Positions 1-55,440 of a stretch of DNA of 55,440 nt are shown piece by piece; position 1 is the first letter of the stretch; the number at the start of each line of letters is the position of its first letter. A model generated the notes under the pieces. The model was given only the letters and a program-made list of their open reading frames with translations, ran no database searches and was not told the origin of the DNA. The position numbers and the translations under genes are program-made. Source of the DNA: Streptomyces griseoluteus (lineage in GTDB: Bacteria > Actinomycetota > Actinomycetes > Streptomycetales > Streptomycetaceae). The stretch lies in assembly GCA_000717735.1 (NCBI GenBank), contig JOBE01000048.1, forward strand, positions 1 to 55,440, written 5' to 3'.

Positions 1-35
1 GGTCTCGTGGGCTCGGAGATGTGTATAAGAGACAG
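1..35. other. Nextera transposase adapter (not genomic)
   Basis: Bases 2-35 are identical to the Illumina Nextera read-2 adapter: GTCTCGTGGGCTCGG followed at once by the 19-nt Tn5 mosaic end AGATGTGTATAAGAGACAG at 17-35. Base 1 would be the last index base. This is library sequence left on the end of a contig. Genomic sequence starts at 36. Confidence 0.97.
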
Positions 36-136
36 CTCGGAACCCCCGGCTCCCGCCTTACCGGTTTCCGCCCGAGGGTGGCGGTCAGGCAAGATGGGGT
101 GTATCTGCCCACTCACTCCTAGCCGGACGGTTTCTC

Positions 137-1801
<1,665 letters not shown>

Positions 1802-1805
1802 GTCA

Positions 1806-2231
1806 GTGACCAGGCACATCTACAGCTGTCCCCTGCGCTGGTCGGACATGGACGCCTTCGGGCACGTCAACAACGTCGTCTTCCTGCGGTACCTGGAAGA
1901 GGCGCGGATCGACTTCATGTTCCGGCTGGCGCCGGGGGACGGTTCCCCCTCGTTCTCCGGCGGGTCCGTCGTGGCTCGGCACGAGATCGACTACCTGCGG
2001 CCGCTGGTCCACCGGCACGAGCCGGTGACCATCGAGTCCTGGGTCACGAAGATAGGCGCGGCGTCCCTGACGATCGCGTACGAGATCAAGGACCCCGACG
2101 TCACGTACGTACGGGCGGCCACGGTCGTCGTGCCCTTCGACCTGCAGGCGCAGCGCCCCCGGCGGATCACCGCCGAGGAGCGCGGCTTCCTGGAGGAGTA
2201 CGTGGACGACGGGATGACCGTCGCCGCATGA
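1806..2231 (+). CDS. Acyl-CoA thioesterase, hotdog fold (4-hydroxybenzoyl-CoA thioesterase type)
   Basis: A 141-aa single hotdog-domain protein. The N-terminal motif RWSDMDAFGHVNN is the signature of the 4HBT/YbgC thioesterase group, in which the Asp of the D-x-D-x-x-G-H-x-N segment serves thioester hydrolysis. The long hotdog helix follows (VVFLRYLEEARIDF). The C-terminal half carries the expected strand with RPLVHRHEPVTIESWV. The start is GTG at 1806, 4 bp after the ettA stop, so it is probably translated from the same message. Its stop overlaps the next start by 4 bp (ATGA). The natural acyl-CoA cannot be told from sequence. Confidence 0.85.
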   Translation: MTRHIYSCPLRWSDMDAFGHVNNVVFLRYLEEARIDFMFRLAPGDGSPSFSGGSVVARHEIDYLRPLVHRHEPVTIESWVTKIGAASLTIAYEIKDPDVTYVRAATVVVPFDLQAQRPRRITAEERGFLEEYVDDGMTVAA

Positions 2232-2893
2232 CCGTGCTCGCTCCGCTGCACTTCGCCGACCCCAGGGAGGCGGCGGCCCTCGCCGCCTTCCTGGGCCGGC
2301 TCGTCCACTACGACCGGGCCGCCGCCGTCCGCCTCCAGGCGGCCGGCGGAACGCTGGCCGTCTTCGGCCGGCCGCCGTCCTTCGAGGTGCTCGCGATCCG
2401 TACGGCCCGACTCGTCGACGCCGTCGAACTCGACGTCACCGTCTCCGCCGGCGAACTCCTCGAAGGCATCGAGGAGTCGGCGGGCAAGGCCGTCGTGCCG
2501 GACTCCGTCACCGGGCCGCCCTGGACCGGGGTGCTCCCGCCGCGCGCCGGCTGGGCGCCGGTCGCCGGGCTGCCGGGTGCCGCGGACATGCGGGCCGCGG
2601 TCGCCGCGGCCGTCGCCGAGTTCCGGGCGCGGGACGAGGAACTGCCCGAGGAGCGGCGCACCAGGGCAGAGCGTGACCGCATCGGCCACGAGATCTGGTC
2701 CCGGACCCTCGGGCCCACCGGGCTCCCGCTCCGGGCCGTGCACGCCGCCCAGTCGCTGGGCTTCCTGCCGCCCACGCGGGAGGAGTCGCCGGTCGCGCTG
2801 TTCGCCGCAGGACCGTGGCTGCGGCTGCGCACCCCGTACGGCTCGATCGCGCTGCGCACCGTACCGCTGTCCCTGGCCGTCACCCCCCGCTGA
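2228..2893 (+). CDS. Conserved hypothetical protein next to thioesterase
   Basis: I do not recognise this 221-aa protein. It starts at an ATG overlapping the thioesterase stop by 4 bp, so the two are translationally coupled and probably functionally linked. It has no signal peptide, membrane segment or metal motif. It is rich in Ala and Arg, with a predicted helical middle (DMRAAVAAAVAEFRARDEE, then RTRAERDRIGHEIWSRTL). The C-terminal part (LRAVHAAQSLGFLPP, then PWLRLRTPYGSIALR) looks like a compact alpha/beta domain. A hairpin follows 20 bp after the stop, which ends the ettA-thioesterase-hypothetical unit. Confidence 0.75.
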   Translation: MTVLAPLHFADPREAAALAAFLGRLVHYDRAAAVRLQAAGGTLAVFGRPPSFEVLAIRTARLVDAVELDVTVSAGELLEGIEESAGKAVVPDSVTGPPWTGVLPPRAGWAPVAGLPGAADMRAAVAAAVAEFRARDEELPEERRTRAERDRIGHEIWSRTLGPTGLPLRAVHAAQSLGFLPPTREESPVALFAAGPWLRLRTPYGSIALRTVPLSLAVTPR

Positions 2894-2899
2894 GCGGCT

Positions 2900-2953
2900 A
2901 GGACCTGTCTTTCGGATCAGGCCGCGCTCGGCCTGATCCAAACGAGAGACCCT
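2900..2953. repeat. 54-bp inverted-repeat remnant related to the MITE ends
   Basis: The left end, AGGACCTGTCTTTCGGATCA (2900-2919), and the right end, TGATCCAAACGAGAGACCCT (2934-2953), form an imperfect inverted repeat with 15 of 20 positions matching. Both resemble the 20-bp terminal repeat of the element at 55199-55397 (AGGGCCTGTCCGGCGGATCA). Almost no internal sequence is left. I read it as an internally deleted end-to-end remnant of a related element. The last bases reach into the stop codon (2952-2954) of the minus-strand gene. Confidence 0.55.
2914..2939. terminator. Bidirectional hairpin between convergent genes
   Basis: The 10-bp perfect stem GGATCAGGCC (2914-2923) / GGCCTGATCC (2930-2939) has a 6-nt loop. 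It lies between the 3' ends of the plus-strand gene ending at 2893 and the minus-strand gene ending at 2952. A T/A-rich shoulder on both sides (CTTT before, AAAC after) suits a two-way terminator. Confidence 0.7.
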
Positions 2954-3581
2954 ATCTCCGGCGCCCCGTGCGGCCCTTCCGCACGGGCGTCGGACTGCTC
3001 TCCGCACGGCTGACGTGCCGCGCCCCCGCCGTCGCGGCGGTCAGCGTGAGAACGGCCAGGAACGCCGGGAGCCATGGCGAGTTCGAGCCCTCCAGCGCCG
3101 GATCCACCCTCCGCCGCGGATCGTAGGCCACCCGGACCGTCGCGCCGTCCGGGGCGATCCGGCGGTCCTCCGCGAGGGTCGACGGGTAGCCGCCCGGGCA
3201 GCGCAGGGTGTGGTGGTAGAGCGTCGTGTCGAGGCCGCCGTCGAAGATCGCCTCGTGGTGCTCCCCGGTGACCTTCACGACGACGCACGCGGCGACCTCC
3301 CCGCGCGCGGCCGCCTGGTCCACCGCGGCCGCCGTCAGGAGCAGCCCGCCGGCCAGCGCGAGCGCGCCGAAGAAGCCCAGGTTGCCGGTGACGAGGAGGA
3401 AGTACGTCACCCCCGCGGCGGCGATGGCCGTCCCGCCGACCGAGACCGCGACCGTGGTGGACGGTGCCGTGTCGCCCCCGAAGCACCAGGCCGCCCAGAC
3501 GGCCAGCGCGACCGCGCAGACCGCCGGCAGGAACATGGCCACCCGGGCCCGCCGTGCCTTGCGCGCTGACCTCGATGACAT
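2952..3581 (-). CDS. Small membrane protein, DUF3592-like
   Basis: A 209-aa protein, apparently with four hydrophobic segments. Two lie near the N-terminus (VAMFLPAVCAVALAVWAAW and a Gly/Ala-rich one containing TYFLLV), followed closely by a third (FFGALALAGGLLLTAAA). A soluble beta-type domain of about 75 residues comes next (CVVVKVTGEH to VRVAYDPRRRV), and a last segment precedes a basic tail. This layout resembles DUF3592-type proteins; that is my inference. ATG at 3581 is chosen because GGGGGTGG sits 5 bp upstream; in-frame GTG codons at 3587 and 3590 are alternatives. It follows the ABC ATPase by about 36 bp on the same strand and may be the last gene of that operon. Its stop codon is made partly from the edge of the inverted-repeat remnant. 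Confidence 0.7.
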   Translation of the reverse strand: MSSRSARKARRARVAMFLPAVCAVALAVWAAWCFGGDTAPSTTVAVSVGGTAIAAAGVTYFLLVTGNLGFFGALALAGGLLLTAAAVDQAAARGEVAACVVVKVTGEHHEAIFDGGLDTTLYHHTLRCPGGYPSTLAEDRRIAPDGATVRVAYDPRRRVDPALEGSNSPWLPAFLAVLTLTAATAGARHVSRAESSPTPVRKGRTGRRR

Positions 3582-3617
3582 GGACACCACCCCCAGAGGG
3601 GGACGCAGGGCACCCCG

Positions 3618-4583
3618 TCAGCGTTCCGCGTCGTCCGGCCAGATCCCGATGTGGTCCTGCTCCAGTTCCAGGGCCACCCGGTGCTCCATGCCGAGGGCCT
3701 GCGTGTACTCCGCGGGGAGCTGGAGCCGGCCCGCGCGGTCGAGCATCGCGTACTCCCGTGCCACCAGCGACTCCTGGCCCTGTTCGTCGACCTCGGTGCG
3801 GCGCAGTACCTCCGAGGAGGTGCGGCCGTCGCGGATGGCGACCGTGCGGCGTACCTCGGAGGCGACCGCCTGGTCGTGGGTGACGATCACGATCGTCGTG
3901 CCCAGTTCGTCGTTGGCACGGCGGAAGGCCGCGAAGACCTGCTCGCCGGTGGCCGAGTCCAGCTCGCCCGTCGGCTCGTCGGCGAGGAGCACGGCCGGGT
4001 TGTTGGCCAGGGCGACCGCGATGGCCACCCGCTGCTGCTGGCCGCCGGACAGCTGGTGCGGGCGCCGGTCGCGGGCGTCGGCGATGTCCAGCATCGCGAG
4101 CAGTTCCTCGGCCCGTTCCGCCTTCCGCTTCGAGCGGCCCCGCAACTGCATGGGGAGCGCCACGTTCTGCGCTGCCGTCAGGTAGGGGAGGAGGTTGCGG
4201 GCGGTCTGCTGCCAGACGAAGCCGACGATCTCGCGCCGGTAGCGCAGCCGTGCCTTGGCGTCCATCGCGACCAGGTCGCACCCGGCGACCCTGGCCGCTC
4301 CGGCGGTCGGCACGTCCAGGCCCGCGAGGACGTTCATGAGCGTCGACTTGCCGGAGCCGGAGGCGCCGACCAGGGCCATCAGCTCGCCCTCCTTCACCAG
4401 CAGGTCGAGCCCCTGGAGGGCTTGCACCTCCACTCCGTCCGTGGTGAAGATCCGGACCAGCCGGTCGCAGGCGATGAGCGCGTCATGGCCGTACGAGGGC
4501 CGGTCGCGCCGCGCGGTCGCCCGCCGCTCCAGCTCCTCCAGGGACGTGGCCGCGGGGCCCGTCCCGGTCTCGGTCTTCGTCAT
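3618..4583 (-). CDS. MacB/LolD-type ABC transporter ATPase with C-terminal AbrB-like domain
   Basis: A 321-aa ATPase for the two FtsX-type permeases upstream. Visible motifs are Walker A GASGSGKST, Q-loop FVWQQTARNLLPYL, signature LSGGQQQRVAIA, Walker B VLLADEPTGELD and switch His IVTHDQ. After the ABC domain the protein continues for about 50 residues (273-321). This tail contains LDRAGRLQLPAEYTQALGM and then VALELEQDHIGIWP. It closely follows the SpoVT/AbrB (MazE/MraZ-like) pattern of DxxGRxxLPxxxxxxLG-hydrophobic strand. That fusion is unusual for this family. ATG at 4583 has GGAG upstream and overlaps the permease stop by 4 bp (ATGA), so it is coupled to it. Confidence 0.9.
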   Translation of the reverse strand: MTKTETGTGPAATSLEELERRATARRDRPSYGHDALIACDRLVRIFTTDGVEVQALQGLDLLVKEGELMALVGASGSGKSTLMNVLAGLDVPTAGAARVAGCDLVAMDAKARLRYRREIVGFVWQQTARNLLPYLTAAQNVALPMQLRGRSKRKAERAEELLAMLDIADARDRRPHQLSGGQQQRVAIAVALANNPAVLLADEPTGELDSATGEQVFAAFRRANDELGTTIVIVTHDQAVASEVRRTVAIRDGRTSSEVLRRTEVDEQGQESLVAREYAMLDRAGRLQLPAEYTQALGMEHRVALELEQDHIGIWPDDAER

Positions 4584-7522
4584 CGTGGGTCTCCTGCCCT
4601 GAGTTCCTTGATCGAGCCCTTGCGCCCCGCCCACCAGGCCTGTCCTGCCGCCGCCGCCCCGGTCAGGAGCACGACCGCGAGCGCGGGCACCAGCAGCGAC
4701 CACGGGTCCGCCCGCAGCGGCGCGCCGTCCAGCGGCACCATCCCCGGCGCCGTCGCGAACGCGAGCCGGAACAGGTCGATGCCCGGGGCGAGCAGCGGCA
4801 CCGTCGCCCAGCCGACCAGCGTGCCGCCGAGTGCCGCGAGGACCGCCTGCGGCACCGCTTCGAGTCCGAGCAGCCGCCGTCCCTGCTTCCGGGTCAGGCC
4901 CATCGTCCGCAGCCGGGAGAGGAGCACGGTCCGCTCGGGCGCGCTCTGCATGAGGGAGAGAAGGACCGCCACCACGGCGAACCCGGCGCCCGCGCCGATC
5001 GCGCCCAGGTAGATCCGCTCGGCGCCCGACTGGATCGGCGAGTCGACGAAGCCGGCCCGTTCCTCGGTCCGCATCGAGACCAGGAGCGCGTCGGACCTCG
5101 CCTTCACCACGGCCCGCAGCGCGGCCCCGTTCGTCGGCCCGGTGACGAGCAGCGTCGTGGGCGCCGGGTGGGTGAGGTCGGCGGCGTTGACGAGGAGGAA
5201 GTCGGTGTCGGACAGGGCCGGCGTCGCCGACCGGACGGCGACCACCTTCACGCGGAACACGCCTGCCGCCGACACGATGTCCTGCGGCGCGTCGCCGAGC
5301 CGTTCGGCGACCGCGGGAGAGGCGATGACGGGCAGCACCCGCTGCGTGTCGGCCGCCACGTCGGGGCCGCCCTTGCCCGTCGACGCGAGCAGCCCCGCCG
5401 GGAAGGCGCCGGTACCGGACCGGCCGGCGAGCCGGGTGTAGGAGTCCGGTTCGACGCCCACGAGCGGCGCGCTCGTCGGCTGGGCCTCGGCGTCCTCGGC
5501 GTACGGCAACGACACCCCGTACTCGATCTGCACCGGCGCCACGTCCCGTACCCCCGCCGTACCGCGCACCGCGTCGGTCAGACCGGCCGGCAGCGGCGTC
5601 CACGCCACCGAGCCGTCGACCCGCGCGTCCGCGCCGGTCGCCACGAGCGCGGCCCGGTCGCGGGCCTCGGCGACGCCGGCCAGGACGGAGCCGCCGAAGG
5701 CCGCCGTGGTCAGCGCGAGGACGAGGGCGAGCAGCGGGAGCGTTCCGGCGGCGGAGGAGCGGCCGGCGCGGGCCAGGGCCAGCGGGCCGACCGCCCCGCG
5801 CAGCCGGCGGACCGGCCGGCCGAGCCACCGCAGCGGCAGGGGGTAGATGCGGATGAGGAGCGTGGCGGCGATCAGGCCGACGAGCACCGGGGCCGCGCTC
5901 ACGAGATGGTCGCCCGATTCGCCGGTGCCGCGCAGCCGCAGTGAGACGACCGCGCCCACGGCGAGGACGAGCAGGGTGAGTTCGACGACCGTACGGCGTG
6001 CGGAGGGACGTGCGGTGAGCAGGTCGTCGCGCCCGCCGTGCAGGCGCGGGCGCCGGTGCCGGACGACCGCCCGCAGCGGCAGGACCAGCATGGCGAGCAG
6101 GGCGACGGCGGAGGCGGCGAGCAGGGAGGGGAGCAGCGGGATGCCCGCGGCCCCGGCGGCGGCCCCCGCGGCCTCGGCCCCGGCCGGTCCGGTTGCCGGC
6201 GCGTCGGCCGCCGGCGCCCGTACGGTCGCCACCGCGAGCCACAGGGCGAGAGCGGTGGCGGGCATGACGACCGCCGAGGTCTCGCCGAGCAGCCGCAGAC
6301 CGATGCCGGTGAGCGAGGCTCCGCGCGAGCGGATCAGGGCCAGCTCGCCGTCCCTGCGGGTGACGAAGAGGCCGCCGGTCATGGCGAGGACGACCGCCGC
6401 GACCGCGCCGATCCCGAAGACGGCGACGGCCACGACCGGATTGATCGCGTCACGGGTCGCCCGGTACGAGTCGACGATCGTGTCGAGTTCGGTGGCGAGT
6501 GCGCCGGTGGGCCCCACGACCTGGCGCATCCTGACGAGATCGGGGCCGGCGGCCGCCGAGTCGAGCGCGGCGGCGAGCCGGTCGGTGTCGCGGCCCGTGA
6601 GGTGGCCGTACGTGGGCATGAGCCGGACGAAGACCTCGGGCTCGCCGGTGGTGGCGAGCAGTCCGGGCGCCGAGGTGGGGGAGACGAGCAGTGCCGCCTG
6701 CCAGTAGTGCTTGACTTCGAGCCCGACCTGCCTGGCGGCGAGCGCCGGGGTGTGGAGCAGCGGCTCCACGGCCCAGTACGGGCTCCCGGGGCCGCGCGGC
6801 TCCACGATCCCGGTGACCGTGACGCTGATCGGCTCCGCGATGCCCCTGCTCGGTACGTGCACGACGGAACCGGGCTTCAGGCGCAGGGACGCGGCGGTCT
6901 TCGGGGTCACCACCGCCTCCGGCGCGCGGGCCGTGCCCGCGGGGAGGCGGCCCTTCCGCAGCGTCGCGTGCCGGGTCAGGTCGGACGGTGAGGAGAGCAC
7001 GAACTCGGGCTGGAGGCCGTCCGGCCGGGGCAGCCACGGGTCGAGGCCGTTGACCCGCTTGACCGTGCGGACCCCCTGGACGGATTGTTCCGGATCGGTG
7101 CGCAGCGGCTCGGGCACCAGGGCCCTCACCTTGTCGCGCTGTTCCTTGAGGACGGCCGGGGCCAGGCCCGCCTCGCGTTCGGCCGGGTCGAGCTCCGGTC
7201 CGGGCGGCGAGGCGGTCAGTTCGAGGACGCTGTTCCGGGCCGCGGCGGTCCGGATGTCGTGCCGCAGGCCCTCGGTCTCGTACGCGTCCACGGCACGCGG
7301 CAGCGCGGCGGCGAGATACGCGGTGACCAGGACCAGGAGGGCGAGGAAGACGGCGGCCCAGGGCGCGGTCCGCAGCCGGGTCCGCACCCAGGGCGCGGCG
7401 GCGCGGGCGGGCTTCTCGGACCGGGGCCGTGGCATGTCGGGGGCCTTTCTGCGTACGTGGGGCACGGCGGGGGACTCCTCACCCACGCCGGCCGCCTCGG
7501 GGTTCTCGTCCGCCGCCGGCAT
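4580..7522 (-). CDS. FtsX-type ABC transporter permease (second of pair)
   Basis: A 980-aa integral membrane protein of the MacB/FtsX superfamily. A cytoplasmic, charged N-terminus is followed by a first membrane helix (WAAVFLALLVLVTAYLAAAL), then a large extracytoplasmic domain. Next come a first FtsX core (helices around IGAVAAVVLAMTGGLFVTRR, then GELALIRSRGASLTGIGLRLL) and a second near the C-terminus (AIGAGAGFAVVAVLLSLMQ to LAALGGTLVGWATVPLL). Duplicated FtsX cores are normal in the long actinobacterial members. ATG at 7522 overlaps the preceding permease stop by 4 bp and has AGGGGG about 8 bp upstream. Its own stop overlaps the ATPase start, so the three genes form one coupled unit. Substrate unknown; the family exports lipids, lipoproteins or peptides, or acts mechanically at the envelope. 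Confidence 0.88.
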   Translation of the reverse strand: MPAADENPEAAGVGEESPAVPHVRRKAPDMPRPRSEKPARAAAPWVRTRLRTAPWAAVFLALLVLVTAYLAAALPRAVDAYETEGLRHDIRTAAARNSVLELTASPPGPELDPAEREAGLAPAVLKEQRDKVRALVPEPLRTDPEQSVQGVRTVKRVNGLDPWLPRPDGLQPEFVLSSPSDLTRHATLRKGRLPAGTARAPEAVVTPKTAASLRLKPGSVVHVPSRGIAEPISVTVTGIVEPRGPGSPYWAVEPLLHTPALAARQVGLEVKHYWQAALLVSPTSAPGLLATTGEPEVFVRLMPTYGHLTGRDTDRLAAALDSAAAGPDLVRMRQVVGPTGALATELDTIVDSYRATRDAINPVVAVAVFGIGAVAAVVLAMTGGLFVTRRDGELALIRSRGASLTGIGLRLLGETSAVVMPATALALWLAVATVRAPAADAPATGPAGAEAAGAAAGAAGIPLLPSLLAASAVALLAMLVLPLRAVVRHRRPRLHGGRDDLLTARPSARRTVVELTLLVLAVGAVVSLRLRGTGESGDHLVSAAPVLVGLIAATLLIRIYPLPLRWLGRPVRRLRGAVGPLALARAGRSSAAGTLPLLALVLALTTAAFGGSVLAGVAEARDRAALVATGADARVDGSVAWTPLPAGLTDAVRGTAGVRDVAPVQIEYGVSLPYAEDAEAQPTSAPLVGVEPDSYTRLAGRSGTGAFPAGLLASTGKGGPDVAADTQRVLPVIASPAVAERLGDAPQDIVSAAGVFRVKVVAVRSATPALSDTDFLLVNAADLTHPAPTTLLVTGPTNGAALRAVVKARSDALLVSMRTEERAGFVDSPIQSGAERIYLGAIGAGAGFAVVAVLLSLMQSAPERTVLLSRLRTMGLTRKQGRRLLGLEAVPQAVLAALGGTLVGWATVPLLAPGIDLFRLAFATAPGMVPLDGAPLRADPWSLLVPALAVVLLTGAAAAGQAWWAGRKGSIKELRAGDPR

Positions 7523-10500
7523 CAGTGGTCCCCCTGGTGGCGCAGCGTCACGACCGGGTCGGCGGGGCGGAGGGCGATCACCGCGACGATGGCGAGCGGC
7601 AGCGCGGCGACGCCGGCCAGCAGCAGCGCCATCTGGCCGAGGGGCAGTTCGACCAGGACCGGCGGGACGGGCCGGGCGGCCTGGCCGGTCAGGACGACGA
7701 GCGGGACGACGGCGCGGGCGAGCAGGGTGCCGAGGCCGCCGCCGACGAGCAGGCCGATGCCGATGAGCAGCCCCTGTTCGGCGGCGATCAGCCGGGCGAG
7801 GCGGCGGCGTGGCGTGCCGAGCGCCCGCAGCACCCCGAACTCGGCGGACCGTTCCCGCATCGCACCGGCCGAGCCGACCGCGAAGCCGACGGCGGCGAGC
7901 GCCGCGGCCGCGGCGGCGACCCCCATCAGGGCGGCGTTGGGGCCCGCGCCGAGCGGGTCGCCGAGAAGCTCGGCGGCGATCTCGTCGCGTACGAGGATCT
8001 GCGCGGGGTCCGCGTCGGGCCGGGCGCGCAGGGCCGCGGCGACCTCGTCCGCCCGGCCGGGTGCGACGGCCAGCCACCATTCGTTGGGCGGCACGGCCGA
8101 GACGGTGTCCGTGTCCGCGGCCAGGAACCGGTTGACGGACGCCAGGTCGAGCAGGATCGTGCCGCCGTCGTCGGGGGTCGCGGCGGAGCCGGTCACCGAG
8201 ACCGTCCGGGCGCCGGGGCCGGTGGTGGGGAGTTCGTCGACGACGCGTTCGACGAAGGCCTTGACGCGAGCGCCGCCGACGGAGACCTCGATCAGTTCGC
8301 CGGGCTCGGCGCCGGTCGCCGCCATGAAGGCCGCGGTGGCCACGGCCGGCAGCCGGTCGGGTGCCTTCGGTCCGGGCGCGGCGGTCCGCAGGGCGTACTC
8401 CTCGGTGTCCCAGAAGAACTCTCCGCGGGGCGTGCCGGTGAGCGCGAACGACAGGGCGTACGGGGCGGGCCGGCCGCCGGGGCCCGCGGTGCCGGGAACA
8501 CCGGGCGTCGGCTTACCGCCCGTAGGGGTGCCGTACCTGGTCTGCCCGAAGGAGTGCGTCCAGCGGGCGAGGACCTGCCCGGGGGCGTGGACTCGCTCGC
8601 CGCCGTCGGCGCCGACGGCGGCGAACCGTTCGACGTGGAGGGTCTGCGTGCGGTTCTCGCCGTCGTCGATGCGGCCCGTGAGCTCCAGGCCGGTGAGGGT
8701 GAGGAGCCCGGCGGAGCCGCGGTTCCCCCCGGCGCCGGGGGCGGATGCCAGGGCGTCGAGGTCGAGGGTCAGCCGGTGCGTCCTGCCGTCGTCGGGCAGC
8801 TGCCCCAGGACCTGCCGGTACGGGACGCTGCCCGGGTCCTCCAGGACGGCCGTGACCTGGGCGGCGCCGGCGGGTACGGCGAGCCGCAGGTCGACGGTGA
8901 GGCCGCGGGTCCCGGCGGGCAGCGGGAGGCCGGCGCGGGTGGTGGCCCGGGGGACGAGCGGGGCGAGCAGGGAGCGGACGGGGACGTCGGCGAGGTCGGG
9001 GCGCAGCAGCAGTCCGGCGGCGGCGTCGCGGGTGTCCATGGCCAGGACGGTCGCGTTCTTCCCGGACACGTCCATGCTGGTGCGGAACGCGGGGGCCACC
9101 GCGCGGACACCGGGTACGGCGGCCAGCTGCGCGGTGTCCGTGGGGCCGCCGGGCCCCGCGCCGAGGACGCGGACGTCCGCGCCGGCGCGGAAGTCGGCCT
9201 GGTCGCGCTGCGAACGTTCCCACGAGCCGCTCTGCCCGATGGCCAGCATGCCCATCGCCATGGCGAGGACGAGCAGGAGGACGGGGCCGGCGCCGCGCAG
9301 CGGCCGGCGGCTGAACTGCCAGCCGGCGAGCGCGGCGGAGAGCCCGCGCCCGCCGGCCGCGCGCCGCTCGGCGAGCTTGGCGGCGGGCGGCAGCAGACGC
9401 AGCGTCAGGACGGTGCCGGCGAGCAGCGCGAGGGCGGGCGCCACGATGAGTACGGGGTCGACGGAGCCGCCGCCGGACCCTTCGGCGCCGAGGGTGCCGC
9501 CCGTCGCGGAGGGGCGCCGCAACTGCCAGTACGCGACGGCGGCGACGGCAAGCAGACCGAGGTCGGCCCCGGCCCGTACGGGACCGGGCAGCGCCGCCGA
9601 GCGGCCCTTGCGCAGCGGGACGACGGAGCCGTCCCCCGCGGCGAGCGCGGGCGCGACGACGGCCGCCGCGCAGCACAGGGCCACGGCGGCGGCGACCAGC
9701 CACACCTGGAGCGACGGCGTCGTGTCGAGCCGGACACCGAGGGAGGAGAACGCGGAACGCTCGGCGAAGAGCCGGGTCAGCGGTCCCGAGAGGAGCGGGG
9801 CGGCGAGCGCGGCGGGCAGGGCGAGCAGCAGCGCCTCGGTGGCGGCGAGGCCGGCGATCCGGCGCCGTGAACCGCCGCGGGCCCGCAGCAGCGTGGTCTC
9901 CGCGGCGCGTTCGGTGCTGAGCAGCCGGGCGACGAGCAGCAGCGCGTACGCGGCGAGGAGCACCAGCTGGACGGCGACGATCAGCAGGGTGGAGCGGGAG
10001 ACGAGCAGGGCCCGCTGGGTCTGTTCGAGGACGGTGGGGAGCGCGGTGGACGCGGCGACCGTCGTACCGAGGCGGTCGCCGGCCCCGACCAGCGCCTTCG
10101 GGCCCTCGGTCGCCGTGGCGCGCAGGGTGTCGATGCGGTCGGTGGTGACGCCGGTGAAGTCGGCGGAGCCCAGCCAGGACGTGTCGCCGCGGCTCAGCGC
10201 TCCCGAGGTCATGACGGCCGGGTCGACGAGCAGCGGCCCGTACGTCGTGAACGCGACGGTCCGCACGCCACGGCCGCCGGCGGGATCCAGCCGCCAGTAC
10301 AGGTCATGGGTGTCGACGGGCCGGTAGACGCCGGTGATCCGGGCCTTGACCCGCCGCCGGTCGTCGAGCCGGTCGCCCAGGTCGAGCACGGTCCCGGGGG
10401 CGACCCCCAGCCGCCGCGCCGCCTCTTCGGGCAGCGCCGTCTCGATCACACCGGCCGTCCGGGTGGCCGAGGGCCAGGCGCCCCGGACCAGGGCGAGCCG

Positions 10501-10884
10501 CGAGCGGTCGAGCGCGGCGAAGTGGGTGAGGTCGGGGTCGCCCTCGCGGGCGGTGGGCGGCTTGAGACTCCGGGGCAGCGCGTACGGCCCCGAGCGTTCG
10601 AGCCGCCGTACGGTCACCGGCAGCCCGTCGAAGGTCCGCCGCGTCCCCTCCCTGACGGCCTCCTCGGCGTCGGCCCGCCGGTCGGCGGGCACCTGCCCGC
10701 TCACGTGCAGCGAGGCGGCGGCCGCGGACCGGCCGCGCAGTCCGGCCTGGAGCGCCGCGTCCCCGACGGCCCCGGAGAACGAGGCGAGGGTGGCGAGCAC
10801 CGAGGTGGTCAGGAGCACGGCGAGCAGCGCCGCGACGAGCAGCAGCCGGTGCGCCCTGACGCGCAGAAATACGAACCCCGTCAC
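7522..10884 (-). CDS. FtsX-type ABC transporter permease (first of pair)
   Basis: A 1120-aa protein, partner of the next permease. It has an N-terminal membrane helix (LLLVAALLAVLLTTSVLATLA) and a long extracytoplasmic domain. A first FtsX core is centred on RLLSTERAAETTLLRARGGSRRR. A second domain follows, and the C-terminal FtsX core contains MRERSAEFGVLRALGTPRRR and later IGIGLLVGGGLGTLLARAVVPL. I prefer GTG at 10884, because AGGGGGATC precedes it; ATG at 10920 lengthens the protein by 12 residues but has no ribosome binding site. An AT-richer stretch at about 10935-11000 is the likely promoter. The decayed ATPase just upstream is not a plausible partner; the intact ATPase at 3618-4583 is. 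Confidence 0.88.
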   Translation of the reverse strand: MTGFVFLRVRAHRLLLVAALLAVLLTTSVLATLASFSGAVGDAALQAGLRGRSAAAASLHVSGQVPADRRADAEEAVREGTRRTFDGLPVTVRRLERSGPYALPRSLKPPTAREGDPDLTHFAALDRSRLALVRGAWPSATRTAGVIETALPEEAARRLGVAPGTVLDLGDRLDDRRRVKARITGVYRPVDTHDLYWRLDPAGGRGVRTVAFTTYGPLLVDPAVMTSGALSRGDTSWLGSADFTGVTTDRIDTLRATATEGPKALVGAGDRLGTTVAASTALPTVLEQTQRALLVSRSTLLIVAVQLVLLAAYALLLVARLLSTERAAETTLLRARGGSRRRIAGLAATEALLLALPAALAAPLLSGPLTRLFAERSAFSSLGVRLDTTPSLQVWLVAAAVALCCAAAVVAPALAAGDGSVVPLRKGRSAALPGPVRAGADLGLLAVAAVAYWQLRRPSATGGTLGAEGSGGGSVDPVLIVAPALALLAGTVLTLRLLPPAAKLAERRAAGGRGLSAALAGWQFSRRPLRGAGPVLLLVLAMAMGMLAIGQSGSWERSQRDQADFRAGADVRVLGAGPGGPTDTAQLAAVPGVRAVAPAFRTSMDVSGKNATVLAMDTRDAAAGLLLRPDLADVPVRSLLAPLVPRATTRAGLPLPAGTRGLTVDLRLAVPAGAAQVTAVLEDPGSVPYRQVLGQLPDDGRTHRLTLDLDALASAPGAGGNRGSAGLLTLTGLELTGRIDDGENRTQTLHVERFAAVGADGGERVHAPGQVLARWTHSFGQTRYGTPTGGKPTPGVPGTAGPGGRPAPYALSFALTGTPRGEFFWDTEEYALRTAAPGPKAPDRLPAVATAAFMAATGAEPGELIEVSVGGARVKAFVERVVDELPTTGPGARTVSVTGSAATPDDGGTILLDLASVNRFLAADTDTVSAVPPNEWWLAVAPGRADEVAAALRARPDADPAQILVRDEIAAELLGDPLGAGPNAALMGVAAAAAALAAVGFAVGSAGAMRERSAEFGVLRALGTPRRRLARLIAAEQGLLIGIGLLVGGGLGTLLARAVVPLVVLTGQAARPVPPVLVELPLGQMALLLAGVAALPLAIVAVIALRPADPVVTLRHQGDH

Positions 10885-10934
10885 CGATCCCCCTGGCCAC
10901 CCTGATCCCGGTGCGCGCATCGAACGCGGCCGAA

Positions 10935-11005
10935 AGTCGGATGCTTTCAGAATGCACGGGTCGTTGGTAACCGCTTACAGACCGACCTTGATGCGATCGT
11001 GACCG
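10935..11005 (-). promoter_or_regulatory. Probable promoter region of the FtsX/ATPase operon
   Basis: This is the only clearly AT-richer stretch upstream of the permease operon. Read on the minus strand it contains GTAAGCGGTTAC (GTAA/TTAC arms) and, closer to the gene, GAAAG-7 nt-CTTTC. I see no convincing -35/-10 pair, so this is a region call only. Confidence 0.35.
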
Positions 11006-11556
11006 TTATTCGGCGCTCCGTCTCCGGAATGTGTCCATCCAGGGAAGGTGGTCGTGTTCCCGGCCGTGCCGTCGTCAGTCGCCGTGCGGGACCCAGCGAT
11101 GAGTGAGAGCGCCCGGGCGACCGCGACCCGCTGCCGCTCCCCGCCGGACAGCACACCGGCGGGGGAGTCGGCGACCTCGGCCACTCCCAGCTCGGCGAGG
11201 AGCCGCTCGGCCGTGGCGTACGCGGTCCGGCGCCCGGTCCCTCCGATGAGCAGCGGCAGCGCCGCGTTCTCCACGGTGCTCAGCTCGGGCAGCAGCTCGC
11301 CGAACCGGTACACGAACCCGATCGTCCGCAGCCGCCAGGCCGCCGCCTTCCCCGCCCTCAGCGCACCGACGTCGGTCCCGCACACCTGGACGGTCCCCGC
11401 CGTCGCCGGGAGCAGCCCCGCGAGACAGGCGAGCAGCGTGGACTTCCCGCTGCCGCTCGGCCCCATGACGGCCAGGGACCCGCCGCTCCGCGCGGTCAGG
11501 GCGCCCTCTTCGCCGCCGGTTGGCCGGATATCCCGGCCCGTCGGCGCGAATCGCAC
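10975..11556 (-). pseudogene. Decayed ABC transporter ATPase (no Walker B)
   Basis: The 193-residue frame has a good Walker A (MGPSGSGKSTLL), a Q-loop region (FVYRFGELLPELSTVENAALPLL) and signature LSGGERQRVAVARAL. At that point the ABC homology stops. The frame runs for about 39 unrelated residues (SLIAGSRTATDDG onward) through what looks like the next operon's promoter, with no Walker B, D-loop or switch His. The N-terminus is also short: only about 30 residues precede Walker A, without recognisable first ABC strands. The GTG at 11556 has no ribosome binding site; the sequence before it is CT-rich. It lies 22 bp after the haemoglobin gene. Such a protein could not hydrolyse ATP. I call it a remnant deleted at its 3' end. 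Confidence 0.75.
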
Positions 11557-11578
11557 GACAACGGGAGGGGAGGGGACG

Positions 11579-11983
11579 TCAGCCGGCCGTGTTCACCATG
11601 GAGGCCGCAGCGTAGGTCAGGTAGCGCCAGAGCTCCGCCTCGTGCTCCGGGGCCAGGGACAGGTCGTCCAGGGCCGTGCGCATGTGGCGGAGCCAGGCGT
11701 CGTGGGCCGCCTGGTCCACGGTGAACGGGGCGTGGCGCATCCGGAGGCGGGGGTGGCCGCGGTGGTCGCTGTACGTGCGGGGGCCGCCCCAGTACTGCAT
11801 CAGGAAGAGGGCGAGGCGCTCCTCCGCGGGGCCGAGGTCCTCCTCGGGGTACATCGGGCGCAGCAGCGGGTCCTCCGCGACGCCCTCGTAGAAACGGCGG
11901 ACCAGGCGACGGAAGGTCTCCTCGCCGCCGACCTGCTCGTAGAAGGTCTGCTCCTGCACTGTTTCCCCGGGAATCTCGTTCAC
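11579..11983 (-). CDS. glbO: Group II truncated haemoglobin (trHbO)
   Basis: A 134-aa 2-on-2 globin. Features are [37 protein letters not shown] at the N-terminus with the B/CD-region Phe and Tyr, then [25 protein letters not shown] with the proximal (F8) His, and the group II Trp in the G helix ([11 protein letters not shown]). These match actinobacterial GlbO proteins, which bind O2 and are linked to protection against reactive oxygen and nitrogen species. ATG at 11983. The gene faces away from the methyltransferase at 12069; an 85-bp spacer should hold both promoters. Confidence 0.92.
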
Positions 11984-12010
11984 CGTTCCATCGTCTCAGA
12001 TGACCAGCCC

Positions 12011-12026
12011 TGGGCCTTGAGGCCCA
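12011..12026. promoter_or_regulatory. Short palindrome between divergent genes
   Basis: TGGGCC-TTGA-GGCCCA is a perfect 6-bp inverted repeat in the 85-bp spacer between the globin and methyltransferase genes. It could be an operator or a chance GC-rich repeat. Confidence 0.25.
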
Positions 12027-12068
12027 AGACCGCTCGCCGGGGGCCCCGGGCGGCGGGAGAGTGGAGGC

Positions 12069-13034
12069 ATGGGTGAGTGGCGGGACGAGTTCGCCGAGGC
12101 CGGCGCGCGGGCGCGACGGGCACTCGTGCGGGAGGTCGTGCGCGAGGTCGAGGCGGACGGCGAGACGGTCGATGCCGTCTGGCGGGACGCCTTCGCCGAG
12201 GTTCCGCGCCATCTCTTCGTCCCGTACTACTACGTCCCCGGGCCCGGCGGCTACGAGCGGCTCTGGTCCGGCGACCCGGAGCGCGAGCGGCGGGACCGCT
12301 GGCTGAGCGGGGCGTACGAGGACACCGCGCTCGCCACCCGCGTACGGGACGGGGAACTGCTCTCCTCCGCCAGCCAGCCCTCCCTGATGGCGCTGATGCT
12401 CCAGGCCCTGGACGTACGGGACGGGGACGACGTCCTGGAGATCGGCGCAGGGACCGGCTACCACGCGGCGCTGCTCTGCCACCGCCTCGGCGAGGAGCAC
12501 GTCACCACCCTCGACCTGGACGAGGAGATCGTCGAGTCGGCCCGCACCCATCTGGCCGCCGCCGGGTACCGCCCGGCGGTGATCGTCGGCGACGGCGCCC
12601 GGGGCTGCGCCGAGCGGGCCCCCTACGACCGGGTCGTCGCGACCTGCGCCGTGCCCTCGGTGCCGTACCCCTGGCTCGCCCAGTGCCGGCCCGGTGCGCT
12701 GGTCCTCGCCCCGCTCTCCACCGGGCTGCTCCTGCTGCGGGTGCGCGACGCGACGCACGCGGAGGGACGGTTCCTGGCGACGTCGGCGTACTTCGTGGCG
12801 CTCCGGGGCGCCGCGGGGCGCGCCCCGCATCCAGAACCGGCCGGGGACGAGCGGTTCCGCTTCCTGTGGGGGCTGGTCGGCGGGACCCTCGACAGACGCG
12901 AAGCGCTCTCGCTCTGGCTGCGCGAGCGGCGGCCGGAGCGGGAGCGCTTCGGGGTGACGGTCAGCGGCGACCGGCAGTGGTCCTGGCTCGACGACCCCGG
13001 AGGGCCGTACGCCTGGCCCCTGCCGGACGCGTGA
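12069..13034 (+). CDS. Protein-L-isoaspartate O-methyltransferase-like methyltransferase
   Basis: A 321-aa SAM-dependent methyltransferase. An N-terminal stretch (AFAEVPRHLFVP) and then LLSSASQPSLMALMLQAL resemble the PCMT substrate-binding segments (canonical form: SQPxxxxxM). The SAM pocket is VLEIGAGTGYHAALLC (motif I), followed by VTTLDLDEEIVESARTHL (motif Post I). VVATCAVPSVPYPWLAQCRPGALVLAPLSTG fits the later motifs. The extra C-terminal region, about 100 residues past the catalytic core, is typical of longer actinobacterial PIMT-like proteins, some of which act in peptide maturation. No precursor peptide is visible here. ATG at 12069 has GGAGAGTGGAGG directly upstream. The stop lies only 9 bp from the convergent FHA gene stop. 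Confidence 0.85.
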   Translation: MGEWRDEFAEAGARARRALVREVVREVEADGETVDAVWRDAFAEVPRHLFVPYYYVPGPGGYERLWSGDPERERRDRWLSGAYEDTALATRVRDGELLSSASQPSLMALMLQALDVRDGDDVLEIGAGTGYHAALLCHRLGEEHVTTLDLDEEIVESARTHLAAAGYRPAVIVGDGARGCAERAPYDRVVATCAVPSVPYPWLAQCRPGALVLAPLSTGLLLLRVRDATHAEGRFLATSAYFVALRGAAGRAPHPEPAGDERFRFLWGLVGGTLDRREALSLWLRERRPERERFGVTVSGDRQWSWLDDPGGPYAWPLPDA

Positions 13035-13043
13035 GCGCGCGGA

Positions 13044-14414
13044 TCAGCCCAGGCGGATCGTGATCGTCGTCCAGGCGCCGACGTGCACCCGGTCGCCGTC
13101 CTGGAGCTGGACGGGGACGTAGGGCTGGATCGGCTCCTCGCCGCCGTTGACCGTGGTGCCGTTGGTGGAGTTCTGGTCCACCACCGCCCACGAGCCGTCC
13201 GGCTGCTGTACGAGCACCGCGTGCTGGTGCGAGACGCCCGGGTCCTCCGGCGGCACCGACAGGTCGATGTCGGGGGACTCGCCGGTGGAGTGCCGGCGAC
13301 GGCCGATGGAGATCTGGTTGCCCTGGAGCGGCAGGTGCTTGGCCGGCGAGTAGGCGGGCAGGTTGAGACCCGTCGCCTCCGGGCCGCTGCGCTGCATCAT
13401 CGCCATGAAGTAGTCGCGGTCCGGTCCGATGACCGCGGTCCAGGACAGGGGCCGGCGCGGCGGCTGGAACTGCTGCGGAGGTTGCTGCTGCTGCCCCTGC
13501 TGCTGCTGTCCCTGGTGCTGCGGCGGGCCCTGAGGGGGCTGGTGCTGCGGAGGCGCCGGGTGCTGCGGCGGGCCCTGCGGCGCCTGGTGCTGCGGCGGCG
13601 GGGGTGCCTGGTGCGGCGGTCCCTGGTGCTGCGGAGGCGCCTGGTGCTGAGGGGCCGGCGGGGCCTGGTGCTGCGACGGCGGGGACAGGACCCAGTCGTC
13701 GTCCGCGCGCGGCTGCGGCGGCGCCGGGGCCTGGGCGGGGGCCTGGAGGTACGCGGGCGGGGCCGGCGGCTGCTGCTGCGCCTGCGGGCGCTGCGGCGGG
13801 GCCTGGTGGTGCGTGGGATCGCCACCGAGCGGCTCGGCCGGGCGGTTCACCTGCGAGGGCCGCGAACCCTGGTACCCGAACGGGTCCTGCTGCTGCGGCT
13901 GGTGCTGCTGCTGGTTCTGCGGCGGCTGCTGCTGCGGCGCGGGCGGCGGCGAGGACTGGAAGCCCGGCGGAAGGTTCAGGCCGGGCGGCGGGCCGGGCTG
14001 CTGCTGCGGCGGGGCCGGGGCGTTCTGCGGGGCCAGCGGCGTGTACGAGGTCGCCGTGTTCGTGAGGAAGTTCCAGCGGCACTCCTCGCAGAACGGCGCC
14101 ATGTACTCCCGCGGGGTGCGGCACTGCGGGCAGAGCTCCGCCTGCGCCGTCGCGTTCGGGTCGCCACCGGGGCCGAAGCCGCCGGGAGCGGGCGGCGCAC
14201 CGTGACCACCCGGGCCGGCGTGACCGCCGGGCGGGCCCGTCGGGGGCTGGCCGGGGCCGGGCTGACCGGGGCCGGGGTATCCGTACGCGGGGGGAGGCGG
14301 CGGGGGAGGCGGCGGTACGGCACCCGCCGGCGCACCCGCCCCGGCCATGCGATGGCCGCAGACCTCGCACCAGTCGTCGGAGACCGACTGGTGTCCGTTC
14401 GGGCAGGTCGGCAT
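13044..14414 (-). CDS. Zinc-ribbon and FHA domain protein
   Basis: A 456-aa cytosolic protein. The N-terminus has a zinc ribbon (CPNGHQ...WCEVCGH), then a Pro/Gly linker, a second ribbon (LCPQCRTP...FCEECRW), and a long Gln/Pro/His/Ala-rich low-complexity linker (roughly residues 130-320). The C-terminal FHA domain contains ISIGRRR, DPGVSHQHAVL and DQNSTNGTTVNG, which are the expected phosphothreonine-binding residues (G-R, S-x-x-H, N-x-T-N-G-T). FHA domains read phosphothreonine, so it is the likely reader in a cluster that also encodes a PknG-type kinase and a PP2C phosphatase. Unlike mycobacterial GarA, I see no short N-terminal threonine motif. It is last in the cluster, 41 bp after the vWA gene. 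Confidence 0.9.
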   Translation of the reverse strand: MPTCPNGHQSVSDDWCEVCGHRMAGAGAPAGAVPPPPPPPPPAYGYPGPGQPGPGQPPTGPPGGHAGPGGHGAPPAPGGFGPGGDPNATAQAELCPQCRTPREYMAPFCEECRWNFLTNTATSYTPLAPQNAPAPPQQQPGPPPGLNLPPGFQSSPPPAPQQQPPQNQQQHQPQQQDPFGYQGSRPSQVNRPAEPLGGDPTHHQAPPQRPQAQQQPPAPPAYLQAPAQAPAPPQPRADDDWVLSPPSQHQAPPAPQHQAPPQHQGPPHQAPPPPQHQAPQGPPQHPAPPQHQPPQGPPQHQGQQQQGQQQQPPQQFQPPRRPLSWTAVIGPDRDYFMAMMQRSGPEATGLNLPAYSPAKHLPLQGNQISIGRRRHSTGESPDIDLSVPPEDPGVSHQHAVLVQQPDGSWAVVDQNSTNGTTVNGGEEPIQPYVPVQLQDGDRVHVGAWTTITIRLG

Positions 14415-14455
14415 GTCGGTGCTTCCCCCTCTCGTCGTCCGGCCCGGTGGCCGGG

Positions 14456-15787
14456 CTACCTCTTGACGCGAACGGTCTTGGTGGAGCGGGTTTCGAGTGT
14501 CATCTCGTCCGCTTCCGCGACCTTCGCCTTCAAACGCACAGTACCGGTCGCCGCATCGACAACGTCGACCACCTTCGAAAGCAGTTTCGCCGTATCGGCG
14601 TTCCCCGAGGCCGCCGCGAGCTGCACGGCACGGCCCAGTTTGGCCGTCGCGCCGTCGTGATCACCCGATTTGCGGGCATCGAGACCCTGCTGGATGACGT
14701 CCGCCAGCTCCGCCTGCCCCGTGTAGTGCGCGACCTGCGGGTTGATCGACGTGGACATCGCCAGGTCGTCCGTCCACACCGCCCGTACCAGCCCTTGGGA
14801 CAGCGGACGCGGATCGCCGCCCGCCGGGTCCGGGGCGATCAGGGAGACCCGGGCGGCGAGCATCTCCTGCCCGATCGCGGCCTGCGGGACCCGCACGCTC
14901 ACGTGGTAGTCGCGGGACTCGTCGCCCCACGAGCCCGTCGGGTAGTCCCCGGCGCGCGGTCCGGCCTCGGTGCGCCGCCCGGTCAGGTCCTCGACCGTCG
15001 GCGCGACCTGCTTGACGAAGGAGATCTCCACCCCGACCGGCGTCCACAGGCGCAGCGCGACGTCCGCGACGCCCTTGTCCATCGCGTGTTCCATCATCGC
15101 CGTGAAGTCGGCGGCGAGGGCGGACGGGTCGGCGACGATGTCGGCGGTGCCGAGGAGTGCCGAGGCGATCCCGGTGACCTCCTTGACCTCCCAGTCGGTG
15201 CCCACCCCGCGCGCGTCACAGGTGAAGCGGCCCGCGCAGGCGTCGAGCGCGGCTCGCAGCTCCTCCGGCGACTCGTGCTCGTTGCGGCCGTCGGTGAGCA
15301 GGATGCCGTGCCGGATGGTGAGGTCGGCGGAGGCGAGCAGCCGGTCCGCGAGCCGCAGCCAGGTGCCGATCGCCGTGCCGCCGCCCGCGCTCAGCCGGCG
15401 CAGCGACTCCTTGGCCTCGGCGCGGGTCCTGGCGTCGGCGACGGCGAGGCCGCCGTTCCCCGGGTAGACCTCCTTCGCCACGTGCGTACCGGCGACGACG
15501 GCGAAGGACGTGCCGTCGCGCAGGGTGTCCACGGCGGCGGCGGTCGCCTCACGGGCGCCGCGCATCTTGGTCGAGGGGTAGTCCATCGAGCCGGAGCAGT
15601 CGACCATGATCACGACGCCGGCCGTGCCGCCGCCTCCCGGACCGAGCAGCCGCTGTCCGCTCGTGCCGCCCCCGGTCGACGTGACCGTGACGATGGAGCT
15701 GACGTCCCGGCCGCCCTCGGGCAGGAACTCGTTCTGGTAGACGTCCACCGAGAACTGCGGCACGGTCGACTTGGAGAAGTTCGCCAT
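14456..15787 (-). CDS. von Willebrand factor A domain protein
   Basis: A 443-aa protein whose vWA domain begins near residue 56. The MIDAS motif is VIMVDCSGSMDYP (Asp63, Ser65, Ser67). Thr in TAIGTWLRLADRLL and Asp in ILLTDGRNEHES complete the metal site. The C-terminal half is a beta-rich segment (VALRLWTPVGVEISFVKQV onward) and a helical tail with AAASGNADTAKLLSKVV. There is no signal peptide, so it is a cytosolic vWA like those paired with PP2C phosphatases and kinases in Ter-type triads. ATG at 15787. The MITE-like element sits 74 bp upstream, between this gene and the phosphatase, and may uncouple the two. Confidence 0.88.
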   Translation of the reverse strand: MANFSKSTVPQFSVDVYQNEFLPEGGRDVSSIVTVTSTGGGTSGQRLLGPGGGGTAGVVIMVDCSGSMDYPSTKMRGAREATAAAVDTLRDGTSFAVVAGTHVAKEVYPGNGGLAVADARTRAEAKESLRRLSAGGGTAIGTWLRLADRLLASADLTIRHGILLTDGRNEHESPEELRAALDACAGRFTCDARGVGTDWEVKEVTGIASALLGTADIVADPSALAADFTAMMEHAMDKGVADVALRLWTPVGVEISFVKQVAPTVEDLTGRRTEAGPRAGDYPTGSWGDESRDYHVSVRVPQAAIGQEMLAARVSLIAPDPAGGDPRPLSQGLVRAVWTDDLAMSTSINPQVAHYTGQAELADVIQQGLDARKSGDHDGATAKLGRAVQLAAASGNADTAKLLSKVVDVVDAATGTVRLKAKVAEADEMTLETRSTKTVRVKR

Positions 15788-15860
15788 CTGTTACTGCTCC
15801 TCGGACAACAACGTCGAACGGTGAAGGGACGGGGATCGGCGACCGCTCAGGCGGATCCTG

Positions 15861-16067
15861 CCCCAAGGGGCTGTCCGGCCAACCATGGCCGGGTCCGCGA
15901 TGTCTGGTACGGCACCTCGCCGCGTTACCGAAACGCCCGAACAGTTCCGCTATGAGGGCGCTCCGGCGCCTTGCGATGCGTCCCCCAGGCCGTGCGGGCC
16001 TGGGGAGACCCCATGCACCGGACACCGCGGCCTATCCGGCCCTGGTCGGCCGGACAGCCCCTTGGGG
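15861..16067. mobile_element. MITE-like element, copy 1 (207 bp)
   Basis: The ends are perfect 20-bp inverted repeats: CCCCAAGGGGCTGTCCGGCC (15861-15880) and its reverse complement (16048-16067). The interior encodes no transposase. It is strongly similar to the element at 55199-55397, with shared blocks such as CACCTCGCCGCGTT, GCTCCGGCGCCTTGCGA and CTGGGGAGACCCCATGCACC. No clear target duplication is visible. It sits between the PP2C and vWA genes and contributes the end of the PP2C reading frame. Confidence 0.82.
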
Positions 16068-17414
16068 AGAGACGGTGAACGGGACCAGGGCGACCGTGAT
16101 GTTGTCGTGGCCTCCGCCGTCCAGGGCGTGGCCGACGAGCACCTGCGCCCCGTGCAGCGGGCGGTCCGCCGCATCGGCCGGGACGACCCGGGCCATGTCG
16201 TCGGCGCCCTCCGCGTAGTTCCACAGGCCGTCCGTGCACACCACCACCACGCCGGACCGGTCCGGCTTGAACGCGGCGGTGTGCGGCTCCAGTTCGTACG
16301 AGTCGGCGCCCAGCCAGCCGGTGATCGCGTGGGCGCGCTCGTCGGCGTACGCCTCCGCCTCGCTCATCAGGCCCGCCGCGACCATCTGCGCGGCCCACGA
16401 GTCGTCCTCGGTGAGCCGGACCGGCGCGGTGGCGCGGTCGTCCGGCACCCAGTAGGCGCGGCTGTCGCCGACCCAGCCCACGACGAGCAGTCCGTCGGCT
16501 ACGACGGAGCCCACGATGGTGCAGGCCGGGGCGTTGCGGTGGCGGTGCGGGTCGTGCTCCGCGCCGTCCTGGCCCGGCTCCTCCGCGAGGGAGTTGACGG
16601 CCTCGGCGGCGGCCACGATCGCCTCGTGCATCGCCTGCTGCGGGTGGGTGCCCCGGGGCAGCGCCGCGAGCAGCGAGGCACCGGCCGCCTCCGCGGCGGC
16701 GGCGGAGGCCTCGTCGGGACGGGTCGCCGAGGACACGCCGTCGCAGACGATCGCGACGGTGGCGGGGGAGCCGTCGGGGAGCGTGGTCGCGGACACGGCG
16801 AACGCGTCCTCGTTGCGGTGGTGGCGCAGCCCCCGGTCGCTGACGGCGGCGACACCGCCCAACTCTCGCTCCATGTGGTCGCGTTCGCGGGGCTGCGCGT
16901 GCCCGCAGTTCTCGCAGTAGCCGTCGGTGTCCACCCGCCCGGCCCGGCATGCCACGCACATGGCGGCGGTGGCGGCCGAAGCGGTGGGGGCAGCGGGCGC
17001 CGGTGCCGAGGCCGGTGCGGGGGGCGGCGCCGGGGCCGCCCGTACCGCCGTACGCGGGTCCGGCGCGGCCAGTTCGAAGTCCCCGCTGCCCGCCGTGGTG
17101 TTCCCTCCCGGCGGCAGCGGCTCGTCCGTGCGGACCGGGATCGTGGGCAGGTCACGGCCGCCGGAGTCGGTGCCCGGCAGGTCACCCGGGTGCTGCGTCA
17201 TGGTGGAGAGCGAACCGGGCTCCCGTGGCGGGGCGTCCGGCCAGGCCACGGGGGTGCCGATCGCCACGGTCGGCCGGTCGGGACCGGCCTCGGCGGCCGG
17301 CACGGCCGTCAGGTCGTGACCGCACGCCCCGCAGAACCGGTCACCCGACTCCAGAGGCTCCGCGCAGTCCGGGCAGACCACGAGTCCGTGCGACGGCTTC
17401 GGCTTCTGGGACAT
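16032..17414 (-). CDS. PP2C-family Ser/Thr phosphatase with zinc ribbons
   Basis: A 460-aa soluble protein. Zinc ribbon 1 (VCPDCAEP...FCGACGHDL, residues 13-35) and, after a Pro/Ala-rich linker, ribbon 2 (MCVACRAG...YCENCGHAQ) precede the PP2C domain, which starts near residue 188. Phosphatase motifs are SDRGLRHHRNEDAF, VCDGVSSAT, VGWVGDSRAYW, CTDGLWNYA and GHDNITVAL; the metal-binding Asp residues are present. The last 11 residues (PQGAVRPTRAG) and the stop codon are encoded by the MITE terminus, beginning exactly at its edge (16067). The PP2C core is complete before that point, so activity should survive. ATG at 17414 is 2 bp from the kinase stop; GTG at 17420 would give a 4-bp overlap. It probably reverses phosphorylation by the adjacent kinase. 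Confidence 0.9.
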   Translation of the reverse strand: MSQKPKPSHGLVVCPDCAEPLESGDRFCGACGHDLTAVPAAEAGPDRPTVAIGTPVAWPDAPPREPGSLSTMTQHPGDLPGTDSGGRDLPTIPVRTDEPLPPGGNTTAGSGDFELAAPDPRTAVRAAPAPPPAPASAPAPAAPTASAATAAMCVACRAGRVDTDGYCENCGHAQPRERDHMERELGGVAAVSDRGLRHHRNEDAFAVSATTLPDGSPATVAIVCDGVSSATRPDEASAAAAEAAGASLLAALPRGTHPQQAMHEAIVAAAEAVNSLAEEPGQDGAEHDPHRHRNAPACTIVGSVVADGLLVVGWVGDSRAYWVPDDRATAPVRLTEDDSWAAQMVAAGLMSEAEAYADERAHAITGWLGADSYELEPHTAAFKPDRSGVVVVCTDGLWNYAEGADDMARVVPADAADRPLHGAQVLVGHALDGGGHDNITVALVPFTVSPQGAVRPTRAG

Positions 17415-17416
17415 CC

Positions 17417-20020
17417 TCACACCCACGTCCGGGGGCGGAAGCGGTTGGCCCGCTCCACCAGTTCGATCCTCTCCTCGCCCCGCTGGGCGAGCCGGGCCAG
17501 CACCCGGTACGAGCGTTCGAGGCCGAAGCGCAGTCCGCGCTCGTCCAGTTCACTCCCGAGCAGCAGCGCGCCGCCGCCCGGTTCCGCACCGGGACTCCCG
17601 GAGAGTACCCAGTCGAGGGCCGTTCCGAGCACCTCCACCGACAACTGCTCCCGGCGCACCGCGTCGAGACCGAAGCCCTGGAGCGCGGAGACCTGCGCCG
17701 CGGCCGCCGTCAGATCGGCACCGAGCGGCTCCCGCGCGGGGCGCCGCCGCAGCCGCGCCCGCACGGTCGCCACCCGGGCCGCCGTGTAGTGGATCGAGGC
17801 CTCCGGTACGGACTCAAGGGTCGCTACGGCACCGGTACGGTCGCCCGCCGCGAGCCGCACCCGGGCGAGCCCGAAGGCCGCGCTGACGAAGCTCGGGTCG
17901 GTGGCCCACACCAGGCGGTAGTACTCGGCGGCGTTGTCCAGCTGACCGAGTACCTCGGCGCAGATCCCGAGGGCCAGCTTCGGGGCCGGCTCGCCGGGGA
18001 AGGCGTCGTAGACCGCGTCGAAGGCGAGTGCCGCGTGCTCGTGGTCCCCGGTCACCAGGGAGGTGACGCCCCGGTACCAGACGACCCGCCAGTCGTCCGG
18101 GTCACGCTCCTCGATCCCGGCGAGGGTCCGGACGGCGGAGGGCAGGTCGCCCAGCTCCAGCTGGGCCCGCAGGGTGCGCAGCCACAGCTCGGCGGAGGCC
18201 ACGGGCGCGGCATGGAGCGCGGCGAGCAGCTCGCCCGGAGCGGCGGCGGCGAGACCGGCGAGGAACCCGGCGTTGGGATCGCCCGGGTCGACGCGCGGCA
18301 CGGGCAGCGCGAGCGCGGTGGCGGGCGTGTCGAGCGGCGCGAGCAGCTCCCCGAGCCCCGGACCGCCGGAAGGCGCGGCCCCGGGAATGGCCCCGGGACC
18401 GGCCCCGGCGACACCCCCAGGTACGGCCCCCGGAACGGCCCCGGCGACACCCCCAGGTACTGCCCCGGGCGCCTTTCTTCCCGGCTTCCGCGCCCCGAGC
18501 AGCGACACGTCCTCCGTCAGCTCGGCGAAGAGCGCCGTGTCCGTGACCCGGACCTCCGTGCCGAACAGCGTCGAGAGCGCAGGGCGCGGCCGCCCCGACT
18601 GGAGCGCCACGACCTCCCGCAGCACACCCGTCAGCTGTTCCGCCATCTCCTGCGCGGAGGCGAACCGGCGCGCGGGATCCGGGTCGGTGGCGCGGACCAG
18701 GAAGCGGTAGAAGGACTCGTACGTCCGGAAGACCGCGATGTTGTCGGGGTCGGGCAGCGAGTCCACGAAGACGTTCGTGTAGCCCTGGAAGTCGAAGGTC
18801 ATCACGGCGAGCGTGCGCGCCACCGTGTAGAGGTCGCTCGCCACCGAGGGGCCGACCTCGGCCACCTCCGGCGCCTGGTAGCCGACGGTGCCGTAGATCG
18901 CGGACTCCTCGTCGTCCATCCGCCGGACCGCGCCCATGTCGATGAGCTTGAGCTGGTCCTCGGACTGGATGGCGTTGTCGACCTTGAAGTCGCAGTACAG
19001 CAGGTTGCGGCTGTGCAGGTGCCCGAGCGCCTCAAGGGCCTCGATCCCGTACGCGCAGGCCTGCTCGACCGGCAGCGGATCGCGCCGCCCGTCCGGGGTC
19101 CGCCGGTCGTTGGCGATCTCCTTGAGCGACTTGCCGCCGACGTACTCCATGACGATGTAGCCGTCCAGGGAGCCGGTGCGCTGGTCGAGGTGCTCGACGA
19201 AGTTGTAGATGCGGACGATGTTGGAGTGCTCGATCTCGGCGAGGAAGCGCCGCTCGGAGATCGCGGCGGCCATGGCGTCCTGGTCGCCGGTGTCGAGCAG
19301 GCCCTTGAGGACGACCCACCGGTCGGAGACGGCCCGGTCGACGGCGAGGTAGATCCAGCCGAGGCCGCCGTGCGCGAGGCAGCCCGCGACCTCGTACTGA
19401 CCGTGGACGATGTCCCCGCCGCGCAGCTTCGGCACGAAGGAGTACGGGTGCCCGCACTTGGTGCAGAAGCCCTCCGTACGGCCCTGCCGGTCACCCCGCG
19501 AACGACCCACGGGCGCCCCGCAGTCGGAACGGGAGCAGAATCGCTTCCGCTCGGGAACCTCGGGGTTGTCCATCACCGCGCCCCGCGGGTCGGGACGCGG
19601 CACCTCCGGGATCGACACCAGGCCCGCGCCCAGCCGGTTCCTGGCGGACTGGCCGGTCGACGAGCCCGAGCTGCGCACCGACACCGAGCGGGCTGTGGAG
19701 GCCCCGGAGAGCGAGCGCGAGAGCCGCCCGGAGACCGAACGGCGAGACGTCGACGAGCGAGACGAGCGGGACGAGGCCCGCGAGGACGCCCGCGAACTGC
19801 TCCGCGAGGAGCCGGAGTCCTGCCCCCCGACACCCGCACCCGTACCGGTGCCCCTGCCGGGCACGGCCACGCCCGTCGGCGTCGAGCCGATGAGCCCTCC
19901 GGGCGCCACCACGGGGGCGAGCCCGCAGGTGTCGCAGTACAGCTCACCGCCCCCCATGTCCTCGTACGATCCCTCGCACGAAGGACGCTGACAGCTCCCC
20001 ACGCCCGTCTCCCCGCTCAC
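17417..20020 (-). CDS. pknG: PknG-type serine/threonine protein kinase with TPR domain
   Basis: An 867-aa soluble kinase. A zinc ribbon (Cys10, Cys15, Cys29, Cys32) is followed by a Ser/Arg-rich linker at about 69-125. A rubredoxin-like ribbon follows (FCSRSDCG...FCTKCGH, 161-191), as in mycobacterial PknG. The kinase domain has LAHGGLGWIYLA, Lys239 in VVLKGL, the PknG-type catalytic loop YCDFKVDN (Asp344) instead of HRD, and DMG (361-363) instead of DFG. A Gly/Pro/Ala repeat linker leads to a helical TPR region (YRGVTSLVTGDHEHAALAF and ASIHYTAARVATVRARL). PknG phosphorylates metabolic regulators in response to amino acids via GlnH/GlnX, both encoded upstream here. GTG at 20020 overlaps the preceding stop (GTGA) and keeps the first zinc ribbon. 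Confidence 0.92.
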   Translation of the reverse strand: MSGETGVGSCQRPSCEGSYEDMGGGELYCDTCGLAPVVAPGGLIGSTPTGVAVPGRGTGTGAGVGGQDSGSSRSSSRASSRASSRSSRSSTSRRSVSGRLSRSLSGASTARSVSVRSSGSSTGQSARNRLGAGLVSIPEVPRPDPRGAVMDNPEVPERKRFCSRSDCGAPVGRSRGDRQGRTEGFCTKCGHPYSFVPKLRGGDIVHGQYEVAGCLAHGGLGWIYLAVDRAVSDRWVVLKGLLDTGDQDAMAAAISERRFLAEIEHSNIVRIYNFVEHLDQRTGSLDGYIVMEYVGGKSLKEIANDRRTPDGRRDPLPVEQACAYGIEALEALGHLHSRNLLYCDFKVDNAIQSEDQLKLIDMGAVRRMDDEESAIYGTVGYQAPEVAEVGPSVASDLYTVARTLAVMTFDFQGYTNVFVDSLPDPDNIAVFRTYESFYRFLVRATDPDPARRFASAQEMAEQLTGVLREVVALQSGRPRPALSTLFGTEVRVTDTALFAELTEDVSLLGARKPGRKAPGAVPGGVAGAVPGAVPGGVAGAGPGAIPGAAPSGGPGLGELLAPLDTPATALALPVPRVDPGDPNAGFLAGLAAAAPGELLAALHAAPVASAELWLRTLRAQLELGDLPSAVRTLAGIEERDPDDWRVVWYRGVTSLVTGDHEHAALAFDAVYDAFPGEPAPKLALGICAEVLGQLDNAAEYYRLVWATDPSFVSAAFGLARVRLAAGDRTGAVATLESVPEASIHYTAARVATVRARLRRRPAREPLGADLTAAAAQVSALQGFGLDAVRREQLSVEVLGTALDWVLSGSPGAEPGGGALLLGSELDERGLRFGLERSYRVLARLAQRGEERIELVERANRFRPRTWV
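18400..18460. repeat. Direct repeat inside the kinase linker
   Basis: A 25-bp sequence occurs identically at 18400-18424 and 18436-18460 (period 36 bp). It encodes the repeated Gly-Ala-Val-Pro-Gly-Gly-Val-Ala peptide between the kinase and TPR parts. Such repeats can change copy number by slippage. Confidence 0.8.
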
Positions 20021-21294
20021 CACTGTCGTCCTCCCGCGTCTCTCGGGCCGGACAGTACGTCCGCCGCCGCCTGCTGGTAGCGCAGCACGGCCTGTTCCGC
20101 CACCCGCAGATCGCAGGGCGCGCTCCACAGCATCCTGCGGGCCGCGTCGTACCGCTCCACGAGCAGCGGGTCCTCCGCCGCGCCCAGGCGCGCCACCTTC
20201 GCCTTGTACGCGTCGAGCCGGCCGCGCAGCTCGGCCCGGACCGCGAGCGGCGCCGTGACCGCGGTCAGCGACTCCCGGGCCCGCAGCAGTTCGTCCTCCG
20301 CCTCCCGCTCCAGGGACTCCAGAAGCGGCGAAAGGCGGTGCCACTGGGCGTGCCTGCGGTACTCCGCGGCGGCGGCCAGCCGTTCCTGGAGCACGAGCGA
20401 CGGCCCGCTGACGGCCGGCACCTCGGAGGCGGCGATCTTCGCGAGGACCTCGCCGCGCGCGGCACGCGCCTCGGCGAGCGTACGGTCCGCCCGCGAGAGC
20501 ACGTCCCGCAGGCGCAGGAGCCGGTCCTCGGAGTCCTGCCGGACCGCGAGCACCGCCTCGATCTCGCGCCGGATGTCCTCGAGGGCCAGGGCGGCCCTGT
20601 CGTACCGCACGGTGTCGGGCCGGCCCCCGCCGGGCGCCGAACTGCCGACGGCGGGACGCCAGAAGGCCAGCGGATCGGTCACCACCTGGGTGCGCAGCAG
20701 GGTCAGCTCGGCCGTGATCTCCTCGAGCTCGTCCCCGGCCGGATGCTCCCCGGGCCGCACGCCCACCGAGTGGGCGAGCGAGCGCGTCCGGCCCAGCTCG
20801 GCCGCCAACAGGTCTATCCGGGCAGGCAGCGCCGACCAGACGGCGTCCGCGGTGACCACCAGGTCGAGCGAGGACGCGTACAGCTCGTTCATCCGCCGGA
20901 CGAGGCCCTCCAGGCTGAACCGCTCGGACAGCAGCCCCTGCTCACCGGCGCCGCCCGCGACGACGACGCTCTCGCCGCGCAGCCGGTCGGTCAGCTCCAC
21001 GAGCTCGTCACGGCCGGGCCAGCGGCGCCGGGCGCGCAGCTCGCGGGCGTCCCGCAGGGCGCCCGTGTACACGTCGAAGCAGGTCCAGAGCAGGGTGATG
21101 GTCCGCTCGGCCGCCGCCCAGCGGTCCCGGGTCGTGCCGGTCAGCTCGGCCCCTTCGAGCAGCCTGCGGCCCGCGTGGTCCTGGAGCGCGAGGAGCGAGT
21201 CCTCGATCGCCTTGTGCTCGGCGCCGAGCCGCGCCAGCGCACGGTCCACCTCGTCCCGGTCCATCACCGGCCCAGGGGGTCCCGTGACGCCCAT
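20017..21294 (-). CDS. Coiled-coil protein of the pknG cluster (unknown function)
   Basis: A 425-aa soluble, almost wholly helical protein rich in Leu, Glu, Arg and Ala. Examples are VDRALARLGAEHKAIEDSLL, then LERFSLEGL-like segments, LEDIRREIEAVLAVRQ and LLESLEREAEDELL. No enzyme motif, signal peptide or membrane helix is seen. I do not recognise a family. It lies between glnH and the kinase, and its stop overlaps the kinase start by 4 bp (GTGA), so the two are translationally coupled. The context suggests a scaffold or adaptor between the membrane sensor and the kinase. That is inference from position and coiled-coil character only. Confidence 0.78.
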   Translation of the reverse strand: MGVTGPPGPVMDRDEVDRALARLGAEHKAIEDSLLALQDHAGRRLLEGAELTGTTRDRWAAAERTITLLWTCFDVYTGALRDARELRARRRWPGRDELVELTDRLRGESVVVAGGAGEQGLLSERFSLEGLVRRMNELYASSLDLVVTADAVWSALPARIDLLAAELGRTRSLAHSVGVRPGEHPAGDELEEITAELTLLRTQVVTDPLAFWRPAVGSSAPGGGRPDTVRYDRAALALEDIRREIEAVLAVRQDSEDRLLRLRDVLSRADRTLAEARAARGEVLAKIAASEVPAVSGPSLVLQERLAAAAEYRRHAQWHRLSPLLESLEREAEDELLRARESLTAVTAPLAVRAELRGRLDAYKAKVARLGAAEDPLLVERYDAARRMLWSAPCDLRVAEQAVLRYQQAAADVLSGPRDAGGRQW

Positions 21295-21349
21295 CGATCA
21301 CCTCTTCCGCCGCGCCTATAGGGGCTGCATGCCGTGTTCCCCGGCCGGG

Positions 21350-22387
21350 TCACTTGTACCGGGGGGCGGGCGGCCCGGTTATGCCGGGCAGATCCGCCTT
21401 GAGCCAGTGCTTGTACGCCTCCTGCCACGGCCCGTTCCGGTAGTTCACCAGGACGTGGTTGACCCGGCGGACCAGGTCGTCGTTGCCGAGTTTCGCGGCC
21501 ACCCCGTAGAACTCGGTGGTGAACGGCCGGCCCTTCAGCTCGACCGCGGGGTCCTGGGCTGCCTGGCCGGCCGCGAGGGCGTTGTCGGTGACGACGGCGT
21601 CGACCTCGCCCAGCTGGAGTCTGGCCAGGCAGTCCAGCTGGTTGGGGACCGTCAGCAGGTCCTTGTCGTCCTTGGTGCCGTCGCCCTCGTCCTTGAAGAG
21701 CGCGCCGAAGGAGTTCTCCTCCAGGGCCTCGTAGGCGGTGGAGCCCTCGGCGGTGCAGATCCGCTTGCCGCGCAGCGAGGAGTCGTAGCCGGTGACGTCC
21801 TTGGCGAGCTTGGGCGCCAGGACCTGCTGTCCGGCCTGGAAGTAGGCGGTGGAGAAGGCGACCTGCTGGATCCGCTTGCAGTTGATCGTCATGGTGCGCA
21901 CGACGAGGTCGACCTTGCCGCTGTCCAGGGCGGCGATCCGCTGGTTCGTCGGGATCGCCCGGAAGATGACGGCGTTCTCGTCGCCCAGGATGTCCTTGGC
22001 TATCGCCCGCGCCAGATCGATGTCGAAGCCCTCCAGGACGCCCTTCTCCGGGTTCCGGTAGCCCCAGCGGAAGCTGGACTGGTCGACGCCGACGATCAGC
22101 TTCCCGCGGTCCTTGACGGCCTGGATCGCCGGGCCGTCGGCCGTCGAGGGCCGCAGGGACGCCTCCGGGTTCTCGCAGGTGTCCGCCTTGACCTGGACCC
22201 CGGTGCCGACGCCGGGTCCGGCACCGTGCGTCCCGGGCGCGGCCGCCGCGCCGCCGCCGTCGTGGGCCAGCGGAAGCAGGGTGAGCGAGGCGGTGAGCCC
22301 GCAGGCCACGGCCATGGCGGCCACCCCGCCCCAGCCCCTGAACCGCATCGCTGTCCGCCGCACCAGCGGGTACGTGCCGTTCGGCAT
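21350..22387 (-). CDS. glnH: GlnH-type amino-acid binding protein
   Basis: A 345-aa extracytoplasmic solute-binding protein (SBP family 3). An N-terminal hydrophobic segment (VAAMAVACGLTASLTLLPLA) includes AVAC, a possible lipobox with Cys29. The binding fold contains GKLIVGVDQSSFRWGYRNPEKGVLEGFDIDLARAIA, the strand VDLVVRTMTINCKRIQQVAFSTAYF and VDAVVTDNALAAGQ, typical of glutamate/aspartate-binding proteins. There is no permease or ATPase beside it. As in mycobacteria, where GlnH binds aspartate and glutamate and signals through GlnX to PknG, it probably senses rather than transports. ATG at 22387 has GAGAGGGGG upstream and lies 11 bp after the glnX stop. Confidence 0.88.
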   Translation of the reverse strand: MPNGTYPLVRRTAMRFRGWGGVAAMAVACGLTASLTLLPLAHDGGGAAAAPGTHGAGPGVGTGVQVKADTCENPEASLRPSTADGPAIQAVKDRGKLIVGVDQSSFRWGYRNPEKGVLEGFDIDLARAIAKDILGDENAVIFRAIPTNQRIAALDSGKVDLVVRTMTINCKRIQQVAFSTAYFQAGQQVLAPKLAKDVTGYDSSLRGKRICTAEGSTAYEALEENSFGALFKDEGDGTKDDKDLLTVPNQLDCLARLQLGEVDAVVTDNALAAGQAAQDPAVELKGRPFTTEFYGVAAKLGNDDLVRRVNHVLVNYRNGPWQEAYKHWLKADLPGITGPPAPRYK

Positions 22388-22398
22388 CCCGCCCCCTC

Positions 22399-23826
22399 TC
22401 ACCGGTACTCCGACAGTCTGCGGTTGATGCCGAGCACGGCGCCCGCCGCGCCGAGGATCCCGAGGGCCGCCGCGCCGAGGGGCAGCGCCGTCAGCGCGTC
22501 CCTGGCGTTCCCTGCGGAGAGGGTGAACTCGTCCTGCTCGTGGTCGAGGGCCTTGTCCAGGGCCGCGTCGACCTGGTCGAAGGACTGGCCGGTCGTCTCC
22601 TTGGGGCCGACGATCCGGCCGAGGGCGCCTTCGAAGTCGCCGGCCTCGTCCTTCGCACGGGCGTCCTTGTGGCGCTTCTGCCACTCGCCGGTGCGGGAGG
22701 CGGCCTCGTCGACGGGGGTGCGGCCCTCGTCGTCGTCGGCCCACTCGCGCGCCGTGGCGAGCGCGGTCGTCAGGGCGCCCATGCTCGCCGCGTACTCGGC
22801 CTCGTACTTGTCGTTCTTGCCGTCCTCGGTGAGGACGGCGCCCCGGGCGACCAGGGTCAGGTTCTCGTTGGCGCGGGCCGTGAGCGAGCCGATCCGGGCG
22901 GTGTTGAGGACCTGGAGGGACTCCTGCCCGTGGGCGCGCGCGCTGTCGAGCCCGGCGCGGGCGACCGTGTGCGCGGCGAGGAGCCAGACGATGACGACCA
23001 CGGTGGCGGCGGTGGCGACGAGCAGCCCGTGGTTGAAGACCCGGTGGGTCCTGGCGTAGTTGCGGCGCTGGGCCCAGACGAGGACGGCGAGGGTGAGCAG
23101 GCCGAGGCCGAGGGAGAGGAACGGCCAGGTACGGGCCGACTCCTCGTCCTCCTGGAGCCGTACCGTCTCCGCCGCGTACAGCCGCTCGGCGGCGGGCAGC
23201 AGGGTGCTGGTCATCTGCTGGTTGGCGTACCGCAGATAGGCCCCGCCCAGCGGGAGGCCCTGCCGGTTGGCGGCCCGTGCGCGCTCGACGAGACCCGTGT
23301 AGCGGGGGAGTCCCTCGTTGAGGGTGGCGATCTCGCGGGCCGACTCGCTCGAACCCTCGGTGCTCGCCGCGGCCTTCACGAGGAGCTTGGCGGCGGTGGC
23401 GATGTCCAGGTCGTACCGCGCGCGTGAGTCCGCGGGCTCCAGGGTGCCCGCGAGGAAGCCGCTGGCGGCGGTGGTGTCGGCGTCGGCGAGGGAGCGGTAG
23501 ATCGCGGCGGCGTCGGCGGACAGCGGCTGGCTGCGGCTGACGACGTCGTCGGCTGCGGTGGCCCGGTCGTCGACCTGGAGGGCGGTGACGGCTCCGAACG
23601 CGACGACGAGCAGCGCGAGTACGGCCCCGAGGATCTGGAGCCGGCCGGGCTCCGTCGTCGTGGCGACGCGCAGCTTCTCCCGGCCCACGGACCAGGCTCC
23701 GCGTCCCGCGGGCGGGGCGGTGCCGGGCGCGGGCGACGGCTGGGCGGGCACGCCGGCCGGGCGTGCGGGCGCGGGAGCCGTGCTCCGCGCCGCCGAGGCG
23801 GCGGGCGCGTTCGGCGGGTGTGTCAC
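22399..23826 (-). CDS. glnX: GlnX-type transmembrane sensor protein
   Basis: A 475-aa membrane protein. A Pro/Ala-rich cytoplasmic N-terminus is followed by four membrane helices: LGAVLALLVVAFGAVTAL, WPFLSLGLGLLTLAVLVWA, LLVATAATVVVIVWLLAAH, and a C-terminal one starting TALPLGAAALGILGAAGAV. Between helices 1-2 and 3-4 lie two helical extracytoplasmic bundles (SQPLSADAAAIYRSLADAD... and ARIGSLTARANENLTL...). This four-helix, two-sensor layout fits mycobacterial GlnX, which couples GlnH ligand binding to PknG. GTG at 23826 has GGGGGAGG upstream and removes an implausible long extension. It is the first gene of the cluster; a 16-bp palindrome lies 46 bp upstream. Confidence 0.85.
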   Translation of the reverse strand: MTHPPNAPAASAARSTAPAPARPAGVPAQPSPAPGTAPPAGRGAWSVGREKLRVATTTEPGRLQILGAVLALLVVAFGAVTALQVDDRATAADDVVSRSQPLSADAAAIYRSLADADTTAASGFLAGTLEPADSRARYDLDIATAAKLLVKAAASTEGSSESAREIATLNEGLPRYTGLVERARAANRQGLPLGGAYLRYANQQMTSTLLPAAERLYAAETVRLQEDEESARTWPFLSLGLGLLTLAVLVWAQRRNYARTHRVFNHGLLVATAATVVVIVWLLAAHTVARAGLDSARAHGQESLQVLNTARIGSLTARANENLTLVARGAVLTEDGKNDKYEAEYAASMGALTTALATAREWADDDEGRTPVDEAASRTGEWQKRHKDARAKDEAGDFEGALGRIVGPKETTGQSFDQVDAALDKALDHEQDEFTLSAGNARDALTALPLGAAALGILGAAGAVLGINRRLSEYR

Positions 23827-23871
23827 TGGACCTCCCCCTCGGTCGCTGACGTCGGCCGGTCCTGCCGGTGC

Positions 23872-23887
23872 TCCGGTGATCACCGGA
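23872..23887. promoter_or_regulatory. 16-bp palindrome upstream of glnX
   Basis: TCCGGTGATCACCGGA is a perfect palindrome 46 bp upstream of the glnX start. A further CCGGTG half-site lies just before it (23865-23870). An AT-richer stretch at about 23940-23975, further upstream for glnX, may be the core promoter. I read it as a candidate operator for the signalling cluster. Confidence 0.5.
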
Positions 23888-24075
23888 CCGTTGGACGACC
23901 ACCCGGCCAGCAGTATGGCCGCAGGGGGCCGTCCGCACACCGGTATTGACTCGATCTTGTTCTTATCGTGCCGTATGCCTCCGGCACATCCCCAGGCGAA
24001 CCCCCTCACTCTGAATACGTCCCCGGGCGGTGATCGGTTCCTGCCCGGACGTCGCTCGAACAGGTGAACGTGACG

Positions 24076-24110
24076 GTGGGGCGCCTCTCCGCGGCGGAGA
24101 AGCGCCCCAC
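24076..24110 (-). terminator. Hairpin downstream of the csn-like operon
   Basis: A 17-bp stem with one mismatch lies 13 bp after the kinase stop (24123, minus strand). The arms are 24076-24092 and 24094-24110, with the turn formed by the innermost bases. It separates the sugar operon from glnX. Confidence 0.8.
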
Positions 24111-24122
24111 GGCCCACCTCGA

Positions 24123-25097
24123 TCAGCCTCCGTAGTGCCCCCGCAGCCGGGCCGCCGCCTCAGGACCCGCCGCCACCTCGTCCAGGGCGAGCAGCCCCGC
24201 CCCGAGGACCGGCGGCGCCGTCACGAAGCCGATGACGGCCTTCGGCGCCCGCTCGGCGAGGAGTTCGCGGATCCGCTCCTCCAACTGCGGGTGACGGGCG
24301 GCCAGCACGCTGCCGCCCAGCATCACCGGAGCCTCCTCGTCGAGGAGACCGAGCCGCCCGAGCGCCACCGCCGACAGGGCGACGACCTCCTCGGCGAGCC
24401 GGTGCACCAGTGACAGGGCGACCGGGTCGCCGGCCGCGCTCACCCGGAACAGCACGGGCGTCAGCTCGTGCCGCCGCTCGAAGGGCACCCGGCCCAGGTG
24501 CAGCGCCTCGATCAGCGCGTACATCGTCTCCAGACCGAAGTGCGCGGGCAGCGCCCGCGCGAGCCCGGTCGGCTCACCGCGTCCGTCCTCGGCGCGGGCC
24601 GCGAACCAGAGCGCCTCCTCGGCCAGGCCGCTGCCGCCGCCCCAGTCCCCGGAGATCTTCCCGATCGCCGGGAAGCGCGCGGTCCGCCCGTCCGGGGTCA
24701 TCCCGACGCAGTTGATCCCGGCCCCGCACACCACGGCGACCCCGCGCGGCTCGTCGATCCCCGCCCGCAGGACCGCGAAGGTGTCGTTGTGCACGCGTAC
24801 CGACCGGCTCCAGCCCCTGCCGAGGAGTTCGGCCCGCAGCGCGGTCTCCTCGACGGGCAGGTCGGCGTTGGCGAGACAGGCGGCGACATGGTCGAACGCG
24901 GCCGGGACACCGGCCTCCTCACACGCCCGGCCGACGACCTCCGCGAGCGCGTCGACCGCCGCGTTCACCCCCACCACGGGCGGCTGGAACCCGCCGCCGC
25001 GGGCCGCGCCGAGGACGGTGCCGTCCGCGCCGAGGACCGCGACGTCGGTCTTGCTGTTGCCGGCGTCGACGGCGAGGACGATTCCGGTCAGGCCCAC
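24123..25097 (-). CDS. csnK: BadF/BadG-type amino-sugar kinase (CsnK-like)
   Basis: A 324-aa ASKHA-fold kinase of the BadF/BadG/BcrA/BcrD group, which includes N-acetylglucosamine kinases. The phosphate-1 loop is LAVDAGNSKTDVAVLGADG, with the catalytic-region segment ACLANADLPVEE, adenosine-type glycine motif KISGDWGGGSGLAEEAL and AVVCGAGINCVG. It is the last gene of a ROK-regulated oligosaccharide operon and would phosphorylate the released glucosamine or GlcNAc unit. GTG at 25097 overlaps the GH4 gene stop by 10 bp. Its ribosome binding site is weak, so translation may be coupled. Symbol by analogy to the csn cluster of S. coelicolor. Confidence 0.78.
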   Translation of the reverse strand: MGLTGIVLAVDAGNSKTDVAVLGADGTVLGAARGGGFQPPVVGVNAAVDALAEVVGRACEEAGVPAAFDHVAACLANADLPVEETALRAELLGRGWSRSVRVHNDTFAVLRAGIDEPRGVAVVCGAGINCVGMTPDGRTARFPAIGKISGDWGGGSGLAEEALWFAARAEDGRGEPTGLARALPAHFGLETMYALIEALHLGRVPFERRHELTPVLFRVSAAGDPVALSLVHRLAEEVVALSAVALGRLGLLDEEAPVMLGGSVLAARHPQLEERIRELLAERAPKAVIGFVTAPPVLGAGLLALDEVAAGPEAAARLRGHYGG

Positions 25098-26353
25098 GCG
25101 AGGTGCTCCCGGTTGTGCGCGATCAGCCGGTCGGTGAGCCCGTCGGCGTACGCGTACTGCCCCACAAGGGGGTGCGCGAGCAGTGCCTTGAACACCCGGT
25201 CGCGTCCACCGCGCAGCGCCGCCTCCAGTGCCAGGTCCTCGTAGGCGGTGACGTTCGCGATCAGACCGGCGTACAGCGGGTCCACCGGCGCGACCGGCAG
25301 CGGGGTGGCGCCGTGCCCGCCGACCGCGGCCTGCGTCTCGATGACGGCGTCGTCCGGCAGGAACGGCAGCGTGCCGTCGTTGTACGTGTTCACCACCTGG
25401 TACGGCGAACCCCCGCCGCCCAGCAGGGACGCCGCCAGGTCCACGGCCGCCTCCGAGTAGAAGGCGCCGCCGCGCTTGGCGAGCAGGGCCGGCTTCTCGT
25501 CGAGCGCCGGGTCCCCGTACATCTCCAGGAGTTCCTTCTCCATCGCGGCGACCTCGGCGGCCCGTGAGGGCTTCGTGCCGAGTTCCCGCACCACCTCGTC
25601 GTGCGCGTAGAAGTACCGCAGGTAGTACGAGGGGACGACGCCGAGCCGGTCGAGGACCGGGCGCGGCAGGCGGAGGTCGTCGGCGACGGCGTCGCCGTGC
25701 TCGGCGAGCAGCCGGGGCAGTACGTTCTCGCCCTCGGGCCCCCCGATCCGTACGGCACGCTCCCAGGTCAGGTGGTTGAGCCCGACGTGGTCGAGGTGGA
25801 TCTCGGACGGCGTCACATCGAGGAGCTTCGCGAACTTCCGCTGGAAGCCGATGGCGACGTTGCACAGGCCGACGGCCTTGTGGCCCGCCTGGAGCAACGC
25901 GCGCGTGACGATGCCGACGGGGTTGGTGAAGTCGATGATCCAGGCGTCCGGGTTGGTGCGCCGGACCCGCTCGGCGATGTCCAGGACGACCGGGACCGTC
26001 CGCAGCGCCTTGGCGAGGCCGCCGGCGCCGGTGGTCTCCTGGCCGACGCAGCCGCACTCCAGCGGCCAGGTCTCGTCCTGCAGACGGGCGGCCTGTCCGC
26101 CGATCCGCAGCTGGAGCAGGACGGCGTCGGCGCCCTCGACCCCGGCGTCGAGGCCGGTGGTGGTGACGATCTTCCCGGCGTGGCCCTGCTTGGCGAAGAT
26201 GCGCCGGGCGAGGCCGCCGACGAGTTCGAGCCGCTCGGCGGCCGGGTCGACGAGGACGAGTTCGGTGATGGGCAGGGTGTCGCGCAGACGCGCGAATCCG
26301 TCGATCAGTTCGGGGGTGTAGGTGGAACCGCCCCCCACGACAGTGAGCTTCAT
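25088..26353 (-). CDS. csnH: GH4 6-phospho-beta-glucosidase-type glycosidase (CsnH-like)
   Basis: A 421-aa NAD- and metal-dependent GH4 hydrolase. The Rossmann start is KLTVVGGGSTYTPELIDGF, then VLVDPAAERLELV, the metal/substrate segments IIDFTNPVGIVT and GLCNVAIGFQRK (metal Cys), and the DHVGLNHLTW His. The family cleaves by oxidation-elimination at C3 and accepts phosphorylated or free glycosides. In this operon it probably splits imported glucosamine oligomers. ATG at 26353 follows the permease stop by 7 bp. Confidence 0.85.
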   Translation of the reverse strand: MKLTVVGGGSTYTPELIDGFARLRDTLPITELVLVDPAAERLELVGGLARRIFAKQGHAGKIVTTTGLDAGVEGADAVLLQLRIGGQAARLQDETWPLECGCVGQETTGAGGLAKALRTVPVVLDIAERVRRTNPDAWIIDFTNPVGIVTRALLQAGHKAVGLCNVAIGFQRKFAKLLDVTPSEIHLDHVGLNHLTWERAVRIGGPEGENVLPRLLAEHGDAVADDLRLPRPVLDRLGVVPSYYLRYFYAHDEVVRELGTKPSRAAEVAAMEKELLEMYGDPALDEKPALLAKRGGAFYSEAAVDLAASLLGGGGSPYQVVNTYNDGTLPFLPDDAVIETQAAVGGHGATPLPVAPVDPLYAGLIANVTAYEDLALEAALRGGRDRVFKALLAHPLVGQYAYADGLTDRLIAHNREHLAWA

Positions 26354-26360
26354 GGTCGAT

Positions 26361-27254
26361 TCAGCCCTTCACTCCGGTCAGTGTGACTCCCTCGACGAAC
26401 GCCTTCTGGGCGAAGAAGAACACGAGGATCACGGGGGCCATGACCAGCACGGTCGCGGCCATGGTCAGATTCCAGTCGGTGTGGTGCGCGCCCTTGAAGG
26501 ACTCCAGGCCGTAACTGAGCGTCCAGGCGCCCGGGTTCTCGGAGGCGTAGATCTGCGGCCCGAAGTAGTCGTTCCAGCAGTAGAAGAACTGGAACAGGGC
26601 CACGGCGGCGATGCCCGGCTTCGCCATCGGGAGGACGATCCGGATCAGGGTGCGGAACTCGCCGCAGCCGTCGATCCTCGCGGACTCGATGTACTCGTTC
26701 GGGATGGTCAGCAGGAACTGGCGCAGCAGGAAGATCGCGAAGGCGTCGCCGAAGGCCATCGGGATGATCAGCGGCCACAGCGTGCCGGAGAGGTCCATCT
26801 GCTTCGCCCAGAACAGGTACATCGGGATGATGACGACCTGCGGCGGCAGCATCATCATCGAGATCACGAGCAGCAGCGACAGGTGCCGGCCGCGGAAGCG
26901 GAACTTGGCGAGCGCGTACGCCACGGGGACCGAGGACACCACGACGAGCGCGGTGCCGAGCCCCGCGTACAGCAGCGAGTTCCGCCACCAGGTGAGGAAG
27001 CCCTCCGTCCGGAAGACCTCGACGTAGTTGTCCCAGTGCCAGGAGTTCGGCGTCAGGTCCCGGGTGAGCGCCTGCTGGTCGCTCATCAGGGAGGTGAGGA
27101 AGACGAAGACGAACGGCAGCACGAAGAAGAGGGCCGCGGCGATGCCGAGCGAGTGCACGGCGATCCAGTGCAGCAGCGCCTTGCGGCGGGCGGTCCTCTC
27201 GGCGGGGCTCGGCGCGGTCCCGGCGGCACGGTCGAGTACGGATGTGGTCGTCAT
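26361..27254 (-). CDS. csnG: Sugar ABC transporter permease, MalG type (CsnG-like)
   Basis: A 297-aa inner-membrane permease (BPD_transp_1) with about six helices, starting IAAALFFVLPFVFVFLTSLM. The EAA loop that contacts the ATPase is YIESARIDGCGEFRTLIRIVLP. It forms the channel with the neighbouring MalF-type permease. No ATPase gene is in the operon, as is usual for Streptomyces sugar importers that share MsiK. It starts at ATG 27254, 3 bp after the partner's stop. Confidence 0.88.
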   Translation of the reverse strand: MTTTSVLDRAAGTAPSPAERTARRKALLHWIAVHSLGIAAALFFVLPFVFVFLTSLMSDQQALTRDLTPNSWHWDNYVEVFRTEGFLTWWRNSLLYAGLGTALVVVSSVPVAYALAKFRFRGRHLSLLLVISMMMLPPQVVIIPMYLFWAKQMDLSGTLWPLIIPMAFGDAFAIFLLRQFLLTIPNEYIESARIDGCGEFRTLIRIVLPMAKPGIAAVALFQFFYCWNDYFGPQIYASENPGAWTLSYGLESFKGAHHTDWNLTMAATVLVMAPVILVFFFAQKAFVEGVTLTGVKG

Positions 27255-27257
27255 GGT

Positions 27258-28256
27258 TCAGTCACCCGAGCCGATCAGGCCGCCGCGCCGGCGCATGAGG
27301 AGCGCGGTGAAGGCCATGGAGAGGGCGAAGAGTACGAGGGCCACCACGCACGCCGCGCCGTAGTTGAACTGGCTGAAGCCGAGGCTGTAGACGAGCTGCG
27401 GCAGGGTGAGCGTGGAGTCGTCCGGGTAGCCGGGCTGGAAGACCGCTCCGGAGCCGCCCATCTTCCCCGAGGCGACCTTGGCGGCCACGATCGGCTGGGT
27501 GTAGTACTGCATCGCGCCGATGATCCCGGTGACGACCGCGAAGAGCACGATCGGCGAGATGTTCGGCAGGGTGATGTAGCGGAACCGCTGCCAGGCGGAC
27601 GCGCCGTCCAGTCCGGCGGCCTCGTACTGCTCCTTCGGTACGTCGAGGAGCGCGGCCATGAAGATGACCATGAGGTCGCCGACGCCCCACACGGCGAGGA
27701 CGGTCAGGGCCGGCTTGGCCCAGTCGGCGTCGTTGAACCAGGAGGGGGCGGGGATGCCGACCGCCTCCAGGAGCGAGTTGACCGGCCCGGTCCCGGGGTT
27801 GAGCAGGAAGACGAAGGCCAGTGTGGCGGCCACTGGCGGGGCCAGGTACGGCAGGTAGAAGAGGGTGCGGAACACTCCCGCACCCGTCTTGATCCTGGTG
27901 ATGAGCATGCCGATGCCGAGGCCGAAGAGCACCCGGCAGGAGACCATCACGACGGCCAGCCAGAGGGTGTTCTGCATCGCCGGCCAGAACTTCGGCAGGT
28001 CGGAGAAGACGTACGTCCAGTTCTCCACGCCCCGCCAGGTCGGCACGTTGAGGCCGTCGTACCGCATGAACGAGAAGTACAGCGTGGAGATCAACGGATA
28101 GGCGAAGAAGAAGCCGAATCCGATCAGCCAGGGCGACATGAACAGCGCGGTGCGCAGCGCGTTGCGCCGGCGCTTCGACCGCAGGGTGTTCCGTCCCTCC
28201 GGGGAGGCGACGGCCGGGGCCGCCGCCTCCTTCGCGGGCAGGGTGTCCGTGCTCAT
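27258..28256 (-). CDS. csnF: Sugar ABC transporter permease, MalF type (CsnF-like)
   Basis: A 332-aa permease with a charged N-terminus and six helices, the first being LFMSPWLIGFGFFFAYPLIS. The EAA loop is YEAAGLDGASAWQRFRYITLP. It pairs with the MalG-type permease immediately downstream and the binding protein upstream to import oligosaccharides. ATG at 28256; the ribosome binding site is weak. The gap to the binding-protein gene is 19 bp. Confidence 0.88.
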   Translation of the reverse strand: MSTDTLPAKEAAAPAVASPEGRNTLRSKRRRNALRTALFMSPWLIGFGFFFAYPLISTLYFSFMRYDGLNVPTWRGVENWTYVFSDLPKFWPAMQNTLWLAVVMVSCRVLFGLGIGMLITRIKTGAGVFRTLFYLPYLAPPVAATLAFVFLLNPGTGPVNSLLEAVGIPAPSWFNDADWAKPALTVLAVWGVGDLMVIFMAALLDVPKEQYEAAGLDGASAWQRFRYITLPNISPIVLFAVVTGIIGAMQYYTQPIVAAKVASGKMGGSGAVFQPGYPDDSTLTLPQLVYSLGFSQFNYGAACVVALVLFALSMAFTALLMRRRGGLIGSGD

Positions 28257-28275
28257 GGGCGTGTTGTCCCGGCCG

Positions 28276-29613
28276 TCACTTCGCCGCGGCGATGTCGCGG
28301 TCGATCTGGGCCGCCGTGTCGGCGAGGCCCTTCTTCAGGTCCGTGACCTGGCCCTTCTCGTACTTGTGGGCGAGGTCGGAGAGGGTCTCCTGGTAGGTGG
28401 CGCCGTTCACCGCGCCGGCCATGGTGGTCGACTCGGGGTGCTGGGCGATGTCCAGGAAGGTCTTGAAGTGGTCGTCGAACTTCAGGTTCGGAGACTTCAG
28501 CGCCTCCAGGGTGGAGGGGACGTTGCCGATGTCGTTGGCGAAGCTCACCACGGCGTCGGTGTCCGTGGTCATGTACTTGATCAGTTCCCAGGCCGCGTTC
28601 TGCTTCTTGCTCTGCGGCGCGATGCCCATGATGGTGCCGGAGAGGTAGCCCTTGCCGTACTCGGCGACCTCGTCGTCGGCGACGGGCATCGGCGCGACGC
28701 CGACCTCGAAGCCGACCTTGGCCTCCTTGAGGAAGTTCAGCCGCCACTCGCCGTCCAGCTGCATGGCGACCTGGCCGGTGTGGAAGGGGTGCTTGGCACC
28801 CCACTCGTCACCGAAGGTCGTGCGGTACTTGTCGAGCTTCTTGAAGCCGCCCAGGGCGTCCACCAGGGACTTCTGGTAGGTCATCATCTCGGCGAAGGCC
28901 GGGTCCTTGGCGACGTTCGACTTGCCGTCCGCGTCGAAGTACGTGTGGTCCCACTGCGACATGTAGTGCTCGACGACGGTCTCGTAGCCGAGGTAGTTCG
29001 GCATGAAGCCGAGCTGCTCGTACGAGTCGCCCTTGGCTTTGGTGAGCTTCTTGGCGACCTCGGTGAACTCGGACCAGGTCTTCGGCGGCGCCTTGATACC
29101 GGCCTTCTCGAAGGCGTCCTTGTTGTAAAAGAGGCCGTACGCGTCGGAGAGCAGCGGCAGCGTGCAGCGCTTGCCCTCGAACTGCGTGTACTCCTGGAGG
29201 ACCTTCGGGAAGGTCTTGTCGAGGTCCAGCTTGGACTTCTCGATGAACGGCTTGAGGTCCGCGAGGGCGCCCGAGGCGCAGAACTTGCCGACGTTGGAGG
29301 TGGTGAAGGAGGAGACGACGTCCGGTCCGTTCGAACCGCCCGCGCGCAGCGCCTGGCCGAGCTTGTCGTCGTTGATGTCGCCGACGACCTTCACCTTGAT
29401 GTTCGGGTGGGCCTTCTCGAAGCGGGCGACGTTGTCCTTGATCGCCTTGACCTCGGCGGGCGCCGACCAGCCGTGCCAGAAGGTGATGGTCGTCTCGGCC
29501 TTGGGGTCGTCGGAGGTCGCGTTGTTCGCGGAGCCGGTACAGGCGGAGGCGAAGAGGGCGATCGAGGCGGTGGCGGCGAGCGCGGCGGCTGCTCTGCGCG
29601 GGCGTACGGGCAT
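28276..29613 (-). CDS. csnE: Sugar-binding lipoprotein of ABC importer (CsnE-like)
   Basis: A 445-aa family 1 solute-binding protein. The signal peptide ends in the lipobox FASAC (Cys25). The mature start is TGSANN and the binding fold begins ETTITFWHGWSAPAEVKAI. Later segments (PLLSDAYGLFYNKDAFEKAG and MQLDGEWRLNFL) are typical of oligosaccharide-binding lipoproteins. ATG at 29613 has GGGAGAC upstream. It lies downstream of the ROK regulator on the same strand, so it may be read from the regulator's operator-controlled promoter, from a promoter in the 101-bp gap, or both. The predicted ligand, glucosamine oligomers, rests on the operon match and not on the protein itself. Confidence 0.85.
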   Translation of the reverse strand: MPVRPRRAAAALAATASIALFASACTGSANNATSDDPKAETTITFWHGWSAPAEVKAIKDNVARFEKAHPNIKVKVVGDINDDKLGQALRAGGSNGPDVVSSFTTSNVGKFCASGALADLKPFIEKSKLDLDKTFPKVLQEYTQFEGKRCTLPLLSDAYGLFYNKDAFEKAGIKAPPKTWSEFTEVAKKLTKAKGDSYEQLGFMPNYLGYETVVEHYMSQWDHTYFDADGKSNVAKDPAFAEMMTYQKSLVDALGGFKKLDKYRTTFGDEWGAKHPFHTGQVAMQLDGEWRLNFLKEAKVGFEVGVAPMPVADDEVAEYGKGYLSGTIMGIAPQSKKQNAAWELIKYMTTDTDAVVSFANDIGNVPSTLEALKSPNLKFDDHFKTFLDIAQHPESTTMAGAVNGATYQETLSDLAHKYEKGQVTDLKKGLADTAAQIDRDIAAAK

Positions 29614-29634
29614 GACGGTGTCTCCCTGGGGCGG

Positions 29635-29694
29635 GTTTCGGGCGTATGGGGCGGACGTACGGGTCGGGCGTACGTTTCGGGGGAATGTTTCGGG
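29635..29694. repeat. Three GTTTCGGG repeats before csnE-like gene
   Basis: The 8-mer GTTTCGGG (CCCGAAAC on the coding strand) occurs at 29635, 29674 and 29687, all within the 101-bp gap between the regulator and the binding-protein gene. It may be an activator site or a base-composition effect. Confidence 0.4.
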
Positions 29695-29714
29695 CGAACG
29701 GACGAGCGGGACGG

Positions 29715-30938
29715 TCAGCGCGAGGTGTCGAAGACCTCGTCGCGTGTGACGGCGAGGGCGCTTTCGAGGGCGCCGCGCAGGACGGGCCGCACCGGGACGG
29801 CGGCGAGGACGAGCCGTGGCCGGGAGGCGGCGAGGTCGGCGAGTTCGGACTGCACGCGCGCGCGCAGGGCTTCGCCGCCGGCGACGAGGACGTCACCGGA
29901 CAGCACGACGAGTTCGGGGTCGAGGACCGTGACGATCGAGGCGAGGCCGGTGGCGACGCGCTCGGCGTACCGGTCGAGCAGCTCCGCGTACCGCGGGTCG
30001 TCTCCGTGCGCCTCGGCGGCGTGCGCGAGCAGCCCGGAGGCCACCGGTACGTACGGCTGCTCGGGCGTCTCGATCCCGGCGGCGCGGGCGATCCGGGGCA
30101 CGGACTGGACGCCCGCGAGCTCCTGGTAGCCGCCGGAGTTGGCCTTGGTGACCTGGCGGACGAGCGGGGTGCCGGGCACGGGCAGGAAGCCGACCTCGCC
30201 GGCGCCGCCGGTGAAGCCGCGGTGCAGCCGCCCGCCGAGGACGACGGCGGCGCCGAGGCCCTCCTCGTTCCACAGCAGGACGAAGTCGGCGTGGCCGCGG
30301 GCGGCGCCGACGCGCTGCTCGGCGACGGCCACCAGGTTGACGTCGTTCTCGTACTCGAACGGCATGGGCAGCACGGCGGCCAGCTCCTCCAGGAGCGTGG
30401 GGGAGTGCCAGCCGGGCAGGTGGGAGGCGTACCGCAGGCGCCCGGTGGCCGGGTCGAAGGCGCCGGGGGTGCCGATGACCAGGCGCCGGACGTCCGCGCG
30501 GGTGATCCCGGCCGCCTTGACGGCCCCGTCGAGGGCCTCGGTGACCTGGCGGACGACGCCGGAGGCGCCGCGGCCGGGGGTGCGGAGCTCGTACTCGCCG
30601 ACGATCTCGCCCGTGATGTCGGCGACGGCGGCGTGGATGCGGAACTGGTTGACGTCGAGTCCCGCGGCGTACGCGGCCCTCGCGTTCACCGCGTAGAGCT
30701 GGGCGTTGGGTCCCGGTCGGCCTTCGGTGGTGCCGGTGGCGACGACGAGCCCGGCCGCTTCGAGGCGGGCGAGCAGCTGGGACGCGGTCGGCTTGGACAG
30801 GCCGGTGAGCTTGCCGATCCTGGTGCGGGAGAGCGGGCCGTGCTCCAGGAGCAGGTCCAGGGCGGCCCGGTCGTTCATGGCGCGCAGGACGCGCGGAGTG
30901 CCGGGGGTGCCGGGGGTTCCGGGGGTCGTACCGGCCAT
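29715..30938 (-). CDS. csnR: ROK-family transcriptional repressor (CsnR-like)
   Basis: A 407-aa ROK repressor. The N-terminal winged helix is ALDLLLEHGPLSRTRIGKLTGLSKPTASQLLARLEAAGLV, followed by a ROK sugar-kinase-like domain with VIGTPGAFDPATGRLRYAS and LLWNEEGLGAAVVLGG. The CxCGxxGC zinc cluster of many ROK proteins is absent, and the usual E-x-G-H appears as EVGF, so this is a pure regulator without kinase activity. ATG at 30938 is chosen because GGCAGG precedes it and a perfect palindromic operator lies 38 bp upstream. It is the first gene before an oligosaccharide uptake operon, the layout of csnR-csnEFGHK in S. coelicolor. Confidence 0.85.
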   Translation of the reverse strand: MAGTTPGTPGTPGTPRVLRAMNDRAALDLLLEHGPLSRTRIGKLTGLSKPTASQLLARLEAAGLVVATGTTEGRPGPNAQLYAVNARAAYAAGLDVNQFRIHAAVADITGEIVGEYELRTPGRGASGVVRQVTEALDGAVKAAGITRADVRRLVIGTPGAFDPATGRLRYASHLPGWHSPTLLEELAAVLPMPFEYENDVNLVAVAEQRVGAARGHADFVLLWNEEGLGAAVVLGGRLHRGFTGGAGEVGFLPVPGTPLVRQVTKANSGGYQELAGVQSVPRIARAAGIETPEQPYVPVASGLLAHAAEAHGDDPRYAELLDRYAERVATGLASIVTVLDPELVVLSGDVLVAGGEALRARVQSELADLAASRPRLVLAAVPVRPVLRGALESALAVTRDEVFDTSR

Positions 30939-30976
30939 GACGGTCGCACCTGCCTTCGAGCCACGCTGCACACTGT

Positions 30977-30991
30977 TAGGAAAGTTTCCTA
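30977..30991. promoter_or_regulatory. ROK operator palindrome
   Basis: TAGGAAA-G-TTTCCTA is a perfect 7+1+7 palindrome 38 bp upstream of the regulator start, in an AT-rich stretch (30975-31012). It matches the AGGAAAG-type operators of actinobacterial ROK repressors such as CsnR. It implies autoregulation and control of the downstream operon. Confidence 0.82.
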
Positions 30992-31049
30992 TTCGATGGG
31001 AGGAAAATAAGGCGGCCGTCACCGGGGCGTCAAGACCCGGGAACGCGAG

Positions 31050-31089
31050 ACGCCCCCGAAGGCAACCGAAGCGTTACCTGCGGGGGCGT
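31050..31089 (-). terminator. Hairpin after the MscS-type channel gene
   Basis: The 9-bp perfect stem ACGCCCCCG (31050-31058) / CGGGGGCGT (31081-31089) has a 22-nt loop. It is placed 31 bp after the channel gene stop on the minus strand and upstream of the ROK gene promoter. Confidence 0.6.
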
Positions 31090-31090
31090 C

Positions 31091-31130
31091 CTGCGCACCG
31101 CTACTTGTTCCTGCGCACCGCTACTTGTGG
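31091..31130. repeat. Tandem 20-bp duplication at the channel gene 3' end
   Basis: Two adjacent 20-mers share CTGCGCACCGCTACTTGT and differ only in the last two bases. The second copy contains the stop codon (TAG, 31121-31123) of the channel gene, so the duplication repeats the very end of the gene just past its stop. Confidence 0.85.
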
Positions 31131-32182
31131 AGGTCCGGCTTCGGCAGGGGGGTCGCCGCCGCCGACTGCGGCGAGGTCGCCGAGGAGAAGGCCGAAGGCG
31201 CCGCCATGCCCGCGGTCGGATCGGCGGCCTGCTCCTCGGCCGGCGCCGGGAGCCCGCCCACGATGCGGATGCCGGCCTCGTCCAGGCCGCGCTTGATGCG
31301 CCAGCGCAGCTCGCGCTCCACACCGAGCGCCTTGCCCGGCATCGTCTTCGCCGAGACCCGGACGGTCATCGAGTCGAGCAGCACCTCGTTCAGGCCGAGC
31401 ACCTCGACCGGGCCCCAGAGGCGCTCGTTCCACGGCTCCTCCTTGGCCATGGAATCCGCCGCCTCGGTGATCACGGACCGCACCTGCTCCAGGTCCTCCG
31501 TCGGCCGGACCGTGACGTCCACGCCCGCGGTCGCCCAGCCCTGGCTGAGGTTCCCTATCCGCTTGATCTCGCCGTTGCGCACGTACCAGATCTCGCCGTC
31601 CACGCCGCGCAGCTTCGTCACGCGCAGGCCCACCTCGACGACCTCGCCGGAGGCCACGCCCGCGTCGACCGAGTCACCGACCCCGTACTGGTCCTCCAGG
31701 ATCATGAAGACACCCGACAGGAAGTCCGTCACCAGGTTCCGGGCGCCGAAACCGATCGCCACACCGGCCACACCGGCCGAGGCGAGCAGCGGCGCCAGGT
31801 CGATCTTGAAGGCGCCGAGGATCATCAGCCCGGCCGTACCAAGGATCAGGAACGACGCCACCGAACGCAGCACCGACCCGATCGCCTCCGAGCGCTGCCG
31901 CCGCCGCTCGGTGTTGACGAGGAGACCGCCGAGGGCCGTCCCCTCCACCGCCTGCGCCGAACGGTTCATCCGCTCGATCAGCTTCGTCAGGGCGCGGCGG
32001 ACAGCCATCCGGAGCAGCAGCGCGACGACCAGGATCAGAAGGATGCGCAAGCCGGTGTTCAGCCAGGTGGACCAGTTCTCCTCCACCCAGCTCGCCGCAC
32101 TCGTCGCCTTCTCCGCCGCCTCGTCCAGGGTCGTCGGAAGGGGTTCGGGCTCGGTGGCAGCCGCCAGGGCGGACCAGGACAC
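31121..32182 (-). CDS. MscS-type mechanosensitive ion channel protein
   Basis: A 353-aa membrane protein. Helices include LRILLILVVALLLRMAVRR and SFLILGTAGLMILGAF. The pore-lining MscS helix is LLASAGVAGVAIGFGARNLVTDFLSG, followed by the beta domain FMILEDQYGVGDSVDAG... and LRGVDGEIWYVRNGEIKRIGN, and a mixed C-terminal domain (VRVSAKTMPGKALGVERELRWRIK). The tail is Ala/Pro rich. MscS channels release solutes on osmotic downshift. GTG at 32182 is preferred because GGAGGTC lies 5 bp upstream; ATG at 32215 is in frame without a ribosome binding site. It is transcribed alone, divergent from the HNH gene. Confidence 0.9.
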   Translation of the reverse strand: MSWSALAAATEPEPLPTTLDEAAEKATSAASWVEENWSTWLNTGLRILLILVVALLLRMAVRRALTKLIERMNRSAQAVEGTALGGLLVNTERRRQRSEAIGSVLRSVASFLILGTAGLMILGAFKIDLAPLLASAGVAGVAIGFGARNLVTDFLSGVFMILEDQYGVGDSVDAGVASGEVVEVGLRVTKLRGVDGEIWYVRNGEIKRIGNLSQGWATAGVDVTVRPTEDLEQVRSVITEAADSMAKEEPWNERLWGPVEVLGLNEVLLDSMTVRVSAKTMPGKALGVERELRWRIKRGLDEAGIRIVGGLPAPAEEQAADPTAGMAAPSAFSSATSPQSAAATPLPKPDLHK

Positions 32183-32464
32183 GGAAGACCTCCAGGCATC
32201 GTGTACGCAGGCCATCCACAGTAACGGGGCGCCGGGCGTGGTCCCGTTGCCGTGTTCGAGGGAGAGACGGACCTCACCCGGGAAGACAGAAGGCAGACAG
32301 AGAAGTCGGTACAGAGAAGACAGACATGCCGATGTGGTCGAGAACACGCGGGGCCCGTCACCCCGATCCCGTCACGTGGTGGCGTTCCGACCAGGCATGA
32401 GGAGAGACTGAGAGCAGTTCGTCCCGGCGCGAGCCACGCGCCGCCGGCGTCATAGGAGGCATCC
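32183..32464. other. Divergent intergenic region with purine-rich tract
   Basis: The 282-bp spacer between the channel and HNH genes has no convincing gene. Bases 32280-32328 are unusually purine-rich and low in GC on the plus strand, with several AGACAGA/CAGAGAAG-type repeats. The HNH ribosome binding site AGGAGG is at 32454-32459. Confidence 0.5.
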
Positions 32465-33028
32465 GTGCCGCATGTCCTGGTCCTCAACGCGTCGTACGAG
32501 CCGCTCGGCGTCGTACCGCTCCGCCGCGCACTCGTCCTCGTACTGGAGAACAAGGCTCTCTGCCTCGAGGAATCCGGCGCCTTCCTGCACAGCGAGACCC
32601 AAGTCGTCCCCGCGCCCAGCGTGGTGCGACTGAAACGCTTCGTGCGGGTCCCCTACCGGGGGCCCGTTCCCTTGACCCGCAGGGCGCTCTTCGCCCGTGA
32701 CGGCGGGCGCTGCATGTACTGCGGGGCGGTCGCCACCAGCGTCGACCACGTCGTCCCCCGCAGCCGTGGGGGCACGCACGCCTGGGACAACGTGGTGGCG
32801 GCCTGCCGCCGCTGCAACCACGTCAAGGCCGACCGGCACCTGCGCGAGATCGGCTGGCGGCTGCGCCACCAACCGGCTCCGCCGACCGGCCTGGCCTGGC
32901 GGATCATCGGGACCGGACACCGGGACCCCCGCTGGCTGCCGTACCTCGAGCCGTACGGCGCCGAGGACGTGATGGCCCGGATCGACTCCGTCGCAGAAGC
33001 CCCCGTGAGGGCGCTGACGACGGGTTGA
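32465..33028 (+). CDS. HNH endonuclease family protein
   Basis: A 187-aa protein with a C-terminal HNH domain: RDGGRCMYCG, then SVDHVVPRSRGGTHAWDNVVAACRRCNHVKADR. Two CxxC pairs can hold a structural zinc, and the His of DHVVPRS, Asn of WDN and later His form the HNH site. The N-terminal part (HVLVLNASYEPLGVVPLRRALVLVLENKA) is typical of a widespread actinobacterial group of housekeeping HNH proteins whose role is unclear. GTG at 32465 has a perfect AGGAGG 5 bp upstream, so it is probably well translated. It is not next to a methylase, toxin or phage gene, so I do not read it as a restriction or homing enzyme. Confidence 0.88.
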   Translation: MPHVLVLNASYEPLGVVPLRRALVLVLENKALCLEESGAFLHSETQVVPAPSVVRLKRFVRVPYRGPVPLTRRALFARDGGRCMYCGAVATSVDHVVPRSRGGTHAWDNVVAACRRCNHVKADRHLREIGWRLRHQPAPPTGLAWRIIGTGHRDPRWLPYLEPYGAEDVMARIDSVAEAPVRALTTG

Positions 33029-33124
33029 GCCGGGCCTTTCGCGTACGCGGGGGCCGCGCGGGCGCACGCGCGCGCGGGGCCCTTCGCGTACGGGGGTGGC
33101 CACGGCCCGGGAGCGGCGTGCCCG

Positions 33125-36100
33125 TCAGGGGGCGGGCCGCTCCTCCGGCGTGTCCTCAGGCGTGTCCGCGGGCGGCGTCACCGGCTCCTCCGGCGGGTCC
33201 TGCGGGGCCACCGCGTAGGTCTCCACCGACCAGAGCGAGTAGCCGTACGGGGTCGCCCGCTTCTCTCCCTGCACCCGCAGGAAGCGCGTGTCCGCCGCGT
33301 CCATCCGGACCGTCTCCCGGCCGCCCCTGCCGTCGGCGACCGTGGCCGCCGTACGCCAGACGCGCCCGTCGGCCGACACCTGGACCCGGTACCGGGAGGC
33401 GTACGCGTCCTGCCAGTGCAGCACCACCTGACCTATCCGGGCCGGCGCGGGGAGCTCCAGCTGCCACCAGGCGCCGTCCTCCGCGGGGGACGACCAGCGG
33501 GTCGCCGGATCGCCGTCCGCCGCAGAGGAGGCGGGGAAGTCCGGCGTCTCGTCGCCCGACGACGAGACCGTCGCCGTCCGCGCCAGGTCCGGGCCGGCCG
33601 TACGCGGGAAGGCCCGCACCGTCAGGACCCGCTCCTCGCCCGCGAAGGACACCGGCACCCGGTACGCGCCCGCGGGCGCGTCCGGCGCCACCGACACCTC
33701 CAGGGGTACGGTCGTCCGCGCGCCGCGCTCCACCACCGCCTGCTCCGGCAGCCGGACGGTGACGCCCTTCGGGGCCTTCGCCGTCAGCGGCCCGCGCACC
33801 TCGCCCGCGCGCTGCCCCGTCAGCTCCACGTCCACCCGCTGGGCCGGGCCGCCGATCTCCGCGTCCGTCTCCGTACGGGCCAGCGCGAGGCCCGCCCGCG
33901 GTCCGTCCGCGAACCAGGGCACCAGCGAACGCACCTCGGGCGCCGGTCCCTCGCCGTTCCACACCACCCGCAGCGCCTCGGCCCGCAGCCCCTTGAGCTC
34001 GGCCTGCGTCCACCCGGACGCCGACAGCGGGCCGAGCGGCCGCCAGCCCTCGCCCGGGACGTACGCCTCCACGCGCGCGTGATGCGTGGCCGCGCCCGCG
34101 TCCGCCCCACCCGATTCGGCCGGCTCAGCCGGCTCGACCGGTTCGGTCATCACCGTCAGGGCCTCCACGGGCCGCGCCCGGTCGAGCCGCACGGTGTACG
34201 AGCCGGTGGCGCGGTCGGCGGTGGCCGCCGGGGTGCGGTCGGCGCCCGTCCAGGCCTCGGCCCGGTCCACCGCGCGCGTGAGGAACGGATCCAGCACCCC
34301 CGCGCCGACCGTCACCCGGCTCGCCTTCAAGTCCTTGCGCAGCTGTTCGAGGCGCAGCTGCGCCTTCCAGGCCGCCGCTCCGTCACCGGCCGACTGGGCG
34401 AGAAGCATGTCGACCGCCGTCTCGCCCGCCAGTCCGTACCGGGAGAGCTGGTCGAGCCAGGGGCCCGTCTCGTCGTCGAGGGCGCCGCCCGCGGCCGCCG
34501 CGAGCCGCCCGGGGGCCTCGCGCATCACGGTGAACGCGGCCCGCAGCTCACGCGCCGCCTTCTCCCCGCCCGCCCCGTCGCCGCCCGCGCCCGCCGTGCC
34601 CGTGGTCGCGCCCGTGGCCGTACGAGTGGCCCAGAAGGCCGCCAGGAGCGGCTTCAGGTAGGCCGATTCGCCCGCCGGGTCGAGGACCGAGGAGGCGCCG
34701 TTCCCGGCGAGCGCCCGCAGCGCCTCGCGGGCGGCCGGGTCCGGGCCCGCGAGGTCGTCGACGGCCGCCCGCCAGGACTCCCGCGGCCGGTAGCCGCGCG
34801 GGTTCCAGGCGTAGTCGGCGGTGGTGAAGAGCGGCACGCGGGAGGCCGCGGGCTGCTCCATGGCGTGGGCGAGGAAGGCGGCGGAACCGGCGGCCACGGC
34901 CGGCTCGCGCCCCGTGGCGGGGCCGAGGAACAGCCGGTCCTGGGCGTAGTCGTTGACCGGGTAGTTGTCCATGGTGACCAGCGGGTGGCGCAGCGCGCCG
35001 CGCGCGCCCGCCAGTTCGCCGCCGGTGATCGTGCGCGGTACGACGCCGACACCGGTCCACGCCACCCGCACGTCCGTGTCGAGCGCCTCGGCGAGCTTCG
35101 CGCGGTAGGCGGTCGCGCCGTCCTGGTAGTACTCCGTGGGCATCACCGTCAGCGGCTCGGCGTCGGGGTGCCGTTCGGCGAGACGGCGGGCGATCGTGTT
35201 CGCCACGCGCGCGTGGGCGGCGGCAGCGGCCTCGGGGCCGCGCCCGAAGGTGTCGGCGTCCCGGTCGCAGTGCCACTCGTCGTACGAGGCGTCCTGGAAC
35301 TGAAGCTGGAAGGAGCGCACCCCGAGCGCCCACATCGCGTCGAGCTTCGAGCTCAGCGCCGTCACGTCGTCGGCCGACGACAGGCACATGGACTGGGCGG
35401 GCGCCACGGCCCAGCCGAGCGTCACGTGCCGGGCGCGGGCCCGTTCGGCGAGCGCGCGGAACTCGGCCTGCTGGGCTGCCGGGTAGGGCTCGCGCCACTG
35501 CACCCCCCGGTAGGGGTCGTCGCCGGGCGCGTACAGATAGCGGTTCTGCTTGGTCCGGCCGAGGAAGTCGATCTGGGCGAGCCGCTGTTCCATGGTCCAG
35601 GGGCGGCCGTAGAAACCCTCGGTGATCCCGCGCTCGGCCGTTCCCGGCCAGTCGCGTACGACGACCCCGGGGACCTCCCCGCCGGTGCCGAGGAGCTGAC
35701 GCAGCGTCTGCACGGCGTGGAACAGGCCGTCCTCGCCCACGCCGTCCAGGACGACCGTGTCCCGCCCCTGGAGGCGGCCCGTGGCGAGCCGGTAGCCACC
35801 GCGCGGCAGGTCGACACGGTCGGGCACGCGCAGGGCGGTCAGCGCCGCTCCGGCGGCCTCGCCGGAGGGCCCCGAGGCCCGGAAGACGGGCCCGCGGCCC
35901 GGGAGCCCGGTGTGGACGGTCCGTACACCGGCGGTCCGCAGCAGCTCGCGCAGGGCGGCGAGGGCGTACGGATCGGCGTCGTCGTCCGCGAGCAGCGTCA
36001 CCTCGTCCCCGAGGCGTACGGAGGGCCCGGCGGCGGTCAGGGACTGCGGCCGGGGCCAGACGGCGGGGAGCGCGGCGGTCGGCCGGGCGGGCGAGGTGGG

Positions 36101-36337
36101 CGCGGCGGCCGGACGGGCCGGCGAGGCGGTCGACGAGGGGGAGGCGGTCGGCGAGGCCACCGGCGGGGCCGGGTTCGTCGGCGCCGCCGGCGCCGTCGGG
36201 GCGAGAGGTGTCGCGGGCGAGCGCGGCGCCTTCGGAGCCGCCTGCGCCGCGCCCGGCATCACGACGCCGCCGAGGAGGCCGCCGATGACGGCGGCCGCGA
36301 CGGCCGTCGCGGTGCGTCTGCTGCGCCCGAGGTGCAC
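33125..36337 (-). CDS. Secreted GH84-like (beta-N-acetylglucosaminidase) protein with F5/8-type domain
   Basis: A 1070-aa exported protein. The Arg-rich signal peptide ends near residue 34 (PGAAQA-APKAP). A Pro/Ser/Thr/Ala linker (35-90) is followed by a GH20b-like N-terminal domain (about 92-225) and the GH84 catalytic region starting RGITEGFYGRPWTMEQRLAQIDF. The usual active-site pair F-D-D-I appears here as FQLQFQDA (Q348-D349). After helical and beta-rich regions, a C-terminal F5/8 discoidin-like carbohydrate-binding domain (ARTATVSSSGDETPDFPASSAADGDPATRW...) follows, then an acidic Pro/Glu tail. GTG at 36337 has AGGGAGATCC upstream. It may act on chitin fragments, peptidoglycan or O-GlcNAc substrates outside the cell; substrate and activity are uncertain because of the changed motif. 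Confidence 0.85.
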   Translation of the reverse strand: MHLGRSRRTATAVAAAVIGGLLGGVVMPGAAQAAPKAPRSPATPLAPTAPAAPTNPAPPVASPTASPSSTASPARPAAAPTSPARPTAALPAVWPRPQSLTAAGPSVRLGDEVTLLADDDADPYALAALRELLRTAGVRTVHTGLPGRGPVFRASGPSGEAAGAALTALRVPDRVDLPRGGYRLATGRLQGRDTVVLDGVGEDGLFHAVQTLRQLLGTGGEVPGVVVRDWPGTAERGITEGFYGRPWTMEQRLAQIDFLGRTKQNRYLYAPGDDPYRGVQWREPYPAAQQAEFRALAERARARHVTLGWAVAPAQSMCLSSADDVTALSSKLDAMWALGVRSFQLQFQDASYDEWHCDRDADTFGRGPEAAAAAHARVANTIARRLAERHPDAEPLTVMPTEYYQDGATAYRAKLAEALDTDVRVAWTGVGVVPRTITGGELAGARGALRHPLVTMDNYPVNDYAQDRLFLGPATGREPAVAAGSAAFLAHAMEQPAASRVPLFTTADYAWNPRGYRPRESWRAAVDDLAGPDPAAREALRALAGNGASSVLDPAGESAYLKPLLAAFWATRTATGATTGTAGAGGDGAGGEKAARELRAAFTVMREAPGRLAAAAGGALDDETGPWLDQLSRYGLAGETAVDMLLAQSAGDGAAAWKAQLRLEQLRKDLKASRVTVGAGVLDPFLTRAVDRAEAWTGADRTPAATADRATGSYTVRLDRARPVEALTVMTEPVEPAEPAESGGADAGAATHHARVEAYVPGEGWRPLGPLSASGWTQAELKGLRAEALRVVWNGEGPAPEVRSLVPWFADGPRAGLALARTETDAEIGGPAQRVDVELTGQRAGEVRGPLTAKAPKGVTVRLPEQAVVERGARTTVPLEVSVAPDAPAGAYRVPVSFAGEERVLTVRAFPRTAGPDLARTATVSSSGDETPDFPASSAADGDPATRWSSPAEDGAWWQLELPAPARIGQVVLHWQDAYASRYRVQVSADGRVWRTAATVADGRGGRETVRMDAADTRFLRVQGEKRATPYGYSLWSVETYAVAPQDPPEEPVTPPADTPEDTPEERPAP

Positions 36338-36589
36338 GGGATCTCCCTTCGGCGGCCCGGCCCGTCCGGCCGGTCCAGCCGCTCCGCCGGTCGGTAACGA
36401 GTGGGTCACGAGCCCACCACCCGTCGCACTGAGGTGTCAATGCAGGTGGCCGATGTGTCGCCTTTGCCCGGCGAGCCGTCGGCGAGGTGACGTCACTTCG
36501 CCACATTCCGCCGGTAAAACGAGGTGCGGTGGGTAGGGCTCAGTCATTGCCCCAGGTCCCACCTGTCGAGACGAAACCGGGAGACCCCC

Positions 36590-36829
36590 GTGACCCCCCT
36601 GAGCACGACCGCCCATCACCCCGGACGGATACGGATCGCGCAGCGGTCGGCCCCGGCCGGCGAACCGCTCACCGGCGAGCCACTGACCGGTGAGCCGCTG
36701 ACCAGCGAACCGCCGCTCCCCGACGCCGCCCCCCTCACCAGCGAACCGCCCCTGACCGTGGCGGCCCCCCTCACCAGCGAGCCCACCGCCCCCGGCAGCG
36801 CGGGCGGCCCGGAGTCCCCCGGAGTGTGA
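36590..36829 (+). CDS. Small repeat-rich ORF upstream of malQ
   Basis: A possible 79-aa protein beginning at GTG 36590 with GGGAGA 5 bp upstream and ending 1 bp before the malQ start. From residue 24 it is made of repeats of the type GEPLTGEPLTGEPLTSEPPL, later PLTSEP twice more, so it is proline-rich and probably disordered. It matches no family I know. The good ribosome binding site and tight spacing to malQ suggest a leader or coupled small protein; the low complexity makes a spurious frame possible. Confidence 0.4.
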   Translation: MTPLSTTAHHPGRIRIAQRSAPAGEPLTGEPLTGEPLTSEPPLPDAAPLTSEPPLTVAAPLTSEPTAPGSAGGPESPGV

Positions 36830-36830
36830 A

Positions 36831-38924
36831 GTGACCCTGGCCCGTCTCGCCGCCCGTCACGGCGTCGCCACCGCCTACAGCCCCTCCGAAGGCGTCACCG
36901 TCCCCGTGCCGGACGCCACCGTGGTCGCCGTCCTCGGCGCCCTCGGCGTGGACGCGGCCACGCCCGAAGCGGTCTCCGCGTCCCTCGACGCGGCGGAACG
37001 GGCCGACCGGGAGCGCCTGCTGCCCCCGACCCTGGTCCGGCGCCACGGCGGGGAGCCCGCCCGCCCGCCGGCCGGCCTGCCGCCCGGCACCCTGCTCCGG
37101 GTCACCACCGAGGACGGCGCCGTCGTCATCGGCGAGGACTGGGAGCGGCTGCCCCTCGGCGTCCACACGGTCGAGGCGCAGGCCCCGGACGGCCGCACGG
37201 CCACCAGCACCCTCATCGTGAGCCCCGCGCGCGTACCCGGCCCCGAGCACCGCACGTACGGGCTCCTCGTCCAGCTCTACTCCCTGCTCTCGCAGCGCTC
37301 CTGGGGCATGGGCGACCTCGGGGACCTCCGGGAACTCGTCACCTGGGCGGGCCGCATCCACGGCGCCGGATTCGTCCAGGTCAACCCGCTCCACGCGGGC
37401 GTGCCCGGCGCGCCCAGCGACCCCTCCCCGTACCGCCCCTCCTCGCGACGCTTCCCGGACCCCGTCCATCTGCGGATCGAGGAGATCCCCGAGTACGCCC
37501 TGGTCGGACCCGAGCGCCGCGAGGAGCTCGACCGGATCCTCGCCGAGGCCGCAGAGCTGCGCGAACGGGTCCTGGCCAAGGGCGCGGCGATCGACAGGGA
37601 CGCGGTCTGGGAGGTCAAGCGGCGGGCCCTGGAACTCGTCGTCGAGAGCGTGGAACTCGGCCCCGGCCGGCGCGCCGACTACCACGACTTCCTCGCCGCC
37701 CGGGGCCGCGCCCTGGAGGACCACGCCACCTACCGGGCCCTCGCCGAGCGGCACGGCCACCACTGGCGCGACTGGCCCGAGGAGCTGCGCGCGCCGCGCA
37801 CGGCCGAGGCCGTCGTGCGGGACGACCCCGCCCTGACCGCCCGGGTCGACTTCCACCTGCGGCTCGCCTGGCTGACCGACCGGCAGCTGGCCGACGCCGC
37901 CGCGGCCGCCAGGGAGGCCGGGATGGCGGTCGGGATCGTCCACGACCTCGCGGTCGGCGTCCACCCGGAGGGCTCCGACGCCTGGGCCCAGCAGGAGGCC
38001 TTCGCGGCCGGCATGTCGGTCGGCGCCCCGCCCGACGCCTTCAACGCGCGCGGCCAGGACTGGGGCCTGCCGCCCTGGCGCCCGGACGCCCTCGCCGCCG
38101 CGGGCTACGCCCCGTACCGCGGACTCCTCCGCGAACTCCTGCGGCACGCGGGCGCGTTGCGCATCGACCACGTGATGGGTCTCTTCCGGCTCTGGTGGGT
38201 GCCGCAGGGCCACGAGCCCACCGAGGGCACCTATGTGCGGTACGACGCCGAGGCGATGCTCGCGGTCCTGGTCCTCGAAGCCCATCGCGCGGGCGCCCTC
38301 GTCATCGGCGAGGACCTCGGCACGGTCGAACCGGGCGTACGCGAGGAGCTGGCCGGGCGCGGGGTGTTCGGCACCTCCGTGCTCTGGTTCGAGCGGGACT
38401 GGGCGGGCACGGGCCGCCCGCTGCCGCAGGACGGCTGGCGCGCCGAGTGCGTGGCCACGGCCACCACCCACGACCTGCCGCCGACGGCCGCGCGGCTCTC
38501 CGGCGACCACGTCACCCTGCGGCACCGGCTCGGCCTGCTCCCCGGCGACCTGGAGCGCGAGCGGTCGGCGGACGCGACCGAGACCGCCGAGTGGCTGGGC
38601 CTGTTCCAGCGGCTCGGGCTGCTGCCGGAGGGCCCGGGTGACGAGCAGTCGGAGATCAGGGCCGTCCACCGGTTCCTGCTCGGCACCCCGGCCCGCATGG
38701 TGGGGGTCTGGCTGCCGGACGCGGTGGGCGACCGCAGACCGCAGAACCTGCCGGGGACGTGGGACCAGTACCCCAACTGGCGGCTGCCGATCGCGGGCGC
38801 GGACGGGCAGCCGCTCACCCTGGAGCAGCTGGCCGCCTCGCCCCGGGCGCACGCCCTGCTGCGTGAGCTGCAGGCCCGTACGGCGGTCGGGAACGTCCGC
38901 GCGGGCGCGCAGGGGGGTGTCTGA
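36831..38924 (+). CDS. malQ: 4-alpha-glucanotransferase (amylomaltase, GH77)
   Basis: A 697-aa cytosolic enzyme that moves alpha-1,4-glucan segments between maltodextrins. The N-terminal beta-rich extension (about 1-130) is typical of actinobacterial MalQ. The GH77 barrel follows: YRPSSRRFPDPVHLRIEEIPEY, the nucleophile segment ALRIDHVMGLFRLWWVP, the acid/base segment LVIGEDLGTVEPGVREEL and the third acid in TATTHDLPPTAAR. Length is close to other Streptomyces MalQ. GTG at 36831 has GGAG 7 bp upstream. It is transcribed away from the GH84-like gene and may share a message with the small ORF before it. Confidence 0.93.
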   Translation: MTLARLAARHGVATAYSPSEGVTVPVPDATVVAVLGALGVDAATPEAVSASLDAAERADRERLLPPTLVRRHGGEPARPPAGLPPGTLLRVTTEDGAVVIGEDWERLPLGVHTVEAQAPDGRTATSTLIVSPARVPGPEHRTYGLLVQLYSLLSQRSWGMGDLGDLRELVTWAGRIHGAGFVQVNPLHAGVPGAPSDPSPYRPSSRRFPDPVHLRIEEIPEYALVGPERREELDRILAEAAELRERVLAKGAAIDRDAVWEVKRRALELVVESVELGPGRRADYHDFLAARGRALEDHATYRALAERHGHHWRDWPEELRAPRTAEAVVRDDPALTARVDFHLRLAWLTDRQLADAAAAAREAGMAVGIVHDLAVGVHPEGSDAWAQQEAFAAGMSVGAPPDAFNARGQDWGLPPWRPDALAAAGYAPYRGLLRELLRHAGALRIDHVMGLFRLWWVPQGHEPTEGTYVRYDAEAMLAVLVLEAHRAGALVIGEDLGTVEPGVREELAGRGVFGTSVLWFERDWAGTGRPLPQDGWRAECVATATTHDLPPTAARLSGDHVTLRHRLGLLPGDLERERSADATETAEWLGLFQRLGLLPEGPGDEQSEIRAVHRFLLGTPARMVGVWLPDAVGDRRPQNLPGTWDQYPNWRLPIAGADGQPLTLEQLAASPRAHALLRELQARTAVGNVRAGAQGGV

Positions 38925-38981
38925 CGCCCGTACGGCACCCCCGGGCGCGCGGCCCGTCTAGGCGTTCGCTACGTTTGCACC

Positions 38982-39209
38982 GTGGACAAGAAGAACGCTC
39001 TGCGCGCCGGCTCGCTCGCGGCCGGTACGACGCTGATGATGCTGCTCATGTCGTCCCCCGCGCTCGCGCTCACCCGCGACGACGGCGACGACCCGGCCCC
39101 CAAGCTGGAGGTCGTCGAGACCCTCGGCCTGTTCGTGGCCGCACCGCTGGTGCTGTTCCTGGTGATCGTCGGCCTGGTGATGGTGCTCGACAAGTCCAAG
39201 AAGGCCTGA
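38982..39209 (+). CDS. Small single-pass membrane protein
   Basis: A 75-aa protein with an N-terminal signal-like segment (AGSLAAGTTLMMLLMSSPALA, possible cleavage at ALA-LTRD), a short acidic stretch (DDGDDPAPK) and a C-terminal helix (LGLFVAAPLVLFLVIVGLVMVL) ending in DKSKKA. GTG at 38982 has no clear ribosome binding site. TACGTT six bases upstream could be a -10 box, which would make the mRNA leaderless. It lies 57 bp after malQ and is followed by a strong hairpin. Function unknown. Confidence 0.8.
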   Translation: MDKKNALRAGSLAAGTTLMMLLMSSPALALTRDDGDDPAPKLEVVETLGLFVAAPLVLFLVIVGLVMVLDKSKKA

Positions 39210-39231
39210 CCGCCTCCTCCTTCTCCTCGCC

Positions 39232-39270
39232 GAGGGCGCCGCACGGTACGACGTACCGTGCGGCGCCCTC
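39232..39270. terminator. Perfect 18-bp bidirectional terminator hairpin
   Basis: Arms 39232-39249 and 39253-39270 are perfectly complementary over 18 bp with a 3-nt loop (GAC). It sits between the small membrane protein gene and the convergent marR-type gene, so it can stop transcription from both sides. Confidence 0.9.
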
Positions 39271-39287
39271 GCGTGCGTCGGGGCCCC

Positions 39288-39794
39288 TCACGCCGTGGTC
39301 GCGAGCAGCCTGCGAAGCAGCCCGGCCAGCTGCTCCGCCTCCTCCTCGCTGAGGGCGGCCTCCAGGGCGGCCCGCTGCTCCGTGAGACCGGCCCCGACGG
39401 CCTGGTCCACCAGCTCCTTGCCGCGCTCGCTGAGGGTGACCCGCAGAGCGCGCCGGTCGTTCGGGTCGGGGCTGCGGGTGAGCAGCCCGGCCTTCTCCAG
39501 CTTGTCGAGCCGGCCCGTCATCCCGCCGGTGGTGATCATCAGCGTGGCCGTCAGCTCGCGCGGCGAGAGCGTGTACGGCTCGCCGGAACGCCGTAGCGTC
39601 GCGAGCACGTCGAACTCCCCGAGCGCCATGCCGTAGGGCGCGTACGCCTTGTCGACCTTGCCGCGCATGGCGTTGGCCAGCCGGTAGATCCGTCCGAAGA
39701 CCGCCATGGGGACGGTGTCCAGGTCCGGGCGGACGGCGGCCCACTGGTCGGTGATGGCATCGACGGCGTCGTGGGCGGGGGGCTCCGTAGTCAT
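39288..39794 (-). CDS. MarR-family transcriptional regulator
   Basis: A 168-aa winged-helix regulator. The core helices are VPMAVFGRIYRLANAMRGKVDKAYAPYGMALGEFDVLATLRR. The recognition region is LSPRELTATLMITTGGMTGRLDKLEKAGLL, followed by the wing RSPDPNDRRALRVTLSERG, a classical MarR signature, and a C-terminal dimer helix. ATG at 39794 is chosen; ATG at 39830 would add 12 residues. It is divergent from the first EamA exporter across a spacer full of repeats and palindromes, so it probably represses that gene and itself. Confidence 0.9.
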   Translation of the reverse strand: MTTEPPAHDAVDAITDQWAAVRPDLDTVPMAVFGRIYRLANAMRGKVDKAYAPYGMALGEFDVLATLRRSGEPYTLSPRELTATLMITTGGMTGRLDKLEKAGLLTRSPDPNDRRALRVTLSERGKELVDQAVGAGLTEQRAALEAALSEEEAEQLAGLLRRLLATTA

Positions 39795-39830
39795 GGATCC
39801 AGTGTTCCCTTCCCGCCGCCTCGATGGCAA

Positions 39831-39873
39831 CTAAGCCACTCTTCGCTAAGCCACTTGCAAGTAAGTAGCTTAG
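39831..39873. promoter_or_regulatory. Operator cluster between marR-type and EamA genes
   Basis: CTAAGCCACT occurs as a direct repeat at 39831-39840 and 39846-39855. ACTTGCAAGT (39853-39862) is a perfect palindrome. GCTTAG (39868-39873) mirrors CTAAGC (39846-39851). Followed by AT-rich AAGTTAATTA, this looks like overlapping MarR sites and promoter in the divergent spacer. Confidence 0.65.
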
Positions 39874-39945
39874 TGGTAAGTTAATTACCGCCAAGTCAGT
39901 CCGGCACTCCGTACCGGTCGGCACTCCAGAGCAGGGGGAACCGTC

Positions 39946-40914
39946 ATGTCCCGCAAGGCAGCCGTCGTCGCGCTCACCGCCCTCGCCCCCATCTCCTGGG
40001 GCTCCACCTACTTCGTCACCACGGAGTTCCTGCCGCCCGACCGGCCGCTCTTCACCGGCCTCATGCGCGCCCTGCCCGCAGGCCTGCTGCTCCTGGCGCT
40101 CACCCGCAAGCTCCCACAAGGAGCCTGGTGGTGGAAGTCCGCCGTCCTCGGGGCCCTCAACATCGGCGCCTTCTTCCCGCTGCTCTTCCTCGCCGCGTAC
40201 CGGCTCCCCGGTGGCGTCGCCGCCGTCGTCGGCTCCGTCGGCCCGCTCTTCGTCGTCGGCCTCGCCGCCCTCTTCCTGGGCGACAGGCCCACCGTGAAGT
40301 CGCTGCTCACCGCCGTCGCCGCCGCCTTCGGTGTCAGCCTCGTGGTCCTCAAGGCCGGCGCCGCGCTCGACCTCGTCGGGGTGATCGCCGGGCTGCTCTC
40401 CGCCCTCTCGATGTCGGCGGGCGTCGTCTTCACCAAGCGCTGGGGCCGCCCCGAGGGCGTCGGCGCCCTCGCGCTCACCGGCTGGCAGCTCACCGCGGGC
40501 GGCCTGGTCATCCTGCCGGTCGCCTTCCTGATCGAGGGCGCCCCGCCGGCCCTGACCGGCACCCACCTGGCCGGCTACGTCTACCTCGCCTTCGGCAACA
40601 CCGCGGTCTCCTACTTCCTCTGGTTCCGCGGCATCGAGCGGCTCAGTGCCTCCTCGGTCACCCTCCTCGGCCCGCTCTCGCCGATCACCGCCGCGATCAT
40701 CGGGTGGGCGGCGCTCGGACAGGCCCTCGGTCCGGTGCAGCTGCTCGGCATGGTGATCGCCTTCGGCGCCACGCTGGCGGGCCAGCTGGGCCCCCGTACC
40801 CCGAAGAAGCCCGAGCGGGCTGAGCAGGCCGAGTCCGCTGGATCATTCAGCTCAACTGAACGGAAGGTCCAGGAAGTTTCGATGGACCTGGAGGTTTCGG
40901 GAGTGCGACGGTAG
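39946..40914 (+). CDS. EamA (DMT) family transporter 1
   Basis: A 322-aa drug/metabolite-type exporter with ten predicted helices in two EamA repeats. The first starts VVALTALAPISWGSTYFVTTEFLPP and the second near GVIAGLLSALSMSAGVVFTKRWG. PLSPITAAIIGWAALGQ is the conserved end of the second repeat. ATG at 39946, preceded by GGGGGAA. The last 25 residues (SFSSTERKVQEVSMDLEVSGVRR) do not look like transporter sequence. They are encoded by DNA that appears to be the regulatory region of the next gene. It is probably controlled by the divergent MarR-type protein. Confidence 0.88.
   Translation: MSRKAAVVALTALAPISWGSTYFVTTEFLPPDRPLFTGLMRALPAGLLLLALTRKLPQGAWWWKSAVLGALNIGAFFPLLFLAAYRLPGGVAAVVGSVGPLFVVGLAALFLGDRPTVKSLLTAVAAAFGVSLVVLKAGAALDLVGVIAGLLSALSMSAGVVFTKRWGRPEGVGALALTGWQLTAGGLVILPVAFLIEGAPPALTGTHLAGYVYLAFGNTAVSYFLWFRGIERLSASSVTLLGPLSPITAAIIGWAALGQALGPVQLLGMVIAFGATLAGQLGPRTPKKPERAEQAESAGSFSSTERKVQEVSMDLEVSGVRR
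40844..40891. promoter_or_regulatory. LysR-type cis element, copy A
   Basis: CATTCAGC-N4-CTGAAC (inverted repeat TTCAG/CTGAA) is followed, 34 bp from its first base, by TTCGATGGACC. The same blocks with identical spacing recur at 42882 (copy B). It lies inside the 3' end of the first EamA gene and ends 29 bp before the second EamA start. Confidence 0.7.
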
Positions 40915-40919
40915 GCGGC

Positions 40920-41960
40920 ATGAGCCCGATCACCGCACGCCACCCGACCACGACCGACACCGACACCGACCCCACCGACACCGACCCCACCGACACCGAC
41001 CCCACCGACACCGACCCCACCGACACCGACTCCGCCACCACCGACACCGAGACGCCGGCGCCCGCGAGGAAGCTCGCACGGGGCGCCGGCCTCGGCGTGC
41101 TCCTCGCCCTGCTCGCCACCGTCGTCTGGTCCGGCAGCTTCGTCGCCACCCGGGACATGGCCGACGCCGTCCCGCCCGTCCAGGCCGTCTTCTGGCGCTG
41201 GATCATCGCGCTGCTCGCCGTCGCACCCTTCGCCGTCCGCCCCTTCCTGCGGCAGTGGCGGACGATCCGCCGCCATCTCGGCTTCGTCGCCCTCGCCTCC
41301 CTCTTCGGCGTCGCCCTCTACAACACCCTCGTGCACCAGGCCGGACTGACCACCTCCGCCACCAACATGGGCATGATCATGGCCGCCTCCCCGGTGCTCA
41401 TGGCGGTCTACGCCCGGCTCGGCGGCGAACGCCTCGGCGCCCGGCGCGTCCTCGGCATGCTGACCGCGGCCCTCGGGGTGCTGCTGCTCGTCGGAAAGGG
41501 CTCGCTCGCCGTGGACTTCGCCGCCGGCGACCTGTGGATGTTCGCCGCCGCCCTGTCCTTCGCCACGTACAGCGCCCTGCTCAAGCGCAAGCCCGCCGAG
41601 ATCGACGGACTCGCCTTCCTCTTCACCACCTTCCTGCTCGGCGCCCTGATGCTCGCCCCCGCGTACGCCGTGTCCCTCGCCGTCCAGGGCGGGTTCACCG
41701 TCGGCGTCGCGACCGCGGGCCCCCTGCTGTACGTCGGTGTCTTCTCCTCGGCCGTCGCCTTCTTCGCCTGGAACAAGGCGATCGCCCTCATCGGCGCGGC
41801 ACGCGCGGGCGTCGTCTACTACCTCCAGCCCGTCTGCGTCGCCCTCCTGTCGTACCCGCTCCTCGGCGAACGCCCCGGTGCCCTCGGGACCGCGTGCACG
41901 GCGCTCATCCTCGGCGGAGTGGCGCTGGCCTCCGCCACCGGGGCGCGAAAGGCCGGATAG
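40920..41960 (+). CDS. EamA (DMT) family transporter 2
   Basis: A 346-aa exporter with ten helices: the first repeat starts at LLALLATVVWSGSFVATRDMA, the second near LWMFAAALSFATYSALLKRK, with VYYLQPVCVALLSYPLLGERPG as the conserved end. The unusual feature is a 50-residue cytoplasmic N-terminal tail with five copies of Thr-Asp-Thr-Asp-Pro encoded by 15-bp tandem repeats. The ribosome binding site is weak. The LysR-type gene follows after 10 bp and is probably cotranscribed; copy A of the cis element lies just upstream. Confidence 0.88.
   Translation: MSPITARHPTTTDTDTDPTDTDPTDTDPTDTDPTDTDSATTDTETPAPARKLARGAGLGVLLALLATVVWSGSFVATRDMADAVPPVQAVFWRWIIALLAVAPFAVRPFLRQWRTIRRHLGFVALASLFGVALYNTLVHQAGLTTSATNMGMIMAASPVLMAVYARLGGERLGARRVLGMLTAALGVLLLVGKGSLAVDFAAGDLWMFAAALSFATYSALLKRKPAEIDGLAFLFTTFLLGALMLAPAYAVSLAVQGGFTVGVATAGPLLYVGVFSSAVAFFAWNKAIALIGAARAGVVYYLQPVCVALLSYPLLGERPGALGTACTALILGGVALASATGARKAG
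40959..41033. repeat. 15-bp tandem repeat, five copies
   Basis: Unit ACCGACACCGACCCC, coding for Thr-Asp-Thr-Asp-Pro, runs five times with the last copy ending in Ser. Because 15 is a multiple of 3, copy-number change would alter tail length without breaking the frame. Confidence 0.9.
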
Positions 41961-41970
41961 GTTGCGCCCC

Positions 41971-42897
41971 ATGACCGAGTGGGACATCAAGAAGCTCCAG
42001 ATCCTCCGCACCCTCCGCGACCGCGGCACCGTCACCGCCACGGCCGAGGCCCTGCTCATGACCCCCTCGGCCGTGTCGCAGCAGCTCACCAACCTCGCCA
42101 AGCAGCTCGGGGTACGGCTCCTCGAAGCCCAGGGCCGCCGGGTCAGGCTCACCGACGCCGCCCATCTCGTGCTGCGGCACGCCGAGGTGGTCTTCGCCCA
42201 GCTGGAGCGCGCCGACGCCGAACTCGACGGCTATCTGCGGGGCGAGGCGGGGCAGGTGCGGGTGGCGGCGTTCCCGACGTCCGTGCCCGCGCTCGTCGTG
42301 CCCGCCGTGCGGCAGCTGCGGTCCGCGCACCCCGGGCTCGACGTCCGCGTCCGGGAGGCCGAGGCGGCGGAGGCGTACGAGCTGCTCACGGCCGGCGAGG
42401 TCGACCTGGCGCTGTCCCTCGCCGCCCACGCGCCGACCGCCCGCGACCCCAAGTTCAGCCGGGTGCCGCTGCTCGCCGACCCGCTCGACGTCGCGCTGCC
42501 CGCCGGGCACCCACAGGCCGAGGCCCCCGGCCTGCGGCTCGCGGACCTCGCGGCCGAATCCTGGATCTTCGGCGGCTCGGGACCCTGGTCCGAGATCACC
42601 ACCGCGGCCTGCGAGGCGGCGGGCTTTGTGCCCGAGCAGGCCCACAGCGCGTCGGGCTGGACCGCGATCCTCGCGATGGTCGAGGCGGGCATGGGGGTCG
42701 CCCTCGTGCCCCGGATGGCCTCCGCGGAACGCCGGGGCGGCGCGGGCGTCGTCATGCGCGTCCTCGCGGCCGACCAGCCGCGCCGCCATGTGGTCGCGGC
42801 GGTGCGGCGCGGGGCGGAGGAGGGTCCGGCGGTGGCACGGGTGCTCGCCGCGCTGCGGCAGGCGGCGGCCGCCCGTGAAACCATTCAGCAGAGCTGA
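41971..42897 (+). CDS. LysR-family transcriptional regulator
   Basis: A 308-aa LTTR. The N-terminal HTH is LQILRTLRDRGTVTATAEALLMTPSAVSQQLTNLAKQLGVRLLEAQGRRVRLTDAA, followed by the linker helix and a periplasmic-binding-like effector domain (VRVAAFPTSVPALVVPAVRQL; VDLALSLAAH; GWTAILAMVEAGMGVALVPRM). ATG at 41971, 10 bp after the EamA stop. Two matching TTCAG/CTGAA elements flank the unit: copy A before the EamA gene and copy B overlapping this gene's end, upstream of allantoicase. It is therefore likely to control both. Confidence 0.9.
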   Translation: MTEWDIKKLQILRTLRDRGTVTATAEALLMTPSAVSQQLTNLAKQLGVRLLEAQGRRVRLTDAAHLVLRHAEVVFAQLERADAELDGYLRGEAGQVRVAAFPTSVPALVVPAVRQLRSAHPGLDVRVREAEAAEAYELLTAGEVDLALSLAAHAPTARDPKFSRVPLLADPLDVALPAGHPQAEAPGLRLADLAAESWIFGGSGPWSEITTAACEAAGFVPEQAHSASGWTAILAMVEAGMGVALVPRMASAERRGGAGVVMRVLAADQPRRHVVAAVRRGAEEGPAVARVLAALRQAAAARETIQQS

Positions 42898-42929
42898 ACA
42901 TACTCGTCGAAAACATTCGATGGACCGGG
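42882..42929. promoter_or_regulatory. LysR-type cis element, copy B
   Basis: TTCAGC-AGA-GCTGAA is a perfect inverted repeat spanning the stop codon of the LysR gene. TTCGATGGACC follows at the same 34-bp offset as in copy A. It lies immediately upstream of the allantoicase gene. Confidence 0.72.
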
Positions 42930-42955
42930 GGGAACGGGCGCGGGAGAGTCGGGTC

Positions 42956-44116
42956 ATGAGCAGCTTCGACGCGAACGCAGAGACCGCAGAGAACGCAGAG
43001 ACCGCAGAGACCGCGGACCCGCACGCCAACGACGCCGCCCCCTACTCCGGCGGCGACCCGTACGCCGACTACCGCACCCGTGACTTCCCCTTCACCGAGC
43101 TGGTCGACCTCGCCGACCGCCGCCTCGGCGCCGGGGTCGTCGCCGCCAACGACGAGTTCTTCGCCGAGCGGGAGAACCTCCTCGTCCGCGAGCGGGCCGT
43201 CTTCGACCCGGAGCACTTCGGCCACAAAGGCAAGATCATGGACGGCTGGGAGACCCGCCGCCGCCGTGGGGCCGACGCGGAGAACGTCTTCCCCGCCCCC
43301 GAGGACCACGACTGGGCCATCGTCCGGCTCGGCGCCCCCGGCGTGATCCGCGGGATCGTCGTCGACACCGCCCACTTCCGCGGCAACTACCCCCAGCGCG
43401 TCAGCGTCCAGGCGACCTCCGTGGAGGGCTCGCCCAGCCCCGCCGAGCTGCTCGACGCGAAGTGGGAGGAGCTCGTCCCGCCGACCCCCGTCCGTGGCCA
43501 CGCCGCCAACGGGTTCACGATCGACGCGGAGCGCCGCTTCACCCACCTCCGGCTCTGCCAGCACCCCGACGGCGGCATCGCCCGCCTCCGCGTCCACGGC
43601 GAGGTCGTACCCGACCCCGAGTGGCTGGAGCTGCTCGGCACCCTCGACCTGATCTCCGTACTCAACGGCGGTTCGTACGAGGACGCCTCGGACAGGTTCT
43701 ACTCCTCGCCGACCCAGATCATCCTGCCCGGCACCTCCCGCAAGATGGACGACGGCTGGGAGAACCGGCGCCGCCGGGTCCGCGGCACCAACGACTGGGT
43801 GCGCTTCCGGCTCGCCGCCCAGGGCGCCGTCCGCGCCGTGGAGATCGACACCGCCTACCTCAAGGGCAACTCGGCCGGCTGGATCGCCCTCCAGGGCCGC
43901 AACGGCGAGTCCGGCGAATGGTTCGAGATCATCCCCAGGACCAGGCTCCAGCCCGACACCCTCCACCGCTTCAAGCTCCCCGCCAGGGCCGTCGTCACCC
44001 ACGTCCGCCTCGACGCCTTCCCCGACGGCGGCGTCGCCCGGATGCGGCTGCACGGCACGCTGACGGAGCAGGGCGCGGCCGACCTGCGCGCCCGGTTCAC
44101 GGCGCTCGGCGGCTGA
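42956..44116 (+). CDS. alc: Allantoicase
   Basis: A 386-aa enzyme that hydrolyses allantoate to ureidoglycolate and urea in purine catabolism (EC 3.5.3.4). Two homologous allantoicase repeats are visible. Repeat 1 has KGKIMDGWETRRRRGADAENVF and GIVVDTAHFRGNYPQRVSVQA; repeat 2 has SRKMDDGWENRRRRVRGTNDWV and AVEIDTAYLKGNSAGWIALQG. Each ends with a F-x-H-x-R-x-x-x-x-PDGG(I/V)AR(L/M)R-type motif. ATG at 42956 with GGAGAG upstream; an in-frame ATG at 42920, inside the cis element, would add 12 residues. The first 20 residues contain Ala-Glu-Thr repeats. Tandem hairpins follow the gene. Confidence 0.93.
   Translation: MSSFDANAETAENAETAETADPHANDAAPYSGGDPYADYRTRDFPFTELVDLADRRLGAGVVAANDEFFAERENLLVRERAVFDPEHFGHKGKIMDGWETRRRRGADAENVFPAPEDHDWAIVRLGAPGVIRGIVVDTAHFRGNYPQRVSVQATSVEGSPSPAELLDAKWEELVPPTPVRGHAANGFTIDAERRFTHLRLCQHPDGGIARLRVHGEVVPDPEWLELLGTLDLISVLNGGSYEDASDRFYSSPTQIILPGTSRKMDDGWENRRRRVRGTNDWVRFRLAAQGAVRAVEIDTAYLKGNSAGWIALQGRNGESGEWFEIIPRTRLQPDTLHRFKLPARAVVTHVRLDAFPDGGVARMRLHGTLTEQGAADLRARFTALGG
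42977..43012. repeat. 9-bp tandem repeat at the allantoicase N-terminus
   Basis: Four units of GCAGAGACC (the second reads GCAGAGAAC) encode Ala-Glu-Thr/Asn repeats in the disordered N-terminal tail. It is in frame, so length variation would be tolerated. Confidence 0.85.
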
Positions 44117-44187
44117 CACCCCGAGAACCCCCGCCCGGCGGCAGCGGCAGCGCACCGACGCCCGCCCGCCGGGCGGACTCCAAGCGC

Positions 44188-44225
44188 GAGAAGGGGCGCC
44201 CCCCGGGGGGAGGGCGCCCCTTCTC
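44188..44225. terminator. Perfect 14-bp hairpin after allantoicase
   Basis: Arms GAGAAGGGGCGCCC (44188-44201) and GGGCGCCCCTTCTC (44212-44225). First of two hairpins between the convergent allantoicase and pepN genes. Confidence 0.88.
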
Positions 44226-44236
44226 CGTACCGGACC

Positions 44237-44263
44237 GGCGGCGCCTCCGTGCGGGGCGCCGCC
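44237..44263. terminator. Second hairpin before the pepN 3' end
   Basis: Stem GGCGGCGCC (44237-44245) / GGCGCCGCC (44255-44263) with 9-nt loop. CTTCTCCGTACCGGA occurs after both this hairpin and the previous one, so the two terminators may come from a local duplication. Confidence 0.75.
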
Positions 44264-44286
44264 TTCTCCGTACCGGATCAGCCGTG

Positions 44287-46866
44287 TCAGACCGCCGCGG
44301 CCGCGTCCGCCGCCCGCGCCCTGAGGGCGCGCTCGACGCCCGCGCGGCACTCCGTCACCATGCGCCGCAGCGCCGGGACCGGGTCGTGCTCGGCGATCCA
44401 CGCGTCCGTCGCGTCCAGGGTCTCCCGCGAGACCTGGAGCGTCGGGTAGAGGCCGACCACGATCTGCTGGATCATCTCGTGGCTGCGGGTCTCCGAGACG
44501 CCCTTGATCGACGCGAAGTACTTCGCCGTGTACGCGGCGAGCAGCTCCCGCTGGTCGGACTGGACGAAGCCGCCGATGACGGCCTCCTGCACGGCGTTCG
44601 CCAGCTTGTCGTCCTCGACGACCGAGGCCCAGGCCTCCGCCTTCGCCGCCTCCGTCGGGCGGGCCGCGCGCGCGGTCGCCGCGTGCCGCTCGCCCGCCGC
44701 CGTGCGGTCGCGCTCCAGCTCGCCGGCGATCTCCGGCTCGTCGTAGACACCGGTCGCCGCGAGCCGCTGGACGAACGCCCAGCGCAGCTCGGTGTCGACG
44801 GCCAGACCCTCGATCGACTCGCGGCCCTCCAGGAGCGCGGCGAGCAGGTCGAGCTGCTGCGGCGTGCGGGCGGTCGCGGCGAAGGCCCGCGCCCACGCCA
44901 GCTGGTGGTCGCTGCCCGGCTCGGACGCCTGGAGGTGCGCGAGCGTCGCCTCGGTCCAGCGGGTCAGCCCGGCCTCCCGCCACTCCGGCGCCGCGTACAG
45001 GTCGAGGGCTGCCTTGACCTGGCCCTGGAGTGACTGGACCACGCCGATGTCGGACTCCTTGGCGACACCGGAGAGGACGAGCTCCAGGTAGTCACGGGTG
45101 GCCAGCTCGCCGTCGCGGGTCATGTCCCAGGCGGAGGCCCAGCACAGCGCGCGCGGCAGGGACTCGGCGAAGTCGCCGAGGTGCGCGGTGACGTTGGTGA
45201 GGGACACCTCGTCGAGGCGGACCTTGGCGTACGACAGGTCGTCGTCGTTGAGGAGGACGACGGCCGGGCGGGCCTTGCCCGCGAGCTGCGGCACGGCGGT
45301 CAGGCCGGCGGCCTCGACGTCGAGTTCGAGGCGCTCGGTGCGGACCAGCTTGCCGGTCTCGTTCAGCTCGTAGAAGCCGATCGCGATCCGGTGCGGGCGC
45401 AGCACGGCCTCGCCCTTGGCGCCGACGGGCAGCGCCGGGGCCTCCTGCCGGACGGCGAAGGAGGTGATGACACCGTTCTCGTCGGTCTCGATCTCCGGCC
45501 GGAGGATGTTGATGCCGGCCGTCTCCAGCCACGCCTTCGACCAGGTCTTGAGGTCGCGCCCCGAGGTCTCCTCAAGGGCGCCGAGCAGGTCGGAGAGGCG
45601 GGTGTTGCCGAAGGCGTGCGCCTGGAAGTAGGCCTGCACGCCCTTGAAGAACTCGTCCTCGCCGACGTAGGCGACGAGCTGCTTCAGGACGCTCGCGCCC
45701 TTGGCGTACGTGATCCCGTCGAAGTTGACGAGCACGTCCTCCAGGTCGTTGATCTCCGCCATGATCGGGTGCGTCGACGGCAGCTGGTCCTGGCGGTAGG
45801 CCCAGGTCTTCTCCGCGTTGGCGAAGGTCGTCCAGGCGCCCGGCCAGCGGGTGCCGGCCACCGAGGCCTGGCAGGCGACCGAGGTGAAGGTGGCGAACGA
45901 CTCGTTCAGCCACAGGTCGTTCCACCACTCCATGGTGACGAGGTCGCCGAACCACATGTGGGCGAGCTCGTGCAGGATCGTCTCGGCGCGCCGCTCGTAC
46001 GCCGCGTCCGTCACCTTGGAGCGGAAGACGTACTGGTCGCGGATGGTGACCGCGCCCGCGTTCTCCATCGCGCCCGCGTTGAACTCGGGCACGAAGAGCT
46101 GGTCGTACTTCGCGAACGGGTAGTCGTACGCGAACTTCTCCTGGAACCAGTCGAAGCCCTGGCGCGTGACGTCGAAGATGTGGTCGGCGTCGAGGAACTC
46201 GGCGAGCGACGGACGGCAGTAGATGCCCAGCGGGACGCTCTGCCCGTCCTTCTCGTACGTCGAGTGCACCGAGTGGTACGGGCCGACGATGAGCGCCGTG
46301 ATGTACGTGGAGATCCGGGGGGTCGGCTCGAAGACCCAGATGTCGTCCTTCGGCGTCTCCGGCGTCGGAGAGTTGGAGATGACCTTCCACCCGCTCGGCG
46401 CCTTCACGGTGAACTGGAAGGTCGCCTTCAGGTCGGGCTGCTCGAACGAGGCGAAGACGCGACGCGCGTCCGGCACCTCGAACTGCGTGTACAGATAGGC
46501 CTGGTCGTCGACGGGGTCGACGAACCGGTGCAGGCCCTCACCGGTGTTGGTGTACGCGCAGTCGGCGACGACCTTCAGCTCGTTGCGGCCCGCGACGAGG
46601 TGGGCGAGCGCGATCCGCGAGTCGCGGAAGACGGCGGCGACGTCGAGCGCGCGGCCGTTCAGGACGACCTCGTGGACGGCGGGCGCGACGAGGTCGATGA
46701 ACGTCGAGGCACCGGCCTCTGCGGAATCGAAGCGGACGATGGTGACGGACCGGTAGGTGCCGCCCTCCTGCGCACCGGAGAGGTCGAGTTCGACCTCGTA
46801 CGCGTCCACGGTCAGCAGCGCCGCCCGCTGCTGAGCCTCTTCACGGGTCAGGTTCGTGCCAGGCAC
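44287..46866 (-). CDS. pepN: Aminopeptidase N (M1 family)
   Basis: An 859-aa zinc aminopeptidase that removes N-terminal residues from peptides in the cytosol. GAMENAGA (265-272) is the exopeptidase motif. The zinc site is HELAH (299-303) plus Glu322 in WLNESFA. The N-terminal beta domain and C-terminal helical ERAP1-like domain are complete, and the length is normal for actinobacterial PepN. GTG at 46866 has GAGGAGAT upstream; ATG further up lacks one. It is transcribed separately from asd, which is followed by a strong hairpin. Confidence 0.95.
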   Translation of the reverse strand: MPGTNLTREEAQQRAALLTVDAYEVELDLSGAQEGGTYRSVTIVRFDSAEAGASTFIDLVAPAVHEVVLNGRALDVAAVFRDSRIALAHLVAGRNELKVVADCAYTNTGEGLHRFVDPVDDQAYLYTQFEVPDARRVFASFEQPDLKATFQFTVKAPSGWKVISNSPTPETPKDDIWVFEPTPRISTYITALIVGPYHSVHSTYEKDGQSVPLGIYCRPSLAEFLDADHIFDVTRQGFDWFQEKFAYDYPFAKYDQLFVPEFNAGAMENAGAVTIRDQYVFRSKVTDAAYERRAETILHELAHMWFGDLVTMEWWNDLWLNESFATFTSVACQASVAGTRWPGAWTTFANAEKTWAYRQDQLPSTHPIMAEINDLEDVLVNFDGITYAKGASVLKQLVAYVGEDEFFKGVQAYFQAHAFGNTRLSDLLGALEETSGRDLKTWSKAWLETAGINILRPEIETDENGVITSFAVRQEAPALPVGAKGEAVLRPHRIAIGFYELNETGKLVRTERLELDVEAAGLTAVPQLAGKARPAVVLLNDDDLSYAKVRLDEVSLTNVTAHLGDFAESLPRALCWASAWDMTRDGELATRDYLELVLSGVAKESDIGVVQSLQGQVKAALDLYAAPEWREAGLTRWTEATLAHLQASEPGSDHQLAWARAFAATARTPQQLDLLAALLEGRESIEGLAVDTELRWAFVQRLAATGVYDEPEIAGELERDRTAAGERHAATARAARPTEAAKAEAWASVVEDDKLANAVQEAVIGGFVQSDQRELLAAYTAKYFASIKGVSETRSHEMIQQIVVGLYPTLQVSRETLDATDAWIAEHDPVPALRRMVTECRAGVERALRARAADAAAAV

Positions 46867-46955
46867 CCGGTCATCTCCTCGGTTTCGTGACGTTTGGCCC
46901 ATCCTTCCACGGGGCCCTTCCCCGGCGCACGACACATTTCCCAGGGCGAACACGG

Positions 46956-46989
46956 GAGGGGCGGCCACCCACCCGGGTGGCCGCCCCTC
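46956..46989 (-). terminator. Perfect 15-bp hairpin after asd
   Basis: Arms 46956-46970 and 46975-46989 are perfectly complementary with a 4-nt loop, 17 bp after the asd stop on the minus strand and upstream of pepN. Confidence 0.9.
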
Positions 46990-47005
46990 TTACGTACGAG
47001 CGGAG

Positions 47006-48718
<1,713 letters not shown>

Positions 48719-48722
<4 letters not shown>

Positions 48723-49489
48723 GGGTGGAGAGGGACGAGCAGGACCCGGTGCGGCTGGCGGTGTCCGGCGAGCCGCTGCCCGGGGGGGCCGAGGGGGACC
48801 CCGACGTGCGCGCGGCGCTGGCCGACGTGGAGACCCTGCGCGAGCAGCTGGCCTTCATCGCCGCGGCGGTGGCCGGACCCGCCCCCGAGGCGTCGCCGCC
48901 CGCGGCGCCGCGCCCCCGCCGGCGGCGCGCTCCGCGGGGGGCGCTCGCCGCGGTCGCGGCGGTGGCCGTGCTTGCCGTTCTGGGGACCGGGGGCGCCTAC
49001 CTCGCGGCCCACAACGGGCAGCCGGACGGGGGGGTGCTGAGCGCGAAGCTCACCGCCGAGGGCCTGGTCGCGTGCGCAACGGACATCGCCGAGGGAACGG
49101 TGACCCGGGTCGAGCGGCTGGGCGGGGACCGGGGGCTCCGCGTCACCCTGAGCGTGGAGCGCAGGTACAAGGAGGAGGCCAGGACGGAGGCCAAGAAGGA
49201 GGCCAGGACGGCGGGGACGCCGGCTGGGGAGCCCCGCCTCGTCTTCACGGCCGGGGACGTCCCCGCCGAGGAGTCCGGCGGCCCCTACTTCCGGGTGGGC
49301 ACCCGCATGCTCGTCATCGTCTCGCGGTTCCCCGGAGAGGGCCCGACCACCCACCGGGAGGGGGACCCTCCGCCCCGGGACTCCGGCGAGGACGTCGGAG
49401 CGGTGCGTGACGATCTGGAGTACGGACGCGCATGGGTGCGGAAGGCGCTCCCCGGGTCCGCCGGAGCCGACTGCTCGCACCCCGGCTGA
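48719..49489 (+). CDS. Membrane-anchored partner of the sigma factor (possible anti-sigma)
   Basis: A 256-aa protein starting at GTG 48719, overlapping the sigma stop (GTGA). A cytoplasmic part of about 75 residues (VRVERDEQDPVRLAVSGEPLP to LREQLAFIAAAVAG) and a basic stretch (RPRRRRAPRG) precede one membrane helix (ALAAVAAVAVLAVLGTGGAYLAA). The extracytoplasmic domain of about 150 residues is beta-rich (EGTVTRVERLGGDRGLRVTLSVERRYK and TRMLVIVSRFPGEG). No zinc HxxxCxxC motif is present, so it is not a ZAS-type anti-sigma. The role as sigma regulator is inferred from coupling and topology. Confidence 0.75.
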
Positions 49490-49525
49490 CCGGCACGCGG
49501 AGGAACGGCACGCGGGAGAACGGGA

Positions 49526-49559
49526 GAGGGGCGGACACCGGAACCGGTGCCCGCCCCTC
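49526..49559. terminator. Long hairpin between convergent genes
   Basis: GAGGGGCGG (49526-49534) pairs with CCGCCCCTC (49551-49559), and CACCGG (49536-49541) with CCGGTG (49544-49549) inside it, giving a nearly continuous stem. It lies between the sigma-partner gene and the subtilase gene 3' end. Confidence 0.85.
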
Positions 49560-49573
49560 ACTGTCTCGCGGTG

Positions 49574-52500
49574 TTACGGGGTGACGCTGCCGATCAGGAC
49601 GCTGCCGGAGCCCGCGACGGTGCCGCGGGCGTTGAGCAGCTGGACCTCGCCGAAGAACTGGCGGCCCTCGGGAGCCGCCCCGGCGACCAGGACCTCGGCC
49701 GCGACCTTGGCGCTCGCGCCGTTGGCCAGCGGGTAGGTCGTGGCGTTGTCGACCTGGACGCTGCCGAGCGCGGCGGAGTAGTACACGTCCTTGTAGTCGT
49801 AGGTCGTGCCGCCCTCGGCGTGGACCGCGTAGCCGTCGATGACGACGGTGTACGTGCCCGCGGCCGGCTTCACGAGGGAGACGGACTCCTCCGAGTCGCC
49901 GTCCGCCGCCTGGCCGACCTGCTTGCCGTTCAGGAGGACGGTGAGGTCGAGGTCGGCGGCCCTGTCGGAGGTGTTGCCGATCGCGATGTCGAGGCGCTCG
50001 ACGCCCTCACCGATGGTGACGGTCTTCGTCTGCTGCTCGTGGTGCTGGATGGTCGGGGTCTCGACCTTGGCCGAGCCCAGCGGGCCGCCCTTCAGCTTGC
50101 CCTCGAGCGCGGCGAACTTGTTGGTGACGGTCCACTCGACGGCGGCCGGCGTGCCGACCTTCGCCTCGGCGACGGTCTGGACGGCCGGGTCGAACGAGGC
50201 ACCGAGGACGGAGACGCCCAGGGTGAACGGGTTGTCCAGGTCGGGCGAGGTACGACGCGACTCGACCTCGATCTCCCAGACGCCCGGCGTCGGGTTGGCG
50301 TACGACCGCAGGTCCGGGCGGCAGGTGTTCGCCGGGTTGTAGTGCGGGTAGCACGCGGTGGACGCGGTGGACTCGATGGCCACGCCGTACGGGTGGATCG
50401 CGATGAACCGGGTCTGGCTCTTCGCCTTCAGGCCGCCGATGGCCACCTCGAGGGACTTGGCGCCCTCCGGCACGGTCACGAAGTACGACTTGTGGCTGTT
50501 GCGCTGGACGGTGCCGGCGGCGGAGAAGCCGTAGCCGGGCGCGGCCAGGTCGCTCGCGACGACCGAGGTGGCGAGGATCTGCTTGTCCACGCCCTCGGTG
50601 CGCTCGTCGTCGGCCTCCAGGATCACGCTGTGCACACCGGCGGTGGTCGGCCGGGCCTGGATCTTGACGGTGACCGGCTTGTTCAGCGGCAGGTCGATCT
50701 CGTCGTCGCCGAGGATCCGGAAGGTGCCGTCGTTGTACTTGAGGTCCAGCTCGTGCTCGATGGCACGGTTCGGGCCGCTCGTGCGCGTGACGGTGACGTC
50801 GTAGACCTTCTTCTGGCCGACCTTGAGGCCGCCCTCACGGTCGTACACACCGGTGCCGGTGTGCGGGGCCGGGAAGATCGCGGTGTCGACCGGGGCCTCG
50901 ACCTTGTAGTCGTGGGCGGTCGCGCCGTCCTTGATGGAGTCCCAGGCCTCGTTGATGTCGATGCGGCCCGAGCCCTGCTCGTGCGCCTTGACGCCGTCGA
51001 TCCGCTTGGCGGTCGAGGTGAGCGCGGTGCGCAGGGTGAGCGGGGAGAGCTCCAGGCCCCGCTGCTTCGCGGCCGAGAGCAGCAGCGCGCTCGCGCCCGC
51101 GACCTGCGGGGAGGACATCGAGGTGCCGTTGAGCATCCCGTAACCGGCGGGCAGCGCGTAGCCGGCCTCGGCGACGCCGGAGCCGGCCTGCCAGGTCGGG
51201 ATGGTGTTCACGGCCGAGCCCGGACCGGTGATGGTCGGGGTGAAGCCGCCGTCCTCACGCGGGCCGCGCGAGGAGAAGGGGAACATGGCGTACGACTTGG
51301 TGACGGCCGAGCCGTAGTTGGCGGCCCAGGTCGACTTGGAGATCGCCGCGCCGACCGAGACGACCTTGTCGGCCAGGCCGGGGTCGCCGATCGTGTTGAT
51401 GCCGGGGCCGGAGTTGCCGGCCGAGATGACCAGCTGCACGCCGTACTGGTCGATCAGACGGGTGTAGAGCCGGGCGCGGACGTTGTCGCCGTCGTTCTGC
51501 GCGGGCAGGCCGCCGATCGACATGTTGACGATGTCGACGCCGCGGTTGACGACGAGGTCCGTCATGCCCTCGGTGAGGGCGGTGTTGGTGCAGCCGCCGG
51601 TCCAGGTGCACGCGCGCGAGGAGACGATCTTCGCGCCGGGCGCCGCGCCGTTCATCCGGCCGCCGAACAGGCTGTTGGCGGCGGTGATGCCGGCGACGTG
51701 GGTGCCGTGGGAGGACTCGACGATGCCGATGTTGACGAAGTCGCGCTTCTGGCCGACCCAGCTGCCGCCGAGCGGGTCCATCGCGACGTCCTTGCGGATC
51801 TCGACGACGAACGGGGTCTTCTCCGCGACCTCGGTGGCCGGGTTGTCGGTACCGAAGTAGCCGACCTGGTGCCCGTCCTTGTACGGCTTCATCGGCGCGT
51901 TGTCCGTGAAGTCGTTGTTCTGGTCGGTGTCCACGCGGACGGTGCCGGCGGCCGGGTCGTACAGCATCCCGAACACGTCGGTGGTGTCGCCGTCGCGGTT
52001 GATGTCACCGGCCGGGTCGCCGCCCGCGGTGATCGACTCGCTGAAGCGGCTCCACTGGTAGGAGCCCTCGGGCGCCTTCCAGCTCTGGGTGGCCGCGGTG
52101 AAGACCGGGCCGGTGACCGGGGTGATCTGGGCGCGCCAGGTGGCGTCGCCCTCGGTCAGCGGGTCGGTGGCGGTGACCCAGTCGACGATCTTGCGCTCGC
52201 CGGTGGTGGTCTTCTGCAGGGCCGGGTGGCCCAGGTCGACGCCGGAGTCGAGGATGCCGATGGTGACGCCGCGGCCGTCGGCCCGCGGGTGGTCCTCGAC
52301 GAACTCGACCGCACCCGTCTCGTGGGACGGGTTGTACGGGTTCTTCGCCGGGGTGTTCTTGCCCGGGGCCGGGTACGTCGTGGTGACGGTCGTGCCCTCG
52401 ACGGCGCCGGTGGTCGCGCCCGCGTCCGGGGTCGGGTCGTCCAGCGGGATCTCGGCCTGGAGGTCGATCGACTGGACGGAGGAGAGCTTCGTCGCGGCCT

Positions 52501-52882
52501 TGATGGCCGCTTCGGCCTTCGCGGTCGGCAGGGTCGCGCGGACGTAGCCGAGCGCGTCCTGCTGCTTGCCGACCGAGGCGCCGGCGACGGCGTCGAGCTG
52601 GCCCGCGACCTGCTCGGTGGCGCCGGGGGCGGTGGCGACGAGGATCGTGACGTTCTTCTCGCCGCTCGCCTCGGCCTCGGTGAGGCGCTGTGCGTCGGTG
52701 GCGCCGAGCTTGTCGGCGGCGTCGGTGGCCTTCACCGGGGGAGTGGTGGCGGGAGCGTCGACGGCCAGGACCGGGGCGGCACCTGTCGCGACGAGCGCGG
52801 CGACGAGTCCTGCGGCGGCCGCGATGCGGGCCGCACGTCTCCCGGAGGGCGAGCGCCCGGGTATGGAGCTCTGGGGGGTCAT
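49574..52882 (-). CDS. Secreted S8 (subtilisin-like) serine protease, large
   Basis: A 1102-aa exported protease. The signal peptide ends near residue 40 (PVLA-VDA). A propeptide of about 100 residues (KNVTILVATAPGATEQVAGQLDAV...) precedes the S8 domain. The triad is Asp212 (IGILDSGVDLGHP), His in SSHGTHVAGITAANS and Ser in MLNGTSMSSPQVAGA; the oxyanion Asn is in ISAGNSGPG. An insertion with NRDGDTTDVFGMLYDPAAGTV lies between Asp and His. About 500 C-terminal residues form several beta domains (VYDVTVTRTSGPNRAIEHEL; TPGVWEIEVESRRTSPDLDNPFTL; AAGTYTVVIDGYAV). ATG at 52882 has AGGG 6 bp upstream; ATG at 52888 is too close to it. Probably a growth-phase exoprotease. Confidence 0.92.
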   Translation of the reverse strand: MTPQSSIPGRSPSGRRAARIAAAAGLVAALVATGAAPVLAVDAPATTPPVKATDAADKLGATDAQRLTEAEASGEKNVTILVATAPGATEQVAGQLDAVAGASVGKQQDALGYVRATLPTAKAEAAIKAATKLSSVQSIDLQAEIPLDDPTPDAGATTGAVEGTTVTTTYPAPGKNTPAKNPYNPSHETGAVEFVEDHPRADGRGVTIGILDSGVDLGHPALQKTTTGERKIVDWVTATDPLTEGDATWRAQITPVTGPVFTAATQSWKAPEGSYQWSRFSESITAGGDPAGDINRDGDTTDVFGMLYDPAAGTVRVDTDQNNDFTDNAPMKPYKDGHQVGYFGTDNPATEVAEKTPFVVEIRKDVAMDPLGGSWVGQKRDFVNIGIVESSHGTHVAGITAANSLFGGRMNGAAPGAKIVSSRACTWTGGCTNTALTEGMTDLVVNRGVDIVNMSIGGLPAQNDGDNVRARLYTRLIDQYGVQLVISAGNSGPGINTIGDPGLADKVVSVGAAISKSTWAANYGSAVTKSYAMFPFSSRGPREDGGFTPTITGPGSAVNTIPTWQAGSGVAEAGYALPAGYGMLNGTSMSSPQVAGASALLLSAAKQRGLELSPLTLRTALTSTAKRIDGVKAHEQGSGRIDINEAWDSIKDGATAHDYKVEAPVDTAIFPAPHTGTGVYDREGGLKVGQKKVYDVTVTRTSGPNRAIEHELDLKYNDGTFRILGDDEIDLPLNKPVTVKIQARPTTAGVHSVILEADDERTEGVDKQILATSVVASDLAAPGYGFSAAGTVQRNSHKSYFVTVPEGAKSLEVAIGGLKAKSQTRFIAIHPYGVAIESTASTACYPHYNPANTCRPDLRSYANPTPGVWEIEVESRRTSPDLDNPFTLGVSVLGASFDPAVQTVAEAKVGTPAAVEWTVTNKFAALEGKLKGGPLGSAKVETPTIQHHEQQTKTVTIGEGVERLDIAIGNTSDRAADLDLTVLLNGKQVGQAADGDSEESVSLVKPAAGTYTVVIDGYAVHAEGGTTYDYKDVYYSAALGSVQVDNATTYPLANGASAKVAAEVLVAGAAPEGRQFFGEVQLLNARGTVAGSGSVLIGSVTP

Positions 52883-52992
52883 GTACATCCCTGGTTGTGA
52901 AAGAGAGGGTCCGGATTTCGGTACCGGATGACCGCTGAGCCTTTCGCAAGTGACAGGGGTTTGTGGAGACTTGCCGGGTGGCGGAATGCGTC

Positions 52993-53029
52993 GATGGCGC
53001 ACATCCGCCACTGCGGACGATGCGCCATC
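52993..53029. terminator. Branched hairpin upstream of the protease gene
   Basis: GATGGCGCA (52993-53001) pairs with TGCGCCATC (53021-53029), with an inner TCCGC/GCGGA stem (53004-53008 / 53013-53017). It lies between the CGNR gene 3' end and the protease gene, about 110 bp before the latter. It may terminate the CGNR transcript or act as a leader structure. Confidence 0.6.
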
Positions 53030-53036
53030 GGGGATT

Positions 53037-53059
53037 AATCACCCTCAAAGGGGGTGATT
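53037..53059 (-). terminator. Hairpin after the CGNR gene
   Basis: Stem AATCACCC (53037-53044) / GGGTGATT (53052-53059), 8 bp, loop 7 nt, 30 bp past the CGNR stop on the minus strand. Weaker than the other hairpins. Confidence 0.55.
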
Positions 53060-53088
53060 CGGCGGGGTGTTCGAGGGCCCGGCAGGTT

Positions 53089-53631
53089 TCAGGCGTCCTT
53101 TGAGCGGGCGTAGTGGCGCGAGGCCTTGGCCCGGTTGCCGCAGGCCGCCATCGAGCACCAGCGGCGGGTGCCGTTCCGCGAGGTGTCGAAGAAGTGCAGG
53201 ATGCACGCCTCGTGGGCGCAGGCCCGGATGCGGTCGGGCGCGGTGCGGAGCAGGTCGAGGTAGTCGCGGGCGGCGGTCCAGCCGGGCCCGCGGGCCGGGT
53301 CCGCGAACTCGACCCGCTCGCCGGGGCCGTCCGCGGTGAGCGTGGCCCGGATGCGGCCGTGGTCGAGGACCGCGTCGACGCGGGCGGTGGCGGCGGGGTC
53401 GCCGGGGTGGTCGACGAGCGCGGCGAGCGCGTCCCGGGCGGCGAGGGTGTGGCGCAGGGTGGTGGCGTCGGCCGTGAACCGCCGCTCCAGGCCGTTGGCG
53501 GCGAGCCAGACGGCGAGCCCTTCGACGTCGGCGAGCAGGTCCTGGCGGACGCCCTCCTCGTTCCAGCGGGTGTTGAGGAGGTCGAGCGAGACGGGCTCCC
53601 CGGTGAGCGGCCGCGGGTCGGTGGCGGTCAT
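53089..53631 (-). CDS. ABATE-domain, CGNR zinc-finger putative transcription factor
   Basis: A 180-aa protein. The N-terminal ABATE-type domain starts LTGEPVSLDLLNTRWNEEGVRQDLL and continues through DLLADVEGLAVWLAANGL. The C-terminal zinc finger is CAHEACILHFFDTSRNGTRRWCSMAACGNRAKASRHYAR, with the diagnostic CGNR and four cysteines. Such proteins are stress-linked transcription factors in actinobacteria. ATG at 53631. It is divergent from the VOC gene, and their 142-bp spacer holds three copies of CTAACC-type sites, so it probably regulates both. Confidence 0.88.
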   Translation of the reverse strand: MTATDPRPLTGEPVSLDLLNTRWNEEGVRQDLLADVEGLAVWLAANGLERRFTADATTLRHTLAARDALAALVDHPGDPAATARVDAVLDHGRIRATLTADGPGERVEFADPARGPGWTAARDYLDLLRTAPDRIRACAHEACILHFFDTSRNGTRRWCSMAACGNRAKASRHYARSKDA

Positions 53632-53663
53632 GGCGGGAACCTCCTCGGTGAACTGACCGTGAA

Positions 53664-53734
53664 CTAACCCCTCAAGAGTACGTGAGCGGTTGACGCCCGC
53701 AATCCTAACCCCTAAGGTCGAGTTAAGAGGTTAG
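53664..53734. promoter_or_regulatory. Three CTAACCyCT operator-like sites
   Basis: CTAACCCCTCAAG at 53664-53676, CTAACCCCTAAG at 53705-53716, and the reverse copy TTAAGAGGTTAG at 53723-53734. The last two form an inverted repeat across the VOC gene's -10 box and start region. Probable operators for the divergent CGNR protein. Confidence 0.7.
53690..53718 (+). promoter_or_regulatory. Sigma70-like promoter of the VOC gene
   Basis: TTGACG (53690-53695) and TAAGGT (53713-53718) are separated by 17 bp. The -10 box overlaps the second CTAACCCCTAAG site, which suits repression by occlusion. Confidence 0.65.
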
Positions 53735-53773
53735 CCCGAGGGGCTGGCCCGCCATCCCAGGGAGAGCTACGCC

Positions 53774-54229
53774 ATGACCGCGATCGGCACACTTGCCACC
53801 CACCACGTCGGCCTCAGCGTCACCGACCTGGACCGCTCCCTCGCCTTCTACGGCGACGTCCTCGGCTTCGACACCCTCGGTGAGGGCGCGGAGGGCGACA
53901 GCCGTTTCGCCTTCCTCGGCCAGAATGGTCGCCTGGTCCTCACCCTCTGGCAGCAGGCCGACGAGGCCTACGCCCCCGGCCGCGCCGGCCTCCACCACCT
54001 CGCCTTCGAGGCCGAGTCCCTCGACCACGTCCGCGCCGCCGAGGCCGCGCTGACCGCCCGCGGCGCCGCCTTCGCGTACGAGGGCGTCGTGGCCCACCGC
54101 GAGGGCGCGGCCTCCGGCGGCATCTTCTTCCACGACCCGGACGGCACCCGCCTGGAGATCTCGGTCCCGAAGGGCGCCGAGGGCGCGGAAGCCCCGTCGG
54201 AGACGGCCCCCACCTGCGGCTTCTTCTAA
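53774..54229 (+). CDS. VOC family protein (glyoxalase/dioxygenase fold)
   Basis: A 151-aa vicinal-oxygen-chelate protein with two beta-alpha-beta-beta-beta units. LATHHVGLSVTDLDRSLAFYGDVLGF carries the first metal-type His; GRAGLHHLAFEAESLDHVRAAEAAL and GIFFHDPDGTRLEISVP carry the later His and Glu. Its reaction cannot be assigned; VOC proteins include lyases, dioxygenases and resistance proteins. ATG at 53774 has AGGGAGAG upstream. The promoter and operator-like repeats upstream suggest control by the divergent CGNR protein. The PNPOx-like gene follows after 37 bp and may be cotranscribed. Confidence 0.88.
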   Translation: MTAIGTLATHHVGLSVTDLDRSLAFYGDVLGFDTLGEGAEGDSRFAFLGQNGRLVLTLWQQADEAYAPGRAGLHHLAFEAESLDHVRAAEAALTARGAAFAYEGVVAHREGAASGGIFFHDPDGTRLEISVPKGAEGAEAPSETAPTCGFF

Positions 54230-54266
54230 CAGCCGGCACTCGACCCGCACTCCAGGGAGGCCCGTC

Positions 54267-55151
54267 ATGGACCCGTACACCCCCGGCTCGCTCGCCGTCC
54301 AGGCGCGCGTCGGCGTCCGCGAGGTCGCCCAGCACGCGGGCCGCTCCATCACCCCCGGCATCCGCCCCGTCGCCGCCGCCTTCCTGGAGGCCCAGCCGAT
54401 GCTGATGATCGGCGCGGCGGACGCCGGGGGCCGCGTCTGGTCGAGCCTGCTCACGGGCGCACCCGGCTTCACCCGCGCCACCGGCCCGCACACCGTCTCC
54501 GTCGCCGGCGGCGTCCCCGCCCACGACCCGCTCGCCGGCGCGATCACCTCCGCGGGCACCCCCGTCGGCACCCTCGCCCTCGACCCCCGCACCCGCCGCC
54601 GCATGCGCCTCAACGGCACTGCCCGCCCCAGCGCACGCGGTGTCGTGATCGAGGCCGAGCAGGTCTTCTCCAACTGCCCGAAATACCTCCAGAAGAGGGA
54701 GTGGTACGGCTCCGATCCCGACCGCCCCGGGGTCGGAACCGTCCACCACGGCGAGGCGCTCACCCCCGCCCAGGTGCGCCAGGTCCAGGCCGCGGACACC
54801 TTCTTCGTGGCCACCGCGGCCCCCGACGGCGTCGACGTCGGCCACCGCGGCGGCAACCCCGGCTTCGTCCGCGTCGACGGGCCCCGGGAACTCAGCTGGC
54901 GCGACTACCCCGGCAACGCGATGTTCCTGACCCTGGGGAACCTGGAGGAGGACGGCCGCGCGGGCCTGCTCTTCGTGGACTGGGAGACCGGAACCACCCT
55001 CCAGCTCAGCGGCGTCGCGCACACGGAGTACGGCCCCGAAGGGCGACGCCTCACCCGATTCCGCGTCGAGCGCGTGGCCGAGACCCCGGCCGGCAGCCCC
55101 CTGCGCTGGTCGCCGCCGGAGTACTCACCGGCGAACCCGCCCGAGGCCTGA
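54267..55151 (+). CDS. Pyridoxamine 5'-phosphate oxidase-related (FMN-binding split barrel) protein
   Basis: A 294-aa protein with the split-barrel fold typical of PNPOx-like flavoproteins. Segments are RPVAAAFLEAQPMLMIGAADAGGRVWSSLLTG, IGTLALDPRTRRRMRLNGTARP-type strand, QVFSNCPKYLQKREW and DTFFVATAAPDGVDVGHRGGNPGFVRV. The second half ends with MFLTLGNLEEDGRAGLLFVDWETGTTLQLSGVA. The NCPKYLQ segment marks a group often annotated as pyridoxamine oxidase family or, when fused to a reductase, as an oxidoreductase. ATG at 54267 has GGGAGG upstream. It probably uses FMN or F420 with an unknown substrate. It is followed after 47 bp by the second MITE-like element. Confidence 0.82.
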   Translation: MDPYTPGSLAVQARVGVREVAQHAGRSITPGIRPVAAAFLEAQPMLMIGAADAGGRVWSSLLTGAPGFTRATGPHTVSVAGGVPAHDPLAGAITSAGTPVGTLALDPRTRRRMRLNGTARPSARGVVIEAEQVFSNCPKYLQKREWYGSDPDRPGVGTVHHGEALTPAQVRQVQAADTFFVATAAPDGVDVGHRGGNPGFVRVDGPRELSWRDYPGNAMFLTLGNLEEDGRAGLLFVDWETGTTLQLSGVAHTEYGPEGRRLTRFRVERVAETPAGSPLRWSPPEYSPANPPEA

Positions 55152-55198
55152 CCGCCGCCCGCACCGCCGACCCCGCCGCTGCCCCTGCCGCCTGCCCT

Positions 55199-55397
55199 AG
55201 GGCCTGTCCGGCGGATCATGGCCGGGTCCACGGCGTCTGGCACGGCACCTCGCCGCGTTGCCGAAACGTCCGCACAGCTCCGCTATATGAGGACGCTCCG
55301 GCGCCTTGCGAGGCGTCCCCTGGGCCCTGCGGGCCTGGGGAGACCCCATGCACCAGACGCCGCGGTCTGTCCGGCCCTGATCCGCCGGACAGGCCCT
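55199..55397. mobile_element. MITE-like element, copy 2 (199 bp)
   Basis: Perfect 20-bp terminal inverted repeats: AGGGCCTGTCCGGCGGATCA (55199-55218) and its reverse complement (55378-55397). The interior aligns with copy 1 (15861-16067) over most of its length with short gaps. No transposase is encoded. It lies downstream of the PNPOx-like gene, near the contig end. Confidence 0.82.
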
Positions 55398-55419
55398 GAC
55401 CGACCCCCGAGGACCGCCC

Positions 55420-55440
55420 GTGCTGCCCACCGTCCCGGCC
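55420..55440 (+). other. Possible start of a gene cut by the window end
   Basis: GTG at 55420 with GAGGA about 6 bp upstream begins a frame reading MLPTVPA before the sequence ends. Too short to identify. Confidence 0.25.

Follow-up and report, generated by a model that had tools for sequence, protein, structure and literature searches.

Gene content of the locus

The window analysed here comprises 55,440 nucleotides of Streptomyces griseoluteus DNA, on a contig (C48) that is part of an 8.1-Mb genome. Seven genes lie on its minus strand between positions 13,044 and 23,826, in the order GlnX, GlnH, a helical protein that the sequence-only reading had called a coiled coil (CC), kinase, PP2C, vWA and FHA, and all are intact open frames, as that reading had listed them (Table 1). 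The cluster is bordered by a convergent gene for a PCMT-type methyltransferase (12,069-13,034) and, upstream, by a BadF-type ATPase gene. The 4-bp overlaps that had been read in the middle of the locus are possible, as GTGA, at CC/kinase (kinase GTG at 20,020) and at kinase/PP2C (PP2C GTG at 17,420), but alternative starts exist; the remaining intergenic gaps measure 11, 55, 244 and 41 nt.

Table 1. Genes and features of the seven-gene locus, in window coordinates
Feature	Position	Strand	Basis and remarks
GlnX-family signal transduction membrane protein	22399..23826	-	NF058618, 480 bits (cut-off 250)
GlnH-like amino-acid-binding protein	21350..22387	-	SBP_bac_3; top PDB match M. tuberculosis GlnH 6h1u, E 1.6e-48
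CC, all-helical rod, candidate scaffold	20017..21294	-	predicted model pLDDT 90.7, long helices
PknG-type kinase	17417..20023	-	PknG_TPR 298 bits, PknG_rubred 114 bits; start 20023 or 20020
PP2C phosphatase	16032..17414	-	PP2C_2, Zn_ribbon_3; alternative start GTG at 17420
vWA protein: MIDAS-bearing vWA domain, beta-sandwich and helices at the C-terminus	14456..15787	-	VWA_3 and VWA_3_C
Candidate phospho-acceptor tail at the vWA C-terminus, LETRSTKTVR (residues 431-440)	14468..14497	-	conserved motif
FHA protein, with two zinc ribbons (by pattern) at the N-terminus and an FHA domain at the C-terminus, joined by a long linker	13044..14414	-	FHA, 62 bits

GlnX scored under the cut-off of the narrower equivalog profile NF041460 (177 of 780). 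CC matched no family above its cut-off among Pfam and curated family profiles, a myosin-tail match being sub-threshold only, and its model retrieved nothing better than E 0.3 in Foldseek; its closest relatives are Streptomyces proteins, 94-96% identical. In the kinase, an N-terminal zinc ribbon (by pattern) and a Ser/Arg-rich segment precede the rubredoxin, kinase and TPR parts, and the match to M. tuberculosis PknG (PDB 2pzi, E 2.8e-170) spans the latter three. Two Cys4 ribbons, the first of which Pfam detects, stand ahead of the phosphatase domain of PP2C; their cysteines and the DG/DN-motif Asp are conserved in 90% or more of 77 rows. Key residues of the kinase, PP2C, MIDAS and FHA parts are at least 90% conserved in alignments of 72-101 rows. 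Each of 72 FHA frames shows one zinc-ribbon pattern or more (two in 65 of the 72), and the phosphothreonine-site pattern is intact in each of the 140 cassette FHA frames scoring above 150 bits.

Distribution of the gene set

A PknG_TPR profile search found matches in 148 of 393 genomes of the class. We chose 100 pknG loci by hand (40 Streptomyces main loci, family f1; 20 of f87; 15 of f88; 13 of f3; 4 Streptomyces paralogs; 8 others), 88 of which were well flanked, with at least 5 kb on each side of pknG. The neighbourhood survey, which the sequence-only reading had named as a test that could refute its circuit idea should the partners rarely adjoin pknG, found PP2C, vWA and FHA genes together beside pknG in 63 of these 88 hand-chosen loci and so did not refute it. 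All seven genes are present in 35/35 well-flanked Streptomyces main loci and, among the other well-flanked loci, in 10/18 of f87, 9/12 of f88, 1/1 of f83, 1/1 of f41, 1/11 of f3, 0/1 of f104, 0/2 of f108 and 0/4 of the Streptomyces paralogs. None of the three f7 loci has all seven: CC was undetected there and the other six genes are present. The seven-gene set is not a product of chance, since it turns up repeatedly across the class. The GlnX-GlnH pair is placed after FHA in f87 and on the opposite strand in L149; therefore the sensor pair and the remaining genes act as separate blocks.

A second sample consisted of named loci picked by their vWA gene. Among the best 80 of 581 confirmed vWA loci, 61 have all seven genes in the canonical order (51 of them wide-flanked); of the other 19, ten are cut by contig ends, and in nine the genes are listed in a different order or a frame is split, additional or missing. 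The vWA-picked loci include Kutzneria, Actinophytocola (cut), Smaragdicoccus, Streptacidiphilus and a Solirubrobacteraceae MAG. Across the 393 genomes, the vWA protein (E<=1e-25) occurs in 101, and 100 of these also have PknG (E<=1e-12; Fisher 6e-55, with kinship ignored); the sole exception, G369, carries fragments of both on one contig. PknG occurs without vWA in 48 of the 393 genomes.

The reduced form of the locus prevails among the loci chosen from f3, which is probably Mycobacteriaceae, because its kinases are the top-scoring ones on the PknG_TPR model. Of its 13 chosen loci, eight have glnX-glnH-pknG only, three have pknG only and two have the full set (one of them, L143, cut on one side). 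In a quick, unrooted kinase tree of 77 rows, the f3 group splits into one branch with the two full cassettes and another with the reduced loci, and cassette loci occupy most main branches; loss of the output arm within f3 would be the simple reading of this pattern. The three-gene glnX-glnH-pknG operon is reported as conserved in the available part of PMC6069109, whose main text contains neither 'von Willebrand' nor 'phosphatase'. Our literature search found no paper describing the seven-gene set or linking PknG to ArnB. What had been read as one locus joining two designs thus does hold a GlnH/GlnX-PknG sensor together with PP2C, a MIDAS-vWA and a phosphothreonine reader, but it is a common arrangement rather than a special fusion, and the known three-gene operon is its smaller form.

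The vWA protein and its tail

A profile of the vWA protein matches PDB 4fx5 (caci_2163 of Catenulispora acidiphila) over its full length with 594 bits. The cassette vWA is 52-55% identical to it, tail included; the structure carries no assigned function. According to the accessible part of PMC6509490, 4FX5 shares the tripartite fold of vWA2, the paralog of archaeal ArnB; the beta-sandwich and C-terminal helix bundle seen in ArnB are thus present in this relative by published structure. Foldseek with the predicted vWA model placed 4fx5 first and ArnB (8s05) second, with 8s05 and 5a8j both within ranks 2-4. The model is weak between domains (pTM 0.48), and proteins with little beyond the vWA domain in common reach the same Z as ArnB. 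Pfam found VWA_3_C in the protein and gave no ArnB_C match at E<=0.01.

In Sulfolobus acidocaldarius, the kinase ArnC and the phosphatase PP2A act on the ArnA/ArnB pair in a response to nutrients. That system (kinases ArnC/ArnD, PP2A) resembles the cassette in a vWA protein of the same tripartite fold, a partner with zinc finger and FHA, a Ser/Thr kinase with a TPR-like part, a phosphatase and a nutrient input. The zinc-ribbon FHA partner adjoins the vWA gene here as it does for ArnA/ArnB, with a finger type that is not RanBP2. The cassette differs in being bacterial, in having PP2C in place of PP2A and a different zinc-ribbon type, in the lack of an archaellum, in clustering a membrane amino-acid sensor with the kinase, and in the low vWA identity (13-16%). 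ArnB-like structures such as 4FX5 are described as 'mostly' outside multi-phosphorylation processes (PMC12852372).

The vWA chain ends in an LDTxSTxT-like stretch, in which Ser435 and Thr438 are conserved at 0.97 and 0.99 (73 rows). Residues 436-443 have a pLDDT below 50 in the predicted model; the tail may nevertheless be ordered, because the 4fx5 crystal chain is alignable to model residue 441, nearly the chain end. We scored the tail in the 159 vWA loci, of 180, that had enough flank. The motif is present in 142 of the 159, and its presence agrees with that of PP2C in 158 (141 with both, 17 with neither and one tail without PP2C). In the lone exception, L269, a PP2C lies about 9.5 kb off, beside its kinase (L127). 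This motif had been widened by one letter after inspection of L275 and L276; the unwidened form agrees with PP2C in 156/159 loci, and a looser S-T-x-T core in 145/159. Most of the loci that lack the motif are divergent copies. A vWA tree computed after removal of the tail columns shows four changes of the tail, and the three well-supported contrasts follow PP2C; with 3-4 independent contrasts, a sign test gives p 0.25, too few for significance. The tail may be a phospho-site that the kinase writes and PP2C erases.

Agreement of the tail with FHA is 153/159. The link between tail motif and FHA is not a strict one, because six divergent loci have FHA and vWA but neither the full motif nor PP2C. 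Partial tails occur among the loci scored negative, as SQRT in L272 and as D/E-S-T-x-T in L147, L148 and L286-L288. The residue at Thr438, judged by eye and post hoc, is Thr in 148/148 loci with FHA (as S/Y-x-x-T in the six divergent ones) and Ser in 3 of 11 loci without FHA (L270, L282, L284), a pattern that fits a phosphothreonine reader.

Seven of the 17 vWA proteins without tail and PP2C themselves bear a zinc ribbon at the C-terminus. In L100, the kinase has retained its zinc ribbon though vWA, PP2C and FHA are all missing.

The sensor side

Of the residues that form the Asp/Glu pocket of M. tuberculosis GlnH (Arg147, Thr162, Trp232), the studied GlnH keeps the Arg and the Thr, and the position of Trp232, the residue that contacts the Asp side chain, is Gln. 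The same Gln is found in 37/38 Streptomyces GlnH rows; Trp occupies the position in 10/10 rows of f3, 2/2 of f108 and none of the others. The sensed ligand therefore need not be Asp or Glu as in the mycobacterial system; the amino-acid-binding fold is retained.

Two second loci of f88, L275 and L276, contain CC, kinase, PP2C, vWA and FHA, with GlnX and GlnH undetected. The PknG profile match of their kinases stops at about position 555, and Pfam found no PknG_TPR in the L275 kinase (429 aa). This is as expected if the TPR part serves GlnX, which is the model given in the accessible part of PMC8546545.

Compared with the GlnX-GlnH-PknG system of Mycobacterium and Corynebacterium, which acts with GarA/OdhI, the Streptomyces locus has the same sensor pair and the same rubredoxin-kinase-TPR architecture, and the genome holds a GarA homologue. 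Unlike that operon, the locus adds CC, PP2C, vWA and zinc-FHA, its kinase has an N-terminal zinc ribbon and its GlnH pocket is without the Trp.

A proposed switch and its alternatives

Our proposal starts from the gene content and its conservation, the fold kinship, the intact active-site residues and the tail-PP2C association observed here. We lean, by a little, towards a phospho-switch with a nutrient input, running from GlnH/GlnX over the kinase to phosphorylation of the vWA tail, with reversal by PP2C and reading by the zinc-FHA protein. We infer all of its kinase-substrate, binding and signalling steps. GlnH outside the cell and GlnX in the membrane would regulate the PknG-type kinase via its TPR part, as extrapolated from published studies of M. 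smegmatis and C. glutamicum, with CC as a possible scaffold linking sensor and kinase. The kinase would phosphorylate the Ser/Thr tail at the vWA C-terminus, and PP2C would take the phosphate off. By analogy with ArnA-ArnB in Sulfolobus, the zinc-ribbon FHA protein could bind vWA loosely through its ribbons and, once the tail is phosphorylated, tightly through its FHA domain, so that the output would be an altered vWA-FHA complex. The kinase may phosphorylate the separate GarA too. A broader claim, to which we give slightly less than even weight, is that Actinobacteria hold a full bacterial counterpart of the ArnA-ArnB nutrient switch beside its own sensor, kinase and phosphatase, and that the mycobacterial glnX-glnH-pknG operon is what remained after loss of the output arm, with GarA alone to rely on.

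The published work on PknG that we found studied the kinase through GarA/OdhI. Should the wider form be a PknG-vWA-FHA switch, such work would have overlooked a second, conserved output of this kinase, the unexplained structure 4FX5 would gain its first functional answer, and archaea and bacteria would share phospho-control of an ArnB-type protein. Streptomyces is a genus in which nutrient signals link to development and antibiotic production, and the recurrence of the cassette in many relatives makes the idea easy to test.

An alternative that we consider unlikely, if worth keeping in view, is that the locus serves the ordinary PknG-GarA metabolic pathway, with PP2C, vWA and FHA tuning GarA phosphorylation (PP2C, for example, as the GarA phosphatase) and with no second output. 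A GarA/OdhI homologue is indeed present in 61/61 Streptomyces genomes at E<=1e-15 (0/61 above the curated cut-off of 200 bits); the copy of the studied genome, on contig C12, combines a zinc ribbon with ETTS and FHA, and phosphorylation of Saccharopolyspora GarA at ETTS is described in the available part of PMC12321487. Such a pathway would leave the vWA tail unexplained, however, and 10/11 well-flanked loci of f3, the family nearest to mycobacterial PknG, are without vWA and FHA. TQAT-like N-terminal motifs also occur in 4/8 readable kinases of vWA-less f3 loci versus 2/138 readable kinases with vWA. The suggestion that the FHA protein of the locus stands for GarA fails: GarA sits elsewhere in the same genome, and an ETTS-like motif was found in 0/71 cassette FHA proteins, which rules out a relocated GarA. 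Given the separate homologue in all 61 Streptomyces genomes, the cassette FHA protein is therefore an extra reader.

The vWA-PP2C-kinase triad of Ter-type stress systems, which the sequence-only reading had offered as an analogue, proved a weak one. Ter and type VI systems have sets of kinase, PP2C and vWA (plus FHA), and in the type VI phosphorylation pathway PpkA/PppA/Fha a kinase is linked to vWA, PP2C and FHA. The Ter triad is alike in having kinase, PP2C and vWA as neighbours, but the cassette has FHA and amino-acid sensor genes besides, and all 15 TerD matches of the genome lie off contig C48. The type VI pathway shares the combination of kinase, vWA, PP2C and FHA; P. aeruginosa PpkA, for instance, unites a kinase with a vWA part, according to the accessible part of PMC1262709. 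In the cassette, kinase and vWA are separate genes, and the sheath protein VipB (PF05943) has 0 matches in the genome. With GlnX/GlnH as the sensor genes, a stress system of either type unconnected to amino acids is thus very improbable, and the archaeal ArnA/ArnB switch fits better than Ter as the closest working analogue. Also improbable, to a lesser degree, is an independent accessory role, in which FHA would read the autophosphorylated N-terminus of the kinase, or CC, and vWA would be an unphosphorylated metal-dependent adaptor. Such a role would not account for the conservation of the vWA tail or for the way it agrees with PP2C. This reading can draw on the six loci that keep FHA without the full tail motif and on the Ser-rich N-terminal segments of the cassette kinases examined, as well as on L093, L098 and L099, which have kept PP2C and FHA and in which these must have other partners, because vWA is missing there.

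Loci with partial gene sets

Each of the eight divergent loci of the f88 family (L277-L284) encodes a PknG-like kinase, the coiled-coil protein CC and a vWA protein; these are accompanied by GlnX in all eight loci and by GlnH and FHA in six each, while PP2C is found in none. L275 and L276 each carry a second, putative five-gene switch in which neither GlnX nor GlnH was detected, and where the PknG profile covers the TPR domain the kinases of these two loci gave no match. At a paralog locus, L148, a trypsin-like protein stands with a second PknG-type kinase and a vWA protein that bears a C-terminal zinc ribbon of its own, and neither PP2C nor FHA is present there. The kinase-vWA pair seen here also occurs at L147, the comparison covering the pair alone.

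The cassette is decayed in a 6.1-Mb Streptomyces (L268). Just a TPR fragment of its kinase is left and vWA, GlnH and GlnX are each in pieces, despite which open frames have been kept for CC, PP2C and FHA. Searches of two other Streptomyces genomes (G612 and G644) for PknG and vWA returned no match for either. In L051, the kinase and part of CC share a single open frame, owing either to a frame break in CC or to a sequencing error.

Coordinates of features in the window and at other loci
Feature	Location	Strand
BadF-type ATPase, family 4 glycosidase and binding-protein ABC transporter set, upstream of the cassette	window 24123-29613	- (as cassette)
Inverted repeat, arms	window 15861-15892 and 16036-16067	
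GarA homologue	L267:1384-2367	
Joined CC-kinase frame	L051:6331-10374	
Decayed cassette	L268 (G369:C25:42000-58000)	
Paralog locus	L148:6682-12082	

GarA homologue and PP2C-vWA gap

In the GarA homologue of the window's genome, a zinc ribbon precedes ETTS and the FHA domain. Within the window, a 32-nt inverted repeat is placed around the 244-nt gap between PP2C and vWA; its arms are 94% complementary, one of them lying within the end of PP2C.
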